Assembly: GCF_900095175.1 (NCBI RefSeq)
Contig: NZ_LT606946.1
Location: forward strand, 1,179,592 to 1,243,591
Reading direction: 5' to 3'
Length of the DNA: 64,000 bases
Source of the DNA: Polynucleobacter necessarius
Lineage (GTDB): Bacteria > Pseudomonadota > Gammaproteobacteria > Burkholderiales > Burkholderiaceae
Of the stretch, positions 1 to 64,000 are shown piece by piece. Position 1 is the stretch's first letter. Each line of letters opens with the position of its first letter. The notes beneath the pieces were generated by a model. That model saw only the letters and a list, made by a program, of their open reading frames with translations, was not told where the DNA came from and made no database searches. The position numbers and the translations under genes were made by a program.

Positions 1-19
1 AATAAAAATATTTCCCGCC

Positions 20-36
20 ATTACCTTGAAGGTAAT
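20..36. repeat. Perfect 17-bp inverted repeat
   Basis: ATTACCTT and AAGGTAAT flank a single G, giving a perfect 8-bp-arm palindrome in an AT-rich stretch (1-276) upstream of the glycosyltransferase gene. It could be a repressor operator or the remnant of a terminator from the gene before the window. The rest of 1-276 shows no convincing coding sequence; a TATAAT at 241-246 could be a -10 box for the downstream gene. Confidence 0.3.
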
Positions 37-276
37 AATGAAAATGCAAATAGCGAGAATTAAATTTTTCTTATTCAAGAACATTGCAAAGATTTTATAC
101 TTTTTGTCACATATGTAATTTCATCATACAAAAAATCAGCATCCACTCAATTGATAATTAATAAGCTGTAAAAAATCATGCACTTAGAGCCTTGAACAAC
201 AATTAGGAGCCAGAATCAAAGAGCTTCAACATTCACTAGGTATAATTTGACTTCAGATATCTCCACAGAGAAGAGC

Positions 277-1802
277 ATGAAAGTATTTCTAATGCGTCTA
301 TGGAGAAAATTAAATTATTTTCTTCGCACTCAACCTCAAATTGCAGTTCAGTCAAGCAAAGAGGTTTTGCGCAGACAGGAAACATCTAATCACATAGATG
401 CCCTACATCCAGCACTTTGTACTGTTGTCATTCCAGCGCTTAATGAAGAGAAGGCAATTGAGTCGGTAATTCAATACGCGCAAAAGGACGCCTTCACTGG
501 AGAGGTGATTGTGATTGATGACAGTTCTATTGACAACACAGCTCAAATAGCCCGGGCCGCTGGAGCGCAAATTCATAGGAGCTCAATGCTAGGTAAAGGT
601 GCCTCGATGCTTGACGGTGTTCAAGTCGCCATGCATGAGTACATTGTTTTTTAGATGGCGACCTATCTGGCCTAGAAGAAAATATCATTGCAAAAATGGT
701 AGCACCACTGATTGCAGGCGATGCTGACTTTGTAAAAGCAAAATTTGGTAGGGGCGGTGGACGAGTTACCGAACTAACTGCCAAGCCCATGCTCAAAGTA
801 TTTTTCCTAGAATTGGCTGGGATTTCTCAACCACTCGGCGGAGTTATTGCAGCCAAAGCCTCCTTACTTAAAAAGCTTACTTTTGAATCTGGCTATGGTG
901 TAGATATTGGCCTTCTTATTGATGCCCATCTTAAAGGAGCACGCATCTGCGAGGTTGATATTGGTTCTTTAGAGCACGATAGTCAGCCTTTAGTAGATCT
1001 TACAACCATGGCCAATGAAGTGGCTCGTGTTATTCACCACTACTCCCGTCATGCTGGAAGACTACATGTAGAGCAAATTTCTGAAATGCATGAGGAGCAG
1101 AGACTAGCTTCAGCCTCATTTGATTACATAATCAATCGTCGTAAGGATCGTCGCAAAGTAGTGCTATTGGATATGGATGGCACCATCACACCAAATCAAT
1201 TTATCCAGGATTTGGCAAGCTTTACTCATACAGAAGAAGCTTTGGCAGTCATACTTGATCTTTATCAAAATGATGCTGGCACTCGCGAACAGAAGGTTGC
1301 AGAGATCTTTAAATTTACCCATCGAACTCAGTTTGAAAAAGTCGCAATGTCGATGCCCATCAAACTAGGCGTCGTTGAATTTGTAAACCAAATGAAGCGC
1401 AATGGCTTTATGGTTGGACTGATATCCGATAGCTACTTTATTGCTGCAGAAATCATGCACAAGAGAATTTTTGCAGATTTTGCAATTGTGCATACTCTAA
1501 AATTTAGAAACGATGTCTGCAGCGGTGAGTTAAATCTCAATAAAGATTTTTATCCTGATCGTAGTCATGGGAATTTACAACCTTGCAAAAGCAATGTGAT
1601 TAAACAATTTCTCTCTAAAAACAATAAACCAAGTTTCACTGAAGTTTGGGCTATTGGGGATCAGTTAAATGATCTTGATATGCTATTACTAGCTGATAAG
1701 GTCTTTGTTATCGACCCCAAGTCCCCAGGGCTATTGAAGCACAAGCACATTAAACATGCTTCTTCGTTTGAGGATTTATCTCAAGTCGATGTCATCGTTT
1801 AA
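277..1802 (+). pseudogene. GT2 glycosyltransferase fused to a SerB-like HAD phosphatase, frameshifted
   Basis: The N-terminal part is a GT2 nucleotide-sugar transferase (VVIPALNEE, then VIVIDDSS), like glucosyl- or mannosyl-3-phosphoglycerate synthases. The C-terminal part is a HAD phosphatase with motif I DMDGT, motif II ISDS and motif IV GDQLND. A synthase joined to its own phosphatase suggests a bifunctional enzyme for a compatible solute such as glucosyl- or mannosylglycerate. The frame breaks at 647-652: a run of six T gives a TAG stop at 652-654, whereas seven T would restore IVFLDGDLSG, which holds the DxD metal motif. The second half continues open to 1802. ATG at 277 is preferred over the TTG at 247 because GAGAAG lies just upstream. 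Substrate is inferred from family only; slippage or sequence error could restore the product. Confidence 0.7.
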
Positions 1803-1857
1803 ACGGCTTTGAGTTCTCTCAATTAGACGGGAGTGCTCAAGGATTCCAATTGCCAAC

Positions 1858-2250
1858 TCAAGCAGTTAATGCCAAATGTGCAATGAATGCGGATCTGTTT
1901 TCTCCTGCTTTTTTTGCTTTTGCATCCAATCTAGCCAATACCCTTTTTGGAAGGGTGATATTTATTCGCTCTATTTCATCAGAAAGCAATGCTGGATCAA
2001 TCTCTACAATTGCCCAAACCCACCCTTTAAATTCTTTCCGCTTTTGTAACTCTCTCAATGAACTTGGTTTTGGTATTTCTTGATTACGCTCTAAAGCAAG
2101 CTCAATCCAAATCTCTATAGCCTCTTTTGCGTTTTCTATAGCTTCATCAATGTCTCTATCTCCGGCTGAGAAACAGCCTGCCAAATCTGGCACAACGACA
2201 CCCCAGGCTTCCTTGCTAGATCCCGGCTCAATTGCAATCGGATATTTCAT
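1858..2250 (-). CDS. hicB: HicB family antitoxin
   Basis: A 130-residue protein with the HicB layout: an N-terminal degraded RNase-H-like fold (YPIAIEPGS, then GVVVPDLAGCFSAGD) and a C-terminal ribbon-helix-helix DNA-binding segment (INITLPKRVLARLD). HicB neutralises the HicA mRNA interferase and represses the shared promoter. It follows hicA with a 4-bp overlap, so the two are translationally coupled. The frame is intact, unlike many neighbours, as expected if loss of the antitoxin alone would be toxic. Confidence 0.9.
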   Translation of the reverse strand: MKYPIAIEPGSSKEAWGVVVPDLAGCFSAGDRDIDEAIENAKEAIEIWIELALERNQEIPKPSSLRELQKRKEFKGWVWAIVEIDPALLSDEIERINITLPKRVLARLDAKAKKAGENRSAFIAHLALTA

Positions 2251-2441
2251 TTATGGCCCCTCTTGATATCTGCCTGTTTTAATATTTTTTCCACTAAACC
2301 AAGACCCAAATCCTTTTTAGGATGAGGAATGCAAATATGCCCATCCTTTGTTCTGTGAGTGAAGATATGATGCGAACCCCTCGTCCTACTGAGTACCCAC
2401 CCATCGCTACTCAATAGCTCAATTAGTTTTTTACTGTGCAT
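2247..2441 (-). CDS. hicA: HicA family mRNA interferase toxin
   Basis: A 64-residue protein with the double-stranded-RNA-binding-like HicA fold: KLIELLSSDGW at the start, the catalytic-histidine segment RGSHHIF near residue 22, and HPKKDLGLG before the last helix. HicA toxins cleave mRNA independently of the ribosome. It is the first gene of the hicAB pair, with a good AAAGGAG ribosome-binding site just upstream. Toxin-first order is typical of hicAB. Nothing appears damaged. Confidence 0.9.
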   Translation of the reverse strand: MHSKKLIELLSSDGWVLSRTRGSHHIFTHRTKDGHICIPHPKKDLGLGLVEKILKQADIKRGHK

Positions 2442-2445
2442 CGAT

Positions 2446-2475
2446 CTCCTTTTAAATTATACACACCATACACAC
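2446..2475 (-). promoter_or_regulatory. hicAB promoter with direct-repeat operator candidate
   Basis: On the minus strand a perfect TATAAT -10 box (2456-2461) lies about 15 bp upstream of the hicA start, followed by an AGGAG ribosome-binding site (2446-2450). Two copies of the 8-mer ATACACAC (plus-strand sense) at 2459-2466 and 2468-2475, nine bases apart, overlap the -10. This is where a HicB ribbon-helix-helix repressor would be expected to bind. The -35 is weak. Confidence 0.5.
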
Positions 2476-2485
2476 TAAAATCGAT

Positions 2486-4975
2486 CTAACTTCCTTTCCG
2501 ATGCCATAGGCGCTGACTATGCTGGCGCCAAAATAGCGGTTCACTCTGATTTAACTCCCATTTGGCTGGAAATTCCCAAACCTGCGCACCAGTGCTTGGT
2601 GTTTGATAGAAAGGAATATTCATACCTTGATATCGGGCGGTGACTGTTGGATGTGGGTGCCCATAACGATTGCGATAGCCGTTTTGCGCAAATGCTTCAT
2701 CAGGATTTAGTGACGATAGGAGATTTTGGGACGAGGATGTCTTGCTACCGTGATGTGGAGCCATGAATATCAGCGCCTTGTCTTGTAAGTCATTGAGTGC
2801 TTCTTGGGTTAAGCGCTCGGTGATATCAGCCTCACCCTGCTTTTCCACATCACCCGTTAACCAGAACGAAGTGCTTGAGTTACGAACCTCCAGAACACAA
2901 CTGACTTCATTGGGCTTTCTAGGGTGTTGATCTTCAAAAACTGTATCCGCATGCGGATGCCAAATATGAAACTCCACCCCATCCCATGACCATTGCTGGC
3001 CGAAGCGACAGGGGATCGCAGGAATCTTTCTACTCCCTAAATTTGCGAGCAATGGATTAGTACTCGGCAAGGATCCCATCATCGAGTCAAACCGTATTTC
3101 TTTTAGAAGAGTTGCGGCACCTCCAATGTGATCACTATCACTATGACTAATCACCATACGATCAATATGATTAATCCCTCTTCCTCTCAGATACAGCAGG
3201 ATGATTCTTTGGCCTGCATTATCTTTCCCTTGAATGGGCCCAGTGTCATATAGCAATCGCTTTGTTCTAGTTTCAATGAGGACTGCCGTACCTTGACCGA
3301 TATCGAGTACCGTTGCACGAAACTCACCTAGAGATAAATTGGTGTTTTGACTTGGGTAGATAAATAAACTCGTAGTGAGTGCGAGCCCGACGACTCTAGA
3401 AAACCAACTCTCTCGAATGGATCCAGGGCGAATCGCCATGATGATGCCAACACTGGAGAGTGCTATCGCCCACCAAGCAGGCTGACTGGACCAGGCGACT
3501 GCCCATCTCCAGTTGGCCATCCAAGCCAACATGATAGCCAGGCAATCCATCGTGGTATGGGCTGATATTAATAGCCACTTACCGAGGAAGTCAGGCAATA
3601 AGGCACCCGCAATCGCCAGAGGCGTCACGATATAACTCACCACAGGAATGGCAATTGCATTTGCCAATGGTGAAACTATCGAGACTTGATAAAACCAATA
3701 TAGAGTCAATGGCAAAAGTGCGATAGTAACAACGGCCTGTACACGACAAGCCTCTTTAAGCGCTTGAGACAATCTATATCGCCAATCAAGCTCCAACTCT
3801 CTGCCAGTGGGTAGTCCTAATAAACCATCCGAATCCTGCATGGCGAACAAAATTGCCGCTACCGCCCCAAATGAGAGCCAGAATCCCGGCGTATAGGGCG
3901 CCATTGGATCAATCAGTAAAACAACAAAGAGAGCCCACCACCAGATATCAAATGATCGGGGGTTTCTGCCAGACCATAGGGCAAATGCAACAACACCCAC
4001 CATATACATCGTTCGCTGTGCCGGAATCTGAAATCCAGCTAACCAAGCGTATACAAATGCCGTTAGAAAACCGGCTACCGCAGCAAACTTCCCAACAGGG
4101 ATCAATAACGGCAGATTATTACGACGCCATAAAAAGGTAGCGAGCATCGCACCGAAGCCAGCCAGCATCGTTACATGAAGGCCCGATATGGATATGAGAT
4201 GCCCAATACCAGTGGCATTAAATACACGCCAGTCTTCTTGGTCTATCGCATTTTGGTCCCCCATGACCAGTGCTGCAATCACTCCACCATAACGTGCATC
4301 CCTTGGAAGTAGACGCTGAATTTTTTGCCTCAATTTCCAGCGCTGATATTCCATGGCTAGAGCGAACTCAGACATACCAATATCTTTTTCAAGAAGTAAC
4401 TTGCCAGACCTTACTGATCCAATGGCACCAAAATCTTGATGAAAAGACCAGCGCTCAAAATCAAAGGTGTAAGGATTGAGTGACCCATACGGCCTTTTGA
4501 TTTTGACTTTGAACTCCCAGCGCTGACCCGGAATAATTTGAGGGACATCTTGAGGGTTACGCCATGCTGGCTGCCAACTTAAATACACCTGCGTAGGAAA
4601 TGAATCAATTGGCTCCTTGCCTAACCATGCCTGATCCAGCTCAAAAGAAAACTTGGCACCAGCGGACGAGCTTTGTGGCAAGGCATTGACTCTGCCTTCA
4701 AGAACAAGATCCTTACCCTCATACTCGACGGAAAGAACATGGGTCAGTCGACTTTGTGCGTAATGTATATTCCATGCAAATCCCAAAGCAAAACAGCATG
4801 TAGTGAGTAATGCGCTGCTTACATAGCAATATTGAATTAACGAGCGATTGATGCAGGCGCAGGATAGAGAAATGAAGATGGTTGTTATGCATATCCAATA
4901 CCAATACTCTGGCACAGCAGGCAAAAATAGAAGAAGCGATCCCCCGGCGATGAACGCCGCAATATTGATACGCAA
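2486..4975 (-). CDS. comEC: DNA internalization protein ComEC/Rec2
   Basis: An 829-residue inner-membrane protein that forms the channel carrying single-stranded DNA into the cytoplasm during transformation. Order of parts: hydrophobic N-terminus with an OB-like periplasmic region (about 30-200), the multi-helix Competence domain (about 220-520, with GHLISISGLHVTMLAG), and a C-terminal metallo-beta-lactamase domain (DIGQGTAVLIET, HSDSDHIGG, APHHGSKTSS). Length is normal for the family and no lesion is seen. It sits 4 bp after tatD on the same strand. Retention of an intact comEC amid decay is notable; no other competence gene is in the window. Confidence 0.93.
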   Translation of the reverse strand: MRINIAAFIAGGSLLLFLPAVPEYWYWICITTIFISLSCACINRSLIQYCYVSSALLTTCCFALGFAWNIHYAQSRLTHVLSVEYEGKDLVLEGRVNALPQSSSAGAKFSFELDQAWLGKEPIDSFPTQVYLSWQPAWRNPQDVPQIIPGQRWEFKVKIKRPYGSLNPYTFDFERWSFHQDFGAIGSVRSGKLLLEKDIGMSEFALAMEYQRWKLRQKIQRLLPRDARYGGVIAALVMGDQNAIDQEDWRVFNATGIGHLISISGLHVTMLAGFGAMLATFLWRRNNLPLLIPVGKFAAVAGFLTAFVYAWLAGFQIPAQRTMYMVGVVAFALWSGRNPRSFDIWWWALFVVLLIDPMAPYTPGFWLSFGAVAAILFAMQDSDGLLGLPTGRELELDWRYRLSQALKEACRVQAVVTIALLPLTLYWFYQVSIVSPLANAIAIPVVSYIVTPLAIAGALLPDFLGKWLLISAHTTMDCLAIMLAWMANWRWAVAWSSQPAWWAIALSSVGIIMAIRPGSIRESWFSRVVGLALTTSLFIYPSQNTNLSLGEFRATVLDIGQGTAVLIETRTKRLLYDTGPIQGKDNAGQRIILLYLRGRGINHIDRMVISHSDSDHIGGAATLLKEIRFDSMMGSLPSTNPLLANLGSRKIPAIPCRFGQQWSWDGVEFHIWHPHADTVFEDQHPRKPNEVSCVLEVRNSSTSFWLTGDVEKQGEADITERLTQEALNDLQDKALIFMAPHHGSKTSSSQNLLSSLNPDEAFAQNGYRNRYGHPHPTVTARYQGMNIPFYQTPSTGAQVWEFPAKWELNQSEPLFWRQHSQRLWHRKGS

Positions 4976-4979
4976 GCTC

Positions 4980-5840
4980 TTAAGAGGCGGATTGTGGGTT
5001 TAGTTTGTTAGCCATTAGTAATGACCAACGGGGCAATACCTGCATCGCGTTTTGCCAAACTACTTTTGAAAATACTTCTTCACTAATACCGCGAATGCTA
5101 GCTAATTGCTGAGCAATTCTGGGGAGTAAAGCGGGCTCATTGAATTGGCCACCCTCTTCCCTAAGCCATGCCGGCGGAATATCCGGCGCATCCGTTTCAG
5201 TGACGATACTTTCTAGCGGTAGATCCTGCAATAGACGGCGAATCTGTAATGCCCTATCGTAGGTTGCCGCCCCGCCAAATCCCAGCTTGAAACCCAATTC
5301 AATAAATTGCTCAGCCTGCTGATGACCCCCATTGAATGCATGCGCAATACCGCTGGGGACCTTTCTTTTGCGCAGAGCCTTCAAAATGGCATCCTGTGAG
5401 CGGCGAACATGCAAAATGACTGGCAACTGGAATTGTTGAGCCAAATCGAGTTGCTTATGAAAGAAATACTCTTGGCGCTGAGGATCAAGGCCCTCGACAA
5501 AATAATCTAAGCCAATCTCACCAATACCTACAAATCGAGGATCGTTCAATGATTGCTCAATTTGCTTCTGAAGAATCTCGATATCACTCTCTTGGGCTTG
5601 ATTGATGTATAGCGGATGAATACCCAGGGTATAAACCAAGCCTGGAATTTGATTGCTAAATTGATCTGCTAACTCTCTAGCCTTAAGCCAATCAGACGAT
5701 TGAACTGTAGGCAGCAAGATAGCTTTAACGCTTTTACTTGCTGCCCTTGAAACAATCTCAGGAAGGGAGCTTGAGAACTCCGGCGCATCTAGATGGCAAT
5801 GGGTTTCAACCCATGCGAGCTCTTTGCCAACTTCGCTCAT
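4980..5840 (-). CDS. TatD family metal-dependent DNase/hydrolase
   Basis: A 286-residue TIM-barrel hydrolase of the TatD family. Metal-ligand motifs are visible in order: ETHCHLD near the N-terminus, [17 protein letters not shown], and [10 protein letters not shown]. Family members act as 3'-5' exonucleases or related hydrolases in DNA repair or turnover. The start codon overlaps the lolD stop by 4 bp (ATGA), so lolC-lolD-tatD-comEC read as one transcript. The exact paralogue (TatD, YcfH or YjjV) cannot be decided from sequence alone. Confidence 0.9.
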
Positions 5841-6514
5841 TGCGCGAAAGTCTTTAATACTCCGCGCTCTAAATGCAAAATCCGGTCACAACGTTTAGCG
5901 CGAATAGGATCATGGGTCACAATCACGAAAGCAGTACCCTGCTCACGAGTAATATCTAACATCAAGTCAAATACACCATCGGCAGTTTCAGTATCGAGAT
6001 TGCCCGTTGGCTCATCCGCTAATACACAAGCGGGGTTACCTACTAACGCACGAGCAACCGCAACTCGTTGACGCTCACCACCAGATAGCTCACCTGGGGT
6101 ATGTTGAACTCGCTTTGCTAGACCGACCGCATGCAACATCGTATTGGCACGTTCCATAGACTCTTCATTACTCAGCCCACGAATACGTAAAGGTAATGCG
6201 ACGTTTTCAACAGCACTGAATTCATCTAAGAGATGATGGAACTGATAAATGAAACCCAAACTCTGATTGCGCAATTGATCCAGTTTTCTCACTGGCAATT
6301 GATGGAGATTTTCTCCAGCCAAGATAACTGTCCCTGAGTTAGGCGTGTCTAAACCACCCAATAAATGCAACAAAGTGCTCTTACCTGAACCTGAAGATCC
6401 AACAATTGCCACCTTCTCGGAAGCGTTTACCTGTAGATCAATTTCCTTAAGGACATCAACTGCTGTTGGTCCTTTGCCATAGGTCTTTGCAAGGTCAGAT
6501 GCACTCAGAATCAC
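5837..6514 (-). CDS. lolD: Lipoprotein-releasing ABC transporter ATPase LolD
   Basis: A 225-residue ABC ATPase with Walker A GSSGSGKS (near residue 40), signature LSGGERQR, Walker [13 protein letters not shown] and the H-loop VTHD. With the adjacent permease it forms the LolCDE-type complex that extracts outer-membrane lipoproteins from the inner membrane and hands them to LolA. It lies 24 bp after lolC/E and overlaps tatD by 4 bp. MacB-type ATPases look similar, but the partner permease and the small size favour LolD. Confidence 0.92.
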
Positions 6515-6538
6515 GCCGTTGTTTTTTCATTCTTAAAA

Positions 6539-7801
6539 TTATTCATAGCGCAATGCCTCCGCAGGCTGAACTTGGGCAGCACGTCTGCTTGGGTATAGCG
6601 TAGCTAATACAGAAAGGCCGAAAGCCATCAAGCCCACTGTAAGCACATCAGATAAACGCACATCCGAAGGCAACTCACTAATAAAGTACACATCGCGTGG
6701 CAAGAAGCGCACCCGGAAGATCGCTTCTATAGCGGGAACAATCACATCAATATTTAAAGCGATAAGGAGCCCCAAACCAACACCGGCTAGAGAGCCTAGC
6801 AAACCAATCACCAATCCCTGCACCAAAAAGATGCGCTGAATCAGCCCTGGGCTTGCGCCCATCGTTCTCAAGATGGCAATATCGGCCTGCTTCTCATTAA
6901 CCGTCATTACCAAGGTAGAAACCAAATTAAAGGCGGCTACAGCAATGATCAGAGTGAGGATGATGAACATCATCTTCCTTTCAGTTTGAACTGCTGCAAA
7001 CCAATTCCGATTCGAGCGTGACCAGTCGCTAACCCACAAAGCTTGCGGTACAACCTGGGCTAACTCAGCAGCAATTTCTGGCGCACGTTGCATATCATCC
7101 ACCTTCACGCGCAAACCAGATGGATCTTGTAAACGTAATAAAGCGGCAGCATCTTTCCAGTGCATGATGGCAAGGGAGCTGTCGTACTCATAATGGCCGC
7201 TATCGACAATACCAACCACCTCTAGCGTGCGCATTCTGGGCATGGCGCCTGCAGGAGTGAGATCGCTTTCCGGCACGATGAGGTTAATGCGATCACCCAC
7301 GCGTGCGCCAACAATATTAGCAAGCTGGGCGCCCAAAGCAACACCAAAAGCCCCTGGCTTGAGATCCTCAATGCTGCCGGTAACAAATTGTTTTGGTAAA
7401 TCAGAAACCTCACCTTCCTCGCTTGGAAGCACCCCTCGGATCGCGACGCCACGCATCACACTATCGCGACTCAATAAACCTTGCGAGCTCACCATGGGGG
7501 CAACACCAACTACGTGAGGCTGAGCAGCCACCTTCAGTGCAATCGGCTCCCAATTGGCCAAACCATCTGGGGCAGTAATTTCAACGTGAGAAAGAACGGA
7601 AAGCATCCGATCGCGCACTTCCTTTTGGAAGCCATTCATTACTGAAAGCACCACAATCAGGGCGGCAACACCCAAAGCAATACCTGCGGTGGAGATTCCG
7701 GAGATAAAAGAAAGGAAGCCATCACGCTTACCCACGGTCTTCCGACGCTTGGATCGGGTGTAGCGCAGGCCAATTTCTAGCTCAATAGGAAGTCTCAACA
7801 T
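6539..7801 (-). CDS. lolC: Lipoprotein-releasing permease LolC/LolE family
   Basis: A 420-residue inner-membrane permease with one N-terminal membrane helix (GISTAGIALGVAALIVVLSVMNGF), a large periplasmic domain, and three C-terminal helices of the FtsX/MacB type. Only one permease gene is present, so it probably works as a homodimer (LolF-type arrangement) with LolD. ATG at 7801 (MLRLPIELEIG) is preferred over a GTG two codons upstream; the ribosome-binding site is weak for both. It is the first gene of the lolC-lolD-tatD-comEC run. Confidence 0.9.
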   Translation of the reverse strand: MLRLPIELEIGLRYTRSKRRKTVGKRDGFLSFISGISTAGIALGVAALIVVLSVMNGFQKEVRDRMLSVLSHVEITAPDGLANWEPIALKVAAQPHVVGVAPMVSSQGLLSRDSVMRGVAIRGVLPSEEGEVSDLPKQFVTGSIEDLKPGAFGVALGAQLANIVGARVGDRINLIVPESDLTPAGAMPRMRTLEVVGIVDSGHYEYDSSLAIMHWKDAAALLRLQDPSGLRVKVDDMQRAPEIAAELAQVVPQALWVSDWSRSNRNWFAAVQTERKMMFIILTLIIAVAAFNLVSTLVMTVNEKQADIAILRTMGASPGLIQRIFLVQGLVIGLLGSLAGVGLGLLIALNIDVIVPAIEAIFRVRFLPRDVYFISELPSDVRLSDVLTVGLMAFGLSVLATLYPSRRAAQVQPAEALRYE

Positions 7802-7847
7802 ACACACAGTTTAGTAAATTCAACGAGCAAACCGACGGATTCTGTAA

Positions 7848-8828
7848 ATGCCACCTAAAATCAGGGGAATGACCGCCAATTTGACCTCCCCAGCAAGTGC
7901 TTTACAACGCTTTACCCTGATGGTGTCAGGGGAAGATGCTATTGACGCTGGACTGGACCAGAATGCCCCGCCAAGCGGACTGCCACAAGAGCGGTTTCTA
8001 TTAGACGATAGGCTCCCGATAGCTCCAGTATTGTTGTTGGGTCAGAGTGACTTGGCGATCAATCCAAATGAAACCATTGCCTGCCTTCAACCGGTACATC
8101 TGCACGCTACCCGAGATCACTTGATTTTGATGGCACAAAGTCAGATAAATCTGACTGAAAATGAATCTGCCAGATTGCTAAATGTTGCCCTCCCATTTAT
8201 TGAAGAGGATTTTGGCAGCAAAGTCTTATTCCAAGGGCAGCGTGATTGGTTTATTCCAGCAGGACCGTTTGCCAGTCTAGCTACTCACTCGATTGATCAA
8301 GCACATGGGCGCAATATTGATTGGTGGATGCCACGCGATACGAGTGAAATTGGAATTGCCAAGCTTTGGCGCAAACTCCAAAATAAAATTCAAATGCTCT
8401 GGCATATTGACCCGGTCAATGAAGAACGAGAGCAACGTGGATATCCCAGTATTAACTCGCTTTGGATCAGCGGCATTGGAAAACTAGCGGATATTCAGAG
8501 TCCTCAATTGTTTGAGAAAGTAAATCAGATATATGGAGATCATGCCCTTCTACCTGGGCTGGCAAAGTATCTTGGAATTTCCCAGCAGAACGAAATTGAT
8601 TTCTCAAAACTTCAAAATGCTTTTGCTTGGATTGATCGCCCCGAGAGTATTTGGGATAACTTGAGAAGATCTCTCTTGAGCAATGAGTTAGACGAAATTG
8701 AAATCATTGATTTTCCAAAGGGGCAAGCCCGCCACAGAATCTTCACAGTAAAAGACTTCAATAAAAAGTCTTGGGTCTTCTGGAAAAAATCAGAACCCTT
8801 AACTTGGTCAGAAATTATTGCAACATGA
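7848..8828 (+). CDS. RpfE-type conserved protein upstream of recJ
   Basis: A 326-residue protein without a membrane segment. It resembles the conserved betaproteobacterial protein found just upstream of recJ and annotated as regulatory protein of RpfE type (Xanthomonas rpf cluster). No catalytic motif is recognised. Visible features are a conserved-looking block around DWWMPRDTSEIG and a Trp-rich C-terminus. ATG at 7869, preceded by AGGGG, is an alternative start. The stop overlaps the recJ start (ATGA), indicating coupled translation. Function is unknown; the family name rests on recollection of synteny, not a search. Confidence 0.6.
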   Translation: MPPKIRGMTANLTSPASALQRFTLMVSGEDAIDAGLDQNAPPSGLPQERFLLDDRLPIAPVLLLGQSDLAINPNETIACLQPVHLHATRDHLILMAQSQINLTENESARLLNVALPFIEEDFGSKVLFQGQRDWFIPAGPFASLATHSIDQAHGRNIDWWMPRDTSEIGIAKLWRKLQNKIQMLWHIDPVNEEREQRGYPSINSLWISGIGKLADIQSPQLFEKVNQIYGDHALLPGLAKYLGISQQNEIDFSKLQNAFAWIDRPESIWDNLRRSLLSNELDEIEIIDFPKGQARHRIFTVKDFNKKSWVFWKKSEPLTWSEIIAT

Positions 8829-10570
8829 GTGTATTTTCTCAGCGCCCCTTTTCTGATCGCACGGCCAACTGGTTGCAACAGAGTGGTCTACACCCACTGC
8901 TAGCTAGACTGTATGCAGCACGTGGCATTGATAAACCCGATGAGCTCTCATTAGATCTCAAGCAACTTCTCTCACCAGTGGAGTTGAAAAACTGCATCAG
9001 CACTGCCGCCCTACTCGCCGATATTCTCGAGCGCAAGGAAGCGATGCTGGTGGTAGCGGACTACGACTGTGATGGTGCCACCGCCTGTGCTGTTGCGCTC
9101 AGAGGATTAAAGATATTGGGTGGGCCAGATACCCCCATTCAGTTCTTGGTGCCGAATCGTTTTACGATGGGCTACGGATTAACCCCAGAAGTAGTTGACT
9201 TAGCGGCTCAGCAAATTCCTAGGCCTAAATATCTTATTACTGTAGATAATGGTATTGCTAGTGAAGCTGGGGTTGATCGAGCTCGCGAATTGGGCATGGA
9301 AGTCATCGTGACTGACCACCATTTGCCAGGCGATCGACTACCAAAAGCTACTGCAATTGTGAATCCCAATCAGCCTGGCTGCACCTTTCCAAGTAAAGCA
9401 CTTGCAGGTGTAGGTGTGATGTTCTATTTACTAGTTGCTCTACGTGCAGAACTTCGCAAGCGCGGAAAATTTACTGCCGAGACTCAACCTAAAATCGAGA
9501 ACTTATTAGATCTCGTGGCCTTGGGTACCGTAGCAGATGTGGCACAACTTGACCACAATAATCGCATCCTGGTTTCCAATGGCTTAAAGCGTATTCGGGC
9601 TGGCGTATCTCAGGCTGGTATTCAAGCCTTATTCCAGGCCGCGGTGCGCGATCCGCGCAAGGCGAATACCTTTGACTTAGGGTTCGCTATCGGCCCTCGC
9701 TTGAATGCCGCTGGTCGCTTAGCGGATATGACTCTAGGCATCCGCTTATTACTCAGCGATAAACCCGATGAGGCTATTGAACTAGCTTATGAACTTGACC
9801 GCATTAATCGCGAGCGACGTGTGATTGAAGGCGGTATGCAAGAAGCCGCCCTCGCCCACCTTGCAGAAGATCAATTGGCGGGCACCATGGCAGAACGATC
9901 AAGCATCTGCCTTTGGAACGCAGAATGGCATCAAGGCGTTGTAGGCATTGTTGCTTCCCGCCTCAAAGAGAGGTTCAATCGTCCTGCCATTGTGTTTGCT
10001 CCAGCAGATGGCGCTAGCGGTAAAGAGTTGCGTGGCTCCGGTAGATCATTGACTGGGTTTCATCTGCGCGATGCTTTAGATATTGTTTCTAAGCGCGCGC
10101 CGGGTCTGATTCTCAAGTTTGGCGGCCATGCCATGGCAGCGGGCCTGAGCATCAGAAAAGCGGATTTTGAAAAGTTTGATGCGGCATTCCAAGAGGTTGC
10201 TAATCAATTACTGAACGATGAACTACTAGAGCGTCGCCACATTCATGATGGCCCCCTCGATCTTTCTGAGTTCACACCCGAAACAGGCGATCTTCTTGCT
10301 GAAGAAATCTGGGGTCAGGGTTTTCCTCAGCCCATTTTTTATGAGGAATTTGAGGTCGGACAACAAAGTCTCATGAAGGAAAAACATCTACGCTTGCAGC
10401 TTCGTCCAATTGGGGATGGGCAGCTAGCTAGCAAGCCATTTACCGGCGTTTGGTTCAACCGGACTCAGCCCTTACCCGCCAAGGCCAAGCTGGCCTACCG
10501 CCTGGTAACCGACCGCTTTCAGGGGCAGGCTCGCGTACAACTCATGGTTGAGGCCCACGACGAGGGTTGA
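8825..10570 (+). CDS. recJ: Single-stranded-DNA-specific exonuclease RecJ
   Basis: A 581-residue 5'-3' exonuclease acting in RecF-pathway recombination and mismatch repair. DHH-family motifs are seen in order: [26 protein letters not shown], and the DHHA1 region with [10 protein letters not shown], then a C-terminal OB-fold. The start at 8825 (MSVFSQRPF) is chosen because it overlaps the previous stop as ATGA; an upstream in-frame start would run into the preceding gene. Full family length and no lesion, so this repair route survives although uvrB is damaged. Confidence 0.95.
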
Positions 10571-10598
10571 GTGGCAATAACCCCCTTATAATTAGGGG

Positions 10599-11703
10599 AT
10601 GGAAGCCGAACAACTCAATACTATTTCAAATACCCTGTCCGATCTGCTCACTCGTGAGCAAGCACTTCGGGGGTATCTTTGACTTCGAAGTAAAATCACG
10701 ACGCCTTACTGAAGTTAACTCTATTCTTGAAGATCCCACCATCTGGGACGATCAAAAAAAAGCACAAGCCCTCGGCAAAGAAAAGAAATTGCTTGATGGT
10801 GTTGTTGCCACCCTCACTGATTTAAATAGCAATATCACTGGTGCCATCGAGTTATTCGATATAGCCAAGGAAGAAAGTGATTTTGAAACTATTGCTGCTA
10901 TTGAGCAAGATGTTGAGAGCTACAGCAAGATCATCCATGATCTTGAGTTCCGTCGCATGTTCCATAACGAGATGGATTCCTGCAATTGCTTTATTGACAT
11001 TCAAGCGGGTGCTGGCGGAACAGAGGCTTGCGACTGGGCTAGCATGCTCTTCCGCCAATACCTCAAGTATTGTGAGCGCAAAGGCTATAAAACAGAAATT
11101 CTGGAAGAGTCTGATGGTGATGTTGCTGGCATTAAGAGCGCCACTATCAAAGTGGATGGTGAGTATGCTTACGGTCACCTACGCTCAGAGACTGGCGTTC
11201 ACCGCCTAGTTCGTAAATCACCATTTGATTCATCAAACGGTCGTCACACCTCTTTTGCCAGTATTTATGTGTACCCAGAGATTGATGATTCGATTGAGAT
11301 TGACGTTAACCCAGCTGATATTCGTACCGATACCTATCGCGCCTCTGGTGCGGGTGGTCAGCACATTAATAAAACCGACTCTGCTGTTCGCTTGACCCAC
11401 CTTCCAACCGGAATTGTGGTGCAGTGCCAGAATGACCGAAGCCAACACCGTAATAGAGCCGAAGCCATGACGATGTTGAAATCACGTTTGTATGAGCATG
11501 AGATGCAAAAGCGTCGTGCAGAGCAAGACAAACTTGAAGCCAGTAAGACCGATGTAGGCTGGGGTCACCAGATCCGCTCCTACGCACTGGATCAAAGTCG
11601 CATTAAAGACTTACGCACTAACGTTGAGATATCCAATACACAAAAGGTATTGGATGGTGATCTTGATGCCTTTATTGAAGTCAGCCTGAAACAAGGCGTT
11701 TGA
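10599..11703 (+). CDS. prfB: Peptide chain release factor RF2, with programmed +1 frameshift
   Basis: Class I release factor recognising UAA and UGA. Translation starts at ATG 10599 ([13 protein letters not shown]) and meets an in-frame TGA at codon 28 (10680-10682). A +1 slip on CUU-U then reads GAC onward and gives about 367 residues. Downstream motifs are the SPF stop-recognition tripeptide (VRKSPFDSS) and the catalytic GGQ loop ([10 protein letters not shown]). The slip site is the normal autoregulation of prfB, not damage. Spacing to lysS is 34 bp, so the two may be cotranscribed. Confidence 0.95.
10669..10683 (+). promoter_or_regulatory. prfB programmed +1 frameshift site
   Basis: The classic element is present: an internal Shine-Dalgarno-like GGGGG (within CGGGGGTAT), a short spacer, then CTT TGA C. 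Low RF2 leaves the UGA unfilled, the peptidyl-tRNA slips from CUU to UUU, and translation continues at GAC. This matches the established mechanism in bacterial prfB genes. Confidence 0.95.
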
Positions 11704-11737
11704 TTTATTTCCCCTATTCCAGTTATTTATATTCCAT

Positions 11738-13288
11738 ATGAACGATCAAGTGAACTCCAATCCTAATCAAGCTACTGAAGCTGTTGATGAAAATCACATC
11801 ATTGCAGAGCGTCGCGAGAAACTAGCTAAGTTACGTGAAGGTGGAGTAGCTTTTCCAAATGACTTCGTGCCAACCCACTTAGCTGCAGATCTTCATACCC
11901 ACTACGATAGCCTCACCAAAGAAGAATTAGCTGCTAAGAAAGTGCATGTCAAAGTTGCCGGCCGCATGGTGCTCAAGCGTGTCATGGGCAAAGCCAGCTT
12001 TGCCACCATTCAAGATCGTAGCGGTCAGATTCAGTTCTATATCAATGATGAAATCAGTGGTGCAGATACTCATGGTGCATTTAAGCACTGGGATATGGGT
12101 GACTTTATCTCTGCCGAAGGCAATTTATTCAAGACCAATAAGGGTGAGCTCTCCGTTGAATGCAGTAATCTACGCCTCCTGAGCAAATCGTTGCGCCCTC
12201 TTCCAGATAAGTTCCACGGCCTCTCAGATTTAGAGACCAAATATCGTCAGCGCTATGTTGATTTGATTGTGAATCCAGAGAGTCGCAATACTTTTAGAGC
12301 GCGTAGCAATACGATCGCCTCCTTGCGTCGCCATATGCTGGATGCGGACTTCATGGAAGTTGAAACACCAATGCTCCACCCGATTCCTGGTGGCGCTACG
12401 GCCAAGCCATTTATTACGCATCACAATGCCTTAGACATGCAAATGTTCTTGCGTATTGCGCCAGAGCTTTATTTGAAGCGCTTGGTAGTAGGTGGTTTTG
12501 AGCGTGTCTTTGAAATCAATCGCAATTTCCGTAACGAGGGCGTTAGTCCACGTCACAATCCAGAATTTACGATGATGGAGTTCTATGCGGCCTATACCGA
12601 TTACTGTTGGTTGATGGACTTCACAGAGGGCTTAATTCGTGCGGCAGCGATTGATGCGCAAGGCACTGCTGTTCTGACCCACCAGGGCCGTGAACTCGAT
12701 TTGAGCAAGCCATTCCAGCGCTTAACTATTACTGAAGCTATCTTGAAGTATTGCGGCCAGTCCAATAAGAGCTATGAGCCAGCTCAACTGGAAGATGCTG
12801 CATTTATTCGCGCTGAATTGAAAAAAGGTGGCGAGAACCCAGATTCCCCTACCCTCAAGAATGCAGGTATTGGCGCCCTTCAGTTAGCTTTATTTGAATT
12901 GGTTGCCGAGTCACACCTCTGGGAGCCGACTTACATCATTGATTACCCAATCGAAGTAAGCCCTCTTGCCCGTGAATCTGATACACGCCCCGGCATTACT
13001 GAGCGCTTTGAATTGTTCATCACCAGTCGCGAGATTGCCAATGGCTTCTCCGAGTTAAATGATGCCGAAGATCAGGCCAACCGCTTCCGCAAGCAAGTGG
13101 AACAAAAAGAAGCAGGTGATGAAGAGGCGATGTACTTTGACCACGACTTCATTCGTGCGCTTGAGTATGGCATGCCTCCAACTGGTGGCTGCGGTATCGG
13201 TATTGACCGCTTAGTCATGCTACTGACTGATGCACCCAATATTCGGGATGTGATTTTGTTCCCGCATCTCCGTCGCGAAGAAGAGTAA
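11738..13288 (+). CDS. lysS: Lysyl-tRNA synthetase, class II
   Basis: A 516-residue class II synthetase that charges tRNA-Lys. An N-terminal OB-fold anticodon-binding domain (about 60-170) precedes the catalytic domain with motif 2 region ([20 protein letters not shown]) and motif 3 near the C-terminus ([15 protein letters not shown]). Length and motifs are normal. It follows prfB, a conserved neighbour arrangement in many bacteria, and ends at a clear Rho-independent terminator. Confidence 0.97.
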
Positions 13289-13315
13289 TTTACTCGAACT
13301 CTATTTCTAGAAATT

Positions 13316-13350
13316 AAAAAGCCGCAGCGATTACATTCTGCGGCTTTTTT
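13316..13350 (+). terminator. Rho-independent terminator after lysS
   Basis: A 7-bp GC-rich stem (GCCGCAG / CTGCGGC) with a 10-base loop, preceded by A5 and followed by T6. The flanking A and T runs let it work in both directions, serving lysS on the plus strand and the small minus-strand gene at 13372. Confidence 0.9.
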
Positions 13351-13371
13351 AACTTCTGCGTATATCTTGAC

Positions 13372-13500
13372 TTATTCGCCTGCAGCAATCTTCTTTAAGA
13401 ACATACGGACAAAAAATACTGCCATGCCACTAATGAACAGTATTACTGCCAAGCTGAGCTGGCCAGCGAAAGTGCCAAACAATTCTTTAAATAAGACCAT
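13372..13500 (-). CDS. DUF3149 small membrane protein
   Basis: A 42-residue protein, MVLFKELFGTFAG..., with one membrane helix (LSLAVILFISGMAVFFV) and a positively charged end (RMFLKKIAAGE). It matches the DUF3149 family of tiny betaproteobacterial membrane proteins of unknown function. The start at 13500 is chosen because AAGGAG stands 6 bases upstream; an ATG at 13506 directly abuts that site. It is short and lies alone between lysS and the OsmC gene. Confidence 0.75.
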   Translation of the reverse strand: MVLFKELFGTFAGQLSLAVILFISGMAVFFVRMFLKKIAAGE

Positions 13501-13580
13501 CTCCATCTCCTTTTAAATTTCCTAATACCACTTTAGGCTTTTCAAAAGGAGACTGTTTTGGCCCAAATCAAAGGAAAGCC

Positions 13581-14033
13581 TTATATCGCTGGATATAACT
13601 GCTGATTATTAGAGTCGATCACTGTCACATTAACTGGAATACCCAGGCTAACACTAGAAGATACGGTGCAGAAATCCTAAAACTGAGCCAATACTCGATC
13701 CAAATTTTCCAAAGTAGATCCTGGTACCCCAATATGAATATCAACGTAGATCGCCAGAATCCGCAAGCGGTTTTGTTCATTTCTACCAATCTCGCAACGT
13801 GCCTTGGTTTCTATCGGCTCTGGATTTTGCTTAAACTTTCTTAAAGCGAATAGCAAGGAGTCAGACAAGCAATTAGCTACTCCAGCCAATAAAAACTGAG
13901 ATGGCGTAGCACCTTGAGACCTTCCAAGGGGTGGCGGCTCATCGCCATAAACCGGATCACGCTCCTCGTTGTAATAAATAGCAAATTGATAATCAGACTG
14001 TTGAACTAGTCTTACTGATGGGGATTCACTCAT
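13581..14033 (-). pseudogene. OsmC/YhfA family protein with premature TAG
   Basis: The 118 residues before the stop carry an OsmC-like fold (GATPSQFLLAGVANCLSDSLLFAL, with the peroxidatic-type cysteine in NCLSDS). An in-frame TAG (13677-13679) interrupts the protein after LAQF. The same frame continues for about 31 codons and supplies the expected C-terminus, DFCTVSSSVSLGIPVNVTV, with the second conserved cysteine. The lost codon is probably GAG. OsmC proteins are thiol-dependent peroxidases or act in redox homeostasis. Without the C-terminal cysteine the product would be inactive. Confidence 0.8.
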
Positions 14034-14073
14034 ATGAACTCCTTAAATAACTGCTTTTTAACAACACTAATGA

Positions 14074-14454
14074 CTAATCAAATACTACAGCTTCGGGCTT
14101 CGCAATTGGGTAACCTGCTTCGCTCCAAGCATCAAAACCGCCATCAATTGATTGAACATCTTGATATCCCATCTCATGCAAGGCCCTTGCAGCTAAGGCT
14201 GCTCTTCCACTAGTCTTGCAATAGAGCACAATCTTTAAATCTCGGGCGCTTAGCGCTGGATTACCGCTTAACTTAAATTCCAGCATACCTCTCGACATAT
14301 GGATGGCTCCAGGAATATGGCCGCTCGCATACTCATCTGCCTCACGGACGTCCAGCAAGATGTCTGCATTTTGAATTGCCTGCGGTGCATCTGCCAAGCT
14401 AACCTCTTTAATGCTGCTCTTGGCGAGAGCGACTAAATCATGCGCTGTTTTCAT
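14074..14454 (-). CDS. Rhodanese-domain protein
   Basis: A 126-residue single-domain rhodanese. The typical segments are present: DILLDVREADEYASGHIPGAIH, then the catalytic cysteine loop VLYCKTSGRAALAA and the C-terminal IDGGFDAWSEAGYP. Such proteins transfer sulfane sulfur or act as sulfur carriers; here it sits among other small redox genes (OsmC, ICMT-like) just before the sulfur-assimilation cluster. It has no signal peptide, so it is cytoplasmic. Substrate is unknown. Confidence 0.88.
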   Translation of the reverse strand: MKTAHDLVALAKSSIKEVSLADAPQAIQNADILLDVREADEYASGHIPGAIHMSRGMLEFKLSGNPALSARDLKIVLYCKTSGRAALAARALHEMGYQDVQSIDGGFDAWSEAGYPIAKPEAVVFD

Positions 14455-14501
14455 CTGAATTCCTTTTATTTATATTAAATAACATTATATATAAATATAT
14501 A

Positions 14502-14987
14502 CTAATAACAGCCTGGAATCAACTTTTTGACTCTGCGCTGATACTCTTTATATGCAGGAAAGCGCTCTACCAGCCAAATCTCCTCCCTTCTCGCCTTGAC
14601 ATCAAATAAAACAAGCAAGGCAATTGCATAAGCCAAAACATAAACACCGGGGAAGATAAGCAACCAAGCAAAAGCTGCCAAAAGCACTCCAAAATATATT
14701 GGATGGCGGACATAACTATAGAGGCCAAACTGCACAAACTGCGCATTGTCTTTTGGGTATGGCAAGGGGGTAAGATTTTTACCAAGATTGATCACTGCAA
14801 TAAACATTACCAAGATTGAAATCAGACCAACCGAAATACCACAGGACACAAAGATATTTTTGAGAGGCTCGGAAGTCAGTAAATCTGGCCCCCTAGGGCC
14901 GAATAAAATCAAGCCAATCAGAATTGCCTGAATGACGACATACCAAGCGCCGCGTTCAATAATAGATTTTGGAGTCAAGGTGTTCAT
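14502..14987 (-). CDS. Isoprenylcysteine carboxyl methyltransferase-family membrane protein
   Basis: A 161-residue integral membrane protein with about four to five helices. The C-terminal half carries the ICMT/PEMT signature (YSYVRHPIYFG near residue 90 and RREEIWLVERFPAYKEYQRRV). Bacterial members are assumed SAM-dependent methyltransferases of unknown substrate. It is 47 bp upstream of the rhodanese gene on the same strand, so the two may be cotranscribed. Confidence 0.82.
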   Translation of the reverse strand: MNTLTPKSIIERGAWYVVIQAILIGLILFGPRGPDLLTSEPLKNIFVSCGISVGLISILVMFIAVINLGKNLTPLPYPKDNAQFVQFGLYSYVRHPIYFGVLLAAFAWLLIFPGVYVLAYAIALLVLFDVKARREEIWLVERFPAYKEYQRRVKKLIPGCY

Positions 14988-15161
14988 TACTAAAGCCTTA
15001 CGGGGAACATGTCACATGTCTACCCTTAACAGCAAGTGATGGCTATCTCAAATGTCTCGTTCGTTTTAAAGGCAATCACCCTGTTATCATGGTATTAAAG
15101 ACACTTAATGAAATTCAGGGTAAGCTTTGAAACATAAAAGAATCTCAATCAGAAGGACTGC

Positions 15162-15524
15162 ATGAAAGCTCTCATTTTATTTGGCCACGGCGCCCGTGAT
15201 GTTCGCTGGCGTGAGCCATTTGACCGCTTAAAGGAAAAATGGGTAGCGCAGCATTCCAATATAGTTGTTGAGTTCGCCTTTTTGGAGCTGATGGGGCCAA
15301 GCCTCGTGGAAGCTGTGGGCTCTTTAGCATCTCAGGGGGCCAAAGAGATTACGGTTTTGCCCGTATTTTTTGGACAGGGCGGCCACTTACGTAATGACTT
15401 TCCTGCCCTGCTCACTGCTTGTCGTGAAATATTTCCTGAAATTACTTTAAGCGCTACGCTGGCAGTTGGTGAGGACGAGGCTGTTTTGCAGTCCATCATT
15501 GAGTACGCTGCAAGAGCCATCTAA
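15162..15524 (+). CDS. cbiX: CbiX/SirB-type sirohydrochlorin chelatase
   Basis: A 120-residue small CbiX-type chelatase. It starts MKALILFGHGARD with the metal-binding histidine and later shows LPVFFGQGGHLRNDFP with the second histidine. It would insert Fe2+ (or Co2+) into sirohydrochlorin; next to SUMT and sulfite reductase, siroheme formation is the likely role. AAGGA lies ahead of the start. Its last 78 bp overlap the convergent end of the SUMT gene. It is intact although its presumed client, cysI, is broken. Confidence 0.88.
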   Translation: MKALILFGHGARDVRWREPFDRLKEKWVAQHSNIVVEFAFLELMGPSLVEAVGSLASQGAKEITVLPVFFGQGGHLRNDFPALLTACREIFPEITLSATLAVGEDEAVLQSIIEYAARAI

Positions 15525-16307
15525 CTCCGAGGACAGCACTTGTGGCTTCTGTCTTAACGCTTCGCCAATCATAACTAAAGCTGGCGAAGCGGCATTAAAC
15601 CACTCATTTGCTTCACCATTCGCCAATTGACCAAGAGTGCTGGACCAATGACGTTCATTCTTGGTGCTGACGGCCCCCAGAATATGGACAGGCGTCCCAT
15701 CATCGTGCTTGGTATCACTCTCAATTAATTGCTTAGCAATGTTTGTTGCATCTTTACGCCCCATGTAATACACCAAGGTATCTGCATTGGGTTGCGCCAG
15801 AGAGGCATGTTCTGATTTTGAAGGATTGTTGTCACCTAGGTCTTGCCCTTGCGCTACAGTGACAAAAGCTACACTTCTGCTAACGCCTCGCAAGGTGAGT
15901 GATTGCTGCATAGAAGCGGCCCCAGCTAAAGCGGCAGTGATGCCAGGCACCACTTCCACTTCAATACCAGCTAGCTTGAGTGCTTGGATTTCTTCATCAG
16001 CACGACCAAACATCATCGGGTCGCCACCTTTTAACCTAATAATGATTTGATGGTTTTTTGCCGCATCCACTAAGCGCTTATTAATAAAATGCTGTGCGGA
16101 AGAAAGCTTGCCGCAACGCTTACCTACAGCCACTTTAGCTGCCTGAGGGCAAAGTTCCAACATTGTTGGATCCACCAAGGCATCATGAAACACGATGTCT
16201 GCCTGCGCCAATAATCTTGCACCACGCAAAGTGATGAGGTCTGCAGCCCCAGGGCCTGCCCCGACCAAAAAAACCTTACCAAGTTTTGGAGTATTAGTTG
16301 TAGACAT
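15447..16307 (-). CDS. cobA: Uroporphyrinogen-III C-methyltransferase (SUMT)
   Basis: A 286-residue SAM-dependent methylase making precorrin-2 on the way to siroheme. Motifs include VGAGPGAADLITLRG at the N-terminus and IRLKGGDPMMFGRA around residue 95. It is the SUMT domain alone, not the full CysG fusion. The last ~30 residues (from about QKPQVLSSELDG) extend beyond the usual SUMT end, and this part overlaps cbiX on the other strand. The overlap may be a read-on after loss of the native stop. Confidence 0.9.
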   Translation of the reverse strand: MSTTNTPKLGKVFLVGAGPGAADLITLRGARLLAQADIVFHDALVDPTMLELCPQAAKVAVGKRCGKLSSAQHFINKRLVDAAKNHQIIIRLKGGDPMMFGRADEEIQALKLAGIEVEVVPGITAALAGAASMQQSLTLRGVSRSVAFVTVAQGQDLGDNNPSKSEHASLAQPNADTLVYYMGRKDATNIAKQLIESDTKHDDGTPVHILGAVSTKNERHWSSTLGQLANGEANEWFNAASPALVMIGEALRQKPQVLSSELDGSCSVLNDGLQNSLVLTNCQRSA

Positions 16308-16327
16308 TCGCCGTTTCTCTAAGGAGT

Positions 16328-16870
16328 TTAAGCAATAGTGGCGCGTTGATCGCGCCAGCTGTTTTGCGTCACTACCGAAAAAAGATCAAACTGCTTGAGG
16401 GCAATATCGAGGTTTTGATCGGGGCGTAATTCAAAGGCATCAAAGCCGACGCGTGCGCCTTGTAAGACTTGATCGATTAAGACGTCCCCAATTGCGCGGA
16501 CTTCGCCTTGCCATTCAAAGCGATCTCTTAGCAGGGCTGCAGTACTGAAACTTCTACCATCTCTAAAAATAGGGAAATGCGCCCCAACCACCGGCCAGAG
16601 TGATTTGCCCTCTTCAATGATTTCAGAGTGCTTCAGAATGTCATCATCGGCAGCAAACCAAACACCAATCTCGCCTTTACCTGCTCTACCGGCTACATCA
16701 GCGTTCTTGTGATGCGTAATCCACCAGTGGAATGGCACTAGAACCTTATGGAATCCATGCTTCAAATCTGGAATACCACCTTCATCGCGTTCGCCATCCC
16801 ATACCTACCAATCATTGGCAATCAAAGTTGGCTTTCCGCCTTTAGGGTAATAAATAATCTGTTGGTTCAT
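16328..16870 (-). pseudogene. DUF934 protein of the sulfite-reduction operon, premature TAG
   Basis: DUF934 proteins accompany cysI in Burkholderiales and are thought to support sulfite reduction. The gene starts at ATG 16870 (MNQQIIYYPKGGKPTLIAND) and hits TAG at 16805-16807 after IANDW. The same frame then runs intact for about 160 codons (VWDGERDEGGIPDL and onward) to 16328. The original codon was probably CAG or a Tyr codon. Internal reinitiation at 16765 would give a 145-residue fragment lacking the N-terminus. It lies 13 bp after cysI in the same direction. Confidence 0.8.
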
Positions 16871-16883
16871 AGCGTTTTTGTAA

Positions 16884-18611
16884 TTAGACCGCTGCACCCT
16901 TGGAGTGTTTGCCATTATTTTTATAGGCAGCCTCCTTAAATGGAGTTACGCCCAATCTGCGATAGGTCTCAATAAATGGTTCGTCAGCCGAGCGCTGCTC
17001 TACATAAGTGTTGATGATGCTGGTCATCACATCCGGAATTTCATTAGCGTAAAAAGAAGGTCCAATGACTTTTCCGATAGAAGCATCATTACCTTGATCA
17101 CCACCTAAAGTAATCTGATACCACTCTTCGCCATCCTTATCAACGCCGAGTACCCCGATATTGCCAACGTGATGATGGCCGCAGGAGTTGATGCAGCCAG
17201 AGATATTTAGGGTGATATCACCTAAGTCATGCAAATAATCCAAGTCATCAAATCGCTCTTGAATTGCTTTGGCAATCGGTAAAGATTTGGCATTGGCTAG
17301 TGAGCAGAAGTCACCGCCTGGGCAGGCAATGATATCTGTGAGTAAGCCAATATTAGGCAGTACTAAATTATAGTTTTTAGCGGCTCGCCAAAGATTTAAT
17401 AACTCTGCCTGCTCCACATCAGCGAAAACCAAATTTTGTTCATGCGTTACACGAAGTTCACCAAAACTATATTGGTCGGCTAAGTCGGCGATGGCATTCA
17501 TTTGCGCGCTAGTGGCATCGCCAGGAGCCGCAGTACCATGGGGCTTGAGCGACAGAATGACTGTGGCATAACCAGGCACTTGATGTGGCTTGACGTTGCG
17601 CTCTAGCCAGCAAGTAAATGCAATCTCCTCATTAGCATCTAGTTTAGATTCGGCATGAGACTGTAATTGCAAACTACTTAATGCTGGCAAGCTTTTATAA
17701 CTTGGTTTGGTAAAGTGCTTAGCGACACGCTCCCACTCAGATTGTGTGAAGTTATCTTTACTTTGCTTGGTGTCGTTATGTAGTTGGGCCCACTCGCCCT
17801 CTACTTGGCGTGCGAATTCTTCTGGGCCTAGAGCCTTGACTAAAATCTTGATCCGAGCCTTGTACAGATTGTCACGCCGACCAAATCGATTATAGACCTG
17901 TAAAAGAGCTGTTAAGTAGCTAGGCAGAACTTGCCATGGAACATTCTGCTTGATGAGTGAACCCAGAATCGGAGTGCGGCCCATGCCACCACCAGCGTAG
18001 ATATTTGCTGTTAACTCACCATTGTTGATGCTGGGATTTTTCTGGAACTCAATACCAACGTCATGACAAAGCAATACGGTGCGATCTTCTTTGGCACCAT
18101 TAATTGCAAACTTGAACTTGCGTGGCAAGTGCGCAAACTCTGGATGGAGTGTTGACCATTGACGGAGTAATTCACAGATGGGTCTAGGGTCGATATATTC
18201 ATCAGCTGCGACTCCGGCAAAAGCATCACTCGTAATATTACGAATACAGTTGCCTGAGGTTTGGATAGCATGCATCTCGACTTTGGCTAGCTCAGCCAAG
18301 ATATCGGGAGTCTGTTCCAGCTCTACCCAGTTAAATTGAATATTTTGACGAGTTGTAAAGTGGTCGTAACCACGGTCATACTTATCCGCAATGAAAGCGA
18401 GGGTGCGTAACTGCCTGGAACTCAACAAGCCATATGGAATGGCAACGCGCAATATGTAAGCATGCCGCTGATGGTAGAGGCCGTTTTGTAGCCGGAGTGG
18501 GCGGAATTCTTCTTCAGCGAGAGTGCCGTTAAGGCGACGCTCAACCTGGTCTCGAAATTAGTTAACCGGCTGATCTACCAGCGTTTGGTCAATAGGGTCG
18601 TATTTATACAT
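16884..18611 (-). pseudogene. cysI: Sulfite reductase hemoprotein, premature TAA at codon 18
   Basis: Siroheme/4Fe-4S enzyme reducing sulfite to sulfide in sulfur assimilation. The true start appears to be ATG 18611 (MYKYDPIDQTLVDQPVN), followed by TAA at 18558-18560 (probably from CAA) and an intact frame (FRDQVERRLNGTLAEEEF) into the conserved body. The cluster-binding cysteines are present as CPGGDFCSLA and CINSCGHHH near the C-terminus. No good alternative start exists downstream (the next ATG-like codons give an N-terminally cut protein). Only one lesion in about 575 codons, so the loss is recent. Confidence 0.88.
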
Positions 18612-18795
18612 AGCCTGCACATGGTCTAGTTATAGTCATATTTCAACAAATAATTAAATGTAGAATCTATATATCTTTATAGAAACTTCCTGCTCAACTA
18701 CCCAAAGGCGGCAGACAGGAAGACAGTCGAATTTAGAGTTAGACGCTAAATTCTGAGGAGTCGTTATGCATGGATAGGTCCACAACCTACTTCGA
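18612..18795 (-). other. Structured leader upstream of cysI
   Basis: This 184-bp gap holds two minus-strand hairpins: GAATTTAG/CTAAATTC (8-bp stem, 9-base loop, 18729-18753) and CTTCCTG/CAGGAAG (7-bp stem, 18686-18722). One frame through the second hairpin reads FDCLPVCRLWVVEQEVS, with two cysteine codons, and could be a leader peptide starting from a TTG. The arrangement suggests a cis-acting leader controlling cysI. No known riboswitch class is recognised by eye. Confidence 0.4.
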
Positions 18796-19068
18796 TTAGT
18801 AAGTAATGGCCTTTTTAAAGGCCTCATCAACATCAGCTTGATCTTGAGCCAATACATGCTGAACAATCAAAAACACTCCCGAAAAAAAGCTAACGCAGAC
18901 TAATAAACCAAAGGCATGGAATTGATTGAGGCCATTTTGATTAAGCACCTCAAGATAGCTAGCACTCTCCAGGGCAAGGTAAGTCGACAGACTCAAAAGA
19001 GCTAAACCCAGCAAAACTCTAGCTAAGGTTAAAAATAAAGATTTTTCACTCGTTGGCTTTGTGGACAT
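18796..19068 (-). CDS. Small two-helix membrane protein, unknown function
   Basis: A 90-residue protein starting MSTKPTSEKSLFLTL at 19068, where GGAAG lies just upstream; a GTG/ATG extension eight codons earlier is less likely. Two hydrophobic helices are visible (about ARVLLGLALLSLSTYLAL and AFGLLVCVSFFSGVFLIV) with an acidic tail DQADVDEAFKK. No family is recognised. It precedes the cysI leader on the same strand and may be part of the sulfur locus. Confidence 0.6.
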   Translation of the reverse strand: MSTKPTSEKSLFLTLARVLLGLALLSLSTYLALESASYLEVLNQNGLNQFHAFGLLVCVSFFSGVFLIVQHVLAQDQADVDEAFKKAITY

Positions 19069-19219
19069 AAGACTTCCTTCAAATAGGTACAAGAGGATCT
19101 TATGGGCTTGGCGTTTATAAGTAAAAGAATCCCTTTTTATAAGCTAAATACTTTTATATCTATAGAACCACGCTCAGAATGAGGATAATTAAGGTTTACA
19201 CCTCACTCATCAAGCATTT

Positions 19220-19996
19220 ATGGCAGCCTACAACACCGAAACCGTACTCACTGTTCATCATTGGAACGACACCCTCTTTAGCTTCACCACCACTCGTAAC
19301 AAAGGCTTACGCTTTCGTAGCGGGCATTTTCTGATGATTGGCTTAGAGGTTGAAAGCAAGCCTTTGGTGAGAGCTTATAGCGTTGCCAGCCCAAATTATG
19401 AAGAGCACTTAGAGTTCTTGAGCATCAAAGTTCAAGATGGCCCCCTCACCTCACGCCTTCAGAAAATTCAGGTTGGCGATCCTATTTTAGTGAGCGAGAA
19501 ATCTGTTGGCACCTTGGTCATTGATGACTTAAATCCAGGAAAACATCTCTACTTATTTAGTACGGGTACAGGCCTAGCGCCATTCATGAGCATCATTCGC
19601 GATCCAGATACTTATGAGAAGTTTGAAAAAGTCGCACTCATTCATGGCGTGCGTTTAGTGAGCGAACTGGCTTATGGTGATTACATTAAGAATGAGCTCA
19701 CTCAAAATGAATACATTGGTGAAATAATTCGTGAAAAATTGATCTACTACCCAACCGTTACGCGCGAAGCATTCAAACACACCGGCAGGCTAACTACCGC
19801 CATTGAATCTGGCCAACTCTTTAAAGATATTGGTTTGCCGCCCCTGGATCCAGCAGTAGATCGCGCGATGATCTGTGGCAGCCCCTCTATGCTTAAAGAG
19901 ACTGCAGAGATGCTCGATGCCAAAGGATTCAAAGTCTCCCCAAGCTTGGGGCAATTAGGTGACTATGTATTTGAACGTGCATTCGTAGAGAAGTAA
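19220..19996 (+). CDS. fpr: Ferredoxin/flavodoxin-NADP+ reductase
   Basis: A 258-residue FAD-dependent oxidoreductase. The FAD-binding motif RAYSVASPNYEEHLEF (near residue 51), the NADP-binding STGTGLAPFMSIIRD (near 115), CGSPSMLKE and an aromatic-poor C-terminal FVEK tail are all visible. It exchanges electrons between NADPH and ferredoxin or flavodoxin. Its divergent position opposite the cysI cluster fits a supply of low-potential electrons to sulfite reductase or Fe-S biogenesis. Intact. Confidence 0.93.
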   Translation: MAAYNTETVLTVHHWNDTLFSFTTTRNKGLRFRSGHFLMIGLEVESKPLVRAYSVASPNYEEHLEFLSIKVQDGPLTSRLQKIQVGDPILVSEKSVGTLVIDDLNPGKHLYLFSTGTGLAPFMSIIRDPDTYEKFEKVALIHGVRLVSELAYGDYIKNELTQNEYIGEIIREKLIYYPTVTREAFKHTGRLTTAIESGQLFKDIGLPPLDPAVDRAMICGSPSMLKETAEMLDAKGFKVSPSLGQLGDYVFERAFVEK

Positions 19997-20105
19997 TCTA
20001 TCTTATATAGCTAAAAGTAATTTAGTTATCACTATATATTCTTTGTGGATATATAGACCCCTTGGTAAATTATCTTTAACGAGATATTTACCAAGGAATA
20101 AAGAG

Positions 20106-20270
20106 ATGTCCCCCGTACGCGAGCATTACAACCCAATCATTACTAAACTTCTGAAAGAGCACGATCAGTTGCCACATGAAAATGTAGCAGAACGGAAGCG
20201 CTTTCAACGCAGAATTTTATTCCTGATGACGACTATCAAGATGGCAGAGTTTGAGGATTCTTACGCCTAA
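20106..20270 (+). CDS. Hypothetical 54-residue protein
   Basis: A small charged protein, MSPVREHYNPIITKLLKEHD..., with basic stretch AERKRFQRR and an acidic end AEFEDSYA. ATG 20106 follows GGAATAAAGAG, a moderate ribosome-binding site. No domain is recognised and there is no membrane segment. It lies about 110 bp after fpr and converges on suyZ. It may be a genuine conserved small protein; evidence is limited to the frame and the binding site. Confidence 0.45.
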   Translation: MSPVREHYNPIITKLLKEHDQLPHENVAERKRFQRRILFLMTTIKMAEFEDSYA

Positions 20271-20271
20271 G

Positions 20272-20294
20272 TTATTACAAAGTACTTGTAATAA
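20272..20294. terminator. Inverted repeat between convergent genes
   Basis: TTATTACAA and TTGTAATAA form a perfect 9-bp stem with loop AGTAC. It spans the suyZ stop codon and sits just after the 54-residue gene, where a bidirectional terminator is expected. The stem is AT-rich and lacks a long T run, so activity is uncertain. Confidence 0.4.
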
Positions 20295-21267
20295 AGATTA
20301 AGCCGATTGCCGCAATAAATAAAGTCTCAACAACCAACATCACTACAGGCTGCCAGCCTAACTTAGCCAACTCCTGAAAGTTTGTTTTTAATCCAGCTGC
20401 GCCAATAGCAATCACCAACATCCAGCGGGAAACGCCACTAATAGAGTGCGTAATAGAGCTTGGCAAAATCTGCATAGATGCAACGACTGAGAGCGCGACA
20501 AATCCCAATAGGCATGTTGGTATCAGGCGCAAGCTGCCCCAGCCCAAGCGCTGAGACGATTTCTCGGCACCAAAGAAAATAGAAATAAACAAAACCACCG
20601 GCAGAAGAAGCGCAACCCGAAATAACTTTACAACCGTAGCTACGTCCCCTGCCTCAGGCCCAAATAACATGCCTGCTGCAACTACCTGCGCCACATCATG
20701 AATGGTAGCACCTAGAAAGATCCCTGCAGGTAATGAGGTAATATTGAGCAGCTGTAGAGCGAAGGGGTAAACCACCATTGCAATAGTTGAAAGGACAGTT
20801 ACCCCAACCACTACCAACAAAGTAAAGCGCTCATTCTCTTTTGTTTTTGGCAACACTGAAGCTACCGCTAAAGCAGCTGAAGCGCCGCAAATGCCAACAG
20901 ATCCACCCGCAATCAAACCAAAGTCTGGCGAGAGCTTTAACAGCTTCGCGAGGAAAAATCCCAGAGATACCGTGGCTGCAACTGCAAGGATTACCATCAA
21001 TCCGGTATTCAAGCCGATTGCTCCAATATCTGCAAATGTAATGCGAATTCCTAAGAACGCTACCCCTAAACGTAGAACTGTTTTTGCACAGAAATCAATC
21101 CCAGGTTTAACTGTCTCATTGAGATATAAAAAATGAAGTGATAAGCCGATCAATAAGGCATATAACAACTGCGGTCCACCATAATTCTCAGAGAGAAAAC
21201 TAGTCGACATCGCGATGACAAGGCAAACTAACAGCCCTGGAATATTTTTTCGAGCGGCAGCGAACAT
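20275..21267 (-). CDS. suyZ: YeiH/COG2855 putative sulfate/sulfite exporter, SuyZ type
   Basis: A 330-residue membrane protein with about ten helices of the UPF0324/YeiH family (COG2855). A suyAB-linked member in Paracoccus pantotrophus, SuyZ, was proposed to export the sulfate produced by desulfonation. Features include GLIAGGSVGICGASAALAVASVL and GIFLGATIHDVAQVVAAG. It is the last gene of comC-suyA-suyB-suyR-suyZ, 5 bp after suyR. ATG 21267 is preferred over the TTG before it. Transport of sulfite versus sulfate cannot be told from sequence. Confidence 0.8.
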   Translation of the reverse strand: MFAAARKNIPGLLVCLVIAMSTSFLSENYGGPQLLYALLIGLSLHFLYLNETVKPGIDFCAKTVLRLGVAFLGIRITFADIGAIGLNTGLMVILAVAATVSLGFFLAKLLKLSPDFGLIAGGSVGICGASAALAVASVLPKTKENERFTLLVVVGVTVLSTIAMVVYPFALQLLNITSLPAGIFLGATIHDVAQVVAAGMLFGPEAGDVATVVKLFRVALLLPVVLFISIFFGAEKSSQRLGWGSLRLIPTCLLGFVALSVVASMQILPSSITHSISGVSRWMLVIAIGAAGLKTNFQELAKLGWQPVVMLVVETLFIAAIGLIFITSTL

Positions 21268-21272
21268 CAAGA

Positions 21273-21992
21273 CTAAGCCACTAACTCACTGAAATACTCG
21301 TGTTGAGTGGTATTCAAAGTGGACACACGCCATTCCAAGGGCTCATCTTGAATGCCAAGAGCTACCCGTCGAATTATTAATACTGGGGAATCTGGATTTA
21401 ATCTAAGCCATTCTCCATGCTGCTTGCCTGCTAGTCCTGCACGCAGACGTTCACTACTACGAACAACAGTCTGACCGTATTCCATTTGATACATTTGATA
21501 AATACTGCCCTTGCGGTCAATAAAGTCCGCACGGGTTAAATCTTTAAATCGCTTTTTATCTAGCGTAATCTGATCGATCATGACACATTGCCCTTCCAAT
21601 GAAAGGCGATTGATAATTCTCCAAACTGGAGAGCCCTCTTTAATTTGTAGCTTGCTAGCCTCTTCTTTATTGGCAGCTGCACTATTTAGGGAAACCAGCT
21701 CAACCTTGGGATAAACTTTTTTTTCAACATCATGCTTAACGACATGAAAAAAATAATACAAAAGTCTTTTAAGGTCATGCTCAACAACATAGGTGCCCCT
21801 GCCTTGGCGTCGGACCACGATACCTTCCGCGACCAACTCGTCCACAGCCTTGCGCAGGGTTCCTATCGATACATCTAACTCTTTGGATAAATCCTTTTCG
21901 GCAGGCAAAGCCTGCCCCATAGGATAACGACCCCTGACCAGATCCTCTGTGATCTTTTGCTTGACTTCTTGATAAGCGGTCAGGTTTCTCAT
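21273..21992 (-). CDS. suyR: GntR/HutC-type regulator of the sulfolactate operon
   Basis: A 239-residue regulator. The N-terminal winged helix (LVRGRYPMGQALPAEKDLSK, then VSIGTLRKAVDELVAEGIV with RRQGRGTYV) is followed by a UTRA ligand-binding domain (about 85-235). It is encoded inside the suy operon, 9 bp after suyB, so it probably senses sulfolactate or a relative and controls its own operon. A 30-bp palindrome at 24639-24668 upstream of comC is a candidate operator. Regulator name is by context. Confidence 0.78.
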   Translation of the reverse strand: MRNLTAYQEVKQKITEDLVRGRYPMGQALPAEKDLSKELDVSIGTLRKAVDELVAEGIVVRRQGRGTYVVEHDLKRLLYYFFHVVKHDVEKKVYPKVELVSLNSAAANKEEASKLQIKEGSPVWRIINRLSLEGQCVMIDQITLDKKRFKDLTRADFIDRKGSIYQMYQMEYGQTVVRSSERLRAGLAGKQHGEWLRLNPDSPVLIIRRVALGIQDEPLEWRVSTLNTTQHEYFSELVA

Positions 21993-22001
21993 GCTGGGGA
22001 C

Positions 22002-23174
22002 TTAAGCTGATTCGTATAGACGAGTTAACACGAACTCACGATGGCCGAGAATCTCTGAAGCAGTCAATTCACCATCGGCTGTACGCTTTAAGCAATCCAA
22101 TAGCTTGTTACCTGCATCATCCATGTTCCCTTCACGACGCAACAAGCCAGACACATCAACGTCAATATGCTCACCCATGGTGCGAACTGTCTTTGGATTT
22201 GCGCAAATCTTAATTACCGGAAGAATTGCATTGCCAATGACATTGCCCTGTCCTGTTGGGAAGAAGTGAGCTGCAAAACCAGCGGCTGCGCATAAAGTTA
22301 CCATTTCAGCGGCAGCTGATGATGAATCCATAAAATGCAAACCAGGAATCTTTGGCTCCTCACCTTTATCAAGAACGCTATCCACAATACATTTCTTACC
22401 AATTTTTTGGATATTACCGAGAGCCTTCTCTTCGATGGTTGTTAAACCACCTGCAATATTGCCTTTGGTTGGCTGAGAATCAGATAAGTCACTTGTCTTA
22501 TGGCGCTTAATCACATCTTGGTAGCGATCAAACATTTCGCGGAACTTTTTCTTTACCTCAGGAGTGCGGCAACGTGCCTCAACTAAATGCTCACCACCAG
22601 TTAGCTCGGTAGTCTCACCAAACACCAGGGTTGAGCCAATTTCATACAACTTATCAAAAGCATCCCCAACGGTTGGGTTTGCACCACAGCCAGAAGTCGT
22701 ATCAGATTCACCGCATTTAGTAGAAACCCACAACTCTGACAAAGGAGCAGAAACTCGCTTTTGCTTAGATGCGTGCTTCATCATGCTGTAGGCAGCTTTA
22801 CTAGCAGAAGCAATAGTTGCGGTGTCGCCATTACCTTCAATCCAGAAACCTTTTGCTAGCTTTCCTGAAGCTTTGATGCCATCTACAACAATCTTTGTCC
22901 ACTGTGGCTCAATACCAATAACTACGACAGCAGCAACATTTGGATTGCAACCTGTTCCAATCAAAGTGCGGAAATGTAAATCTAAGTCAGCTCCGAACTG
23001 CAAACGGCCATAGGAGTGAGGAATCGCCATTGTTCCTTTGATGTTGTTTGCTACCGCTTCGCAAGCGGCGTTAGACAAGTCATCTAAAGGCAAAATCAAT
23101 ACATGATTACGAATGCCCATGCGGCCGTTTTCACGGCGGTAACCTAAAAAGGTCGCGTCTTTCAAATTAGTCAT
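22002..23174 (-). CDS. suyB: (2R)-sulfolactate sulfo-lyase large subunit
   Basis: A 390-residue protein of the UxaA/altronate dehydratase family, beginning [24 protein letters not shown]. Size matches the 42-kDa SuyB subunit known from Paracoccus. SuyAB splits (R)-3-sulfolactate into pyruvate and sulfite and is iron dependent. Cysteines in [23 protein letters not shown] and the late [12 protein letters not shown] are candidate metal or cluster ligands. A split small/large pair is also seen for some sugar-acid dehydratases, but the partner genes (comC, COG2855 exporter) favour SuyB. Confidence 0.8.
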
Positions 23175-23215
23175 TTTTATATCTCTTTCAATGAATAGGT
23201 AAATAAGGTGCCGGA

Positions 23216-23497
23216 TTACCAGCGCTTAGTTTTTACGTTTTGGACGTGAAGGTGCTCGCCTTTTTTGATTGGAGCTACCACCTTGCCAATATCAACGCCG
23301 TATTTCATCACCGTGTCACCTAGCTTGAAATCGTTCAATGAAATTTTGTGACCAATAGGAATATCACTTTCAGACTTAATGTTTAAGGTGAGATCGCCAT
23401 CCATGACCCAACCAATTAAATCAGCTCCAGCTTTTACACCCTCAACTACTACTACACCTACGCCATCTGCTGGCTCATGCACGACAAAGTGGATCAT
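23216..23497 (-). CDS. suyA: (2R)-sulfolactate sulfo-lyase small subunit
   Basis: A 93-residue SAF-domain protein, the size of the 8-kDa SuyA subunit. The fold is recognised from [14 protein letters not shown] and the end [20 protein letters not shown], as in the N-terminal domain of altronate dehydratase. It has a strong GGAG ribosome-binding site and precedes suyB by 41 bp. Together they form the desulfonating lyase. Intact. Confidence 0.82.
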
Positions 23498-23528
23498 TAC
23501 TATCTCCTCAATAATCTCGTTTAAAAAA

Positions 23529-24539
23529 CTACTTAGCCCATGACTGGCGAATACCAGCCTGAATTTCCTCTACAACAACATCAGAAACTGTTACACCGCC
23601 TTTAAACCCTGCTTTGCGCCGTTGAAAACGACGCTGGCCAGGGAGACGAATTCCCGCATCAGCACTCAATACTTTCAAGAAGTCTTGAATACGACTGGCA
23701 AAAACAGCTGGACCCGACAAACCAGGATCAATCGTTAATATCAACTGACCAATTCGCGGGCGATTACCCTTGGGGTCAAAAAAAGAATCTGCCTCATATG
23801 AAAACCGGCTACCCGAAAGTCCAACTACTAGCAACTCAACGATCAAAGCGAGCAAAGCGCCCTTATCTCCACCAAGCGGAACCATTAAGCCCTTTAGGCC
23901 TTCTTGTGGATCAGTGGTTGGCTTGCCCTCAGCGCTCAAAGCCCACCCCTCTGGGATCTGTTGGCCATTTTTTGCTGCAACCAATAATTTTCCACGGGTA
24001 ACCGCAGAAAGCGACATGTCAATCACCAATGGATCGGCGCCAGCAATTGGAAAAGCCGCAGCCAAGGGATTGGTCCCGAAAATTGCTTTTGCGCCACCGA
24101 CCATAGGCATTGCTGCTGGAGTATTCCCAAACAGCAAAGAAATATAACCAGCTCGTGCAGCAGCTTCAACGTAATGACCCGCAACCCCAAAATGATTGCT
24201 ATTGGTGACTGCCACCAAACCCAAGCCATTGCCCGAGGCTAAATTCACCGATAAGTCGGTAGCAAAACGAAGTGCTGGAAAAGCCAACCCATCGCGCGCA
24301 TCAACCAAAGCGGCGGAGGTCTTAAATGGCCTCACCTTTAACTTGGGAGCTAATTCAATACGCCCATTTTTAGCATGTCCAGCGTATTGAGCCACTCTCG
24401 TTAGACCATGCGATGCAAGGCCGTCTAGTTCAGCCAGAGCCAAAAATTGAGCTGTTTCATGCGCCGCTACCGCATCCATGCCGGCAGCTTTGAGGCCCGA
24501 ATCCGCTAAAGCGAGTATTTCAGGGTATGTGAGATTCAT
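23529..24539 (-). CDS. comC: Ldh2-family (R)-sulfolactate dehydrogenase, ComC type
   Basis: A 336-residue NAD(P)-dependent dehydrogenase of the malate/L-lactate (Ldh2) family. Conserved segments are VAVTNSNHFGVAGHYVEAA with the catalytic histidine, and FGTNPLAAAFPI. Family members include ComC, which interconverts sulfopyruvate and (R)-sulfolactate. Being first in the operon with suyAB, it could supply (R)-sulfolactate from sulfopyruvate, for example from cysteate. No (S)-sulfolactate dehydrogenase (slcC) is in the window. Start ATG 24539 is chosen over an in-frame TTG 15 bp upstream. Malate or ureidoglycolate activity cannot be excluded. Confidence 0.72.
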   Translation of the reverse strand: MNLTYPEILALADSGLKAAGMDAVAAHETAQFLALAELDGLASHGLTRVAQYAGHAKNGRIELAPKLKVRPFKTSAALVDARDGLAFPALRFATDLSVNLASGNGLGLVAVTNSNHFGVAGHYVEAAARAGYISLLFGNTPAAMPMVGGAKAIFGTNPLAAAFPIAGADPLVIDMSLSAVTRGKLLVAAKNGQQIPEGWALSAEGKPTTDPQEGLKGLMVPLGGDKGALLALIVELLVVGLSGSRFSYEADSFFDPKGNRPRIGQLILTIDPGLSGPAVFASRIQDFLKVLSADAGIRLPGQRRFQRRKAGFKGGVTVSDVVVEEIQAGIRQSWAK

Positions 24540-24638
24540 GCTGGCGCTTTGCAATCAAGAACAATCAAAATCAATGCTGTAAAACACAGGGTTTTAGAGG
24601 CTTGACTTAAATGAATGTTAGGGATCAAAATAGGATAC

Positions 24639-24668
24639 ATATCTGAATCATATAGATGATTTAGATAT
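24639..24668. promoter_or_regulatory. 30-bp palindrome, candidate SuyR operator
   Basis: Two 13-base arms, ATATCTGAATCAT and ATGATTTAGATAT, match at 12 of 13 positions across a 4-base spacer. It sits in the divergent gap between comC (starts 24539) and the binding-protein gene (24841), about 100 bp from comC. Position and symmetry fit a dimeric regulator such as the GntR protein encoded in the operon. The rest of 24540-24840 is AT-rich with an additional 8-bp-arm repeat (AATAAATA/TATTTATT) near 24760 and no coding sequence. Confidence 0.5.
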
Positions 24669-24840
24669 CTTGCAAGAACCAATTCATTGTGCAGCGCAAC
24701 GAATGTAAAGTGGTGCTACATGATGGGTGGGGGAGACAGTAGTGACGTATAAGCATATAACTAATAAATAGCAATAAAGCGTATTTATTGATAACAAAGT
24801 AGCTAAGATATAAAAATCAAATTACCACTGGAGGTCACCA

Positions 24841-25827
24841 ATGTTTAAGATTGAAAAATATAAGTTAAGTCGACGTTTAGCTTTACTAGTCGGCGCACTC
24901 ACCCTTGCACTACCGCAGCTAGCAACAGCACAATCTTGGCCCACCAAGCCAATTAAATTAATCATTCCCTTTAATGCAGGGGGAACTACTGATATTTTGG
25001 GCAGATTATTAGTGCAGCAATTAACTAAGGATTTAGGTCAAAATGTCATTGTTGAAAATAAGGGTGGTGCTGGCGGTAACATAGCTGCTGAGTATGTGGC
25101 ACAGTCATCTGCTGACGGTTACACCATCATGCTCGCATCGGGCAGTATGCTGACGGTTAATCCCAACTTATATAAAAAATTGCCGATTGATTACAGCAAA
25201 GACTTTGTAAACATCACCAATGTTGCGAGCGGTCCAATGCTATTGTCAGTAAGCAATAAAATGCCTGTGAAAAATTTAACAGAGTTCATCACATACGCCA
25301 AAACAAAAGATCTCAATTTTGGCTCTGCAGGTATTGGTAGCCAAGCCCACATGGCAGGTGAAAATCTTACCTATACAGCAAACATCCCCGCTACCCACAT
25401 TCCTTACAAGGGTGAGTCAGCCGCCATCAATGATCTGGTCGCAGGTCAAATTGACTTTATGGTTGGAAACCTCACTGCAGCCACTGGTTTTGCTAAAAAT
25501 GGTCAAATCAAGCCAATTGCAGTAACCAGTCCACAGCGCGTGAAGCAACTATCAGAGGTGCCAACCGTTTCCGAGAGCGGCATCCCTGGCTTTCAGAGTA
25601 CTGGTTGGTTTGGTTTAGTTGCACCAGCAAATACGCCTAAAGCCATCATTGAGAAAATTTACAACGCTACTGTCAAGGCAATGAACTCCGACTCCATGAA
25701 GAAAAGTTTGGGCTCAAATGGCTTAACAGCAGTTGTAAATTCCCAGGATGAATTTAATGCTCAAATTAAAGCAGAGTCTGCCAACTGGGAAAAAGTCATT
25801 AAAGGTCGTAATATTAGCCCTAAATAA
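24841..25827 (+). CDS. TTT-family periplasmic substrate-binding protein (TctC/Bug)
   Basis: A 328-residue periplasmic receptor. A signal peptide ends at about residue 31 (ALPQLATAQS), followed by the Bug fold opening WPTKPIKLIIPFNAGGTTDILGR. These proteins deliver carboxylate or related anions to a TctAB membrane pair; no tctA or tctB is in the window. In other bacteria a TTT-type transporter (SlcHFG) serves sulfolactate uptake, and the divergent suy operon makes sulfolactate or a related sulfonate a sensible ligand. GGAGGT lies before the start. Confidence 0.85.
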   Translation: MFKIEKYKLSRRLALLVGALTLALPQLATAQSWPTKPIKLIIPFNAGGTTDILGRLLVQQLTKDLGQNVIVENKGGAGGNIAAEYVAQSSADGYTIMLASGSMLTVNPNLYKKLPIDYSKDFVNITNVASGPMLLSVSNKMPVKNLTEFITYAKTKDLNFGSAGIGSQAHMAGENLTYTANIPATHIPYKGESAAINDLVAGQIDFMVGNLTAATGFAKNGQIKPIAVTSPQRVKQLSEVPTVSESGIPGFQSTGWFGLVAPANTPKAIIEKIYNATVKAMNSDSMKKSLGSNGLTAVVNSQDEFNAQIKAESANWEKVIKGRNISPK

Positions 25828-25843
25828 CGACTCAGTAAATAAT

Positions 25844-25873
25844 AAAAAAGCGAGGATTCATCCTCGCTTTTTT
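25844..25873 (+). terminator. Bidirectional Rho-independent terminator
   Basis: GCGAGGA and TCCTCGC form a 7-bp stem around the loop TTCA, flanked by A6 and T6. It ends the binding-protein gene on the plus strand and the tauE-containing operon arriving on the minus strand. Confidence 0.92.
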
Positions 25874-25889
25874 ATTTACTGCTATCGAA

Positions 25890-26641
25890 TTATGCAATCT
25901 GCCTAATCAACAGAATTGCACCAGCAAATAGCAAGATTAAACCGTAAGCCAAGCGCATCATTGCATTACTCAACTTAGTATGGACATGTGTGCCAGTCCA
26001 TATTCCCAAGAATGCTACTGGCATAAGCAGCACTGCCAAACCAATTACTTCCCAGCTTAATATCAATCCAGTTACCAGCATTAGAATCAATCGCAAGAAA
26101 GTCAACATAAAGATGGCAAATGCCATTGTTGCGCGTAATACTTTAGGATTATTAATACGAAGACCAAGGTAAGAAACGTAGAGGGGACCCCCGGTAGCAA
26201 AGAGAGCGGTAAATGCACCCCTAAGAATCCAAGGGGTAGCGCCCACCATTTACTAATGGGGTCCCTAGCTTCGACATTCCTTTGGATGAGAACCCTAATT
26301 CCATTGACCGCTGCAAATAATCCAAGAATCAATAGCAAGGGTTCGCTGGGGGATTTAACCAGCAAAAAAATCCCCAAGAACATCCCCATGACACTAAAAG
26401 GAAAGAGCCATTTAAGCTCTTGAATATCGGCATCACCTGAGGACTTCCTACCAACATACAAGGAGGCGCAGATGTCTACCAACACCATCATTGGCACCAC
26501 TACCTTTAAAGGGTACATTTGTACCAATAAGGGGACTGCAACAATCGATGAGCCAAATCCAGAAACCCCGAAGATAAAGAATGTGCACAAGACTATGAGT
26601 ACTGCCAGCGCAAATGAGAGCGGTTCTATTAAATCAAAAAT
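25890..26641 (-). pseudogene. TauE/SafE family anion exporter, frameshifted
   Basis: About 250 codons of a TauE/SafE membrane permease (FFIFGVSGFGSSIVAVPLL, then GAFTALFATGGPLYVSYLG). Family members export sulfite, sulfoacetate or other C2/C3 anions. The frame breaks near 26225-26235: a run of four G, where five would join FLG to GAFTALF. The start is also odd: the coding signal reaches IFDLIEPLSFALAV at about 26641 but the first codon is ATT, so an ATG may be lost. The gene overlaps or abuts the flavoprotein stop at 26644 and was probably the last gene of that operon. Confidence 0.75.
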
Positions 26642-26643
26642 AA

Positions 26644-28362
26644 TTAGCTCTCAACCAAGATCGTCTCGCCTGGCTTAATCATGGTGAATTGGACTGGCCT
26701 CTTTTCAATTTTCAAACCCTGATCACTTAACTGCACCGCCGTGAAATAAGAGCTTTCCAATGGCCCCGGCTCCGGATAATCATCGCGATAGTGAGCCCCT
26801 CTAGAATTTTCTCTTGCAAGAGCCGCTTCGGTTACTGCCTTACTCACCAGAATTAAATTACGTAAATTCATCCAATCCTGCCATGTAATGCTGTACTGCC
26901 TCTGAATATCGCCAACGCCCATTTGATCTAGCTGTTGACCCAGCTCATCCAATTTAACTCGAGCCTGAATCAAATTATCTTTGCTACGGGATATTCCAAC
27001 ATCATCCCACATACACTCCGCCAGAGCATCTCGAATCATTTCAATATCACCCGCAGGCTTTATCAGAGGAGATTCGTGAGTTTCGATGCTGGCCAGCACC
27101 TCTGCCATATTGCACTCCTGCAAGGATTGTGAAGCCACCCATTTAGCCATCTCCTCACCCGCAATACCACCATAAACAGTGGAATTAGCTACTCCATTAC
27201 CACCCAAGCGATTGGCGCCATGCACGCCTCCGGTATCTTCACCAGCAGCAAATAGACCTAGCAACTCAGTACTGCAGTCTGCCTTGAAAATTAAACCACC
27301 CATTATGTAATGCGCAGTTGGAACTACTTCCACAAGATCGCCCGCCAAATCAAAACCACTGTCAGCGCAGCGCTCAACCATCCCCTTAAATTGCTTGCGT
27401 ACATTATCAGGACCAAGGTGGCTCATCTGAATATAGACACCGCCATTAGGCGTTGCTCTACCAGCCCGTATCTCTGAGTTAATCGATCTTGAAACAATGT
27501 CTCGTGTAGCACGCTCATTACGAGGATCATAGTTACCCATAAATCGCTCATGATTGCCATTGAGTAAATATCCGCCTGCACCACGCAAACCTTCCTCAAG
27601 AACAGTACCAGTCATCCTAGTGCCAGGCCCTGCTAACATTCCTGTTGGATGGAACTGCACCATCTCCATGTCACGCAAAGTAAGACCTGCGCGTAGCGCC
27701 ATAGCCAAGCCATCGCAACTCTTATCACCTGAAGGGGTATGATACTTATACATAGTGGGTCCACCACCTGTAGCCAAAAGTACCGCCTTAGCTCTGACCA
27801 GCGTGAACTCACCAGTCTGCATATTGAGCATCAATACACCGGCTAGCGACTTTCCATCAGCACTATGAATCAGCTCAAGTGCCCTATGCTCCTCAAGACG
27901 ATGGATTCCCCTAGCCCAAACTTGCTCAGCCAGCCGACTAATGATTTCAATACCCGTCAGATCACCCTTATGAACTATGCGATCAAAGGTTTGTCCTGCG
28001 AATGCTTTTTGATGAACCGTTCCATCTGGATTGCGATCAAAAAAACAACCGAGTTCATTCTCCAGTTCATGAATACGCTCAACCGCTTTATTGACTAAGG
28101 TCCAAGCTAGCTCCTGATCTGAAAGCTATTTTCCGCCCTCGATCGTATCCATAAAGTGACGCTCTACAGAGTCACCCTCAGCCAATGCTACGTTGTAACC
28201 ACCCTGAACCATGCGGGTACAACCGCATTTACCAAGCAAACCCTTCACAGCAATAGTGATGTGTAGATCTGGATTAGTTTGATGAGCATGCAAAGCTGCA
28301 AACAGTCCTGCGCCACCAGAACCCAGAATCAGGATGTCCGTCTCAAGTGTGGCGATATTCAT
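26644..28362 (-). pseudogene. Sdh/Frd-like flavoprotein subunit, premature TAG
   Basis: A 572-codon flavoprotein of the succinate dehydrogenase/fumarate reductase superfamily. FAD binding: ILGSGGAGLFAALHA at the start, LLATGGGPTMYKYH and GLFAAGEDTGGVHGANRLGG. Catalytic region: NERATRDIVSR and VVPTAHYIMGG. An in-frame TAG (28126-28128) follows IEGGK, where Trp or Tyr is expected; the rest reads intact. The position that holds the covalent-FAD histidine in SdhA/FrdA (SHT) is Cys here (GCTRMVQGG), so FAD would be non-covalent. It shares a run with its Fe-S and anchor subunits but is separated from them by fumarase genes. Confidence 0.8.
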
Positions 28363-28970
28363 GATGTAATTCCTAGACTCTTCAATACAGCCTCTTTGTT
28401 ACGAGCAACATCACTTTTAACTTCTTGATAAATACTTCCGCCATGACTATCCATCGCAACTAGCAGAGGGCCAAAATCTTTAATCTTGAAACGCCAGAGA
28501 GACTCTGGATTGAGATCATCCATGTCTACATCTTCAATCTGCTCAATCCAAGTTGTCTCAAGCGCTGCTGTACCACCAATAATTGCCAGGTACACACCGC
28601 CAAGCTCTTGAAAGGCTGCCGCAGATCCTTCGCGCATACCACCCTTACCAACAATCATACGAACGCCATTTTCAGTCATTAATGGGCGGGTAAACCGCTC
28701 CATGCGATCTGAGGTAGTTGTGCCAATACAGATTGGCTGATAGCCAGCTGGAAATTCTTCGCTGACGGGAACCTTACGCACATTTGGCGCTGTATGAATT
28801 ACCGCATGTCCATTGAGATCAAAGCGGGTTTTTCTACCCTTATCAAATAAGTGAATCTGCGTAGCATCTCGGATACCAAACAAAGTATTTTGCAAAGTTA
28901 CTGTGTCGTTAATGCGAAGTTTGCGAATATCAGATTCGCTAACGGGAGTTGGAAGGTAGTAGTGGGCCAT
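28359..28970 (-). CDS. Class I fumarase / tartrate dehydratase beta subunit
   Basis: A 203-residue C-terminal-type subunit of the two-subunit Fe-S hydro-lyases (fumarase class I or L-tartrate dehydratase TtdB). Key segments: ICIGTTTSDRMERF, MIVGKGGMREGSAAAF and VAMDSHGGSIYQE. It pairs with the alpha subunit upstream to hydrate a trans-unsaturated diacid or dehydrate the hydroxy acid. It overlaps the flavoprotein start by 4 bp. This gene is intact while its partner is frameshifted, so the enzyme is presumably not made. Confidence 0.85.
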   Translation of the reverse strand: MAHYYLPTPVSESDIRKLRINDTVTLQNTLFGIRDATQIHLFDKGRKTRFDLNGHAVIHTAPNVRKVPVSEEFPAGYQPICIGTTTSDRMERFTRPLMTENGVRMIVGKGGMREGSAAAFQELGGVYLAIIGGTAALETTWIEQIEDVDMDDLNPESLWRFKIKDFGPLLVAMDSHGGSIYQEVKSDVARNKEAVLKSLGITS

Positions 28971-28978
28971 TTGTACTC

Positions 28979-29829
28979 CTAGAATCCGAAAGTCACACCG
29001 TCAGGTGTAAAAGTTGCTCGCGCTCTACGCGCAGAATGGCATTGCATATTGACAGCCACTGGGTTTAAGGTGATATGCGTGTGAGCAAGCTCTACATGAA
29101 CAGCAAACGCTGTTCCGTCACCACCTAAACCTTGGGGACCAATTCCCAGCTTATTCACAGCGGTAGTTAATTCCCGCTCTAACTTAGCACCCTCTTCATC
29201 ACTGCATACACTACCCAATGCTCTTGTAGCAGCTCGCTTAGCCATCGCAACACATTGTTCGGATGTACCGCCAATACCAACTCCAACAATGGTTGGAGGG
29301 CAAGTCTTTCCTCCGGCAGAAACAACACTTTCGATAACAAAGGCTTTGACACCATTAATTCCATCAGCAGGAATGGCCATCTTTAAAAAGGAATTATTCT
29401 CCGAACCACTTCCTTTGGGGACCATCTCAATTTCAAGCATTTGATCATCATCACAGAAATCAATGCTAATTGCTGGCATATCAATACCACAAGAAGTGTG
29501 ATTATTTTTTCTCGTAATGGGTATTCAGTGGTTGCACGCTCACAGCCTTTTCTAATGGCTGCCTTAAGCTCCATGCCGTCAAGCTGAACATTGCGACCAA
29601 TTTTTATTTTGTAAATGGGCAAGCCAGTATCTTGACAGAGCAGGTTATCCTCGCGCTCAGCTACTGAAATATTGGTAATCATGGTTTTTAAGACAACCTG
29701 GGCACGCGCATCTGTCTCGCCTTGATTTAAACGCTCGATACCAGCCTTCACATCATCTGGTAGAACTTTTAATGCTCGGATATAAAGCTCCTTGCAAGCT
29801 TCTTCAACTGCTTTCATTTGTAACTGCAT
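28979..29829 (-). pseudogene. Class I fumarase / tartrate dehydratase alpha subunit, frameshifted
   Basis: The Fe-S subunit of a two-subunit class I hydro-lyase. The three cluster cysteines are visible: [21 protein letters not shown] and MQCHSARRA. The reading frame breaks at about 29507 in a run of six A; seven A would join PLREK to NNHTSCGIDMPAISIDFC. ATG 29829 (MQLQMKAVEEA) is a likely start, since the TTG four codons earlier abuts the upstream gene's stop. About 283 residues if restored, a normal size. Confidence 0.82.
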
Positions 29830-29841
29830 CACATTGCCCAA

Positions 29842-30201
29842 TCAGTTTGCTAAATACAAAAATAGAAGACCACAAGCTATACCGAATAAGATGGCTGCCT
29901 GTGTCCAAGCCTTACGAAGGCCGCACCACGGACCAAACTCAATCATGAGCAGTCGAATTCCGCCAATCAAATGAATAGCCAACAAAATAACGAGCACCCA
30001 CTCACCAAATTTGAATACCCCAAAATCGGTAAATCCCAAATAGCGCTCAAAGCCACTAGCTCCGCGCAAAGACTGAGAGAGCATTAAGAAATGCAAAGGA
30101 ATAAAACAAGCTAGTAGCAAGCCAGAGAAACGATGACATACATAAGCAAAATAAGAGAGATGACTTTTTGCGCGTAAATCGAGTTTTGGTCTAGACCTCA
30201 T
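29842..30201 (-). CDS. Sdh/Frd-like cytochrome b membrane anchor, SdhC type
   Basis: A 119-residue protein with three membrane helices. HRFSGLLLACFIPLHFLML carries the conserved HRxSG and a heme-ligand histidine typical of SdhC-like anchors; the second helix region is EWVLVILLAIHLIGGIRLL. ATG 30201 overlaps the previous stop as ATGA, deciding the start. It would anchor the flavoprotein and Fe-S subunits and pass electrons to or from quinone. Confidence 0.75.
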   Translation of the reverse strand: MRSRPKLDLRAKSHLSYFAYVCHRFSGLLLACFIPLHFLMLSQSLRGASGFERYLGFTDFGVFKFGEWVLVILLAIHLIGGIRLLMIEFGPWCGLRKAWTQAAILFGIACGLLFLYLAN

Positions 30202-30548
30202 GGAGTACCTCCGGTATAGACACCAATCACCGCTGAAGTTCCCAGAGTAATAATGAGAGCTCCCAAGATCCAAGATAGCGCCCTGGAAACAAATCCCTTG
30301 CAACACGCTTCTTCGAGGATATTAGCCAAGCCAATAGGTGCATGCACAAAACAGGCTAAGACAAAGATTTCATAAAAAATGGCAAACGCAATATTGCCTT
30401 GTGTGCGCCCAAGAATCTCCTCAGCAGTTAGGCCGCCGCGTATTGCGTAGAAAATAATGACGAGATGAATGCTGACACAGAGCCCCAAAATCATGGCGCT
30501 AATTCTTTGAGCATACCAAAGCTTCGCCTGTAATATTCCCTGACTCAT
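30198..30548 (-). CDS. Sdh/Frd-like second membrane anchor
   Basis: A 116-residue protein with about three helices (AMILGLCVSIHLVIIFYA, FAIFYEIFVLACFVHAPIG, SWILGALIITLGTSAVIGV) and conserved-looking histidines in the first two. It overlaps the Fe-S subunit stop and the next anchor gene by 4 bp each, so the subunits are translationally coupled. It resembles the small anchor subunits of fumarate reductase-like complexes more than standard SdhD. Confidence 0.68.
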   Translation of the reverse strand: MSQGILQAKLWYAQRISAMILGLCVSIHLVIIFYAIRGGLTAEEILGRTQGNIAFAIFYEIFVLACFVHAPIGLANILEEACCKGFVSRALSWILGALIITLGTSAVIGVYTGGTP

Positions 30549-31276
30549 AACTTACCCCATTTGCCGCCACGTACAGCAGCTCTGGCTACTAGTTTCTTAA
30601 GACCAGCAATGCTGGCTGTAGGCTCCAGCTTCTTCGGGCAGCGCTCAGTACAGGATCCTTGCGTGTGGCATGCATGACAACCTTCATCGCCAGCAACTGC
30701 ACGCAGGCGATCCAAGTGCTGTACATCCCGTACATCATTGGTTAATGTCTAGGCGCGATTGAGTGCAGCAGGCCCCAAATATTTAGGACGCTTTTCAACC
30801 ACCTCGCAAGAGGAGTAACAAACACCGCAACTAATGCACTCAATACCGGCATTCGCTAATTGACGCTCCGCTGAATTTGGCTCCACCTTTGCAAAATCAT
30901 CATGGCGCGTTTTATCGCCCTTGAAAAACCCAACGGCACCCTTCCATTTATTAAAGAACTCTCGCATATCGGTGGCGAGATCTTTAATGACCGGGAGATT
31001 GTTCAAGAGCGCAATTTCTAATGAATCACCCACCACAATTTGAGAGACATGAGTGCGACAAGTCCAACGCGCAACCCCGTTTACAGTCATTGCACAAGAC
31101 CCACACATTCCTACTCGACAAGCAAATCGATAGCTTAGGGTTGGGTCCAATTTACGCTGAATATAGGTCACCACATCCAAAACGGTTTGATTTGGATTTC
31201 GGGGCACCAAGTACTCAACAAACTCACCTTCTTGAGCACCGCGCCAGACTTTTACCTTGAGATCTGAATTTGGCAT
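30545..31276 (-). pseudogene. Sdh/Frd-like iron-sulfur subunit, premature TAG
   Basis: Fe-S protein with an N-terminal 2Fe-2S domain (YRFACRVGMCGSCAMTVNG) and C-terminal 4Fe-4S/3Fe-4S domain (CISCGVCYSSC, and CHACHTQGSCTERCP). An in-frame TAG at 30749-30751 follows ALNRA, where Trp (TGG) is expected, and removes the last ~67 codons including the second cluster motif. The open frame continues to TGA at 30545-30547, overlapping the anchor gene. It is the first gene of the operon opposite the LysR gene. Confidence 0.82.
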
Positions 31277-31283
31277 GGGCTCA

Positions 31284-31320
31284 TTATATCGATAGATAAT
31301 AAAAAATAAATCGAATATAA
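31284..31320. promoter_or_regulatory. Imperfect inverted repeat between divergent genes
   Basis: TTATATCGAT and ATCGAATATAA form an imperfect repeat (one-base gap) around a 16-base AT-rich centre, in the 84-bp gap between the Fe-S subunit gene and the divergent lysR gene. This is where a LysR regulator would normally bind to control the opposite operon. Confidence 0.35.
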
Positions 31321-31360
31321 TTTTCTTTGAGATAAATAATAATTTTAAATAAATATTGCC

Positions 31361-32269
31361 ATGTCTAGCATTCGGATACTAAAAAACTTTCTAGTAATTA
31401 CTAGGCACAAGAGTGTCGCGGCTGCAGCCAAAGAAATTGGGCTCACGGCTGCAGCAGCAGGCCAGCAGCTTGCGCAATTTGAGGCTGAGCTTGGTGTGGA
31501 GTTGTTTGATAGAACCAAGCGCTCTCTTAGCCTAAATCAACAGGGTAGATCGTTAATAGAGCCTATTCAAGATATTGTTGCGCGGTATGAAGCCCTAGGC
31601 TCTGAATTAAAGTCCGAACTCAGTGGAACCATTGTCTTGGGGGCGCTTGTCTCAACTCTAATGGGAGCCTTTGGAAGCACCCTCAATAAACTTAAGAAAT
31701 CCTACCCCAGCCTTGAAGTAAAGCTAATAGCAGGCTTATCCAGCAACTTTTTAGACCAAGTGCTTGAAGGAAGTTTAGACGCAGCGATTGTTACTGAGTC
31801 CCCTTATGCGTTACCGCAAAATATTCAGTGGACGGAGTTGTATACCGAGCCCATGGTCTTGATTTACCCCACACTTAAAAATACAAAAGCCTCTGATCCT
31901 AAAAATATCGCACATGACTTACCGTTTATTCGCTTTGAGAGAAATACTTGGACAGGTCATCTTGTAGACCAAACCATTCGATCAAGTAAATTAAGCGTTA
32001 AAGAGGGCATGGAACTCAATTCAGTTGAGGCCATTATTGAGCTAGTACGCCAAGGGCTTGGTTACTCTATTGTTCCCAAGCTAGCCAATATCGCCTGGGA
32101 AAGCGACCGCCAACTCAAAATATCCGCACTACCCGGCAAAACAATTTACAGAAAAGTTGGTTTATTAGAAAAACGTAGGCACTCCCGTCAACACATGACT
32201 CAAGAAATAAAAAAGTACTTTTTAGAGCAAGTGGGTACAAAAGAAAAACCACCCCGCAGGGTGGCTTGA
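31361..32269 (+). CDS. LysR family transcriptional regulator
   Basis: A 302-residue LysR regulator with an N-terminal helix-turn-helix (SVAAAAKEIGLTAAAAGQQLAQFE) and a C-terminal PBP-like effector domain. It is divergent to the Sdh-like/fumarase/tauE operon, so that operon is its most likely target and the effector may be its substrate. Intact, although three of the genes it probably controls are broken. The last codons form a CCACCC/GGGTGG hairpin that could help termination. Confidence 0.85.
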   Translation: MSSIRILKNFLVITRHKSVAAAAKEIGLTAAAAGQQLAQFEAELGVELFDRTKRSLSLNQQGRSLIEPIQDIVARYEALGSELKSELSGTIVLGALVSTLMGAFGSTLNKLKKSYPSLEVKLIAGLSSNFLDQVLEGSLDAAIVTESPYALPQNIQWTELYTEPMVLIYPTLKNTKASDPKNIAHDLPFIRFERNTWTGHLVDQTIRSSKLSVKEGMELNSVEAIIELVRQGLGYSIVPKLANIAWESDRQLKISALPGKTIYRKVGLLEKRRHSRQHMTQEIKKYFLEQVGTKEKPPRRVA

Positions 32270-32452
32270 AAGTAAATCTATAGAGGTAAAACTAAAGAAT
32301 GAACAACAAGTTCATCGTATTCCTCCAACCCCTCCCTCAATTATTAGTTTGCCTACTTTAAGTGCGATATGCTTCAATTTGGTGCATATAGCTCAAAAAG
32401 CTCCATTTAGTAGAATGATTCTTATTTATTAACACTTAATGAAGGAGTGTCA

Positions 32453-33567
32453 ATGGTGGTATCAAAGAAAGCGGGAATGCCCTCTCACTTAATTGCAAGT
32501 CTTCTCACGGCTGCCCTAGCGCTTCCAGCTGTGGCACCAGTGGCATTTGCTCAAAATAAGCAGCCAACAGCAAGCGGCAAAGCTTTCACAAGCTCAATTA
32601 GAGGCCTTGGTAGCACCGATTGCACTCTACCCAGATGCGCTAGTTTCGCAAGTACTGATGGCGTCAACCTACCCTCTTGAAGTAGCTGAAGCATCTAATT
32701 GGATCAAATCCAATACCAACCTAAAAGGCGATGCTCTAAATAAAGCATTGCAACAGCAAAGCTGGGATGCTAGCGTCAAATCTTTAGCGTCATTTCCACC
32801 AGTGCTGGAGATGATGGGATCCCAGTTGAGCTGGACGCAGCAACTTGGCAATGCAGTATTGGCTCAGCAATCTGAAACCATGAGTGCGATTCAAGCATTG
32901 CGTGCCAAGGCGAAAAAAAGCTGGCACATTGGAATCAAATTCTCAGCAGACAGTGACAACGCAAGGTAGTGGCAGTAGTCAGACCATTATCATTGAGCCT
33001 GCGAACCCACAAGTTGTCTATGTTCCCACTTACAACCCAACCGTTGTTTACGGCGCATGGGCCTACCCAGCATACCCTCCATACGCATACTATCCACCTG
33101 GATACGTAGCGGGCACTGCCCTCCTCTCTTTTGGAGTTGGCATGGCAGTTGGAGCGGCACTTTGGGGCGGCTGCCATTGGGGAGGCGGTTATGGTGGTGG
33201 ATCATTGACCGTCAATAACAATAACTTCAACAATTTCAATAAGAACACTAATAACAAGTGGAACGGCAATCGTGATGGTGGGTCTAGTGACTGGAAACCA
33301 GATCAATAACGCCGTAATGCAAACCTCGGTGGAGGTGCCGGTGGCGCGAACCGTAATGCAGAGCGAGATCAATTACGTCAGAACCTGCAGCGCGGGGATT
33401 TGAGCGGTAATCGTGCTGGCGATTGCGCGGGTAATACAGGCGGCGACCGTGGCGGCAATTTTGGTGGTGGCGATCGCAACGTCGGCGCTCGCTTTGATGG
33501 TAGCGGCGATCACTTTGGCGGTGGCCATGGCGGCTTTGGTGGCGGCGGTTTCCGCGGCCGTCGCTAA
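32453..33567 (+). pseudogene. DUF3300 secreted protein with three lesions
   Basis: The signal peptide (about residues 1-31, ending PVAFAQ) and DUF3300 core (LVAPIALYPDALVSQVLMAS, then PANPQVVYVPTYNP) are clear, followed by a Gly/Asn/Arg-rich tail. Lesion 1, about 32563, looks like one extra C before a run of Gln codons. Lesion 2, about 32923, is seven A where six would join KAKK to AGTLESN. Lesion 3 is a TAA at 33307-33309 (probably CAA), after which the glycine-rich tail stays open to 33567. ATG 32453 follows AAGGAG. This is the most decayed gene in the window. Confidence 0.8.
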
Positions 33568-33619
33568 TTACCCTCACACATCTACATTGATATATACAAA
33601 TTTAATTAAAGGAATAAAC

Positions 33620-33964
33620 ATGAAGAAATTTTTAATTGCCGCTACCCTAAGCTTCGGATTGGCAACGAGTATGCAAGTAGCCAATGCAACGACTACTGAT
33701 GAGTTATTGCAATATTGCAAAGTCGAAGGAAGTACAAACGTCACCTGCTAAATTTATGGCCAAGCAGTTTATGACACCTATCTCGCTACACGTAATCCAA
33801 AAACTGCCCCTAGCAAAATTTGTGTCAAGCAGCCTGCGCCATCTCGCATCCAGGTAGTTGATGAGTACATTGCTTGGGCGAATGCAAACCCAGCCAATGG
33901 GCCAAAGTCTGCAGCAGAGACTATGTTGAAGTTTTTAGAGGGTGTATTTCCTTGCGGGAAGTAA
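33620..33964 (+). pseudogene. Rap1a/Tai-like secreted protein, premature TAA
   Basis: Starts MKKFLIAATLSFGLATSM with a signal peptide ending near ANA. After STNVTC a TAA (33749-33751, probably CAA) stops the frame; the same frame continues with IYGQAVYDTYLATRNP and VDEYIAWANANPANGPKSAA to 33964. The cysteine pattern and the YIAWANANP segment resemble Rap1a/Tai proteins, a family that includes type VI secretion immunity proteins, although many members are unlinked to T6SS. No T6SS gene is nearby. Confidence 0.65.
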
Positions 33965-33979
33965 TGCACTGCATCTCAC

Positions 33980-34001
33980 TACTCAATCAGATGATTGAGT
34001 A
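33980..34001. repeat. Perfect 10-bp-arm inverted repeat before a terminator
   Basis: TACTCAATCA and TGATTGAGTA surround GA, three bases before the terminator at 34004. The two hairpins in tandem may form a reinforced termination region between convergent transcripts. Confidence 0.5.
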
Positions 34002-34003
34002 AC

Positions 34004-34032
34004 AAAAAGCCACCTTCTCAGGTGGCTTTTTT
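34004..34032. terminator. Bidirectional Rho-independent terminator
   Basis: A stem GCCACC/GGTGGC with loop TTCTCA, preceded by A5 and followed by T6. It terminates the secreted-protein gene from the left and the isc operon (ending with fdx at 34067) from the right. Confidence 0.92.
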
Positions 34033-34066
34033 ATTTCTTCAATCGCTCAAAGGTCCTTGAAAAAAA

Positions 34067-34405
34067 TTAGTGATTTTCTTTTGCGTGATTGATTGAATAT
34101 TTTGGAATCTCAATCACTAAGTCCTCGCGGGCAACAATCGCCTGGCAAGACAATCGAGACTGAGGATTGAGTCCCCACGCACGATCCAATAAGTCTTCCT
34201 CATTCTCATCGGGCTCATTAAGACTCTGATAACCCTCTTTCACAATCACGTGGCAAGTAGTGCAAGCACAAACCATATCGCAGGCATGCTCAATCGGAAT
34301 ATTATTTTCTAGCAGCGCTTCACAAATAGAAGTGCCGGGAGTTACCTCAACTACAGCACCCTCTGGGCAATATTCACTATGGGGTAGAACAACAATCTGA
34401 GTCAT
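34067..34405 (-). CDS. fdx: ISC-type 2Fe-2S ferredoxin
   Basis: A 112-residue adrenodoxin-like ferredoxin. Cluster ligands lie in EHACDMVCACTTCHVIV and the later LSCQAIV. It supplies electrons during Fe-S cluster assembly on IscU. It is the last gene of iscR-iscS-iscU-iscA-hscB-hscA-fdx, 18 bp after hscA, and the whole operon is intact. Confidence 0.95.
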   Translation of the reverse strand: MTQIVVLPHSEYCPEGAVVEVTPGTSICEALLENNIPIEHACDMVCACTTCHVIVKEGYQSLNEPDENEEDLLDRAWGLNPQSRLSCQAIVAREDLVIEIPKYSINHAKENH

Positions 34406-34423
34406 CTTGGTAATTTTCTTTGA

Positions 34424-36289
34424 TTAAATTTCTGCAACATTCTTGCCAGCTAAAGCCTTCTGAATACTGGAGTTCATGCGCTTTTGAGCAAAATCATCGG
34501 TAGCCTTTGCTGCATGATCAACAGTCTTTCTGAGAACATCGCTATCCGTTTCTTCTGTAAGAATCTTTTGCAAAGTGGCCATCTCATGATCTACTGCAGC
34601 CTGCTCTTGAGGATTTAATAACCCACGATCAGAATTCAATGCAGTTTGAACAGCATCCAATAGTCGCTGCGCATTCACTTGTTCTTCACGCAAAGATCTC
34701 GCTAAAAGATCTACCTTTGCGGAAGCAAAACCGTCCTGCAGCATGCGAGCAATCTCAGCATCAGTCAAACCATAAGAAGGCTTAATATCAATCGAGGCTT
34801 GAACACCTGAGCCCTGCTCGGTTGCGCTCACTGAAAGTAAGCCATCGGCATCCACCTGGAAAGTCACTCGAATGCGAGCAGCGCCGGCAGCCATAGGTGG
34901 AATACCACGTAACTCAAACTTACCTAAAGAACGGCAATCCTGCGCCAACTCACGCTCACCCTGCACTACCTGAATAGCCAAGGCCGTTTGACCATCTTTA
35001 AATGTCGTGAAATCCTGAGCACGCGCTACTGGAATCGGCGTATTACGTGGAATAATTTTTTCTACCAAGCCACCCATGGTTTCAATACCAAGGGAAAGTG
35101 GAATGACATCCAATAAGAGCCACTCATCATCTTTACTTTGATTGCCGGCAAGCAGGTCTGCTTGCATAGCGGCACCTAGGGCGACAACTTGATCTGGATT
35201 GAGGTTGTTTAAAGGCTTAGTACCAAAGAGTTCGCCAACAGCGCGCTGGACATGGGGCATGCGAGTTGCGCCGCCCACCATCACCACACCCTTAACCTCA
35301 TCCGCCTTGAGACCTGCATCGCGTAATGCCTTCTTTACAGCAACTAAAGTTTTATTGATGAGGTTCTGAGTAATCTCAAAGAACTGAGCTTGGCTAATGC
35401 CCACATTAACTACTGTGCCGTCGGCAAGAGTTTCGTGAACGCGAGCTAATGGGTTGTGACTCAATTGCTCTTTTGCATGCTTGCAAGAGAGCAAGAGCTT
35501 GCGATGATCCTGAATTGAGAGCGGTGGAAGTTTGGCTTGCTCGATCACCCAGCAATATAGGCGATGATCAAAATCATCACCACCCAAAGCGGAATCACCG
35601 CCAGTCGAGAGCACTTCAAATACCCCCCTGCTCATACGCAGGATAGAGATATCAAATGTGCCACCACCTAAGTCATACACGGCGTAGATACCTTCAGAGG
35701 CATTATCTAGACCATAGGCAATTGCAGCAGCAGTAGGCTCATTGAGTAATCGCAATACTTCAATTCCAGCCAACTTAGCAGCATCTTTAGTGGCTTGTCG
35801 TTGCGCATCATCAAAATAGGCTGGGACAGTAATGACTGCACCAACGATGCCATCATTAACCGAGTCTTCCACTAGCTGACGTAAACGCGCCAAAATTTCT
35901 GCAGACACCTCAATGGGGCTCTTGTCACCAGCCACTGTTCGTAACTTCAACATACCTGGCTCGTCTACAAAGTCGTAAGGCGTACTTTCAATATTTTCTA
36001 CATCGACGATACTGCGACCCATAAAACGTTTGACAGAAACAATCGTGTTCTTCGGATCAGAAACAATACTTTCAATAGCTTCAAAGCCGGCTTGCGTTCT
36101 CCCATTTGGTAGATAACGCACAACTGAAGGGAGTAATTCTCGGCCTTCTGCATCTGGGAGTACTTTAGGCAACGCATCTCGCACAATTGCCACTAGGGAG
36201 TTGGTGGTACCCAGGTCAACACCCACCGCAATTCGACGCTGATGCGGTGCGAGTGATTTACCAGGTTCGGAGATTTGTAATAAGGCCAT
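34424..36289 (-). CDS. hscA: Fe-S biogenesis Hsp70 chaperone HscA
   Basis: A 621-residue Hsp70 homologue. The N-terminal ATPase domain opens [15 protein letters not shown], with [15 protein letters not shown] and [14 protein letters not shown]; the substrate-binding domain follows from about residue 390. It works with HscB to release the cluster from IscU to acceptors. It lies 18 bp after hscB. Length and motifs are normal. Confidence 0.95.
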
Positions 36290-36307
36290 GGAGACTAGAG
36301 TGTAAAG

Positions 36308-36847
36308 CTATACCAAGACTGAGATAGCATCATCCAGCTCAAGTGCAAACTTATCAATAAAGAGCAGACCCCTGAGCAACTCAGCAGCACGCTCATAGTT
36401 CTTTGCCCTATCAATAGCCTGTGTAATTTCCACCAGGGTGTCACGCTTGGATTGATCGACTTCTTCAGCCAAAGCCTCGAGAGCTCCAAGATCCTCATCT
36501 TGATCCTCAAGACTCTCGCGCCATTCCATTTGCTTCATCAGAAAAGCCGCAGGCATAGCGGTATTAGTTTCCAGGCGAGCATCTACCCCATGGAGCTGGC
36601 AAAGATAGCGGCCACGCTGAATGGGATTCTTCAAGGTTTGAAAAGCGGTATTAGCCAGAGTAGCCATTTGCATAGCCAGCCTTTGTTCGGTATCGCTACC
36701 CCGGGCATGGCGATCCGGATGCACCTCTTTTTGAATTGCTAGATACGCCTGATCTAATGCAGACAAATCCAAGTTGAATTTCTGCTCTATGCCAAAGAAA
36801 CGAAAGTAATCGTCAGACGCGGAAGGATTCACCACAACCACACTCAT
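36308..36847 (-). CDS. hscB: Fe-S biogenesis J-domain co-chaperone HscB
   Basis: A 179-residue protein with an N-terminal J-domain whose HPD motif is in [13 protein letters not shown], and a C-terminal three-helix domain that binds IscU. The start [19 protein letters not shown] overlaps the end of iscA by 35 bp, implying translational coupling. Confidence 0.93.
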
Positions 36848-37136
36848 CTTTTACGTTTGGATTCTGGAACTTAAAGCCTTCATTCAAACCTTCGCGAACA
36901 AAATCCAATTCGGTGCCATCTAAATAGGCCAAGCTCTTAGGATCAACAAAGATGGTGATGCCATTGGATTCAAACTGAGTATCCTCGGGCGCAGCCTCAT
37001 CCACATATTCCAGTTGATAGGCTAAGCCAGAACAACCAGTAGTGCGAACACCCAAGCGTAAACCGCAACCTTTTCCACGCTTATCTAGATTGCGCTGAAC
37101 ATGTTTCGCTGCTTTGTCGGTTAAGGTAATTGCCAT
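36813..37136 (-). CDS. iscA: A-type Fe-S carrier IscA
   Basis: A 107-residue A-type carrier with the three conserved cysteines: [12 protein letters not shown] and the C-terminal DECGCGESF. It accepts clusters from IscU and delivers them to targets. ATG 37136 ([13 protein letters not shown]) is the family start; an upstream in-frame extension would run into iscU. Part of the isc operon. Confidence 0.94.
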
Positions 37137-37155
37137 GATGAAAGCCTCTTTATCT

Positions 37156-37542
37156 TTACTTGGCTGGGTGCTTATCTTTGTAATCAGCCACTGCGGCCTT
37201 GATGGCATCTTCAGCCAAAATTGAGCAATGGATTTTTACTGGTGGCAATGCCAACTCTTCAGCAATCAGTGAATTCTTAATCTCTAAAGCTTGATCCAAG
37301 GTTTTACCCTTGACCCACTCGGTTACCAAAGAAGAAGAGGCAATTGCAGAACCACAACCGTAAGTCTTGAACTTAGCATCTTCAATCACGCCTTGATCGT
37401 TTACACGGATTTGTAATTTCATAACGTCGCCACAGGCTGGCGCACCAACCATGCCAGTACCTACTTGGTCGTCGCCCTTTTCAAAGGAGCCGACGTTACG
37501 GGGGTTTTCATAATGATCAATTACTTTGTCGCTATATGCCAT
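37156..37542 (-). CDS. iscU: Fe-S cluster scaffold IscU
   Basis: A 128-residue scaffold starting [18 protein letters not shown]. The three cluster cysteines are in [22 protein letters not shown] and [10 protein letters not shown]; the HscA recognition site LPPVK is also present. It assembles 2Fe-2S clusters with IscS sulfur. 55 bp after iscS. Confidence 0.96.
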
Positions 37543-37597
37543 GGTATTTCCTCGTTATTTCTTTTGTCTTTTATCTTGTTTAAATAATCTATCTTGC

Positions 37598-38857
37598 TTA
37601 ATGCGCGGCCCACTGGATGGTGCTGAGATCAATGCCATCCTTAAACATTTCCCAAAGTGGTGAGAGCTCGCGCAACTTAGCAATCTTCTCTTTAACTAGC
37701 TTGATGGTGAAATCCACTTCCTCTTCGGTAGTAAAGCGCCCTAAAGTAAATCGGATTGAGCTATGGGCCAATTCATCATTACGGCCCAGTGCGCGCAATA
37801 CATAAGAAGGCTCTAAAGATGCCGAAGTACATGCAGATCCAGATGAGATGGCCAAATCTTTCAATGCCATCAACATAGATTCGCCTTCAACATAGTTAAA
37901 ACTAATATTGAGGTTATGCGGAACACGATCATCCATGTCACCATTGACATAGACTTCTTCGATATCTTTCAAGCCAGTCAATAGGCGATCGCGCAACGCA
38001 CGAATACGCGCATTTTCTTCAACCATTTCAATACGAGCAATGCGGAAAGCTTCACCCATGCCAACGATTTGATGAACTGCTAGGGTGCCAGAACGCATAC
38101 CGCGCTCATGACCACCACCATGAATTTGCGCCTCAATACGAATACGAGGCTTACGACGGACAAACAATGCGCCAACACCCTTTGGACCATAAGTCTTATG
38201 AGCAGAGAAACTCATCAAATCAACTTTGATCTTTTCTAAATCAATTTCTACTTTTCCAGTGGCTTGTGCTGCATCCACATGGAAAATCACGCCGCGGGAA
38301 CGGCACAATTCACCGATACGCGGAATATCTTGCACTACACCAATCTCGTTATTCACATACATCACTGAAGCCAAGATCGTGCCTGGTTTCATAGCTGCTT
38401 CAAGCTGAGCGAAATCAATTAAACCATCTGACAAAACATCGAGATAAGTTACTTCAAAACCTTCGCGCTCGAGCTCTCGACAAGTATCCAAGGTAGCCTT
38501 GTGCTCAGTCTTCACAGTGATGATGTGATTGCCGCGCTCTTTATAAAAATGGGCAGCACCTTTGAGTGCCAGGTTAATACTTTCAGTAGCGCCGCTAGTA
38601 AACACAATCTCTCTTGGATCTGCATGAACTAACTGGGCAACTTCTGAACGCGCCCACTCAACCGCCTCCTCCGTAGCCCAGCCGTAGGCGTGACTACGAG
38701 ATGCTGCATTACCAAACTGCTCGCACAAGTACGGCAACATCTTGTCCACTACACGCGGGTCAATCGGCGTAGTAGCTGAGTAGTCCATGTACACCGGGAA
38801 GTGTTTAGGGCTAAACATCGGTACTGGCTGCTGAGGAATATCTTGTGGTGCGTTCAT
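37598..38857 (-). CDS. iscS: Cysteine desulfurase IscS
   Basis: A 419-residue PLP-dependent desulfurase. The PLP lysine lies in [16 protein letters not shown], and the mobile-loop catalytic cysteine in [17 protein letters not shown]. Slightly longer than the 404-residue E. coli enzyme because of an N-terminal extension ([13 protein letters not shown]). It provides sulfur for Fe-S clusters and tRNA thiolation. Confidence 0.96.
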
Positions 38858-38895
38858 TTTTTACTTATCGATTAATAGGCTAAGAAGCTAATCTC

Positions 38896-39465
38896 TTAAC
38901 TTTGCTGAGCCAGGTTAAAAACAGAATTCACGAGAGGTCGCTTCGGAGCGGCCTCTTTTGTTGCTGCGACTGCCGATGCCGGCTTTTCAGCCTTGACACT
39001 TTCAGTCTTGATTTTCTTGGGGCGCAAATCGTGCAATACGATTCCACGCCCTGATTGCTGCTGCACTAAATCACGCAAAGAAACAGAGCTGAGGTACTCC
39101 ACCATCTTGGCATTGAGGTTTGACCACAGATCATGAGTCATACAGCGACCATGATTCTCTTCATCGCTATGGCAACTACCTTTACCGCCACATTGGGTTG
39201 CATCCAATGGCTCATCCACGGCCACAATGATGTCGGCTACGCTAATTTCTTCTGACTTGCGGGCTAGGGTGTAACCACCGCCAGGACCACGAGTGCTCTC
39301 AACAATATTGAAGCGGCGTAATTTGCCAAACAACTGCTCTAGGTAAGACAGGGAAATCTTTTGTCTTTGGCTAATTCCAGCCAAAGTTACAGGCCCGTGC
39401 GTCTCGCGCAGGGCTAAATCAATCATTGTGGTTACTGCAAAACGGCCTTTGGTTGTAAGTCTCAT
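38896..39465 (-). CDS. iscR: Rrf2-family Fe-S cluster regulator IscR
   Basis: A 189-residue Rrf2 regulator: winged helix (ISQRQKISLSYLEQLFGKLRR, then STRGPGGGYTLAR) and cluster cysteines at 92, 98 and 108. Holo-IscR represses the isc operon. The third cysteine is at 108 rather than at 104 as in E. coli, through a longer loop. A C-terminal Ala/Lys-rich tail (about 145-189) is longer than usual. First gene of the isc operon. Confidence 0.94.
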   Translation of the reverse strand: MRLTTKGRFAVTTMIDLALRETHGPVTLAGISQRQKISLSYLEQLFGKLRRFNIVESTRGPGGGYTLARKSEEISVADIIVAVDEPLDATQCGGKGSCHSDEENHGRCMTHDLWSNLNAKMVEYLSSVSLRDLVQQQSGRGIVLHDLRPKKIKTESVKAEKPASAVAATKEAAPKRPLVNSVFNLAQQS

Positions 39466-39515
39466 ATGTCACCTTGGTAATGGATTGTTATGGACAGCTA
39501 ATAGTCGGGCGGGTA

Positions 39516-39540
39516 ATACCAGACTATTCCACTCAACTTT
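39516..39540 (-). promoter_or_regulatory. Candidate type 1 IscR site
   Basis: On the minus strand the segment reads AAAGTTGAGTGG followed by AATAGTCTGGTAT, close to the type 1 IscR consensus (ATA-TTGAC-N-ACTCGG-TAT). It lies 51-75 bp upstream of iscR, as expected for autoregulation by 2Fe-2S IscR. The remaining 39466-39579 gap is promoter sequence between uvrB and iscR. Confidence 0.55.
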
Positions 39541-39579
39541 ACCATATACCCCACTAATCTGCTCGGGATTAAAACAGAG

Positions 39580-41738
39580 CTAAATAGCGTCCCTGGAGCG
39601 TGCTCCAAAGGCTATCTCCTTAACCTTAGTAAGGCGATCACGGGTAGCTGCAGCCTTTTCAAACTCTAGATTCTTGGCCTCAGAGTTCATTTGCTTCTCC
39701 AAACGCTTGATTTCGCCCGCCAGGTCCTTCTCGCCCATGTCCTCATAGCGAGCCCGCTCCTGCTCCACCTGCATCTCAGAGCGCTTCTCCTGGACGTCAT
39801 AGACCCCATCAATAATGTCTTTAATGCGCTTTTGGACGCCCCGTGGCTCAATTCCATTCGCCTTATCTTATTAAAGGCAATTTGCTTGGTTCGGCGGCGC
39901 TCGGTCTCTCCCATTGCCCGCTTCATGGAATCGGTAATCCTGTCAGCGTACAGAATGGCCTTACCTTTAATGTTTCGAGCCGCCCTACCGATTGTTTGAA
40001 TCAAACTCCGCTCAGAACGCAAGAAGCCTTCTTTATCTGCATCCAAAATTGCGACGAGTGAGACCTCGGGAATATCCAAGCCCTCGCGCAATAAATTAAT
40101 GCCCACCAAAACATCGAAGACGCCTAAGCGTAAGTCGCGCAAAATTTCTACGCGCCCTACAGTGTCAATATCTGAATGGACGTAGCGCACTTTCACACCG
40201 TTATCCGACAAGTAATCTGTCAGCTGTTCAGCCATGCATTTTGTGAGTACTGTTACCAACACCCGCTCATGTACTTTGACACACTCATGAATCTGACTGA
40301 GCAAATCATCTACTTGCGAACTTGCAGGTAAGACTTCGATTTCTGGATCGACTAGTCCTGTTGGTCTAGCCACTTGCTCCACCACTTGTCCAGTATGCGT
40401 ATTTTCATAGTCAGCAGGTGTTGCAGAAACAAACACCGTCTGACGCATCTTCGTTTCAAACTCCGTGAACTTCAGTGGTCGGTTATCCATTGCTGACGGT
40501 AATCGGAAACCAAACTCCACCAAAGTGTGCTTGCGAGACTTGTCGCCGTTGTACATGGCATTGAGCTGCCCGATGAGCACATGGCTCTCATCTAGGAACA
40601 TCAAGGCATCATTAGGTAGGTAGTCCACCAAGGTAGGCGGCGCCTCACCAGGCATAGCCCCTGAGAGGTGGCGGGAGTAGTTCTCAATACCCTTACAGAA
40701 TCCCAATTCGTTCAGCATCTCTAAATCAAAGCGAGTGCGCTGCTCTAAACGTTGCGCCTCAACCAACTTTCCATCTTTAACAAATTCATCTAGGCGTGTA
40801 CGTAATTCTGTCTTGATTGTTTCGATTGCTTTTAAAACAGTGTCACGCGGAGTGACGTAGTGTGAGCTTGGATAAACAGTGAAACGTGGAATCTTCTGAC
40901 GAATTTTTCCAGTAAGGGGATCAAAGAATTGCAAACTCTCAATGACATCATCAAAGAGCTCAACGCGTACAGCCAATTCATTATGCTCAGCAGGGAAAAT
41001 ATCAATCGTATCGCCCCGCACTCGGAATACTCCGCGCTTGAAATCCGTTTCATTGCGGTCGTACTGCATCGCAATTAAGCGCATCAAAATATCGCGCTGA
41101 CTCATCTTGTCACCGGGACGCAAGGTCATCACCATACTGTGATAGTCCCCCGGATTACCGATACCGTAAATTGCAGAGACTGTGGCCACAATGATGACAT
41201 CACGTCGCTCTAAAAGGCTCTTAGTAGCAGACAGTCGCATTTGCTCAATGTGCTCATTGATTGATGAATCTTTTTCAATAAACAAATCACGCGTAGGAAC
41301 GTAAGCCTCTGGCTGGTAGTAATCGTAGTAACTAACGAAGTACTCCACCGCATTTTTTGGGAAAAACTCCCGAAACTCGCTATAAAGCTGGGCAGCCAAG
41401 GTCTTATTAGGGGCAAAAATGATGGCGGGACGCCCTGTTCTGGCGATCACATTAGCCATCGCGAAGGTTTTGCCTGAACCAGTAACCCCCAAAAGAGTTT
41501 GGAAGGTCAGTCCGTCCTCAATTCCGGCCACTAGAGCATCAATTGCGGCCGGCTGATCACCAGCAGGCGGAAATGGCTGATACAGTTGAAATGGCGAATC
41601 TGGGAAGAAAACGAACTTAGCTGGATCCAGGTCATGACCCACCTCACCCAAAGGATCGGCCACAGGGCTTTTCTTGCTTTCTGCGACTTTGGAATTTGAG
41701 GAACTTTTAGGCAACTTAGGGGGCATCTCAGCTATCAT
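39580..41738 (-). pseudogene. uvrB: Excinuclease UvrB, frameshifted before the UVR domain
   Basis: The helicase core is complete: Walker A GVTGSGKT, the beta-hairpin region [12 protein letters not shown], and motifs V-VI ([28 protein letters not shown]). A tandem duplication of five bases (CTTAT CTTAT on the plus strand, 39862-39871) shifts the frame just after QIAFNK. Beyond it the other frame gives [15 protein letters not shown] and the C-terminal UVR domain ([21 protein letters not shown]) to 39580. A product would have about 50 foreign residues and lack the UVR domain that contacts UvrC. Start ATG 41738 or 41726. Confidence 0.88.
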
Positions 41739-41920
41739 TTCACCTGTGAGTTTTAGTTCACAGCAAATTTTGTACAAACATTGATTTTGCCGTTTTTATT
41801 TGGAAATAGTTGAATCTAGCCTCAAAAACAGCCATTTAAAGTAAATTTAACTGAATTTAACGTCAATTAACCCTGAAATACCCACTTTAAACACTTTTAC
41901 CACCTATTTTTGACCCTCAA

Positions 41921-43120
41921 ATGAACCTTTTTACTTCAGTCCAACTAGCCCCTAAAGACCCTATTTTTGGCCTCACAGAAGCCTATGTCGCCGATCAACG
42001 TGCTGACAAGGTCAACTTAGGCGTTGGCGTTTATTACACCGACGAAGGCAAGGTGCCTCTTTTGAAGGCGGTAATTAAGGCTGAAGAAGCAATTGTTGCG
42101 AAGCACTCTCCACGCAGCTACATTCCAATCGAGGGTCCTAACCCATACAACAGCGCAGTACAAAACCTATTGTTCGGCGCTGACTCCTCCCTGATTAAAG
42201 ATGGTCGCGTTGTAACAGCAGAATGTCTGGGTGGTACTGGTGCGTTACGCGTTGGTGCCGACTTTATCAAGCGCCTCAATTTGAATGCGCCTTGCGCAAT
42301 TAGCAACCCTACCTGGGAAAACCACCGCGGTATTTTTGAATCCGCAGGATTTGAAGTACTTGAGTACACCTACTTCGATGGTAAAACTCGTGGTGTTGAT
42401 TTTGATGGCATGGTGAAATCTTTAGAGTCATTTCCAAAGTTCACCACTGTCTTGCTGCACGCTTGCTGCCACAATCCAACTGGCGCTGATATTACCGAAG
42501 CTCAATGGCGTCAAGTCATTGATATTTGCAAAGCAAAGCAACTCATTCCATTTTTAGATATGGCCTACCAAGGCTTTGCTGCCGGTATTGAGCAAGATGG
42601 TATCGCAGTACGCTTGTTCGCAGAATCTGGCATGTCTTTCTTTGTGTCCAGCTCCTTCTCCAAATCGTTTTCACTCTATGGTGAGCGTGTTGGTGCCTTA
42701 TCTATCGTGACTCAAAGTAAAGATGAATCTACTCGCGTACTTTCTCAATTGAAGCGCGTGATTCGTACAAACTATTCCAATCCACCTACACATGGCGCCG
42801 CTATTGCGGCTGCAGTTCTCAATTCACCAGAACTCAGAAAGCTCTGGGAAGATGAACTAGCTGAAATGCGCGAACGCATTAAAGCAATGCGTCAGGGACT
42901 TGTAGAAAAATTAGCTGCTGCTGGCGTAAAACAGGACTTTGCTTTTATTAAAGCTCAGCGCGGTATGTTTTCTTACTCGGGATTAACTGCTGAGCAAGTA
43001 GAGCGTTTACAAAAGGAAGATGGCATTTATGCCCTCTCCACCGGTCGTATTTGTGTGGCCGCCCTCAATACCAAAAATATTGATAAGGTAGCCAAAGCAA
43101 TCGCCCGCGTATTGGCGTAA
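41921..43120 (+). CDS. tyrB: Aromatic/aspartate aminotransferase, class I
   Basis: A 399-residue class I PLP aminotransferase of the TyrB/AspC subgroup. The PLP lysine is in SSSFSKSFSLYGERVG, with HNPTGAD and the C-terminal substrate arginine in STGRICVAALN. It transfers amino groups among aspartate, aromatic amino acids and 2-oxoglutarate. Divergent to uvrB across a 180-bp AT-rich gap with no further gene. Intact. Confidence 0.9.
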   Translation: MNLFTSVQLAPKDPIFGLTEAYVADQRADKVNLGVGVYYTDEGKVPLLKAVIKAEEAIVAKHSPRSYIPIEGPNPYNSAVQNLLFGADSSLIKDGRVVTAECLGGTGALRVGADFIKRLNLNAPCAISNPTWENHRGIFESAGFEVLEYTYFDGKTRGVDFDGMVKSLESFPKFTTVLLHACCHNPTGADITEAQWRQVIDICKAKQLIPFLDMAYQGFAAGIEQDGIAVRLFAESGMSFFVSSSFSKSFSLYGERVGALSIVTQSKDESTRVLSQLKRVIRTNYSNPPTHGAAIAAAVLNSPELRKLWEDELAEMRERIKAMRQGLVEKLAAAGVKQDFAFIKAQRGMFSYSGLTAEQVERLQKEDGIYALSTGRICVAALNTKNIDKVAKAIARVLA

Positions 43121-43162
43121 CAACGCGTAATAAGCGGTTACACTGCATTATCAGGAGGCAAC

Positions 43163-44461
43163 ATGCTATATCAGTTACATGAATTTCAAAAAGCTTTACT
43201 TCAACCAGTAAGCTCATGGGCTCGAGCAGCATCTGAGGCATTTATCAATGCCTCTAACCCTGCTTCAAAAGTTCCAGGGTCTAATCGTTTGGCTGCTAGT
43301 TATGAACTTTTATATCGCCTAGGTAAAAATTACAAAAAACCAGAGTTTGGTATTCGTGCGGTGCAGGCTCATGGTCGTGAAGTGGCCATTCATGAAAGAA
43401 CAGTTTTAGCTAAACCTTTTTGCAATCTGATTCGCTTCAAGCGCTTTTCCGATGATCTTGATGTCATCAAGAAACTCAAAGAGGATCCAGCGGTATTGGT
43501 TGTTGCTCCACTATCCGGGCATCACTCCACATTGTTGCGTGACACTGTTCGCACACTCTTGCAAGACCATAAGGTGTACATCACCGACTGGATTGATGCA
43601 CGCATTGTTCCTGCAGATGCTGGTGACTTTGGTCTTGATGACTATGTTCATTATGTACAAGACTTCATCCGCACTATTGGCGCCGAGAACTTGCATGTGA
43701 TCTCCGTTTGCCAACCAACAGTGCCTACACTAGGTGCAATTTCCTTGATGGCCTCTGCTGGTGAAAAGACACCTGCCTCCATGATCATGATGGGCGGCCC
43801 AATTGATGCGCGCAAGTCACCAACTGCGGTGAATAACTTAGCTGACCAAAAGTCGTATGACTGGTTTGAAAGTCATGTAATTTACAAAGTGCCACCAAGC
43901 TACCCAGGCGCTGGCCGCAAGGTGTACCCAGGCTTCTTGCAGCACACCGGCTTTATTGCCATGAATTCTCAGAACCACTTACAGTCACACTGGGATTACT
44001 TCCAGAACTTAGTACGTGGCGATGAGCAAGATGCTGAAGCTCATATTCGTTTCTATGATGAATACAACGCGGTCCTTGATATGGATGCCAAGTTCTACTT
44101 GGACACCATTAAGACTGTGTTCCGAGACTACTCATTACCAAACGGTACTTGGGAAGTTGCTGGCGATCTAGTGAAGCCACAAGATATTAAGAAAACCGCC
44201 CTCCTCACCGTTGAAGGTGAATTGGATGACATCTCTGGTAGTGGGCAAACCCGTTCAGCACACGCCTTGTGCGCAGGGATTCCGAAGGCTGACAAAGACC
44301 ATTATGAAGTTGCGGGCGCTGGCCACTACGGTATCTTCTCTGGCCGTCGTTGGCGCGAGAAAGTGTATCCAAAGATTAAGTCGTTTATTCGTGAGCACCA
44401 AGGTGTTCAGAAGAAAACAAAAGCTAGACCCCCAAAACTGGGTACTAAGAAAGCTGCATAA
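43163..44461 (+). CDS. phaZ: Intracellular polyhydroxybutyrate depolymerase
   Basis: A 432-residue depolymerase that mobilises stored PHB. The nucleophile elbow is cysteine, not serine: VISVCQPTVPTL with Cys183, the position of the active-site cysteine in the Cupriavidus necator PhaZ1 enzyme. A later aspartate (GELDDISG) and histidine (GAGHYGIFSG) complete the triad. GGAGG lies upstream of the start. No PHA synthase is in the window; the gene implies carbon storage elsewhere. Intact. Confidence 0.92.
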   Translation: MLYQLHEFQKALLQPVSSWARAASEAFINASNPASKVPGSNRLAASYELLYRLGKNYKKPEFGIRAVQAHGREVAIHERTVLAKPFCNLIRFKRFSDDLDVIKKLKEDPAVLVVAPLSGHHSTLLRDTVRTLLQDHKVYITDWIDARIVPADAGDFGLDDYVHYVQDFIRTIGAENLHVISVCQPTVPTLGAISLMASAGEKTPASMIMMGGPIDARKSPTAVNNLADQKSYDWFESHVIYKVPPSYPGAGRKVYPGFLQHTGFIAMNSQNHLQSHWDYFQNLVRGDEQDAEAHIRFYDEYNAVLDMDAKFYLDTIKTVFRDYSLPNGTWEVAGDLVKPQDIKKTALLTVEGELDDISGSGQTRSAHALCAGIPKADKDHYEVAGAGHYGIFSGRRWREKVYPKIKSFIREHQGVQKKTKARPPKLGTKKAA

Positions 44462-44469
44462 AATCAGCG

Positions 44470-44500
44470 GCGCGACTTTCGGGTCGCGCTTCTAGTTTTA
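44470..44500 (+). terminator. Probable terminator after phaZ
   Basis: GCGCGAC and GTCGCGC form a 7-bp GC-rich stem around TTTCGG, followed by TTCTAGTTTT. The T tract is interrupted, so termination may be partial and rnfB (starting 44517) may also be transcribed from phaZ. Confidence 0.6.
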
Positions 44501-44516
44501 GGGCTCGTAACTTGCA

Positions 44517-45209
44517 ATGAACATCAAGCAGACGAAAGAACTTGCCAATCGTCTCGAGGACATCCTTCCTCAAACTCAATGCACTAAATGCGGCTACCCA
44601 GACTGCAGAGCCTACGCAGAAGCGATGGCGACAGGTGAGGCTCTGTCTAATCGTTGCCCACCTGGAGGCGTAGAGGGCATCCAGAGGCTTAGCACCATCC
44701 TGACACCCATCTTTCCTCAGGATGCATTTGAGCTTCATCCCAGAATCGATCCTGAATGCGGCATCGAGCGCCCTAGACCGGTCGCTTTTATTGACCCTAA
44801 GACTTGTATCGGCTGCACCTTGTGCATTCAAGCATGTCCTGTGGATGCCATTGTTGGCGCCTCTAAGCAAATGCATGTGGTCTTAAGCGATTGGTGTACT
44901 GGTTGTGATCTTTGCATACCACCCTGCCCTGTAGATTGCATCTCCATGATTGATGTTACTGGCGAGAAAACTGGCTGGGAAGCCTGGTCACCAGAATTAG
45001 CAGGACTTGCACGAGCGCGATATGAAGCGCGCGATCTACGATTGGATCGCGAGCAACGCGACAATAATGAACGGCTAGCGAAGAAAGCGGCTGCGAAATT
45101 GCAAGCAGTCAATGCAGAAAGTCCGAACTCAGAAGAGGCCATAAAAGAAAAAGAGAGAAAGCGCGCCATCATTGCCGCCGCCATTGCGAGAGCACAGCAA
45201 AAGAAATGA
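44517..45209 (+). CDS. rnfB: RnfB-like ferredoxin subunit
   Basis: A 230-residue iron-sulfur protein. An N-terminal Fe4S domain (CTKCGYPDCRAYAEAM, then CPPGG) precedes two 4Fe-4S ferredoxin motifs (CIGCTLCIQACPVDAI and CTGCDLCIPPCPVDCI) and a charged C-terminal tail. It lacks the membrane helix of true RnfB and no other rnf gene is nearby; in Burkholderiales such orphan RnfB proteins often sit before nth. It may be a soluble electron carrier. Confidence 0.85.
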   Translation: MNIKQTKELANRLEDILPQTQCTKCGYPDCRAYAEAMATGEALSNRCPPGGVEGIQRLSTILTPIFPQDAFELHPRIDPECGIERPRPVAFIDPKTCIGCTLCIQACPVDAIVGASKQMHVVLSDWCTGCDLCIPPCPVDCISMIDVTGEKTGWEAWSPELAGLARARYEARDLRLDREQRDNNERLAKKAAAKLQAVNAESPNSEEAIKEKERKRAIIAAAIARAQQKK

Positions 45210-45865
45210 TGAATCTTGAAAAGCGCCAGGCCTTCTTTGAATTGCTCAGGGAAAATAATCCCCACCCAGAGACTGAACTGGAATACAGCTCCCCGTTTGA
45301 ATTACTCATCGCGGTTTTGCTCTCAGCACAAGCAACAGATATTTCAGTAAACAAAGGCACTCGTAAGCTGTTTAAGATTGCAAACACCCCACAAGCCCTT
45401 CTTGACTTGGGCGAAGAAGGTGTTAAGCCCTTCATTCAACACATTGGATTATTTAACTCTAAAGGCAGGCATATTCAAGAGACCTGCCGACTGCTCATAG
45501 AAAATCATGGTGGTGAAGTGCCACAAAATCGTGAGGAGTTAGAAGCGCTTCCAGGTGTCGGTAGAAAAACTGCGAACGTCATTCTCAATACCGCCTTTGG
45601 TCAACCCACTATGGCAGTCGATACTCATATCTTTAGAGTATCCAATCGGACAGGATTGGCACCCGGTAAAGATGTTGTAAAGGTTGAAGAGCAGTTACTT
45701 AAGCGTGTGCCAAAGGAGTTTTTGATGGATGCTCACCATTGGCTTATTCTGCATGGTAGGTATACCTGCAAGGCGCGCAACCCTGATTGCGAACAATGTA
45801 TTGTTGAACCACTCTGTGGCTTCAAACAAAAAACTGGGAAAGGAAAAGTTCGTGGCAATATTTAA
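45206..45865 (+). CDS. nth: Endonuclease III
   Basis: A 219-residue base-excision DNA glycosylase/AP lyase for oxidised pyrimidines. Features: helix-hairpin-helix EALPGVGRKTANVIL with the catalytic lysine, the catalytic aspartate in AVDTHIFRVSNR, and 4Fe-4S cysteines CKARNPDCEQCIVEPLC. Its start overlaps the rnfB stop by 4 bp (ATGA). Intact. Confidence 0.95.
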   Translation: MMNLEKRQAFFELLRENNPHPETELEYSSPFELLIAVLLSAQATDISVNKGTRKLFKIANTPQALLDLGEEGVKPFIQHIGLFNSKGRHIQETCRLLIENHGGEVPQNREELEALPGVGRKTANVILNTAFGQPTMAVDTHIFRVSNRTGLAPGKDVVKVEEQLLKRVPKEFLMDAHHWLILHGRYTCKARNPDCEQCIVEPLCGFKQKTGKGKVRGNI

Positions 45866-46281
45866 CCCCACTCGTGAAGAAGTGCGTCGTTTTTTTTGAC
45901 ACCTGGAAAAAGAAAACCGAGGATCAAATCCTGACGTTAATGGAAATGATTGCTAGCGACTGGATGGTAGAGCACCCAGAATATCATGCAGTGTTGGCGG
46001 ATCCAGAGAGCGCAGTTGCGCAAGACTACACACCAGAGCGCGGTGAGACTAACCCCTTCTTGCACCTCTCAATGCACCTCTCGATTAGCGAGCAAACATC
46101 CGTTGATCAACCGCCAGGAATAAAAGAGATTTTCGAATCCCTGGCAAAGAAACTGGGCTCTAAGCATGAGGCACAGCACGCCATGATGGAATGTCTTGGT
46201 CAGGTTATGTGGGAAGCGCAGAGAGAAGGTCAACCACTGAGTCCCGAGAAATACCTCGAGGCACTCAAGAAACTAAACTAG
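45852..46281 (+). pseudogene. DUF1841 protein, probable frameshift in a T run
   Basis: Reading from GTG 45852 gives AIFNPTREEVRRFF, the typical DUF1841 N-terminus, then TGA. The body (DTWKKKTEDQILTLMEMIASDW and onward to EKYLEALKKLN) is in another frame that runs to 46281. The switch lies in a run of eight T at 45890-45897; one T fewer (or two more) would join the parts. A GTG at 45874 in the second frame could start a protein only slightly altered at its N-terminus, so loss of function is not certain. Function of the family is unknown. Confidence 0.65.
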
Positions 46282-46290
46282 CAAATACAA

Positions 46291-46947
46291 TTACTTGCTA
46301 ATACCCCTGATATGCAAATTTTCAATGGCAGTAACCAACTTGCTCAAACGCTCTTTATCTGCAGTATCTAATGGCTGATCATTTTTTTGAGATTGCAGTG
46401 AAATCTCCGCATCCTCAAGATCCAATACTACCTCAGTAACGCGAATACTTTTATCTTTCTCAGTACCATCAATCAACTGATACAAATTAAAGTAGAGCGC
46501 GGAAAGACTTTGATTTTCCAAGTCAGGACTTAACGGAAACTTACTTTTAAATACCCCAGCTAAAGCTGCCCTGGCATCACCCACCGTTTTGGCATGCCGT
46601 AAAAAATATTTCATATTTTGAATGCGATTACCAATCTCAAATTGATACTCAATTAGCCGCGCCTTATTCTTTTGCTCGGCCTCATAGTGGTGTTGAATTT
46701 GCTGAAGTGTGGCGGCCCCGCCAGTAATAACAATTGACGATAAAAACCACATACCAACTGCTGAATTAAGAAACTCCATTAACTTAGTCGAGAATTTTTT
46801 CTCAACCTGTGCAATTTCTGTATCCAATTTATTCACGCCGGATTTTGCAGCGTTAGTCTCGGATTCGAGTTTTAACCTAAATTCATGACGAAATTTTTCT
46901 TCAGCTTCAATAATTTTTTTCTTTTCTTCGCTAAGCATCTGATCCAT
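46291..46947 (-). CDS. Coiled-coil membrane protein of unknown function
   Basis: A 218-residue protein. The first ~60 residues are highly charged and helical (EEKKKIIEAEEKFRHEFRLK), one membrane segment follows at about 63-80 (AVGMWFLSSIVITGGAA), and the rest is a soluble domain (about 81-218) with helices. No family is recognised. It sits on the minus strand between DUF1841 and the HIT gene, a region otherwise made of conserved genes, so it may be an acquired gene. Confidence 0.6.
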   Translation of the reverse strand: MDQMLSEEKKKIIEAEEKFRHEFRLKLESETNAAKSGVNKLDTEIAQVEKKFSTKLMEFLNSAVGMWFLSSIVITGGAATLQQIQHHYEAEQKNKARLIEYQFEIGNRIQNMKYFLRHAKTVGDARAALAGVFKSKFPLSPDLENQSLSALYFNLYQLIDGTEKDKSIRVTEVVLDLEDAEISLQSQKNDQPLDTADKERLSKLVTAIENLHIRGISK

Positions 46948-46970
46948 ATTCCATTAGATTGAGATCCATA

Positions 46971-47411
46971 TTAAGAGAGAGCCGCAATCGCAGCCTTAAT
47001 TGCTGCCGGCAACTCTTGGGCTAATTTTTTTCTTGCCTCTAAATTTGTTACTGGGGTTAGCTGAGTCTTGATAGACCAAGCCGACCCCGGGAAGAATGCA
47101 TCGTCTTTGTATCTCGGAATGACATGCCAATGTATATGCGGAACCATATTTCCGAGTGCGGCTATATTGACCTTATCTGGGCGCATTACATGACGTACCG
47201 CTTCCTCCACTGTAAATACCAAGGCCATGAGATGCTCACGCTCACCATAGCTCAGGTCAGTCATTTCTGCGACATGGCGATTCCAGATCACGCGGCAAAA
47301 ACCCGGAAGTTCGGGATCATTTACGAGGATGATGCGGCAGTCATCACCGCGCCAAATCAACTGGCCCTCTTCAGGCTTAAGTTCGTCTTTACAAAGTATG
47401 CAATTAGTCAT
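46971..47411 (-). CDS. HIT family hydrolase
   Basis: A 146-residue histidine-triad protein with the motif HIHWHVIPRY (about residues 99-108) and N-terminal cysteines in NCILCKDELKPEEG. HIT proteins hydrolyse nucleotide phosphoramidates or dinucleoside polyphosphates. It lies 23 bp after the coiled-coil gene start and is downstream of aceA. Intact. Confidence 0.9.
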   Translation of the reverse strand: MTNCILCKDELKPEEGQLIWRGDDCRIILVNDPELPGFCRVIWNRHVAEMTDLSYGEREHLMALVFTVEEAVRHVMRPDKVNIAALGNMVPHIHWHVIPRYKDDAFFPGSAWSIKTQLTPVTNLEARKKLAQELPAAIKAAIAALS

Positions 47412-47422
47412 GTGAAGAATGT

Positions 47423-47470
47423 AAACGAAAACGGCACCTAAGTCACCCTTATGGGGTTATTTAGGTGCCG
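47423..47470 (-). terminator. Terminator downstream of aceA
   Basis: On the minus strand a 10-bp stem (CGGCACCTAA/TTAGGTGCCG, 47432-47470) with a 19-base loop is followed by TTTTCGTTT. This gives a Rho-independent terminator for aceA just ahead of the HIT gene. A second small stem (GCAGTA/TACTGC) lies nearer the aceA stop. Confidence 0.75.
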
Positions 47471-47518
47471 CGGCAGTATTAGTGTGCTACTGCTTGCTAC
47501 ATACTACTTAGGGATTTC

Positions 47519-48817
47519 TTAGTGGAACTGCTCTTCTTCTGTAGAACCAGTCAATGCTGTTACTGAAGACTTGCCACCTTGAATCACAGTAGTAACATCG
47601 TCGAAGTAACCAGTACCAACTTCTTGCTGATGGGATACGAATGTGTAACCACGATCACGAGCAGCAAATTCTGGCTCTTGTACTTTCTCGATGTAAGCAG
47701 TCATACCGCGCTGCATGTAGTCTTGCGCCAAGTCGAACATGTTGTACCACATAGAGTGAATACCAGCTAATGTGATGAACTGATACTTGTAGCCCATTGC
47801 GCCTAATTCGCGTTGGAACTTCGCAATCGTTGCGTCATCCAAGTTCTTCTTCCAGCTGAAAGATGGTGAGCAGTTGTAAGCCAACATCTTGCCTGGGAAT
47901 TTCGCACGAATTGCTTCAGCGAACTGACGAGCAAAGTCCAAATCAGGCGTACCTGTTTCACATCAAACCATATCAGCGTATGCGGCGTATGCCAAACCAC
48001 GGGAGATCGCTTGATCCAAGCCCTTACGTGTTTTGTAGAAACCTTCAGATGTGCGCTCGCCCGTCAAGAATGGCTTGTCATTTGCATCGTAGTCAGATGT
48101 CAACAAGTCAGCAGCTTCAGCATCGGTACGGGCCAAGATGATAGTTGGAACGCCCATTACGTCAGCGGCCAAACGTGCAGAGATCAATTTCTGAACAGAT
48201 TCAGTAGTAGGCAACAATACTTTGCCACCTATGTGACCGCACTTCTTAACAGAAGAGAGTTGATCTTCGAAGTGAACACCAGCAGCACCCTGCTTAATTA
48301 ATGCCTTGCTCAATTCAAATGCATTCAATACACCACCGAAACCAGCTTCAACATCAGCAACGATTGGAGCAAAATATTCAATACAACCAGCATCACCTTT
48401 ATTGATGCCTTTAGCGGTTTGAATTTCATCAGCACGTTGGAATGAGTTGTTAATGCGCTCAACCATCTTTGGAACTGAGTCAACTGGATACAAAGATTGA
48501 TCTGGGTACATCGCTGCGTATGAGTTACCGTCAGCAGCAACTTGCCAGCCTGACAAGTAGATAGCCTGAACGCCAGCCTTAACCTGTTGCATTGCTTGAC
48601 CACCAGTTAAAGCACCTAAGCAGTTAACGTAAGCTTCGTTGTTAACCAATTCCCAGAGACGCTCTGCGCCATGCTTTGCCAATGTGTGCTCAATCTTCAA
48701 TGAACCGCGTAAACGTACAACGTCCTCAGCTGTGTAGCCACGAGCAATACCCTTCCAACGTGGATTGGTATCCCAGTCTTTTTGTAGTGCTGCGATTTCT
48801 GCTTTGCGATCTGTCAT
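47519..48817 (-). pseudogene. aceA: Isocitrate lyase, in-frame TGA in the WCET motif
   Basis: Glyoxylate-shunt enzyme splitting isocitrate to glyoxylate and succinate. The catalytic loop [14 protein letters not shown] is intact. After AAYADMV a TGA (47963-47965) replaces the Trp expected in WCETGTPDL; the same frame then runs open through [14 protein letters not shown] and ends [14 protein letters not shown]. Otherwise 432 codons, normal size. TGG to TGA is a single transition. The upstream leader has a good AGGGAG ribosome-binding site. Without readthrough acetate and fatty-acid growth through the shunt is lost. Confidence 0.9.
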
Positions 48818-48923
48818 GTTTTTCTCCCTAAGTTAAACAAGTACTTCAAATATTTGGACATTCAAGTCTTATGTCTTATATAAGAGTGTAAGTGTCTGAG
48901 AAAAGCATGCAAGAACTATTTCA

Positions 48924-48975
<52 letters not shown>

Positions 48976-49093
48976 AATATTTAATTCAATTAATACAGTA
49001 ACTTATAGAATGTATTTTATATTATGAAATTATTCACCAAGGGGTGATAGAAACCCCAGACTGAGATGTTGCACTGCATTTTGCGTATGGTAA

Positions 49094-49118
49094 TATCTTT
49101 TCACATTATGAAAAGATA
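49094..49118. repeat. 10-bp-arm inverted repeat after the MFS gene
   Basis: TATCTTTTCA and TGAAAAGATA surround CATTA, 10 bp beyond the MFS stop. It may act as a weak terminator, but no T tract follows on the minus strand. Confidence 0.5.
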
Positions 49119-49127
49119 GAAGTTCTT

Positions 49128-50357
49128 TTACGCAGTTTTGGAAGTGCTGATGCTCGCAACCTTAAATCCAGTCAAGATAATCATCAACTGAAGGACTGCC
49201 ACGCCTATAAATAAGGACCTTGGCAAGCCGATATCCAGGAAAATTCCGAAGATCAAGGGGCTTAAAGCTGCGCCAAGATCAATGCCGGAACAGACAATGC
49301 CGTATACCCTACCCGATGAGCCTGACGGCGTTGCAGAGCGAATCATCAAATCCCGTGATGGGGCAGCGATACCCAATCCAAGGCCAATCACAATAAAAGA
49401 AATCACAATCAATTCAAGTGGCACCAATCCAGTAGCCAACAAAAGACCCGTCGCGATATTCACCGTGAAGCAGATCGTAATAATGCGTTCGGGCACTTTT
49501 AATTTACTAGCTAGATAGCCACCTAGAAGCATTCCTCCAGCACCGCCCATAGACATCAGAGTGAGATAGTAATTTCCAGATCTCACGGCAATGTCATAGA
49601 TTTTAAAAAGTGCCGTTGGTGCAAATGATTGCAAGCCAGTAGTTGCAGCCATACTAAAGAAAAAGAAAATCCAACAGAGCCAAACTACAGGCAACCTCAG
49701 AAAGCCAAAGGTACTCATCGGACCGCCGCCAGGATTACTTTGGGCATGGCTTGCCTGGGATTCCTCTCGCCTCGCATGAACATCATCAATTAAGCGTGCC
49801 CGGCCTAGCCACAGGGTTAGCAGTATCAAAGCCTCAAGCAATGCTGCAGATAAAAAGGCGATACGCCAATCAGCAATGCTAGCTACCGCCACCATAAATG
49901 CTGGGGCTGCAGCCCAACCGATATAATCAGCTACCCCGTGAATGGAGTAAGCGTAAGGCAAATTGGGCGGTGAAATTTTGTGATCGATTAGCGTGTAATC
50001 AACAGGATGAAATATCCCATTACCGCATCCTGCAATCACCGCACCCAGCAACAGCATGGCATAACCATTGCTCTGTGAATAAGTGAGCGCAGCCAGTGCA
50101 AGCAAACCCACTCCAGCAAACAATACAGGTCGAGCCCCAATGCGATCGACTAAAAATCCAGATGCCGCTTGAACAATGCAGGAAACCACAAAGAAAATGG
50201 TCATAAGCAGACCAAGCTCAGCATAATTAAAGCCAAACTCTGCCTTTAACCATGGGAACATGGGTGGCAGAATTAAATGGAAGCTACCGTGAGCCAGGCT
50301 AATAAGACCAACAACCCGGACATCACTGGCGCGCCTCATTACTAGGGCATCAGTCAT
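49128..50357 (-). CDS. MFS transporter
   Basis: A 409-residue major facilitator permease with about twelve helices in two halves. The loop 2-3 motif is seen as GFLVDRIGARPVLFAG, and the second half starts after a charged central loop (about residues 190-215). Substrate is unknown; nitrate/fosmidomycin-type exporters and sugar or drug permeases look alike. Divergent relations are absent: it lies upstream of aceA on the same strand and downstream of clpB. Intact. Confidence 0.85.
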   Translation of the reverse strand: MTDALVMRRASDVRVVGLISLAHGSFHLILPPMFPWLKAEFGFNYAELGLLMTIFFVVSCIVQAASGFLVDRIGARPVLFAGVGLLALAALTYSQSNGYAMLLLGAVIAGCGNGIFHPVDYTLIDHKISPPNLPYAYSIHGVADYIGWAAAPAFMVAVASIADWRIAFLSAALLEALILLTLWLGRARLIDDVHARREESQASHAQSNPGGGPMSTFGFLRLPVVWLCWIFFFFSMAATTGLQSFAPTALFKIYDIAVRSGNYYLTLMSMGGAGGMLLGGYLASKLKVPERIITICFTVNIATGLLLATGLVPLELIVISFIVIGLGLGIAAPSRDLMIRSATPSGSSGRVYGIVCSGIDLGAALSPLIFGIFLDIGLPRSLFIGVAVLQLMIILTGFKVASISTSKTA

Positions 50358-50405
50358 GTACCGAGTTTACTGGCGCAGGAATATTCCTGCTGATTTTTCT
50401 AAGAA

Positions 50406-53000
50406 TTACTTGCTAAAGCTGAAATCGCCGTTCTTATCGACGCCCACAGGAACAATGTCCTTAGGGCCAAACTTGCCTTCCAAGATCATCTTGGATACTG
50501 GGTTCTCGATATATTGCTGAATCGCACGCTTCAGAGGTCTGGCTCCAAATGCTGGATCAAAACCGACCTCTGCAATCTTGCTCAGAGCGGCATCACTCAC
50601 TTCCATCTGCATATCGACCCTTGCCAGACGATCTGACAAATTCTTCAGCAAGATCTTCGCGATATTCGCAATATTGTCTTTATCCAAACCATGGAACACG
50701 ACGATTTCATCAATACGATTGAGGAACTCAGGACGGAAGTGATTCTTCAACTCTTCAAATACTGCATCCTTGATTTCAGATTGCTTCTTATCTGTCATCG
50801 ACTGAATGAGATGTGAGCCGATATTGCTAGTCATCACAATCACGGTGTTCTTGAAGTCCACAGTACGACCTTGACCATCGGTTAAGCGACCATCGTCCAA
50901 TACTTGCAAGAGTACGTTGAAGACATCTGGATGCGCTTTTTCAATCTCATCAAATAAGATCACGCTATACGGATGGCGACGCACTTGCTCGGTTAGGTAA
51001 CCACCCTCTTCGTAACCTACATAACCTGGAGGCGCACCGATTAAACGAGCAACGCTGTGCTTCTCCATGAACTCACTCATGTCGATACGGATGAGGTGAT
51101 CCTCGCTATCAAACAAGAAACCGGCCAAGGCTTTGCAGAGCTCAGTCTTACCAACACCAGTAGGCCCTAAGAATAAGAATGATCCATAAGGACGATTCTC
51201 TTCGGCAAGACCAGCGCGGGAGCGACGAATCGCATCAGATACCGCACGAATTGCCTCTTCTTGACCAACCACGCGCTTATGTAAGAGCTCTTCCATCTTG
51301 AGTAACTTATCGCGCTCACCTTGCATCATCTTCGACACTGGAATACCTGTAGCACGTGACACGACCTCTGCAATCTCTTCTGCACCCACTTGGGTTCGCA
51401 AGAGCTTACTCTTCACTACGCCATCTTTATCGCCTTTAGCTTCAGCAGCCGCTGCAGATTTGAGCTTTGCTTCGAGCTCAGGCAACTTGCCATATTGCAA
51501 TTCGGCAACTTGCTCCAACTTACCATCGCGTTGTAACTTGGCAATGTCGGCGCGGACTTTTTCAATCTCTTCTTTGAGATGAGCGGCACCCAGCACGGCA
51601 CCTTTTTCTGCTTTCCAGATTTCTTCTAAATCAGCATACTCAGCACCTAAGCGCTTGATCTCATCTTCAATCAAACCCAGACGCTTTTGCGAGGCTTCGT
51701 CTTTTTCTTTCTTGACAGCTTCACGCTCAATCTTGAGCTGAATAAGGCGACGCTCAAGCTTATCCATTACCTCAGGCTTAGAATCAATCTCCATCCGAAT
51801 ACGTGAACCGGCCTCGTCAATCAAATCGATAGCTTTATCCGGTAAGAAACGATCCGTAATGTAGCGGTGCGATAGCTCGGCCGCTGCCACAATAGCAGGA
51901 TCGGTAATCTCAATGCCATGGTGAAGCTCATAGCGCTCCTGCAAACCACGCAAGATCGCAATAGTCGCCTCAACGCTAGGCTCTTCAACCATAACCTTTT
52001 GGAAACGACGCTCGAGCGCTGGATCTTTCTCAATGTATTTACGATATTCATCTAAGGTGGTTGCGCCGATGCAGTGCAATTCGCCGCGCGCTAAGGCTGG
52101 CTTGAGCATATTGCCGGCATCCATCGCGCCATCACCCTTACCAGCACCAACCATCGTATGAATTTCATCAATAAAGATGATGGTTTGACCTTCATCTTTA
52201 GCTACATCGCTCAGAACAGCCTTGAGGCGTTCTTCGAATTCACCGCGGTACTTGGCACCAGCCAATAGCAATGCCATATCCAGCACGAGGACACGCTTAT
52301 TCTTGAGGGTTTCAGGAACTTCGCCATTAATAATGCGTTGAGCTAAGCCCTCAACGATGGCAGTTTTACCAACGCCTGGCTCACCAATCAACACCGGGTT
52401 ATTTTTACCGCGACGTTGCAAGATCTGTATGGTGCGACGAATCTCATTATCACGACCAATCACAGGATCAAGCTTGCCCATACGAACACGCTCAGTTAAA
52501 TCGACGGTGTATTTCTTTAAGGCCTCACGTTGACCTTCAGCATCTGCACTATTCACTGAATCTCCTCCGCGCACTAAATCAATAGCCGCTTCTAACGATT
52601 TACGATTTAAACCATTCTCACGAGCAATCTTCCCGAGCTCACCTTTGTCATCAGCCACCACCAGCAAAAACAATTCACCGGCAATAAATTGATCATTGCG
52701 CTTGTTAGCCTCTTTTTCACATAAGTTGAGCCAGCTACTTAAATCACGACCAACCTGCACTTCGCCACTAGTGCCCTGCACTTCAGGCAGGTTACTAATG
52801 AGCTTTTCGGTAGCTTTCTCAAGACCAGGAACATTGACGCCTGCGCGGGTTAATAAACTCTTGGCACCGCCATCTGAATCACGCAACATAGCCAACAATA
52901 AATGGGCTGGCTCGATATATTGATTGTCTTTTGCCAAAGCAAGGCTTTGCGCCTCACTGAGTGCCTCTTGAAACTTAGTAGTTAATTTATCTATTCTCAT
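50406..53000 (-). CDS. clpB: ATP-dependent disaggregase ClpB
   Basis: An 864-residue Hsp100 that resolubilises aggregated proteins with DnaK. Order: N domain (1-~145), first AAA+ with Walker [14 protein letters not shown], coiled middle domain (about 400-530), second AAA+ with [13 protein letters not shown] and the arginine-finger region, and a C-terminal domain. Full length and intact. A sigma-32-like promoter lies 51-78 bp upstream. ClpB preserved amid gene loss is typical of reduced genomes. Confidence 0.97.
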
Positions 53001-53050
53001 TTTTAAGTCCTATCTACTTCAACTATTTTTAATACATATCTATCTATAAA

Positions 53051-53078
53051 ATATAGGGGCATTATTGACAATTTCAAG
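53051..53078 (-). promoter_or_regulatory. Sigma-32-type heat-shock promoter of clpB
   Basis: On the minus strand CTTGAAA (53072-53078) and CCCCTATAT (53051-53059) are separated by 12 bases, close to the sigma-32 consensus CTTGAAA-N13-15-CCCCATNT. It is placed correctly ahead of clpB. It overlaps the upstream edge of the divergent GIY-YIG gene. Confidence 0.8.
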
Positions 53079-53115
53079 TGTTTTAGAGCCCTTTTTAAGC
53101 GAATTTACCCTCATT

Positions 53116-53358
53116 TTGACCTGGCTTGTTTATCTCCTAGAGTGTTCTGATGGCAGCTATTACGCTGGCATTACCAACCGCCTAGAACATCGCTTGGGAG
53201 CCCATAATTCGGGGGAAGGCGCTCGATATACAAGGGCTCGTAGACCAGTCACCCTTTTGGCGACCCAAGAGCGCCCAGATCGATCTGAAGCCTCTAAGGC
53301 AGAGGCTAAATTAAAGAAGTTACCGAAATCGGAAAAGTTAGGCTTTTTTAAAACCTAG
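53116..53358 (+). CDS. GIY-YIG domain protein, UPF0213 type
   Basis: A roughly 80-residue single-domain GIY-YIG protein: WLVYLLECSDGSYYAGITN is the GIY-YIG strand pair, followed by RLGAHNSGEGARYTRARRP and a lysine-rich tail. Members may be nucleases; their biological role is unclear. No ATG is available. TTG 53116 is closest to the usual family start; TTG 53065 in the same frame would begin inside the clpB promoter. Intact to GFFKT. Confidence 0.78.
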   Translation: MTWLVYLLECSDGSYYAGITNRLEHRLGAHNSGEGARYTRARRPVTLLATQERPDRSEASKAEAKLKKLPKSEKLGFFKT

Positions 53359-53412
53359 AACGGGGTTTCGGACACCCATCACCACACAGTGGCATGTGAG
53401 GGTACGGGGTTG

Positions 53413-53882
53413 CTATTTACCTTGATACTTCGCAATACTTGCCTTCAGATCGCTGTACTCCTCACAACTAAATAGGCAGGCCTTATCTAGCCTAGCCAAC
53501 ATAGCCTCAGCCCCAGGCAAATCCTTCTTCATCAACAACAACTCACCGTAATATTCCAATGCAGATCTATGGCTTGGATCAATCTTGAGTGCTGCCTGGT
53601 AATACTTTTCAGATGAAACCAAATCAGAGGTGGCTGCTTTTTGCGAAGACTGTATCCCATCCGGTTATTCCAATCCGCAGAATCGACATCATTGGCTGAC
53701 TGCAACTGCTTCAATGCTTGGTCGTAATTGTTAGATTTGATGCTGGCGCGAGCATCCGTTAGCCAAGCAGGGTCAGATTTAGTTGGAGCACTATCAGCAA
53801 CAACAGAAACTACCCATGGCGCTATTGCGATTGCTAAGGATGCAAGTATTTTACTAAGCGCATTCCAGTTCATTGCCTTCAT
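53413..53882 (-). pseudogene. Secreted TPR protein, frameshifted
   Basis: N-terminal signal-like segment (LASLAIAIAPWVVSVVA) then TPR-type helices (DARASIKSNNYDQALKQLQSA, WNNRMGYSLRK). The frame changes in a run of five A near 53645; six A would join RKK to AATSDLVSSEKYYQAALKIDPSHRSALEY. The end (ASIAKYQGK) is reached at 53413. The pattern resembles small periplasmic TPR proteins encoded in many betaproteobacteria. Start ATG 53882 or 53873. Confidence 0.7.
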
Positions 53883-53899
53883 CTTTTGGGGCCTTATCT

Positions 53900-54466
53900 T
53901 TATTCTGCTTTTTGTAGGTAGTCGCCAAAACTGAAAATGGAATTTGGCCCCAGTGGAACATCTTCTACTTTCTTAAAGTGGGTTTTAACTACCCTCTGCA
54001 CTTCGCCCTTAGACGGCTTGCTCACCTTCAATTCTGGATAAGAAAAAGTCTGACGCTCAGGAGCAGTTTTGGCATCGCTAAATCGTGGCACATAATCTTT
54101 AATAGCATCGGAGAGATTCATATTAGCCATGCAACTGAGCATGTAAGTCTCCAAGGATTGGTAGAGCTCACTTGCAATATCGCAAGCTTCAACCTTACGC
54201 TTTTTAATGTAATTCATGGCCAACACAACATCCTTAATAGTGACCATTCTAGGATCACGTAAAAGCGTATAACCTCCGTTCCGACCCTTTGTGCCTTTGA
54301 CAATTCCGGCGGCACGCAATGCACTGAGCAAAAGCTCGATTCGGCTAATCGATAATTTTTGGCGCTGCGCCAACTCTAGGCCAGTAACCGGATGGATAGC
54401 GGTTGAATGGGTTGCTATGTCAACCAGAGTATTTAGTGCGGCTTTAACAGCGGTATTAACGTTCAT
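53900..54466 (-). CDS. Rrf2 family transcriptional regulator
   Basis: A 188-residue Rrf2-type regulator. The winged helix spans LAQRQKLSISRIELLLSALRAAGIV, followed by the wing GTKGRNGGYTL. Only two cysteines occur in the sensor region (EACDIASELY and MLSCMANMN), so a standard three-cysteine Fe-S site is not evident. A C-terminal extension (about 120-188) is unusual. It is a second Rrf2 regulator besides IscR; target unknown. Confidence 0.8.
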   Translation of the reverse strand: MNVNTAVKAALNTLVDIATHSTAIHPVTGLELAQRQKLSISRIELLLSALRAAGIVKGTKGRNGGYTLLRDPRMVTIKDVVLAMNYIKKRKVEACDIASELYQSLETYMLSCMANMNLSDAIKDYVPRFSDAKTAPERQTFSYPELKVSKPSKGEVQRVVKTHFKKVEDVPLGPNSIFSFGDYLQKAE

Positions 54467-54565
54467 GTTGAATTTAACAAATATATTAAATTGAAATCAG
54501 TATCGGATTGAATGCCATATTTTGTTGAGCTAGGATCTTTAACCCTTTTTAAGTCATGGTTGCCA

Positions 54566-54995
54566 TTATCCCAAATAAGCTCTTAACTCAGCAATCAGGC
54601 TTTTAATTTGCTCCGGCCTGAGGAACTGACCAAGTTCAATCTTCTGCCCCGTCTGCTCTACAAAAAATACCTTTTTATTGCCTTCTGGCTGAGACAACCT
54701 CACCCAGCGGGTATTAAATTCCATCACAGTCTCTTTATAGGCAATAAACTTTCTCACCAATAATTGAGTACCACTGATTTCGATCGCTTCAAAATCCAAG
54801 GCATGACGGCAGTAGATCAAAAAAACCGACGGTCACTGCGGTCAGGTCTATAGCAGTGAATATCAGGATAATTTTTACGCCAGCCAATAAAAAATCTGTG
54901 GCTACAGTTAAGGAAAGAACAACCAGAGCAATGTAGAACTTGAGCAGCTGACCGGGGGTCAATGCGCAATTTCGTCTCATCTTCCAGATTTTCAT
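54566..54995 (-). pseudogene. DUF2244 membrane protein, frameshifted
   Basis: The N-terminal part MKIWKMRRNCALTPGQLLKF with a membrane helix pair (IALVVLSLTVATDFLLAG, then IILIFTAIDLTAVTVG) is typical of DUF2244. A run of seven T near 54825 shifts the frame; six T would give VGFLIYCRHALDFEAIE and the rest of the family's C-terminus (RWVRLSQPEGNKKVFFVEQ) to 54566. Function of the family is unknown; members sit near cytochrome oxidase genes in many Proteobacteria. Confidence 0.75.
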
Positions 54996-55027
54996 TTTGG
55001 GATGTGAATCGTCGTTAATCTTGCGAT

Positions 55028-55180
55028 TTAACTATTCTCTGATTTGGCTTTTTTGGCCTTTTCAAGCTGTGCAGTGCTGCGCTCCTGAAAATCAACCATG
55101 GAGTGATAGCCCATTTGGTAGCAAGGACAATGTTTACCTAAAATCCAGCGCGCGAGCCTCACTCGCAGTTTTTGCGTCAT
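55028..55180 (-). CDS. Small basic protein with CPC motif
   Basis: A 50-residue protein, MTQKLRVRLARWILGKHC..., carrying KHCPCYQMGYHSM and an Ala/Lys-rich end. An AGGAG ribosome-binding site stands a good distance before ATG 55180. The basic amphipathic N-terminus followed by a Cys-Pro-Cys and His suggests a membrane-surface or metal-binding small protein. No family is recognised. Confidence 0.6.
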   Translation of the reverse strand: MTQKLRVRLARWILGKHCPCYQMGYHSMVDFQERSTAQLEKAKKAKSENS

Positions 55181-55251
55181 ATTTTTTCTCCTGTGAATAT
55201 TATGTAACGTAATTGAAATTTGTCATTCCTGCCTGACAAACGAAAAAAGGC

Positions 55252-55431
55252 TTACTCCTCGGATGCGGTTTTTTTGACCTTAGGAGATAAAACGGATGCA
55301 TGACTTTTTGCCGACATGAGGGGTGGTGCACTCATTTTCTCGCCATCCCATACTTGACCACACCAACACTCTCCAGCTTCATTGATGATGCAAACGCCTG
55401 AGCCACAGCAACGTTTATCTGGTGGTTTCAT
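55252..55431 (-). CDS. Small cysteine-rich protein
   Basis: A 59-residue protein: MKPPDKRCCGSGVCIINEAG, then ECWCGQVWDGEKM and a basic tail. Five cysteines in the first 25 residues suggest a metal or zinc site. AAGG lies 7 bases before ATG 55431. It precedes the CPC protein gene on the same strand by 71 bp, and the two may be cotranscribed. No family is recognised with certainty. Confidence 0.6.
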   Translation of the reverse strand: MKPPDKRCCGSGVCIINEAGECWCGQVWDGEKMSAPPLMSAKSHASVLSPKVKKTASEE

Positions 55432-55522
55432 GTTTCACCTTTTAATCCCGAACAATTCATAATGAAACCTATTCTAGAGTTTTTATTGAAATAAGGTATT
55501 CACCCTGGCTAATAGACAACCC

Positions 55523-56146
55523 ATGCAAAACCAGTTATTTGATCTGCCAAATGCGCCCGAGTCGGTAGTCCTGCTGAAGAAAGATGGGTTGACTGAATAT
55601 CTCCATCATTTTTACGATACCGAAGAATCTGATCATCTTTATAAAAAATTGCTGAACTCTCTTTCCTGGGAGGTGGATGAGATCAAGATGTTTGGTAAGT
55701 TAGTAAAGACCGCAAGAAAAGTTGTCTGGGTGGGTGATCCAGAATGCGCATACACCTACTCTGGAGTTCAAAAAACACCTCAGGCCTGGACTAATGAGTT
55801 ATTGCAAATGAAGCATAAGCTTGAACAATTCACTGGGTGCACCTATAACTCTTGCTTACTTAATCTGTATCACACTGGTGATGAAGGTATGGGATGGCAT
55901 AGTGATGATGAGAAAGAGCTAGACAGTACAGCCCCTATCGCATCAATCAGCTTAGGTGCTCGACGCAAGTTTACGTTTCGCCATAAGCAGGACAAAACTA
56001 CTATCCCAGTATTTCTTGATCATGGCAGTTTACTCATCATGCACCCACCCATTCAAGAACATTGGCATCACAGCCTCCTCAAAACAAAGACTGTTACAAG
56101 CCCCCGCATTAATCTCACCTTTCGAAAAATACTTCCCCGAATATGA
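55523..56146 (+). CDS. alkB: AlkB-like 2-oxoglutarate/Fe(II) dioxygenase
   Basis: A 207-residue oxidative demethylase of the AlkB/ALKBH2-3 type that repairs N1-methyladenine and N3-methylcytosine. The HxD metal pair is in MGWHSDDEKEL, the second histidine in IQEHWHHSLLK, and the 2-oxoglutarate arginines in PRINLTFR. Intact. Confidence 0.92.
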   Translation: MQNQLFDLPNAPESVVLLKKDGLTEYLHHFYDTEESDHLYKKLLNSLSWEVDEIKMFGKLVKTARKVVWVGDPECAYTYSGVQKTPQAWTNELLQMKHKLEQFTGCTYNSCLLNLYHTGDEGMGWHSDDEKELDSTAPIASISLGARRKFTFRHKQDKTTIPVFLDHGSLLIMHPPIQEHWHHSLLKTKTVTSPRINLTFRKILPRI

Positions 56147-56157
56147 GGGGTGGCTAA

Positions 56158-56616
56158 TTAATTCCAGCGGGCCATTGCAGCATCGTCTGTGACACGGGCA
56201 TCAACCCATTTACTACCTTTAGGGGTCTCTTCTTTTTTCCAAAATGGTGCTGCTGTTTTGAGGTAGTCCATGATGAACTCACTAGCAGCAAATGCCTCTC
56301 CTCTGTGCGCACTAGTAACCGCCACTAAAACAATTTGATCTTCAGGCAGAAGTGGTCCCACTCGATGGATGACTAGAGTCTTGTAAAGATCTCAGCGGCC
56401 TCTGGCTTGTCGAATGATTTCCTCTAGGGACTTTTCTGTCATGCCAGGATAGTGCTCCAGCGTCATGCCTTTAACTTGACTGCCGTCATTCATGTCTCGG
56501 ACGGTGCCAACAAAAGTCACTACCGCTCCTACACGAGGATCATTCTTGCGCAGCGCCTTAACTTCAGTAGTGAGGTCAAAGTCTTGCTCTTGAATGCGGA
56601 TGAAATCGTTCTGCAT
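56158..56616 (-). pseudogene. moaE: Molybdopterin synthase catalytic subunit, premature TGA
   Basis: MoaE carries out sulfur transfer to precursor Z with MoaD. The gene starts MQNDFIRIQEQDFD (56616), passes VGAVVTFVGTVRDMNDG and LEHYPGMTEKSLEEI, then hits TGA at 56392-56394 after RQARGR where Trp is usual. The frame continues DLYKTLVIHRVGPLLPEDQ through AHRGEAFAASEFIMDYLK and TPFWKKEE-like PFWKKEETPKGSKWV. It begins two bases after moaD. A single transition explains the loss. Confidence 0.88.
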
Positions 56617-56617
56617 C

Positions 56618-56875
56618 TTAGCCACCAGTAACCCGGGGGAAGAAAGCCACTTCAGCACCTTCTACTAAGGGAGTAGATTCGCTCACCATCTCTTGATTTA
56701 AGGCGCAACGAATTACCTTGCCACTTGCCAGCACCTCAGCCCAAGGTTTTCCTCATTGGGCAAGATAACTTCTTAAGTCAGCAATGGTTTTGATTTCAGC
56801 TGGCACAGTGATGCTCTCGGTGGAAAGCCCTAGACCCTCCCTTAAAGAGGCAAAGAATCGTAATTCGAGTTTCAT
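56618..56875 (-). pseudogene. moaD: Molybdopterin synthase sulfur carrier subunit, premature TGA
   Basis: An 85-codon ubiquitin-fold protein, starting MKLELRFFASLREGLGL and ending FFPRVTGG with the C-terminal Gly-Gly that carries thiocarboxylate. TGA at codon 41 (56753-56755) follows RSYLAQ, where CGA (Arg) is likely ancestral; the frame then continues GKPWAEVLASGKVI to the end. Together with moaE this removes molybdopterin synthase. The order moeA-moaD-moaE is typical. Confidence 0.85.
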
Positions 56876-56893
56876 ACTGAGATCGTAATACGA

Positions 56894-58135
56894 TTAAGCG
56901 AGGAGCGCGTTAAATGGAATGTACTTCACCATATCGCCAGCCTTAAATGTTGCCCCAGGCGCGCAATCTACCAAACCATCACCCCATGAAGCGCTTGTGA
57001 GCACTCCAGAGCTTTGGTTAGGGAATAGATCTAAACCGCCCTGCGAATTGATTTTTACGCGTAGGAACTCATTGCGACGATCTCCTTTAAGCCAATCAAA
57101 GTCAGCTCGCATTGGGTAGGACTGTGGCATACCCGCATCTCGTCCTTGTAGCTTCAGAATAAACGGGCGAACAAATAGCAGGAATGTCACAAAACTAGAA
57201 ACCGGGTTACCAGGTAGTCCAATAAACCAAGTTTCACCATCTTTGTTCTCGGTTGACTTGCGCACCGCACCAAAAGCCAAAGGCTTACCCGGCTTAATGC
57301 CAATCTGCCAAAGATCTAATCTACCTTCAGCAGTCACTGCCGGTTTGATGTGATCCTCCTCACCAACAGATACACCGCCAGAAGTAATAATCAGATCGTG
57401 ATCTTTGCTAGCCTTGCGCAGCGTTTCTTTCGTAGCCTCAAGACTGTCGGGAACGATTCCAAAGTCTGTGGCATCGCAGCCCAAGGATTTAATGCATGCC
57501 AATAAAGTATCGCGATTGGAGTTGTAGATACCGCCCGGTTTGAGCGGCTCACCAGGAAGAGAAAGCTCATCACCAATAAAAAATGCAGCCACCCTAACCT
57601 TACGCTTTACATTTAAATGCGTTAAGCCAGCAGATGCTGCAACACCTAATTCTTGTGGGCGCAAAAAAGTACCCGCGCTGAGAGCCGTTTTGCCTGCAGT
57701 GAGGTCCTCACCTCTTCGGCGGATCCATTGACCTGATGTTGGTGCAATATTGATCTGCACTTGATCAGTTGAACCCTCTGGAATAGCGCAATCTTCTTGC
57801 ATGACAACTGCGTCAGCACCCGGAGGAACTGGGGCACCAGTAAAAATTCTGGCAGCAGTGCCTGACTCTAGCTGCATACCCATAGATCCCGCCGGAATAC
57901 GTTGGGCAATCTTGAGGATGCTTCCAGGAGTTTGGGTATCTGCAGTACGCACCGCATAACCATCCATGGAGGTGTTATCGAGTGGGGGCACATCTACCAA
58001 GCTGTTAACACTTTCAGCAAGCACGCGGCCAAGCGTAGCTTGCATAGCAACTGTCTCACTCTCACCTACAGCTTTTGCATTTGACAGCAAGTGATCTAAA
58101 GCCTGCTGAGCAGTCAACATCGGAGGCTTAGTCAT
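56894..58135 (-). CDS. moeA: Molybdopterin molybdenumtransferase MoeA
   Basis: A 413-residue protein that inserts molybdate into adenylated molybdopterin. Motifs: VPPLDNTSMDGYAVR near residue 52, FTGAPVPPGADAVVMQED, and GGVSVGEEDHIKP with the later GLPGNPVSSFVTFL. It is intact, though the two genes that follow (moaD, moaE) are broken, leaving the cofactor pathway incomplete. It lies 17 bp after thrC. Confidence 0.94.
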   Translation of the reverse strand: MTKPPMLTAQQALDHLLSNAKAVGESETVAMQATLGRVLAESVNSLVDVPPLDNTSMDGYAVRTADTQTPGSILKIAQRIPAGSMGMQLESGTAARIFTGAPVPPGADAVVMQEDCAIPEGSTDQVQINIAPTSGQWIRRRGEDLTAGKTALSAGTFLRPQELGVAASAGLTHLNVKRKVRVAAFFIGDELSLPGEPLKPGGIYNSNRDTLLACIKSLGCDATDFGIVPDSLEATKETLRKASKDHDLIITSGGVSVGEEDHIKPAVTAEGRLDLWQIGIKPGKPLAFGAVRKSTENKDGETWFIGLPGNPVSSFVTFLLFVRPFILKLQGRDAGMPQSYPMRADFDWLKGDRRNEFLRVKINSQGGLDLFPNQSSGVLTSASWGDGLVDCAPGATFKAGDMVKYIPFNALLA

Positions 58136-58152
58136 GGCGCTTGATTTCTGAG

Positions 58153-59595
58153 TTAATTAACGTGGGCAGTAATGAAGTTTTTCACTTGATTGACATCGGC
58201 ATCTATATTTTCAACGCGCTGCGGCTTTGACTTGATGTCTTTAAATGCCGGCGGGCATTCTGCAGGACGCCCCAATGCCACTTCAATCGTTTCTTCAAAT
58301 TTAATAGGTAAAGCAGTCTCGAGAACAATCATCGGAATGCCTGCTTGCAAGTGCTCACGCGCAACCTTCACACCATCAGCGGTATGGGTATCAATCATGA
58401 CGCCATACTGTGAGTCAATATTACGAATTGTCTCAAGGCGGTTTTCATGAGTACTGCGGCCGGATTGGAAGCCGTACTTAGCAATATCTTTAAAGACGGT
58501 ATCTTTAGAAATATCAAAGCCACCCGCCCCATCAACCTGTTTAAACATGGCAGCGGTTGCCTTACCATCTTTACCCATTAGATCAAATACAAAACGCTCA
58601 AAATTACTCGCCTTGGAAATATCCATGGATGGGCTTGAGGTATGCAAAGTCTCAGCAGACTTACGCGCACGATACACACCAGTGCGGAAGAACTCATCGA
58701 GAACATCATTCTCATTCGTAGCAGCAATCAAATGCGCGATTGGTAAGCCCATCATGCGGGCAATGTGGCCAGCGCAGATATTGCCAAAGTTACCAGACGG
58801 CACAGTGAAAGATGCTTTTTCCTCGCTCGATTTGGTTGCTAGCAAATAACCTTGGAAGTAATACACAACCTGGGCAACTACTCGGCCCCAGTTAATTGAG
58901 TTGACGGTTCCAATGTGGTGGCTTGCCTTATAGCTATGATCGTTGCTGACTGCTTTGACAATATCTTGGCAGTCATCAAATACACCTGCAACCGCTAAGT
59001 TGAAAATGTTCGGATCTTGAAGGGAGTACATTTGCGCGGACTGGAAAGCACTCATCTTGCCGTGTGGAGAAAGCATGAAAACTTTCACACCCTCTTTGCC
59101 ACGCATAGCGTATTCAGCCGCACTACCGGTATCACCAGAGGTCGCGCCCAAAATATTAAGCTTCTGACCTTTTTTCTTTAACGCGTATTCAAAGAGATTG
59201 CCGAGCAACTGCATCGCCATATCTTTGAACGCCAATGTTGGTCCGTTAGACAAACTCAGTAAACCAATACGTGTGCCCTGCTCTTCGCCCAACCAATGTA
59301 ATGGGGTAATGTCTTTGGCGTTATCTTCAGTCCGGCCATTGCAATAGACTTGCTCCGTATAGGTCTTTCGTAATAAAGCATGCAAATCCGCTTCAGGAAT
59401 GTCATCACAATACAAACTCAAGACTTCATAAGCGAGATCAGCATAAGACAATCCACGCCATGAATCCAACTGCTCTTTAGTGACTTGTGGATACTCAGTC
59501 GGCAGATACAAACCACCATCCGGTGCCAATCCACCAAGGAGGATTTCTAGAAAGGATTGTTGCGGGCTATTGCCACGAGTTGATTGGTAACGCAT
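58153..59595 (-). CDS. thrC: Threonine synthase
   Basis: A 480-residue PLP enzyme converting O-phosphohomoserine to threonine. The PLP lysine is in PTLAFKDMAMQLLGN, and the phosphate-binding loop in VPSGNFGNICAGHIA. Long-form type as in yeast and proteobacteria. It follows hom by 9 bp, and both belong to one biosynthetic operon. Intact. Confidence 0.96.
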   Translation of the reverse strand: MRYQSTRGNSPQQSFLEILLGGLAPDGGLYLPTEYPQVTKEQLDSWRGLSYADLAYEVLSLYCDDIPEADLHALLRKTYTEQVYCNGRTEDNAKDITPLHWLGEEQGTRIGLLSLSNGPTLAFKDMAMQLLGNLFEYALKKKGQKLNILGATSGDTGSAAEYAMRGKEGVKVFMLSPHGKMSAFQSAQMYSLQDPNIFNLAVAGVFDDCQDIVKAVSNDHSYKASHHIGTVNSINWGRVVAQVVYYFQGYLLATKSSEEKASFTVPSGNFGNICAGHIARMMGLPIAHLIAATNENDVLDEFFRTGVYRARKSAETLHTSSPSMDISKASNFERFVFDLMGKDGKATAAMFKQVDGAGGFDISKDTVFKDIAKYGFQSGRSTHENRLETIRNIDSQYGVMIDTHTADGVKVAREHLQAGIPMIVLETALPIKFEETIEVALGRPAECPPAFKDIKSKPQRVENIDADVNQVKNFITAHVN

Positions 59596-59604
59596 GTATT
59601 TATT

Positions 59605-60915
59605 TTAGGAAAGATTTTCTAAGCGGATCTTCACAACTTCGCCAGCAACAGTTTTCAAATTCTGGATTTCAGCAATCGCTGCCAGCATGTGCTTTTCTTT
59701 AGTCTCGTGAGTCAATGCAACCAAATCAGTCTGGCTTTCACCTTCGTCTGCTTCTTTTTGTAACAGTGCATCAATGGAGATGCTGTGAGACGCCAAAATC
59801 TTAGTGATGTCGGCTAACACTCCGGCCTGATCGGCCACACGTAAACGCAAGTAATAGCTGGTGATGATTTCGCCCATTGGCAGTACAGCGATATCGCGCA
59901 CTGCATCCGGCTGGAATGCTAAGTAAGGAACGCGATTCTCTGGGCTTGCACCCAATAAACGGGTGATATCCACTAAGTCAGCGATCACAGCAGAAGCGGT
60001 TGGTTCTGAACCCGCACCTTTACCGTAGTACAGAGTGGTGCCAACGGCATCACCAAATACCTGAACGGCATTCATAGCACCTTCAACGTTTGCAATCAAA
60101 CGCTTTGTCGGAATCAAAGTTGGGTGCACACGTAACTCAACACCAGTAGCTGTCTTCTTGGCGATACCGAGCAACTTAATGCGATAGCCCAATTGCTCAG
60201 CATATTTAATATCGATGGCATCCAGCTTCGTAATACCCTCAACATGGGCTTTTTCAAATTGCATTGGAATACCAAATGCAATTGCGCTCATGATGGTTGC
60301 CTTGTGTGCAGCGTCTACACCTTCAATATCAAATGTCGGATCCGCTTCTGCATAACCCAAACGCTGCGCTTCTTTGAGGACGGTAGCAAAGCCCAAGCCT
60401 TTGTCACGCATCTCAGAAAGAATGAAATTGGTTGTGCCATTGATGATGCCGGCGATCCACTCGATGCGGTTTGCAGTCAAACCTTCACGGAGTGCCTTGA
60501 TGATTGGAATACCGCCAGCAACAGCCGCCTCAAATGCAACCATCATGCCTTTTTCATGGGCAGCTTTAAAGATCTCATTGCCATGCACGGCGATCAAAGC
60601 CTTGTTGGCTGTGACTACATGCTTGCCAGCGGCAATTGCCTCTAGTACTAAATCTTTAGCAATGCCGTAACCACCGATCAACTCAATAACGATATCGATT
60701 TCAGGATTATTGATTACTGCACGCGCATCGCTCACCACTTGAGCACGGTCTTTTACCAACTCTTTGGCACGTTCTACATTGAGATCAGCAACAGTGTTAA
60801 TGCGAATACCACGACCAGCGCGACGGGTAATCTCATCCTGGTTACGCTCGAGAACAGTAAATACTCCACCACCTACAGTGCCAATACCTAATAGACCAAC
60901 TTGAATCGGTTTCAT
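59605..60915 (-). CDS. hom: Homoserine dehydrogenase
   Basis: A 436-residue NAD(P)-dependent enzyme reducing aspartate semialdehyde to homoserine. The nucleotide-binding motif GLLGIGTVGGGVF is at the N-terminus, the catalytic core has GIINGTTNFILSEM, and the C-terminus is an ACT domain (VADQAGVLADITKILA) suited to feedback by threonine. Its start overlaps the alaA-like gene's stop by 4 bp. Intact. Confidence 0.96.
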   Translation of the reverse strand: MKPIQVGLLGIGTVGGGVFTVLERNQDEITRRAGRGIRINTVADLNVERAKELVKDRAQVVSDARAVINNPEIDIVIELIGGYGIAKDLVLEAIAAGKHVVTANKALIAVHGNEIFKAAHEKGMMVAFEAAVAGGIPIIKALREGLTANRIEWIAGIINGTTNFILSEMRDKGLGFATVLKEAQRLGYAEADPTFDIEGVDAAHKATIMSAIAFGIPMQFEKAHVEGITKLDAIDIKYAEQLGYRIKLLGIAKKTATGVELRVHPTLIPTKRLIANVEGAMNAVQVFGDAVGTTLYYGKGAGSEPTASAVIADLVDITRLLGASPENRVPYLAFQPDAVRDIAVLPMGEIITSYYLRLRVADQAGVLADITKILASHSISIDALLQKEADEGESQTDLVALTHETKEKHMLAAIAEIQNLKTVAGEVVKIRLENLS

Positions 60916-62171
60916 GATGCCTTTGTTGCTGTTGAATTAGCCGCTTTACGACTATGTTTTTGACGATAACACTCTAGAAAACGTGCAAGACGACCAATCG
61001 CCTCTTTAAGCACATCTTCGTGAGGCAAGAACACTACACGGAAATGGTCTGGCTTACCCCAGTTAAAACTGGAGCCCTGCACTAACAACGCTTTTTCTTC
61101 TTTCAAAAGATCGGCAACAAATTGCTGATCATCCTCAATCGGATACATCTCCGGATCGAGCTTCGGAAATAGCTACAAAGCAGATTTTAGCTTGACGCAA
61201 GTCACGCCGGGGATCTCAGTAATCAGTTTCCAGGCAAGATCGCGTTGCTTGGCTAAGCGACCACCCTCATTTACTAAATCATTAATACTTTGATAGCCAC
61301 CCAATGCCGTTTGAATGGCGTACTGACCTGGAACGTTGGCACACAAACGCATTGAGGACAGCATATTGAGACCCTCAATGTAATCTCGAATCATATCTTT
61401 ATCCCCAGAAACTATCATCCAGCCAGCACGGTAGCCGCAGGAGCGATAGTTCTTGGATAAGCCATTGAAGGTAATAGTGACTACATCGGTGGAAAGAGAT
61501 GCCAAAGAGATATGCTTCTCCTTGTCGTACAGCATCTTGTCGTAAATCTCATCAGCAAACAAAATCAATCCATGCTCACGGGCAATAGAAGTTAACTCTG
61601 TCAGCACTTCCTTCGAATAAATAGCGCCTGTTGGATTGTTGGGATTAATTACCACAATTGCTTTAGTGCGCGGTGTAATCCTTTTACGCAAGTCTGCTAG
61701 ATCAGGAGCCCACTCTTTGGACTCATCACAGAGGTAGTGGACTGGGGTGCCACCAGATAGACTCACAGCAGCTGTCCACAATGGGTAGTCAGGGGCCGGC
61801 ACCAAAACTTCATCGCCGTTATTAAGCAATGCATTCATTGCCAGAACGATCAATTCTGAAACGCCATTGCCGGTATAAATGTCATCCAAAGTAACGCCTT
61901 GGATGCCTTTTTCTTGGCAATACTGCATGATGGCCTTACGGGCCGCAAAGATTCCCTTGGAATCAGAGTACGCTGAGGCATTACCCAAATTGCGGATCAT
62001 GTCCAACTGAATCTCTTCTGGAGGATCAAAGCCAAAAACACCCACATTACCGATGTTTAATTTGATGATTTTGTGACCCTCTTCCTCCATGCGCTGAGCA
62101 AGCTCCAGCACGGGTCCACGAATGTCGTAGCAGACGTGATTGAGTTTTTCGGACTTTAGGATTGGTTTCAC
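60912..62171 (-). pseudogene. alaA: AlaA-like aminotransferase, premature TAG
   Basis: A class I PLP aminotransferase of the AlaA/AlaT type that makes alanine from pyruvate and glutamate. The PLP lysine is in FNGLSKNYRSCGYRAG, with NPNNPTGAIYS upstream. A TAG at 61173-61175 after VKLKSAL replaces a probable Tyr codon; the frame then continues LFPKLDPEMYPIEDD and runs to 60912, overlapping hom. About 87 codons (21%) of the C-terminal domain are lost. In Burkholderiales this gene normally precedes hom-thrC, so the operon layout is standard. Confidence 0.85.
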
Positions 62172-62218
62172 AATAAATTAAAGGGTAAGTTCTTGAAAAC
62201 TGGGGAAAAACAGCTAGC

Positions 62219-62224
62219 TATAAT
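62219..62224 (+). promoter_or_regulatory. TATAAT -10 box before the Mth938-like gene
   Basis: A perfect TATAAT lies 26 bp before the GTG start in the divergent gap with the aminotransferase gene. A TTGAAA is 20 bases upstream, wider than ideal for a -35. Confidence 0.4.
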
Positions 62225-62250
62225 CCTCATAATTATGACAGAGAGTCCAT

Positions 62251-62628
62251 GTGAAGCTTCAATCTGACCCCCATTCCGGAGCCAATACGATCACCGGTTA
62301 CGGTGATGGCTACATCGAGATCAATAAGATCCCCTACAGTCACGCGGTTTTATTGAGCTCGGATGGCGAAATCCTAGAATGGGGCGTTAAATCCTTTGAG
62401 GAGCTGAGTTCGGCAGATTTCACTCAAATGGCCTCCCTCAAGCCTGAATTAATCATCATTGGCACCGGTAAGCGTCAGCGCTTTCCAAAGCCAGAGCTAC
62501 TAAAGACCCTCATTGAGGCCAAGCTGGGCTTCGAAATAATGGATTCTCAAGCTGCCTGTCGCACCTACAACATACTTGTTGGCGAAGGTCGCCAGGTTCT
62601 ACTGGCCCTTATCGTGGAAGCTATCTAA
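62251..62628 (+). CDS. Mth938-like domain protein
   Basis: A 125-residue single-domain protein of the Mth938/NDUFAF3 (DUF498) family, with NTITGYGDGYIEINKIPYSH and PELIIIGTGKRQRFP. Eukaryotic relatives assist complex I assembly; the bacterial role is unknown. GTG 62251 has AGAGAG upstream. The stop overlaps the next start (TAATG), so the glycosyltransferase is coupled to it. Intact. Confidence 0.82.
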   Translation: MKLQSDPHSGANTITGYGDGYIEINKIPYSHAVLLSSDGEILEWGVKSFEELSSADFTQMASLKPELIIIGTGKRQRFPKPELLKTLIEAKLGFEIMDSQAACRTYNILVGEGRQVLLALIVEAI

Positions 62629-64000
62629 TGCAGTTTGGCCAAATTCGGCAGTCGAGCGCCCTCAACCCGATAGCTATTTTGATTCTGGTGCTGATTTATG
62701 TCCTAGTGTGGTTTGGCACCCTGAACTACCGCCATCTCATTCCATCAGACGAAGGGCGTTACGCCGAAATTGCTCGCGAGATGCTCGTCACTGGTGATTG
62801 GGTTACCCCTCGTTATAACGGCTACAAGTATTTTGAAAAACCCCCATTACAAATTTGGGCTACCGTTACCGCCTTCAATCTTTTTGGCACCGGCGATTGG
62901 CAAGCGCGTTTATGGACTGCGCTCACTGGATTTCTAACAATTGTATTTATTGGGTTTACTGGTGCACGCATCTATAGCGCTCGAGCAGGCTGGTTGGCCG
63001 CTATCGCTCTAGCATCCAGCCCAATGTGGGTGATTGGCGGACATATCAACTCACTGGATATGGGCTTGTCAGCTTTTTTAGTTGCTGCACTCTGCAGTCT
63101 TTTATTGGCGCAAACGAGTCATAACCCAAGTGATACCAGAAGATGGATGTGGGCCTGCTGGGCCTTCATGGCCCTAGCAACACTATCTAAGGGCGTGATT
63201 GGGCTAGCCATACCGGGAATGGTGTTTATTGTTTACTCCATTACTGCTTGGGACTGGAAAGTCTGGAAGCGGTTGCACATCATTAGCGGCACGATTTTAT
63301 TTTTAATCATTACTGCGCCTTGGTTTGTTCTAGTAGCCCAACGCAATCCAGAGTTTCTGGAGTTCTTCTTTATTCATGAACATCTGCAACGTTTTACGCA
63401 AACAGCTCACAGCAGAACGGGGCCGATTTATTACTTCATCCCACTTCTACTGCTAGGCTTTTTGCCATGGATTGCACAAACCCCTGGAGCCCTTGCTCAG
63501 GCTTGGCGGGAACGCAACCGTGAGTTCTCCAGCGGCTGGTTACTCACCTGCTGGTTTGCCGTGATCATGGGCTTCTTTAGCGTCTCTCAATCGAAATTAC
63601 CTGGCTATATCATTCCAGTCTTCCCAGCATTAGCAATGCTTGTCGGTCATCGCTTGGACCGCAATCTGGGCTTTAGCAATTCACTGGGATTCCCTTGGAA
63701 GTTGCAAGCCCTCTTCTTTGCAATCTTGGGGGGTATAGGCTTTTTCTTTTTAGGTGAAGTTGGCAAGCAAGCAAGGCCAGATGAAATTGAATCCTATGCG
63801 CAATACACTTATTGGATCGTTGCAGCGCTGATCACATTAATTACATTTAGCTTGCTGGCATTCATGCAAAGCAAACGAAATGGCTTGAGCAGCATCACGA
63901 GTTTTGCGAGTGGCTTTTTTCTCTGCGCAATGATTGCGGGCACGGGCCATGAAACCCTAGGCCGGGCGGTATCTGGCATCGACTTAGTGGAAAAAGTGAA
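62628..64000 (+). CDS. ArnT/PMT-family membrane glycosyltransferase (partial, runs off the window)
   Basis: At least 457 codons without a stop. The N-terminal membrane helix is followed by the catalytic loop HLIPSDEGRYAEIAREML, typical of GT83 (ArnT-like) and PMT transferases, and by many further helices. These enzymes use an undecaprenyl-linked sugar to modify lipid A or other envelope molecules. ATG 62628 overlaps the preceding stop as TAATG. The 3' end lies outside the window, so completeness cannot be judged. Confidence 0.82.
   Translation, partial: MQFGQIRQSSALNPIAILILVLIYVLVWFGTLNYRHLIPSDEGRYAEIAREMLVTGDWVTPRYNGYKYFEKPPLQIWATVTAFNLFGTGDWQARLWTALTGFLTIVFIGFTGARIYSARAGWLAAIALASSPMWVIGGHINSLDMGLSAFLVAALCSLLLAQTSHNPSDTRRWMWACWAFMALATLSKGVIGLAIPGMVFIVYSITAWDWKVWKRLHIISGTILFLIITAPWFVLVAQRNPEFLEFFFIHEHLQRFTQTAHSRTGPIYYFIPLLLLGFLPWIAQTPGALAQAWRERNREFSSGWLLTCWFAVIMGFFSVSQSKLPGYIIPVFPALAMLVGHRLDRNLGFSNSLGFPWKLQALFFAILGGIGFFFLGEVGKQARPDEIESYAQYTYWIVAALITLITFSLLAFMQSKRNGLSSITSFASGFFLCAMIAGTGHETLGRAVSGIDLVEKV

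Follow-up and report, generated by a model that had tools for sequence, protein, structure and literature searches.

Gene content and state of the locus

The window, which is the whole 64,000-nucleotide stretch of Polynucleobacter necessarius DNA that was analysed, contains a group of suy genes next to a second operon that resembles succinate dehydrogenase (SDH) and fumarase genes. Gene identities were assigned by Pfam and NCBIfam profile matches, and ‘operon’ refers here to gene arrangement. The suy set, the Sdh-like subunits, the two-subunit class I fumarase and TauE named in a preliminary description were all found where it had placed them. In the list, G040 is a close relative.

20275..21270, minus strand: suyZ-like anion exporter of the PF03601/YeiH type, open (Pfam PF03601, 225 bits)
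21273..21992, minus strand: suyR, GntR/UTRA regulator, open (Pfam GntR and UTRA), adjoining suyB in relatives
22002..23174, minus strand: suyB, putative (R)-sulfolactate sulfo-lyase large subunit, open (Pfam GD_AH_C and GD_AH_second)
23216..23497, minus strand: suyA, putative small subunit, open (weak TIGR03248 match, 30 bits), immediately before suyB in relatives
23529..24554, minus strand: comC-like (R)/L-sulfolactate dehydrogenase, open
24841..25827, plus strand, opposite to the suy genes: TctC-type solute receptor, open (PF03401, 237 bits)
25890..26590, minus strand: tauE, split near 26.2 kb by a frameshift into two overlapping ORFs that match the two halves of PF01925
26644..28362, minus strand: SdhA/FrdA-like flavoprotein of a sulfonate-linked family, interrupted by an in-frame stop (TAG, 28128-28126)
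28359..28970, minus strand: fumB, beta subunit of the class I hydratase, open (PF05683; 97% to G040)
28979..29841, minus strand: fumA, alpha subunit of the class I hydratase, interrupted near 29.5 kb by a frameshift
29842..30201, minus strand: sdhD-like membrane anchor, open (PF01127, 46 bits), its start set at the ATG overlapping sdhC
30198..30548, minus strand: sdhC-like membrane anchor, open (PF01127, 29 bits)
30545..31276, minus strand: sdhB-like Fe-S subunit, interrupted by an in-frame stop (TAG, 30751-30749), its open part matching PF13085 at 89 bits
31361..32269, plus strand: divergent LysR-type regulator, open (LysR domains; 96% to G040)

All of the suy genes are open, unlike the second operon. 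The small and large UxaA-family subunits lie on separate ORFs, as in SuyAB, and SuyB matches at 74% the UxaA-family protein encoded beside hpsN and hpsO in Cupriavidus pinatubonensis HN-2. The pair is a putative lyase that would convert (R)-sulfolactate to pyruvate and sulfite. The suyZ-like exporter scored below the TIGR00698 cut-off (136 bits; cut-off 232.6). A cysteine test for SuyB is mentioned in a passage of PMC6336799, and the SuyB of the window aligns to galactarate dehydratase.

In the second operon, four of the seven genes (sdhB, the flavoprotein gene, fumA and tauE) are broken, and sdhC, sdhD and fumB are open. The preliminary description was right about the gene content of this operon and overlooked the breaks. 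The counterparts of the broken genes are open in G040, where tauE is a single frame and the flavoprotein an intact 572 aa. The four breaks rule out the second operon as a working unit in the window's genome: as encoded, the module is unable to function, and the sulfolactate part alone is open. Of 37 G040 ORFs with an alignment in the window, 11 are broken there, so decay extends beyond the second operon. The module in the window is an example of catabolic genes at an early stage of decay. A scan of the sequence gave 13 promoter-like sites compared with 21.2 in shuffles (sd 4.3) and 17 terminator-like sites compared with 12.7 (sd 3.6).

Association of the module with suyAB

The order sdhBCD-fumAB-flavoprotein is the only one across 25 same-genus loci. 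Relatives did not show the consistent separation of the two operons that would have spoken against the proposed connection: suyAB adjoins the module in 24 of these loci, the contig of the 25th ends in comC, and the two are together in many loci of other families as well. Among 121 genomes, close matches to both SuyB and FumB occurred in 36, to FumB only in 4, to SuyB only in 4 and to neither in 77. The SuyB-only genomes are G003, G025, G067 (a contig of 5.6 kb in a genome 84% complete) and G109; in each of them slcC and comC adjoin suyAB, which suggests two interchangeable feeds into SuyAB. The slcC gene is present in 16 of the 25 loci, and matches to it anywhere in genome G000 reached 29-33% at most.

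In other families suyA-suyB-(TPP)-sdhBCD-fumAB-flavoprotein-comC often forms one run, the bracketed gene encoding a TPP enzyme. Other counts speak against the connection. Among 97 loci outside the genus with a hydratase of the same type as in the genus (type 1), some of them on short contigs, only 59 had suyB within 20 kb; with a second type (type 2) the count was 0 of 23. In Rhodococcus jostii the module genes and a suyB are no more than about 21 kb apart, and in two haloarchaea the module genes lie beside SuyAB-like genes. Neither Bilophila wadsworthia nor Roseovarius nubinhibens was named among the 80 loci listed from the named-genome scan.

A phylum-wide sample comprised 397 genomes, 13 of which have the flavoprotein. 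SuyB, or Xsc over its cut-off, was present in 12 of these 13 genomes versus 29 of the 384 others, the exception being G488, which has neither. The two gene sets are associated more often than chance would give. The locus counts are not independent events, as judged from a flavoprotein tree with 13 changes of hydratase label (10 loci lacking a nearby hydratase were scored as a label of their own). Hydratase type as a single clade was rejected on this tree, type 2 not being monophyletic.

These distributions bear on the suggestion that the module acts on a plain C4 or C5 acid such as fumarate, tartrate, mesaconate or citramalate, its proximity to suyAB reflecting a mere clustering of accessory catabolic genes. 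The sequence families are indeed those of fumarase/tartrate dehydratase and SDH, and genes that resemble glutamate mutase, as named by eye, lie near loci L127 and L136. Against this stand the frequency of SuyB or Xsc in flavoprotein genomes, the recurrence of the linkage in Rhodococcus and haloarchaea, and the genome's own SdhA. We regard a plain acid as a very unlikely substrate.

Comparison with known enzymes

The module shares its four-subunit make-up (flavoprotein, Fe-S protein and two anchors) with SDH and fumarate reductase, as in FrdABCD of E. coli and Sdh1 of M. smegmatis. The HPTG, RD, HY and HGANRLG motifs, which we take to be catalytic in SDH/FRD, align in the module flavoprotein. 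It differs from FrdA in that the covalent-FAD histidine (H44) is replaced by Cys at the aligned place, and in the substrate site, where Thr-Glu gives way to Glu-Glu and a T-R loop is added. The intact G040 flavoprotein scored below the curated SdhA/FrdA cut-offs (TIGR01812, 444 of 567; TIGR01816, 345 of 727). Because the window's genome has its own SdhA and its own NadB, both above curated cut-offs, the TCA enzyme is not the module flavoprotein but a separate protein.

Matches to NadB models and the missing FAD histidine would suit the assignment of the flavoprotein as a cysteate dehydrogenase of the L-aspartate-oxidase type that supplies sulfopyruvate to ComC. We give this assignment very little credence: the NadB score is below the cut-off (369.4 of 452.75), and the linked hydratase would be left without a role.

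PDB 7xky, a two-subunit class I fumarase presumably from Methanocaldococcus jannaschii, aligns with both hydratase subunits along most of their length; its beta-subunit motif GPTTSxRM is GTTTSxRM in the module. The intact G040 FumA passes the NCBIfam cut-off for the fumarate hydratase alpha subunit (312.7 against 276). The window FumB fell below the curated beta models (TIGR00723, 140 of 145.15; PRK06043, 133 of 269), and its best NCBIfam match was the L(+)-tartrate dehydratase beta subunit (151 of 264 bits). Another ORF in the genome is 32% like FumB, but at E 1e-100 it had no NCBIfam match.

In two haloarchaeal plasmids an ArgH/XcbC-like protein fills the place of the hydratase. The one tested gave 257 bits with the XcbC model, below its cut-off of 575, and 323 bits with argH, above its cut-off of 279.5. 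XcbC1, a member of the aspartase/fumarase superfamily acting in coenzyme M synthesis, is reported in a passage of PMC8727900 to form sulfoacrylate. We count the haloarchaeal substitution in favor of the pathway proposed below. XcbC1 is biosynthetic and acts by phosphate elimination, unlike the catabolic module proposed here.

A proposed pathway from 3-sulfopropionate to sulfolactate

Passages in PMC11489063 name two sources of 3-sulfopropionate: Enterococcus gilvus, which ferments 2,3-dihydroxypropane-1-sulfonate (DHPS), and Cupriavidus necator, which oxidizes homotaurine. Its breakdown is termed unreported or in need of study in the parts of PMC11489063 and PMC9594981 that treat it, and an open question in those of PMC9594981 and PMC12890257. 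The preliminary description knew of no established pathway of this form; the intermediates had already been proposed, since a thesis by J. Mayer, known to us from the citing passage in PMC11489063, which gives no genes, routes homotaurine in Roseovarius nubinhibens through 3-sulfopropionate, sulfoacrylate and sulfolactate, the same intermediates as here.

From the genes, their breaks, their linkage and their co-occurrence with desulfonating enzymes, all directly established, we infer a substrate and a direction. The second operon is, on balance, likely to be the decayed form of a widespread catabolic module through which a C3 sulfonate, 3-sulfopropionate, enters sulfolactate cleavage via sulfoacrylate, and intact relatives of the module probably turn 3-sulfopropionate into sulfolactate. 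A TctC-type or other transporter would take up the substrate. The membrane-bound, SDH-like complex, presumably quinone-linked, would oxidize 3-sulfopropionate to 3-sulfoacrylate, and the two-subunit class I hydratase would add water onto C2 to give what may be (R)-sulfolactate. SuyAB would cleave this to pyruvate and sulfite, and TauE and the PF03601 protein may export sulfite or sulfate. The sulfolactate that is L-malate-like is the R form, the enantiomer used by SuyAB. The exact pathway is compatible with the genes and with the predicted stereochemistry.

The known (R)-sulfolactate pathway of SlcC, ComC and SuyAB in Chromohalobacter and Paracoccus, as outlined in a passage of PMC12421959, shares suyA, suyB, comC and a TauE exporter with the module loci, which add the SDH-like complex and class I hydratase; slcC is absent from the window and from 9 of the 25 loci. 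The same source describes Paracoccus on sulfofucose, where SlcC, ComC and SuyAB were up along with a TauE-bearing ‘fumarate and tartrate’ cluster. We count this cluster as support for the module, to which it is likened by its description rather than by sequence.

Several points count against the pathway, among them the Glu in place of the substrate-site Thr of FrdA, the tartrate dehydratase match of FumB, the loci with no suyB nearby and genome G488. Another is that comC would be superfluous if the hydratase yields (R)-sulfolactate directly. A further one concerns the ComC-like protein itself, whose best NCBIfam match, NF040650 (L-sulfolactate dehydrogenase), reached 204.9 bits under a curated cut-off of 500, and for which 2x06 ranked second among PDB matches (156.6 bits) to another family, 1wtj (175.4). 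A role for comC would exist if the substrate were another sulfonated acid such as sulfosuccinate, which the SDH-like complex would convert to sulfofumarate for hydration, ComC and a decarboxylation then leading to sulfopyruvate and sulfolactate. That scheme would also employ the TPP enzyme that recurs within 15 kb in 34 of the 97 type 1 loci outside the genus, and a DctA-like transporter is present in 10 of 95 loci. It requires extra steps, however, and the slcC found in many loci suits plain sulfolactate; we consider it unlikely.

Succinate oxidation is lost in FrdA variants that lack covalent FAD. The Cys in place of the FAD-linking histidine recalls such enzymes, better at reduction than oxidation, and would speak against the oxidative reading. 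Run in reverse, the module would serve as an electron sink: sulfolactate would be dehydrated to sulfoacrylate, and a quinol-linked flavoprotein would reduce that to 3-sulfopropionate. The joint induction with sulfolactate metabolism in Paracoccus would fit this too, if the cluster described in that part of PMC12421959 is the module. On the other hand, the module is accompanied by uptake receptors and sulfite exporters, the same carbon would be contested by SuyAB or Xsc, and the carriers are assumed to be mostly aerobes. We judge the reverse direction improbable.

If oxidation of 3-sulfopropionate is the function, the module supplies candidate genes for its breakdown in Pseudomonadota, on a Rhodococcus plasmid and on haloarchaeal plasmids, and the question of these genes becomes open to ordinary enzyme assays. 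The conversion to sulfolactate would be a step of sulfur recycling, and genome records probably list some sulfonate enzymes under the names succinate dehydrogenase or fumarase.

Type 2 hydratases

The type 2 loci raise a further, tentative possibility: that the flavoprotein makes sulfoacrylate throughout and the lineages then split, the type 1 hydratase adding water at C2 and needing SuyAB, the type 2 hydratase adding it at C3 to give sulfite and malonate semialdehyde. With its rebuilt active site the type 2 enzyme would form 3-hydroxy-3-sulfopropionate. This compound is the adduct of bisulfite and malonate semialdehyde and would decompose to the two products. The hydration of chloroacrylate is a precedent for such breakdown after water addition. 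If true, the C-S bond would be broken by simple hydration.

Several observations argue against hydration at C3. SuyB or Xsc was found somewhere in all 11 type 2 genomes searched whole (SuyB in 4, Xsc over its cut-off in 10), and the beta subunit of sulfopyruvate decarboxylase exceeded its cut-off in 6 of these. At locus L177 the type 2 module adjoins an hpsN-like gene and both decarboxylase subunits, and MMSDH is itself present in 10 of 12 genomes. In favor of C3 are the lack of suyB near the type 2 loci noted above and the occurrence of MMSDH within 12 kb in 5 of the 23, versus 0 of the 97 type 1 loci. A whole-genome search of G493 gave no SuyB and no match to the decarboxylase beta subunit; in its locus, L176, as in Pseudomonas MPC6, MMSDH lies immediately downstream of the module. 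Sulfite oxidase and exporter genes lie near the type 2 module in MPC6 and in Methylobacterium nodulans.

Arrangement of the locus and linkage with suyAB

ORF and domain searches of the window confirmed the genes and coordinates of the preliminary description. The locus and its neighbors are arranged as follows.

Upstream of sdhB, divergent: LysR regulator
Start of the 31.3 to 20.3 kb run, minus strand: sdhB, sdhC, sdhD, fumA, fumB, flavoprotein and tauE, in this order (the module)
Between tauE and comC, plus strand: TctC receptor gene
Rest of the run to 20.3 kb, after the TctC receptor gene, minus strand: comC, suyA, suyB, GntR regulator and PF03601 exporter (the suy operon)
19220-19996, plus strand: oxidoreductase with FAD- and NAD-binding domains (domain match)
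16884-18452, minus strand: nitrite/sulfite-reductase hemoprotein (domain match)
15447-16307, minus strand: uroporphyrinogen methyltransferase-like ORF (judged by eye)

The last three genes all lie within ∼5 kb of the suy operon, possibly placing sulfite assimilation beside sulfite release.

The two operons had been proposed to form one sulfonate catabolic locus, and they do occur together in relatives. In 25 same-genus loci (L034-L058; L078 and L079 were obtained later), the order sdhB-sdhC-sdhD-fumA-fumB-flavoprotein and comC were always kept, and suyA-suyB lay downstream of the module in 24; in the remaining locus, L054, the contig stops within comC. Close homologs of both FumB and SuyB were present in 36 of 121 genomes, FumB only in 4, SuyB only in 4 and neither in 77. 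In the FumB-only genomes (G001, G022, G051 and G056) the contig breaks off 0.7-4.3 kb from the FumB copy, on the side of the suy genes. In the SuyB-only genomes (G003, G025, G067 and G109) slcC and comC adjoin suyAB, so suyAB may be fed by slcC/comC, by the module or by both. The slcC gene, which usually accompanies comC, precedes it in 16 of the 25 loci and is absent from nine and from the window; a search of the whole window genome found no slcC match above 33% identity.

Co-occurrence was also measured in samples not chosen by linkage. The flavoprotein (E ≤1e-120) was found in 52 of 399 genomes of the window's order and in 13 of an even set of 397 Pseudomonadota genomes, the window's genome among them. 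In the latter set Xsc was over its cut-off in 30 genomes and SuyB (E ≤1e-120) was present in 15. SuyB and/or Xsc accompanied the flavoprotein in 12 of 13 genomes, compared with 29 of the 384 others, and in 10 of 11 when two same-genus genomes were left out; the sole exception, G488, has neither. The p-values (3.5e-12 for all 13 genomes and 2.9e-10 for 11) overstate independence because the genomes are related to each other. The module is real, linked to suyAB and associated with sulfonates.

Proposed pathway

By analogy, succinate, fumarate and L-malate would correspond to 3-sulfopropionate, sulfoacrylate and sulfolactate, and a 3-sulfopropionate pathway is the probable role of the module. Under the CIP rules the L-malate-like sulfolactate is R. 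Excerpts of two papers describe ComC as an L-sulfolactate dehydrogenase, the (R)-enzyme (PMC5695019), and (R)-sulfolactate as the SuyAB substrate (PMC12421959). Fumarase-like hydration would therefore give the right enantiomer with no need for a racemase, which suits the lack of slcC in the window and in nine same-genus loci.

In an alignment with E. coli FrdA, the flavoprotein keeps the HPTG, RD, HY and HGANRLG motifs. However, it has Cys in place of what we take to be the FAD-linking His, Glu in place of the presumed substrate-site Thr, as well as an additional T-R loop, invariant across the flavoprotein family. The Cys is the strongest argument against an oxidizing role.

According to excerpts of PMC11489063, 3-sulfopropionate degradation had no earlier report, Bilophila wadsworthia can respire this compound, and a Konstanz thesis cited there routes homotaurine through 3-sulfopropionate, sulfoacrylate and sulfolactate; an excerpt of PMC12890257 terms the Bilophila mechanism unclear. 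SlcC, ComC and SuyAB are reported to rise during growth on sulfofucose, together with nine proteins of a 'fumarate and tartrate metabolism' cluster that has a TauE homolog, for which the authors suggest a Krebs cycle link (PMC12421959, in part). From its description there, we think that this cluster is probably the module. An open-access literature search found no paper treating suyAB and a fumarase together.

Two types of hydratase

We call the window's hydratase type 1 and a second form type 2. After removal of 8 duplicates, and with 26 same-genus flavoprotein loci set aside (suyB in 25), the nearby hydratase was of type 1 in 97 loci and of type 2 in 23 (including L140, a contig of 4.9 kb); 2 loci had an ArgH-like lyase and 10 no hydratase nearby. 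Type 2 proteins (L142 and L154) share 36% (alpha) and 28-30% (beta) identity with type 1, and their gene order is sdhBCD-flavoprotein-fumA'B'. Type 1 carries a motif of 13 residues (letters not shown) and GTTTSxRM; type 2 carries MCxDTGxPR, HKGGLFG and GAVTATASFRF. The flavoprotein motif is common to both.

The neighborhoods differ as well. Within 20 kb, suyB was found at 59/97 type 1 and 0/23 type 2 loci (at the P. versutus type 2 locus it is ∼23 kb away), while comC was nearby at 65/97 and 1/23, and MMSDH (≥55% identity) within 12 kb at 0/97 and 5/23, respectively. Type 2 might instead hydrate at C3, giving sulfite and malonate semialdehyde without SuyAB. The position of MMSDH argues for this route; its presence does not. 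Twelve flavoprotein genomes (11 type 2 and G488, type 1) were searched whole. SuyB was found in 4, and scores above cut-off were reached by Xsc in 10, by sulfopyruvate decarboxylase beta in 6 and by MMSDH in 10. Each of the 11 type 2 genomes has SuyB, Xsc or both; type 2 may therefore also end in sulfolactate. At L177, the type 2 module adjoins an hpsN-like gene (55% to hpsN) and both sulfopyruvate decarboxylase subunits, each over cut-off. An amidohydrolase-family gene follows the type 2 hydratase genes in L168, L171, L175 and L178 (annotated in L171, judged by eye in the other three).

Plasmids of Natribaculum luteum and Haloarcula GH36 encode the Fe-S subunit and flavoprotein (47-49% identity), an ArgH-annotated lyase, TauE and small and large UxaA-family proteins; that of Haloarcula also encodes an Ldh_2 protein. 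The Haloarcula lyase scores 323 bits against the argH model (cut-off 279.5) and 257 against XcbC (cut-off 575). That an enzyme from a different superfamily stands where the hydratase would be suggests that this step is a hydration of, or another addition to, an unsaturated acid, which we infer to be sulfoacrylate. XcbC1 is reported to form sulfoacrylate (PMC8727900, in part).

The module in other families

A flavoprotein-alignment scan of named genomes gave at least 593 stretches, at least 577 of them confirmed. By their titles, most of the best 80 of these were from Betaproteobacteria and the rest from alphaproteobacterial MAGs and a few other sources; 40 of the 80 had suyB (≥55% identity) inside the fetched DNA. 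Plasmid records with the module flavoprotein came from Paracoccus, Sulfitobacter, Methylobacterium, Cupriavidus, Pseudomonas, Pseudorhizobium, Rhodococcus jostii and the two haloarchaea. A single 15-kb run of M. radiotolerans holds sdhBCD, fumAB, flavoprotein, a TPP enzyme, TauE, two UxaA-family genes (suyAB), a dicarboxylate symporter, slcC, comC and a GntR regulator. L134, a Rhodospirillaceae MAG, encodes Xsc (925 bits; cut-off 676), a phosphate-acetyltransferase-like protein, a MocR-type regulator and an omega-aminotransferase at a distance of 4-9 kb from the module; L138 has the same gene set, as judged by its clustering with L134.

Other neighbors recur. A TPP enzyme (L108:12759-14405 and relatives) lies within 15 kb of the module in 34 of the 97 type 1 loci counted above; the L108 protein reaches the cut-off of none of the 25 NCBIfam models listed (among them acetolactate synthase, 2-hydroxyacyl-CoA lyase and Xsc). 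A sulfatase-family gene (L107:5793-7178 and relatives) occurs in 12 loci of a 95-locus set, in several between sdhD and tctC. L127 and L136 have flavoprotein, anchors and TauE with no hydratase nearby, and adjoin glutamate-mutase-like genes (by eye) and an enolase-superfamily gene. L090, L095, L103, L104 and L107 are MAG contigs publicly titled Bordetella parapertussis, probably mislabelled.

Decay of the module in the window

The module is broken in the window's genome (1.91 Mb, one contig). Four of its seven genes are affected: sdhB and the flavoprotein gene by an in-frame TAG, fumA and tauE by a frame change. All four are uninterrupted open frames in G040, a near relative. Across the 25 same-genus loci the flavoprotein frame has at least 570 residues and fumA at least 292; tauE has at least 252 in the 19 where it was found. 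In L079, the later draft locus, fumA is in two pieces. G040 has 37 ORFs (≥100 aa) that align to the window, all beyond its first 20 kb, where the G040 stretch L215 yielded no ORF alignment. Of the 37, 11 are broken in the window, and 4 of these belong to the module. The window's suyB, suyR, comC, tctC and lysR align whole to G040, and suyA, at 93 aa below the length limit of the ORF list, has an open frame. From this comparison, the broken genes look like recent genome-wide decay of a symbiont-like kind. The seven further genes broken by a stop or frameshift, or only part-covered, lie at 32559-33438, 39583-41777, 47522-48817, 53416-53882, 54569-54995, 56161-56625 and 60915-62171.
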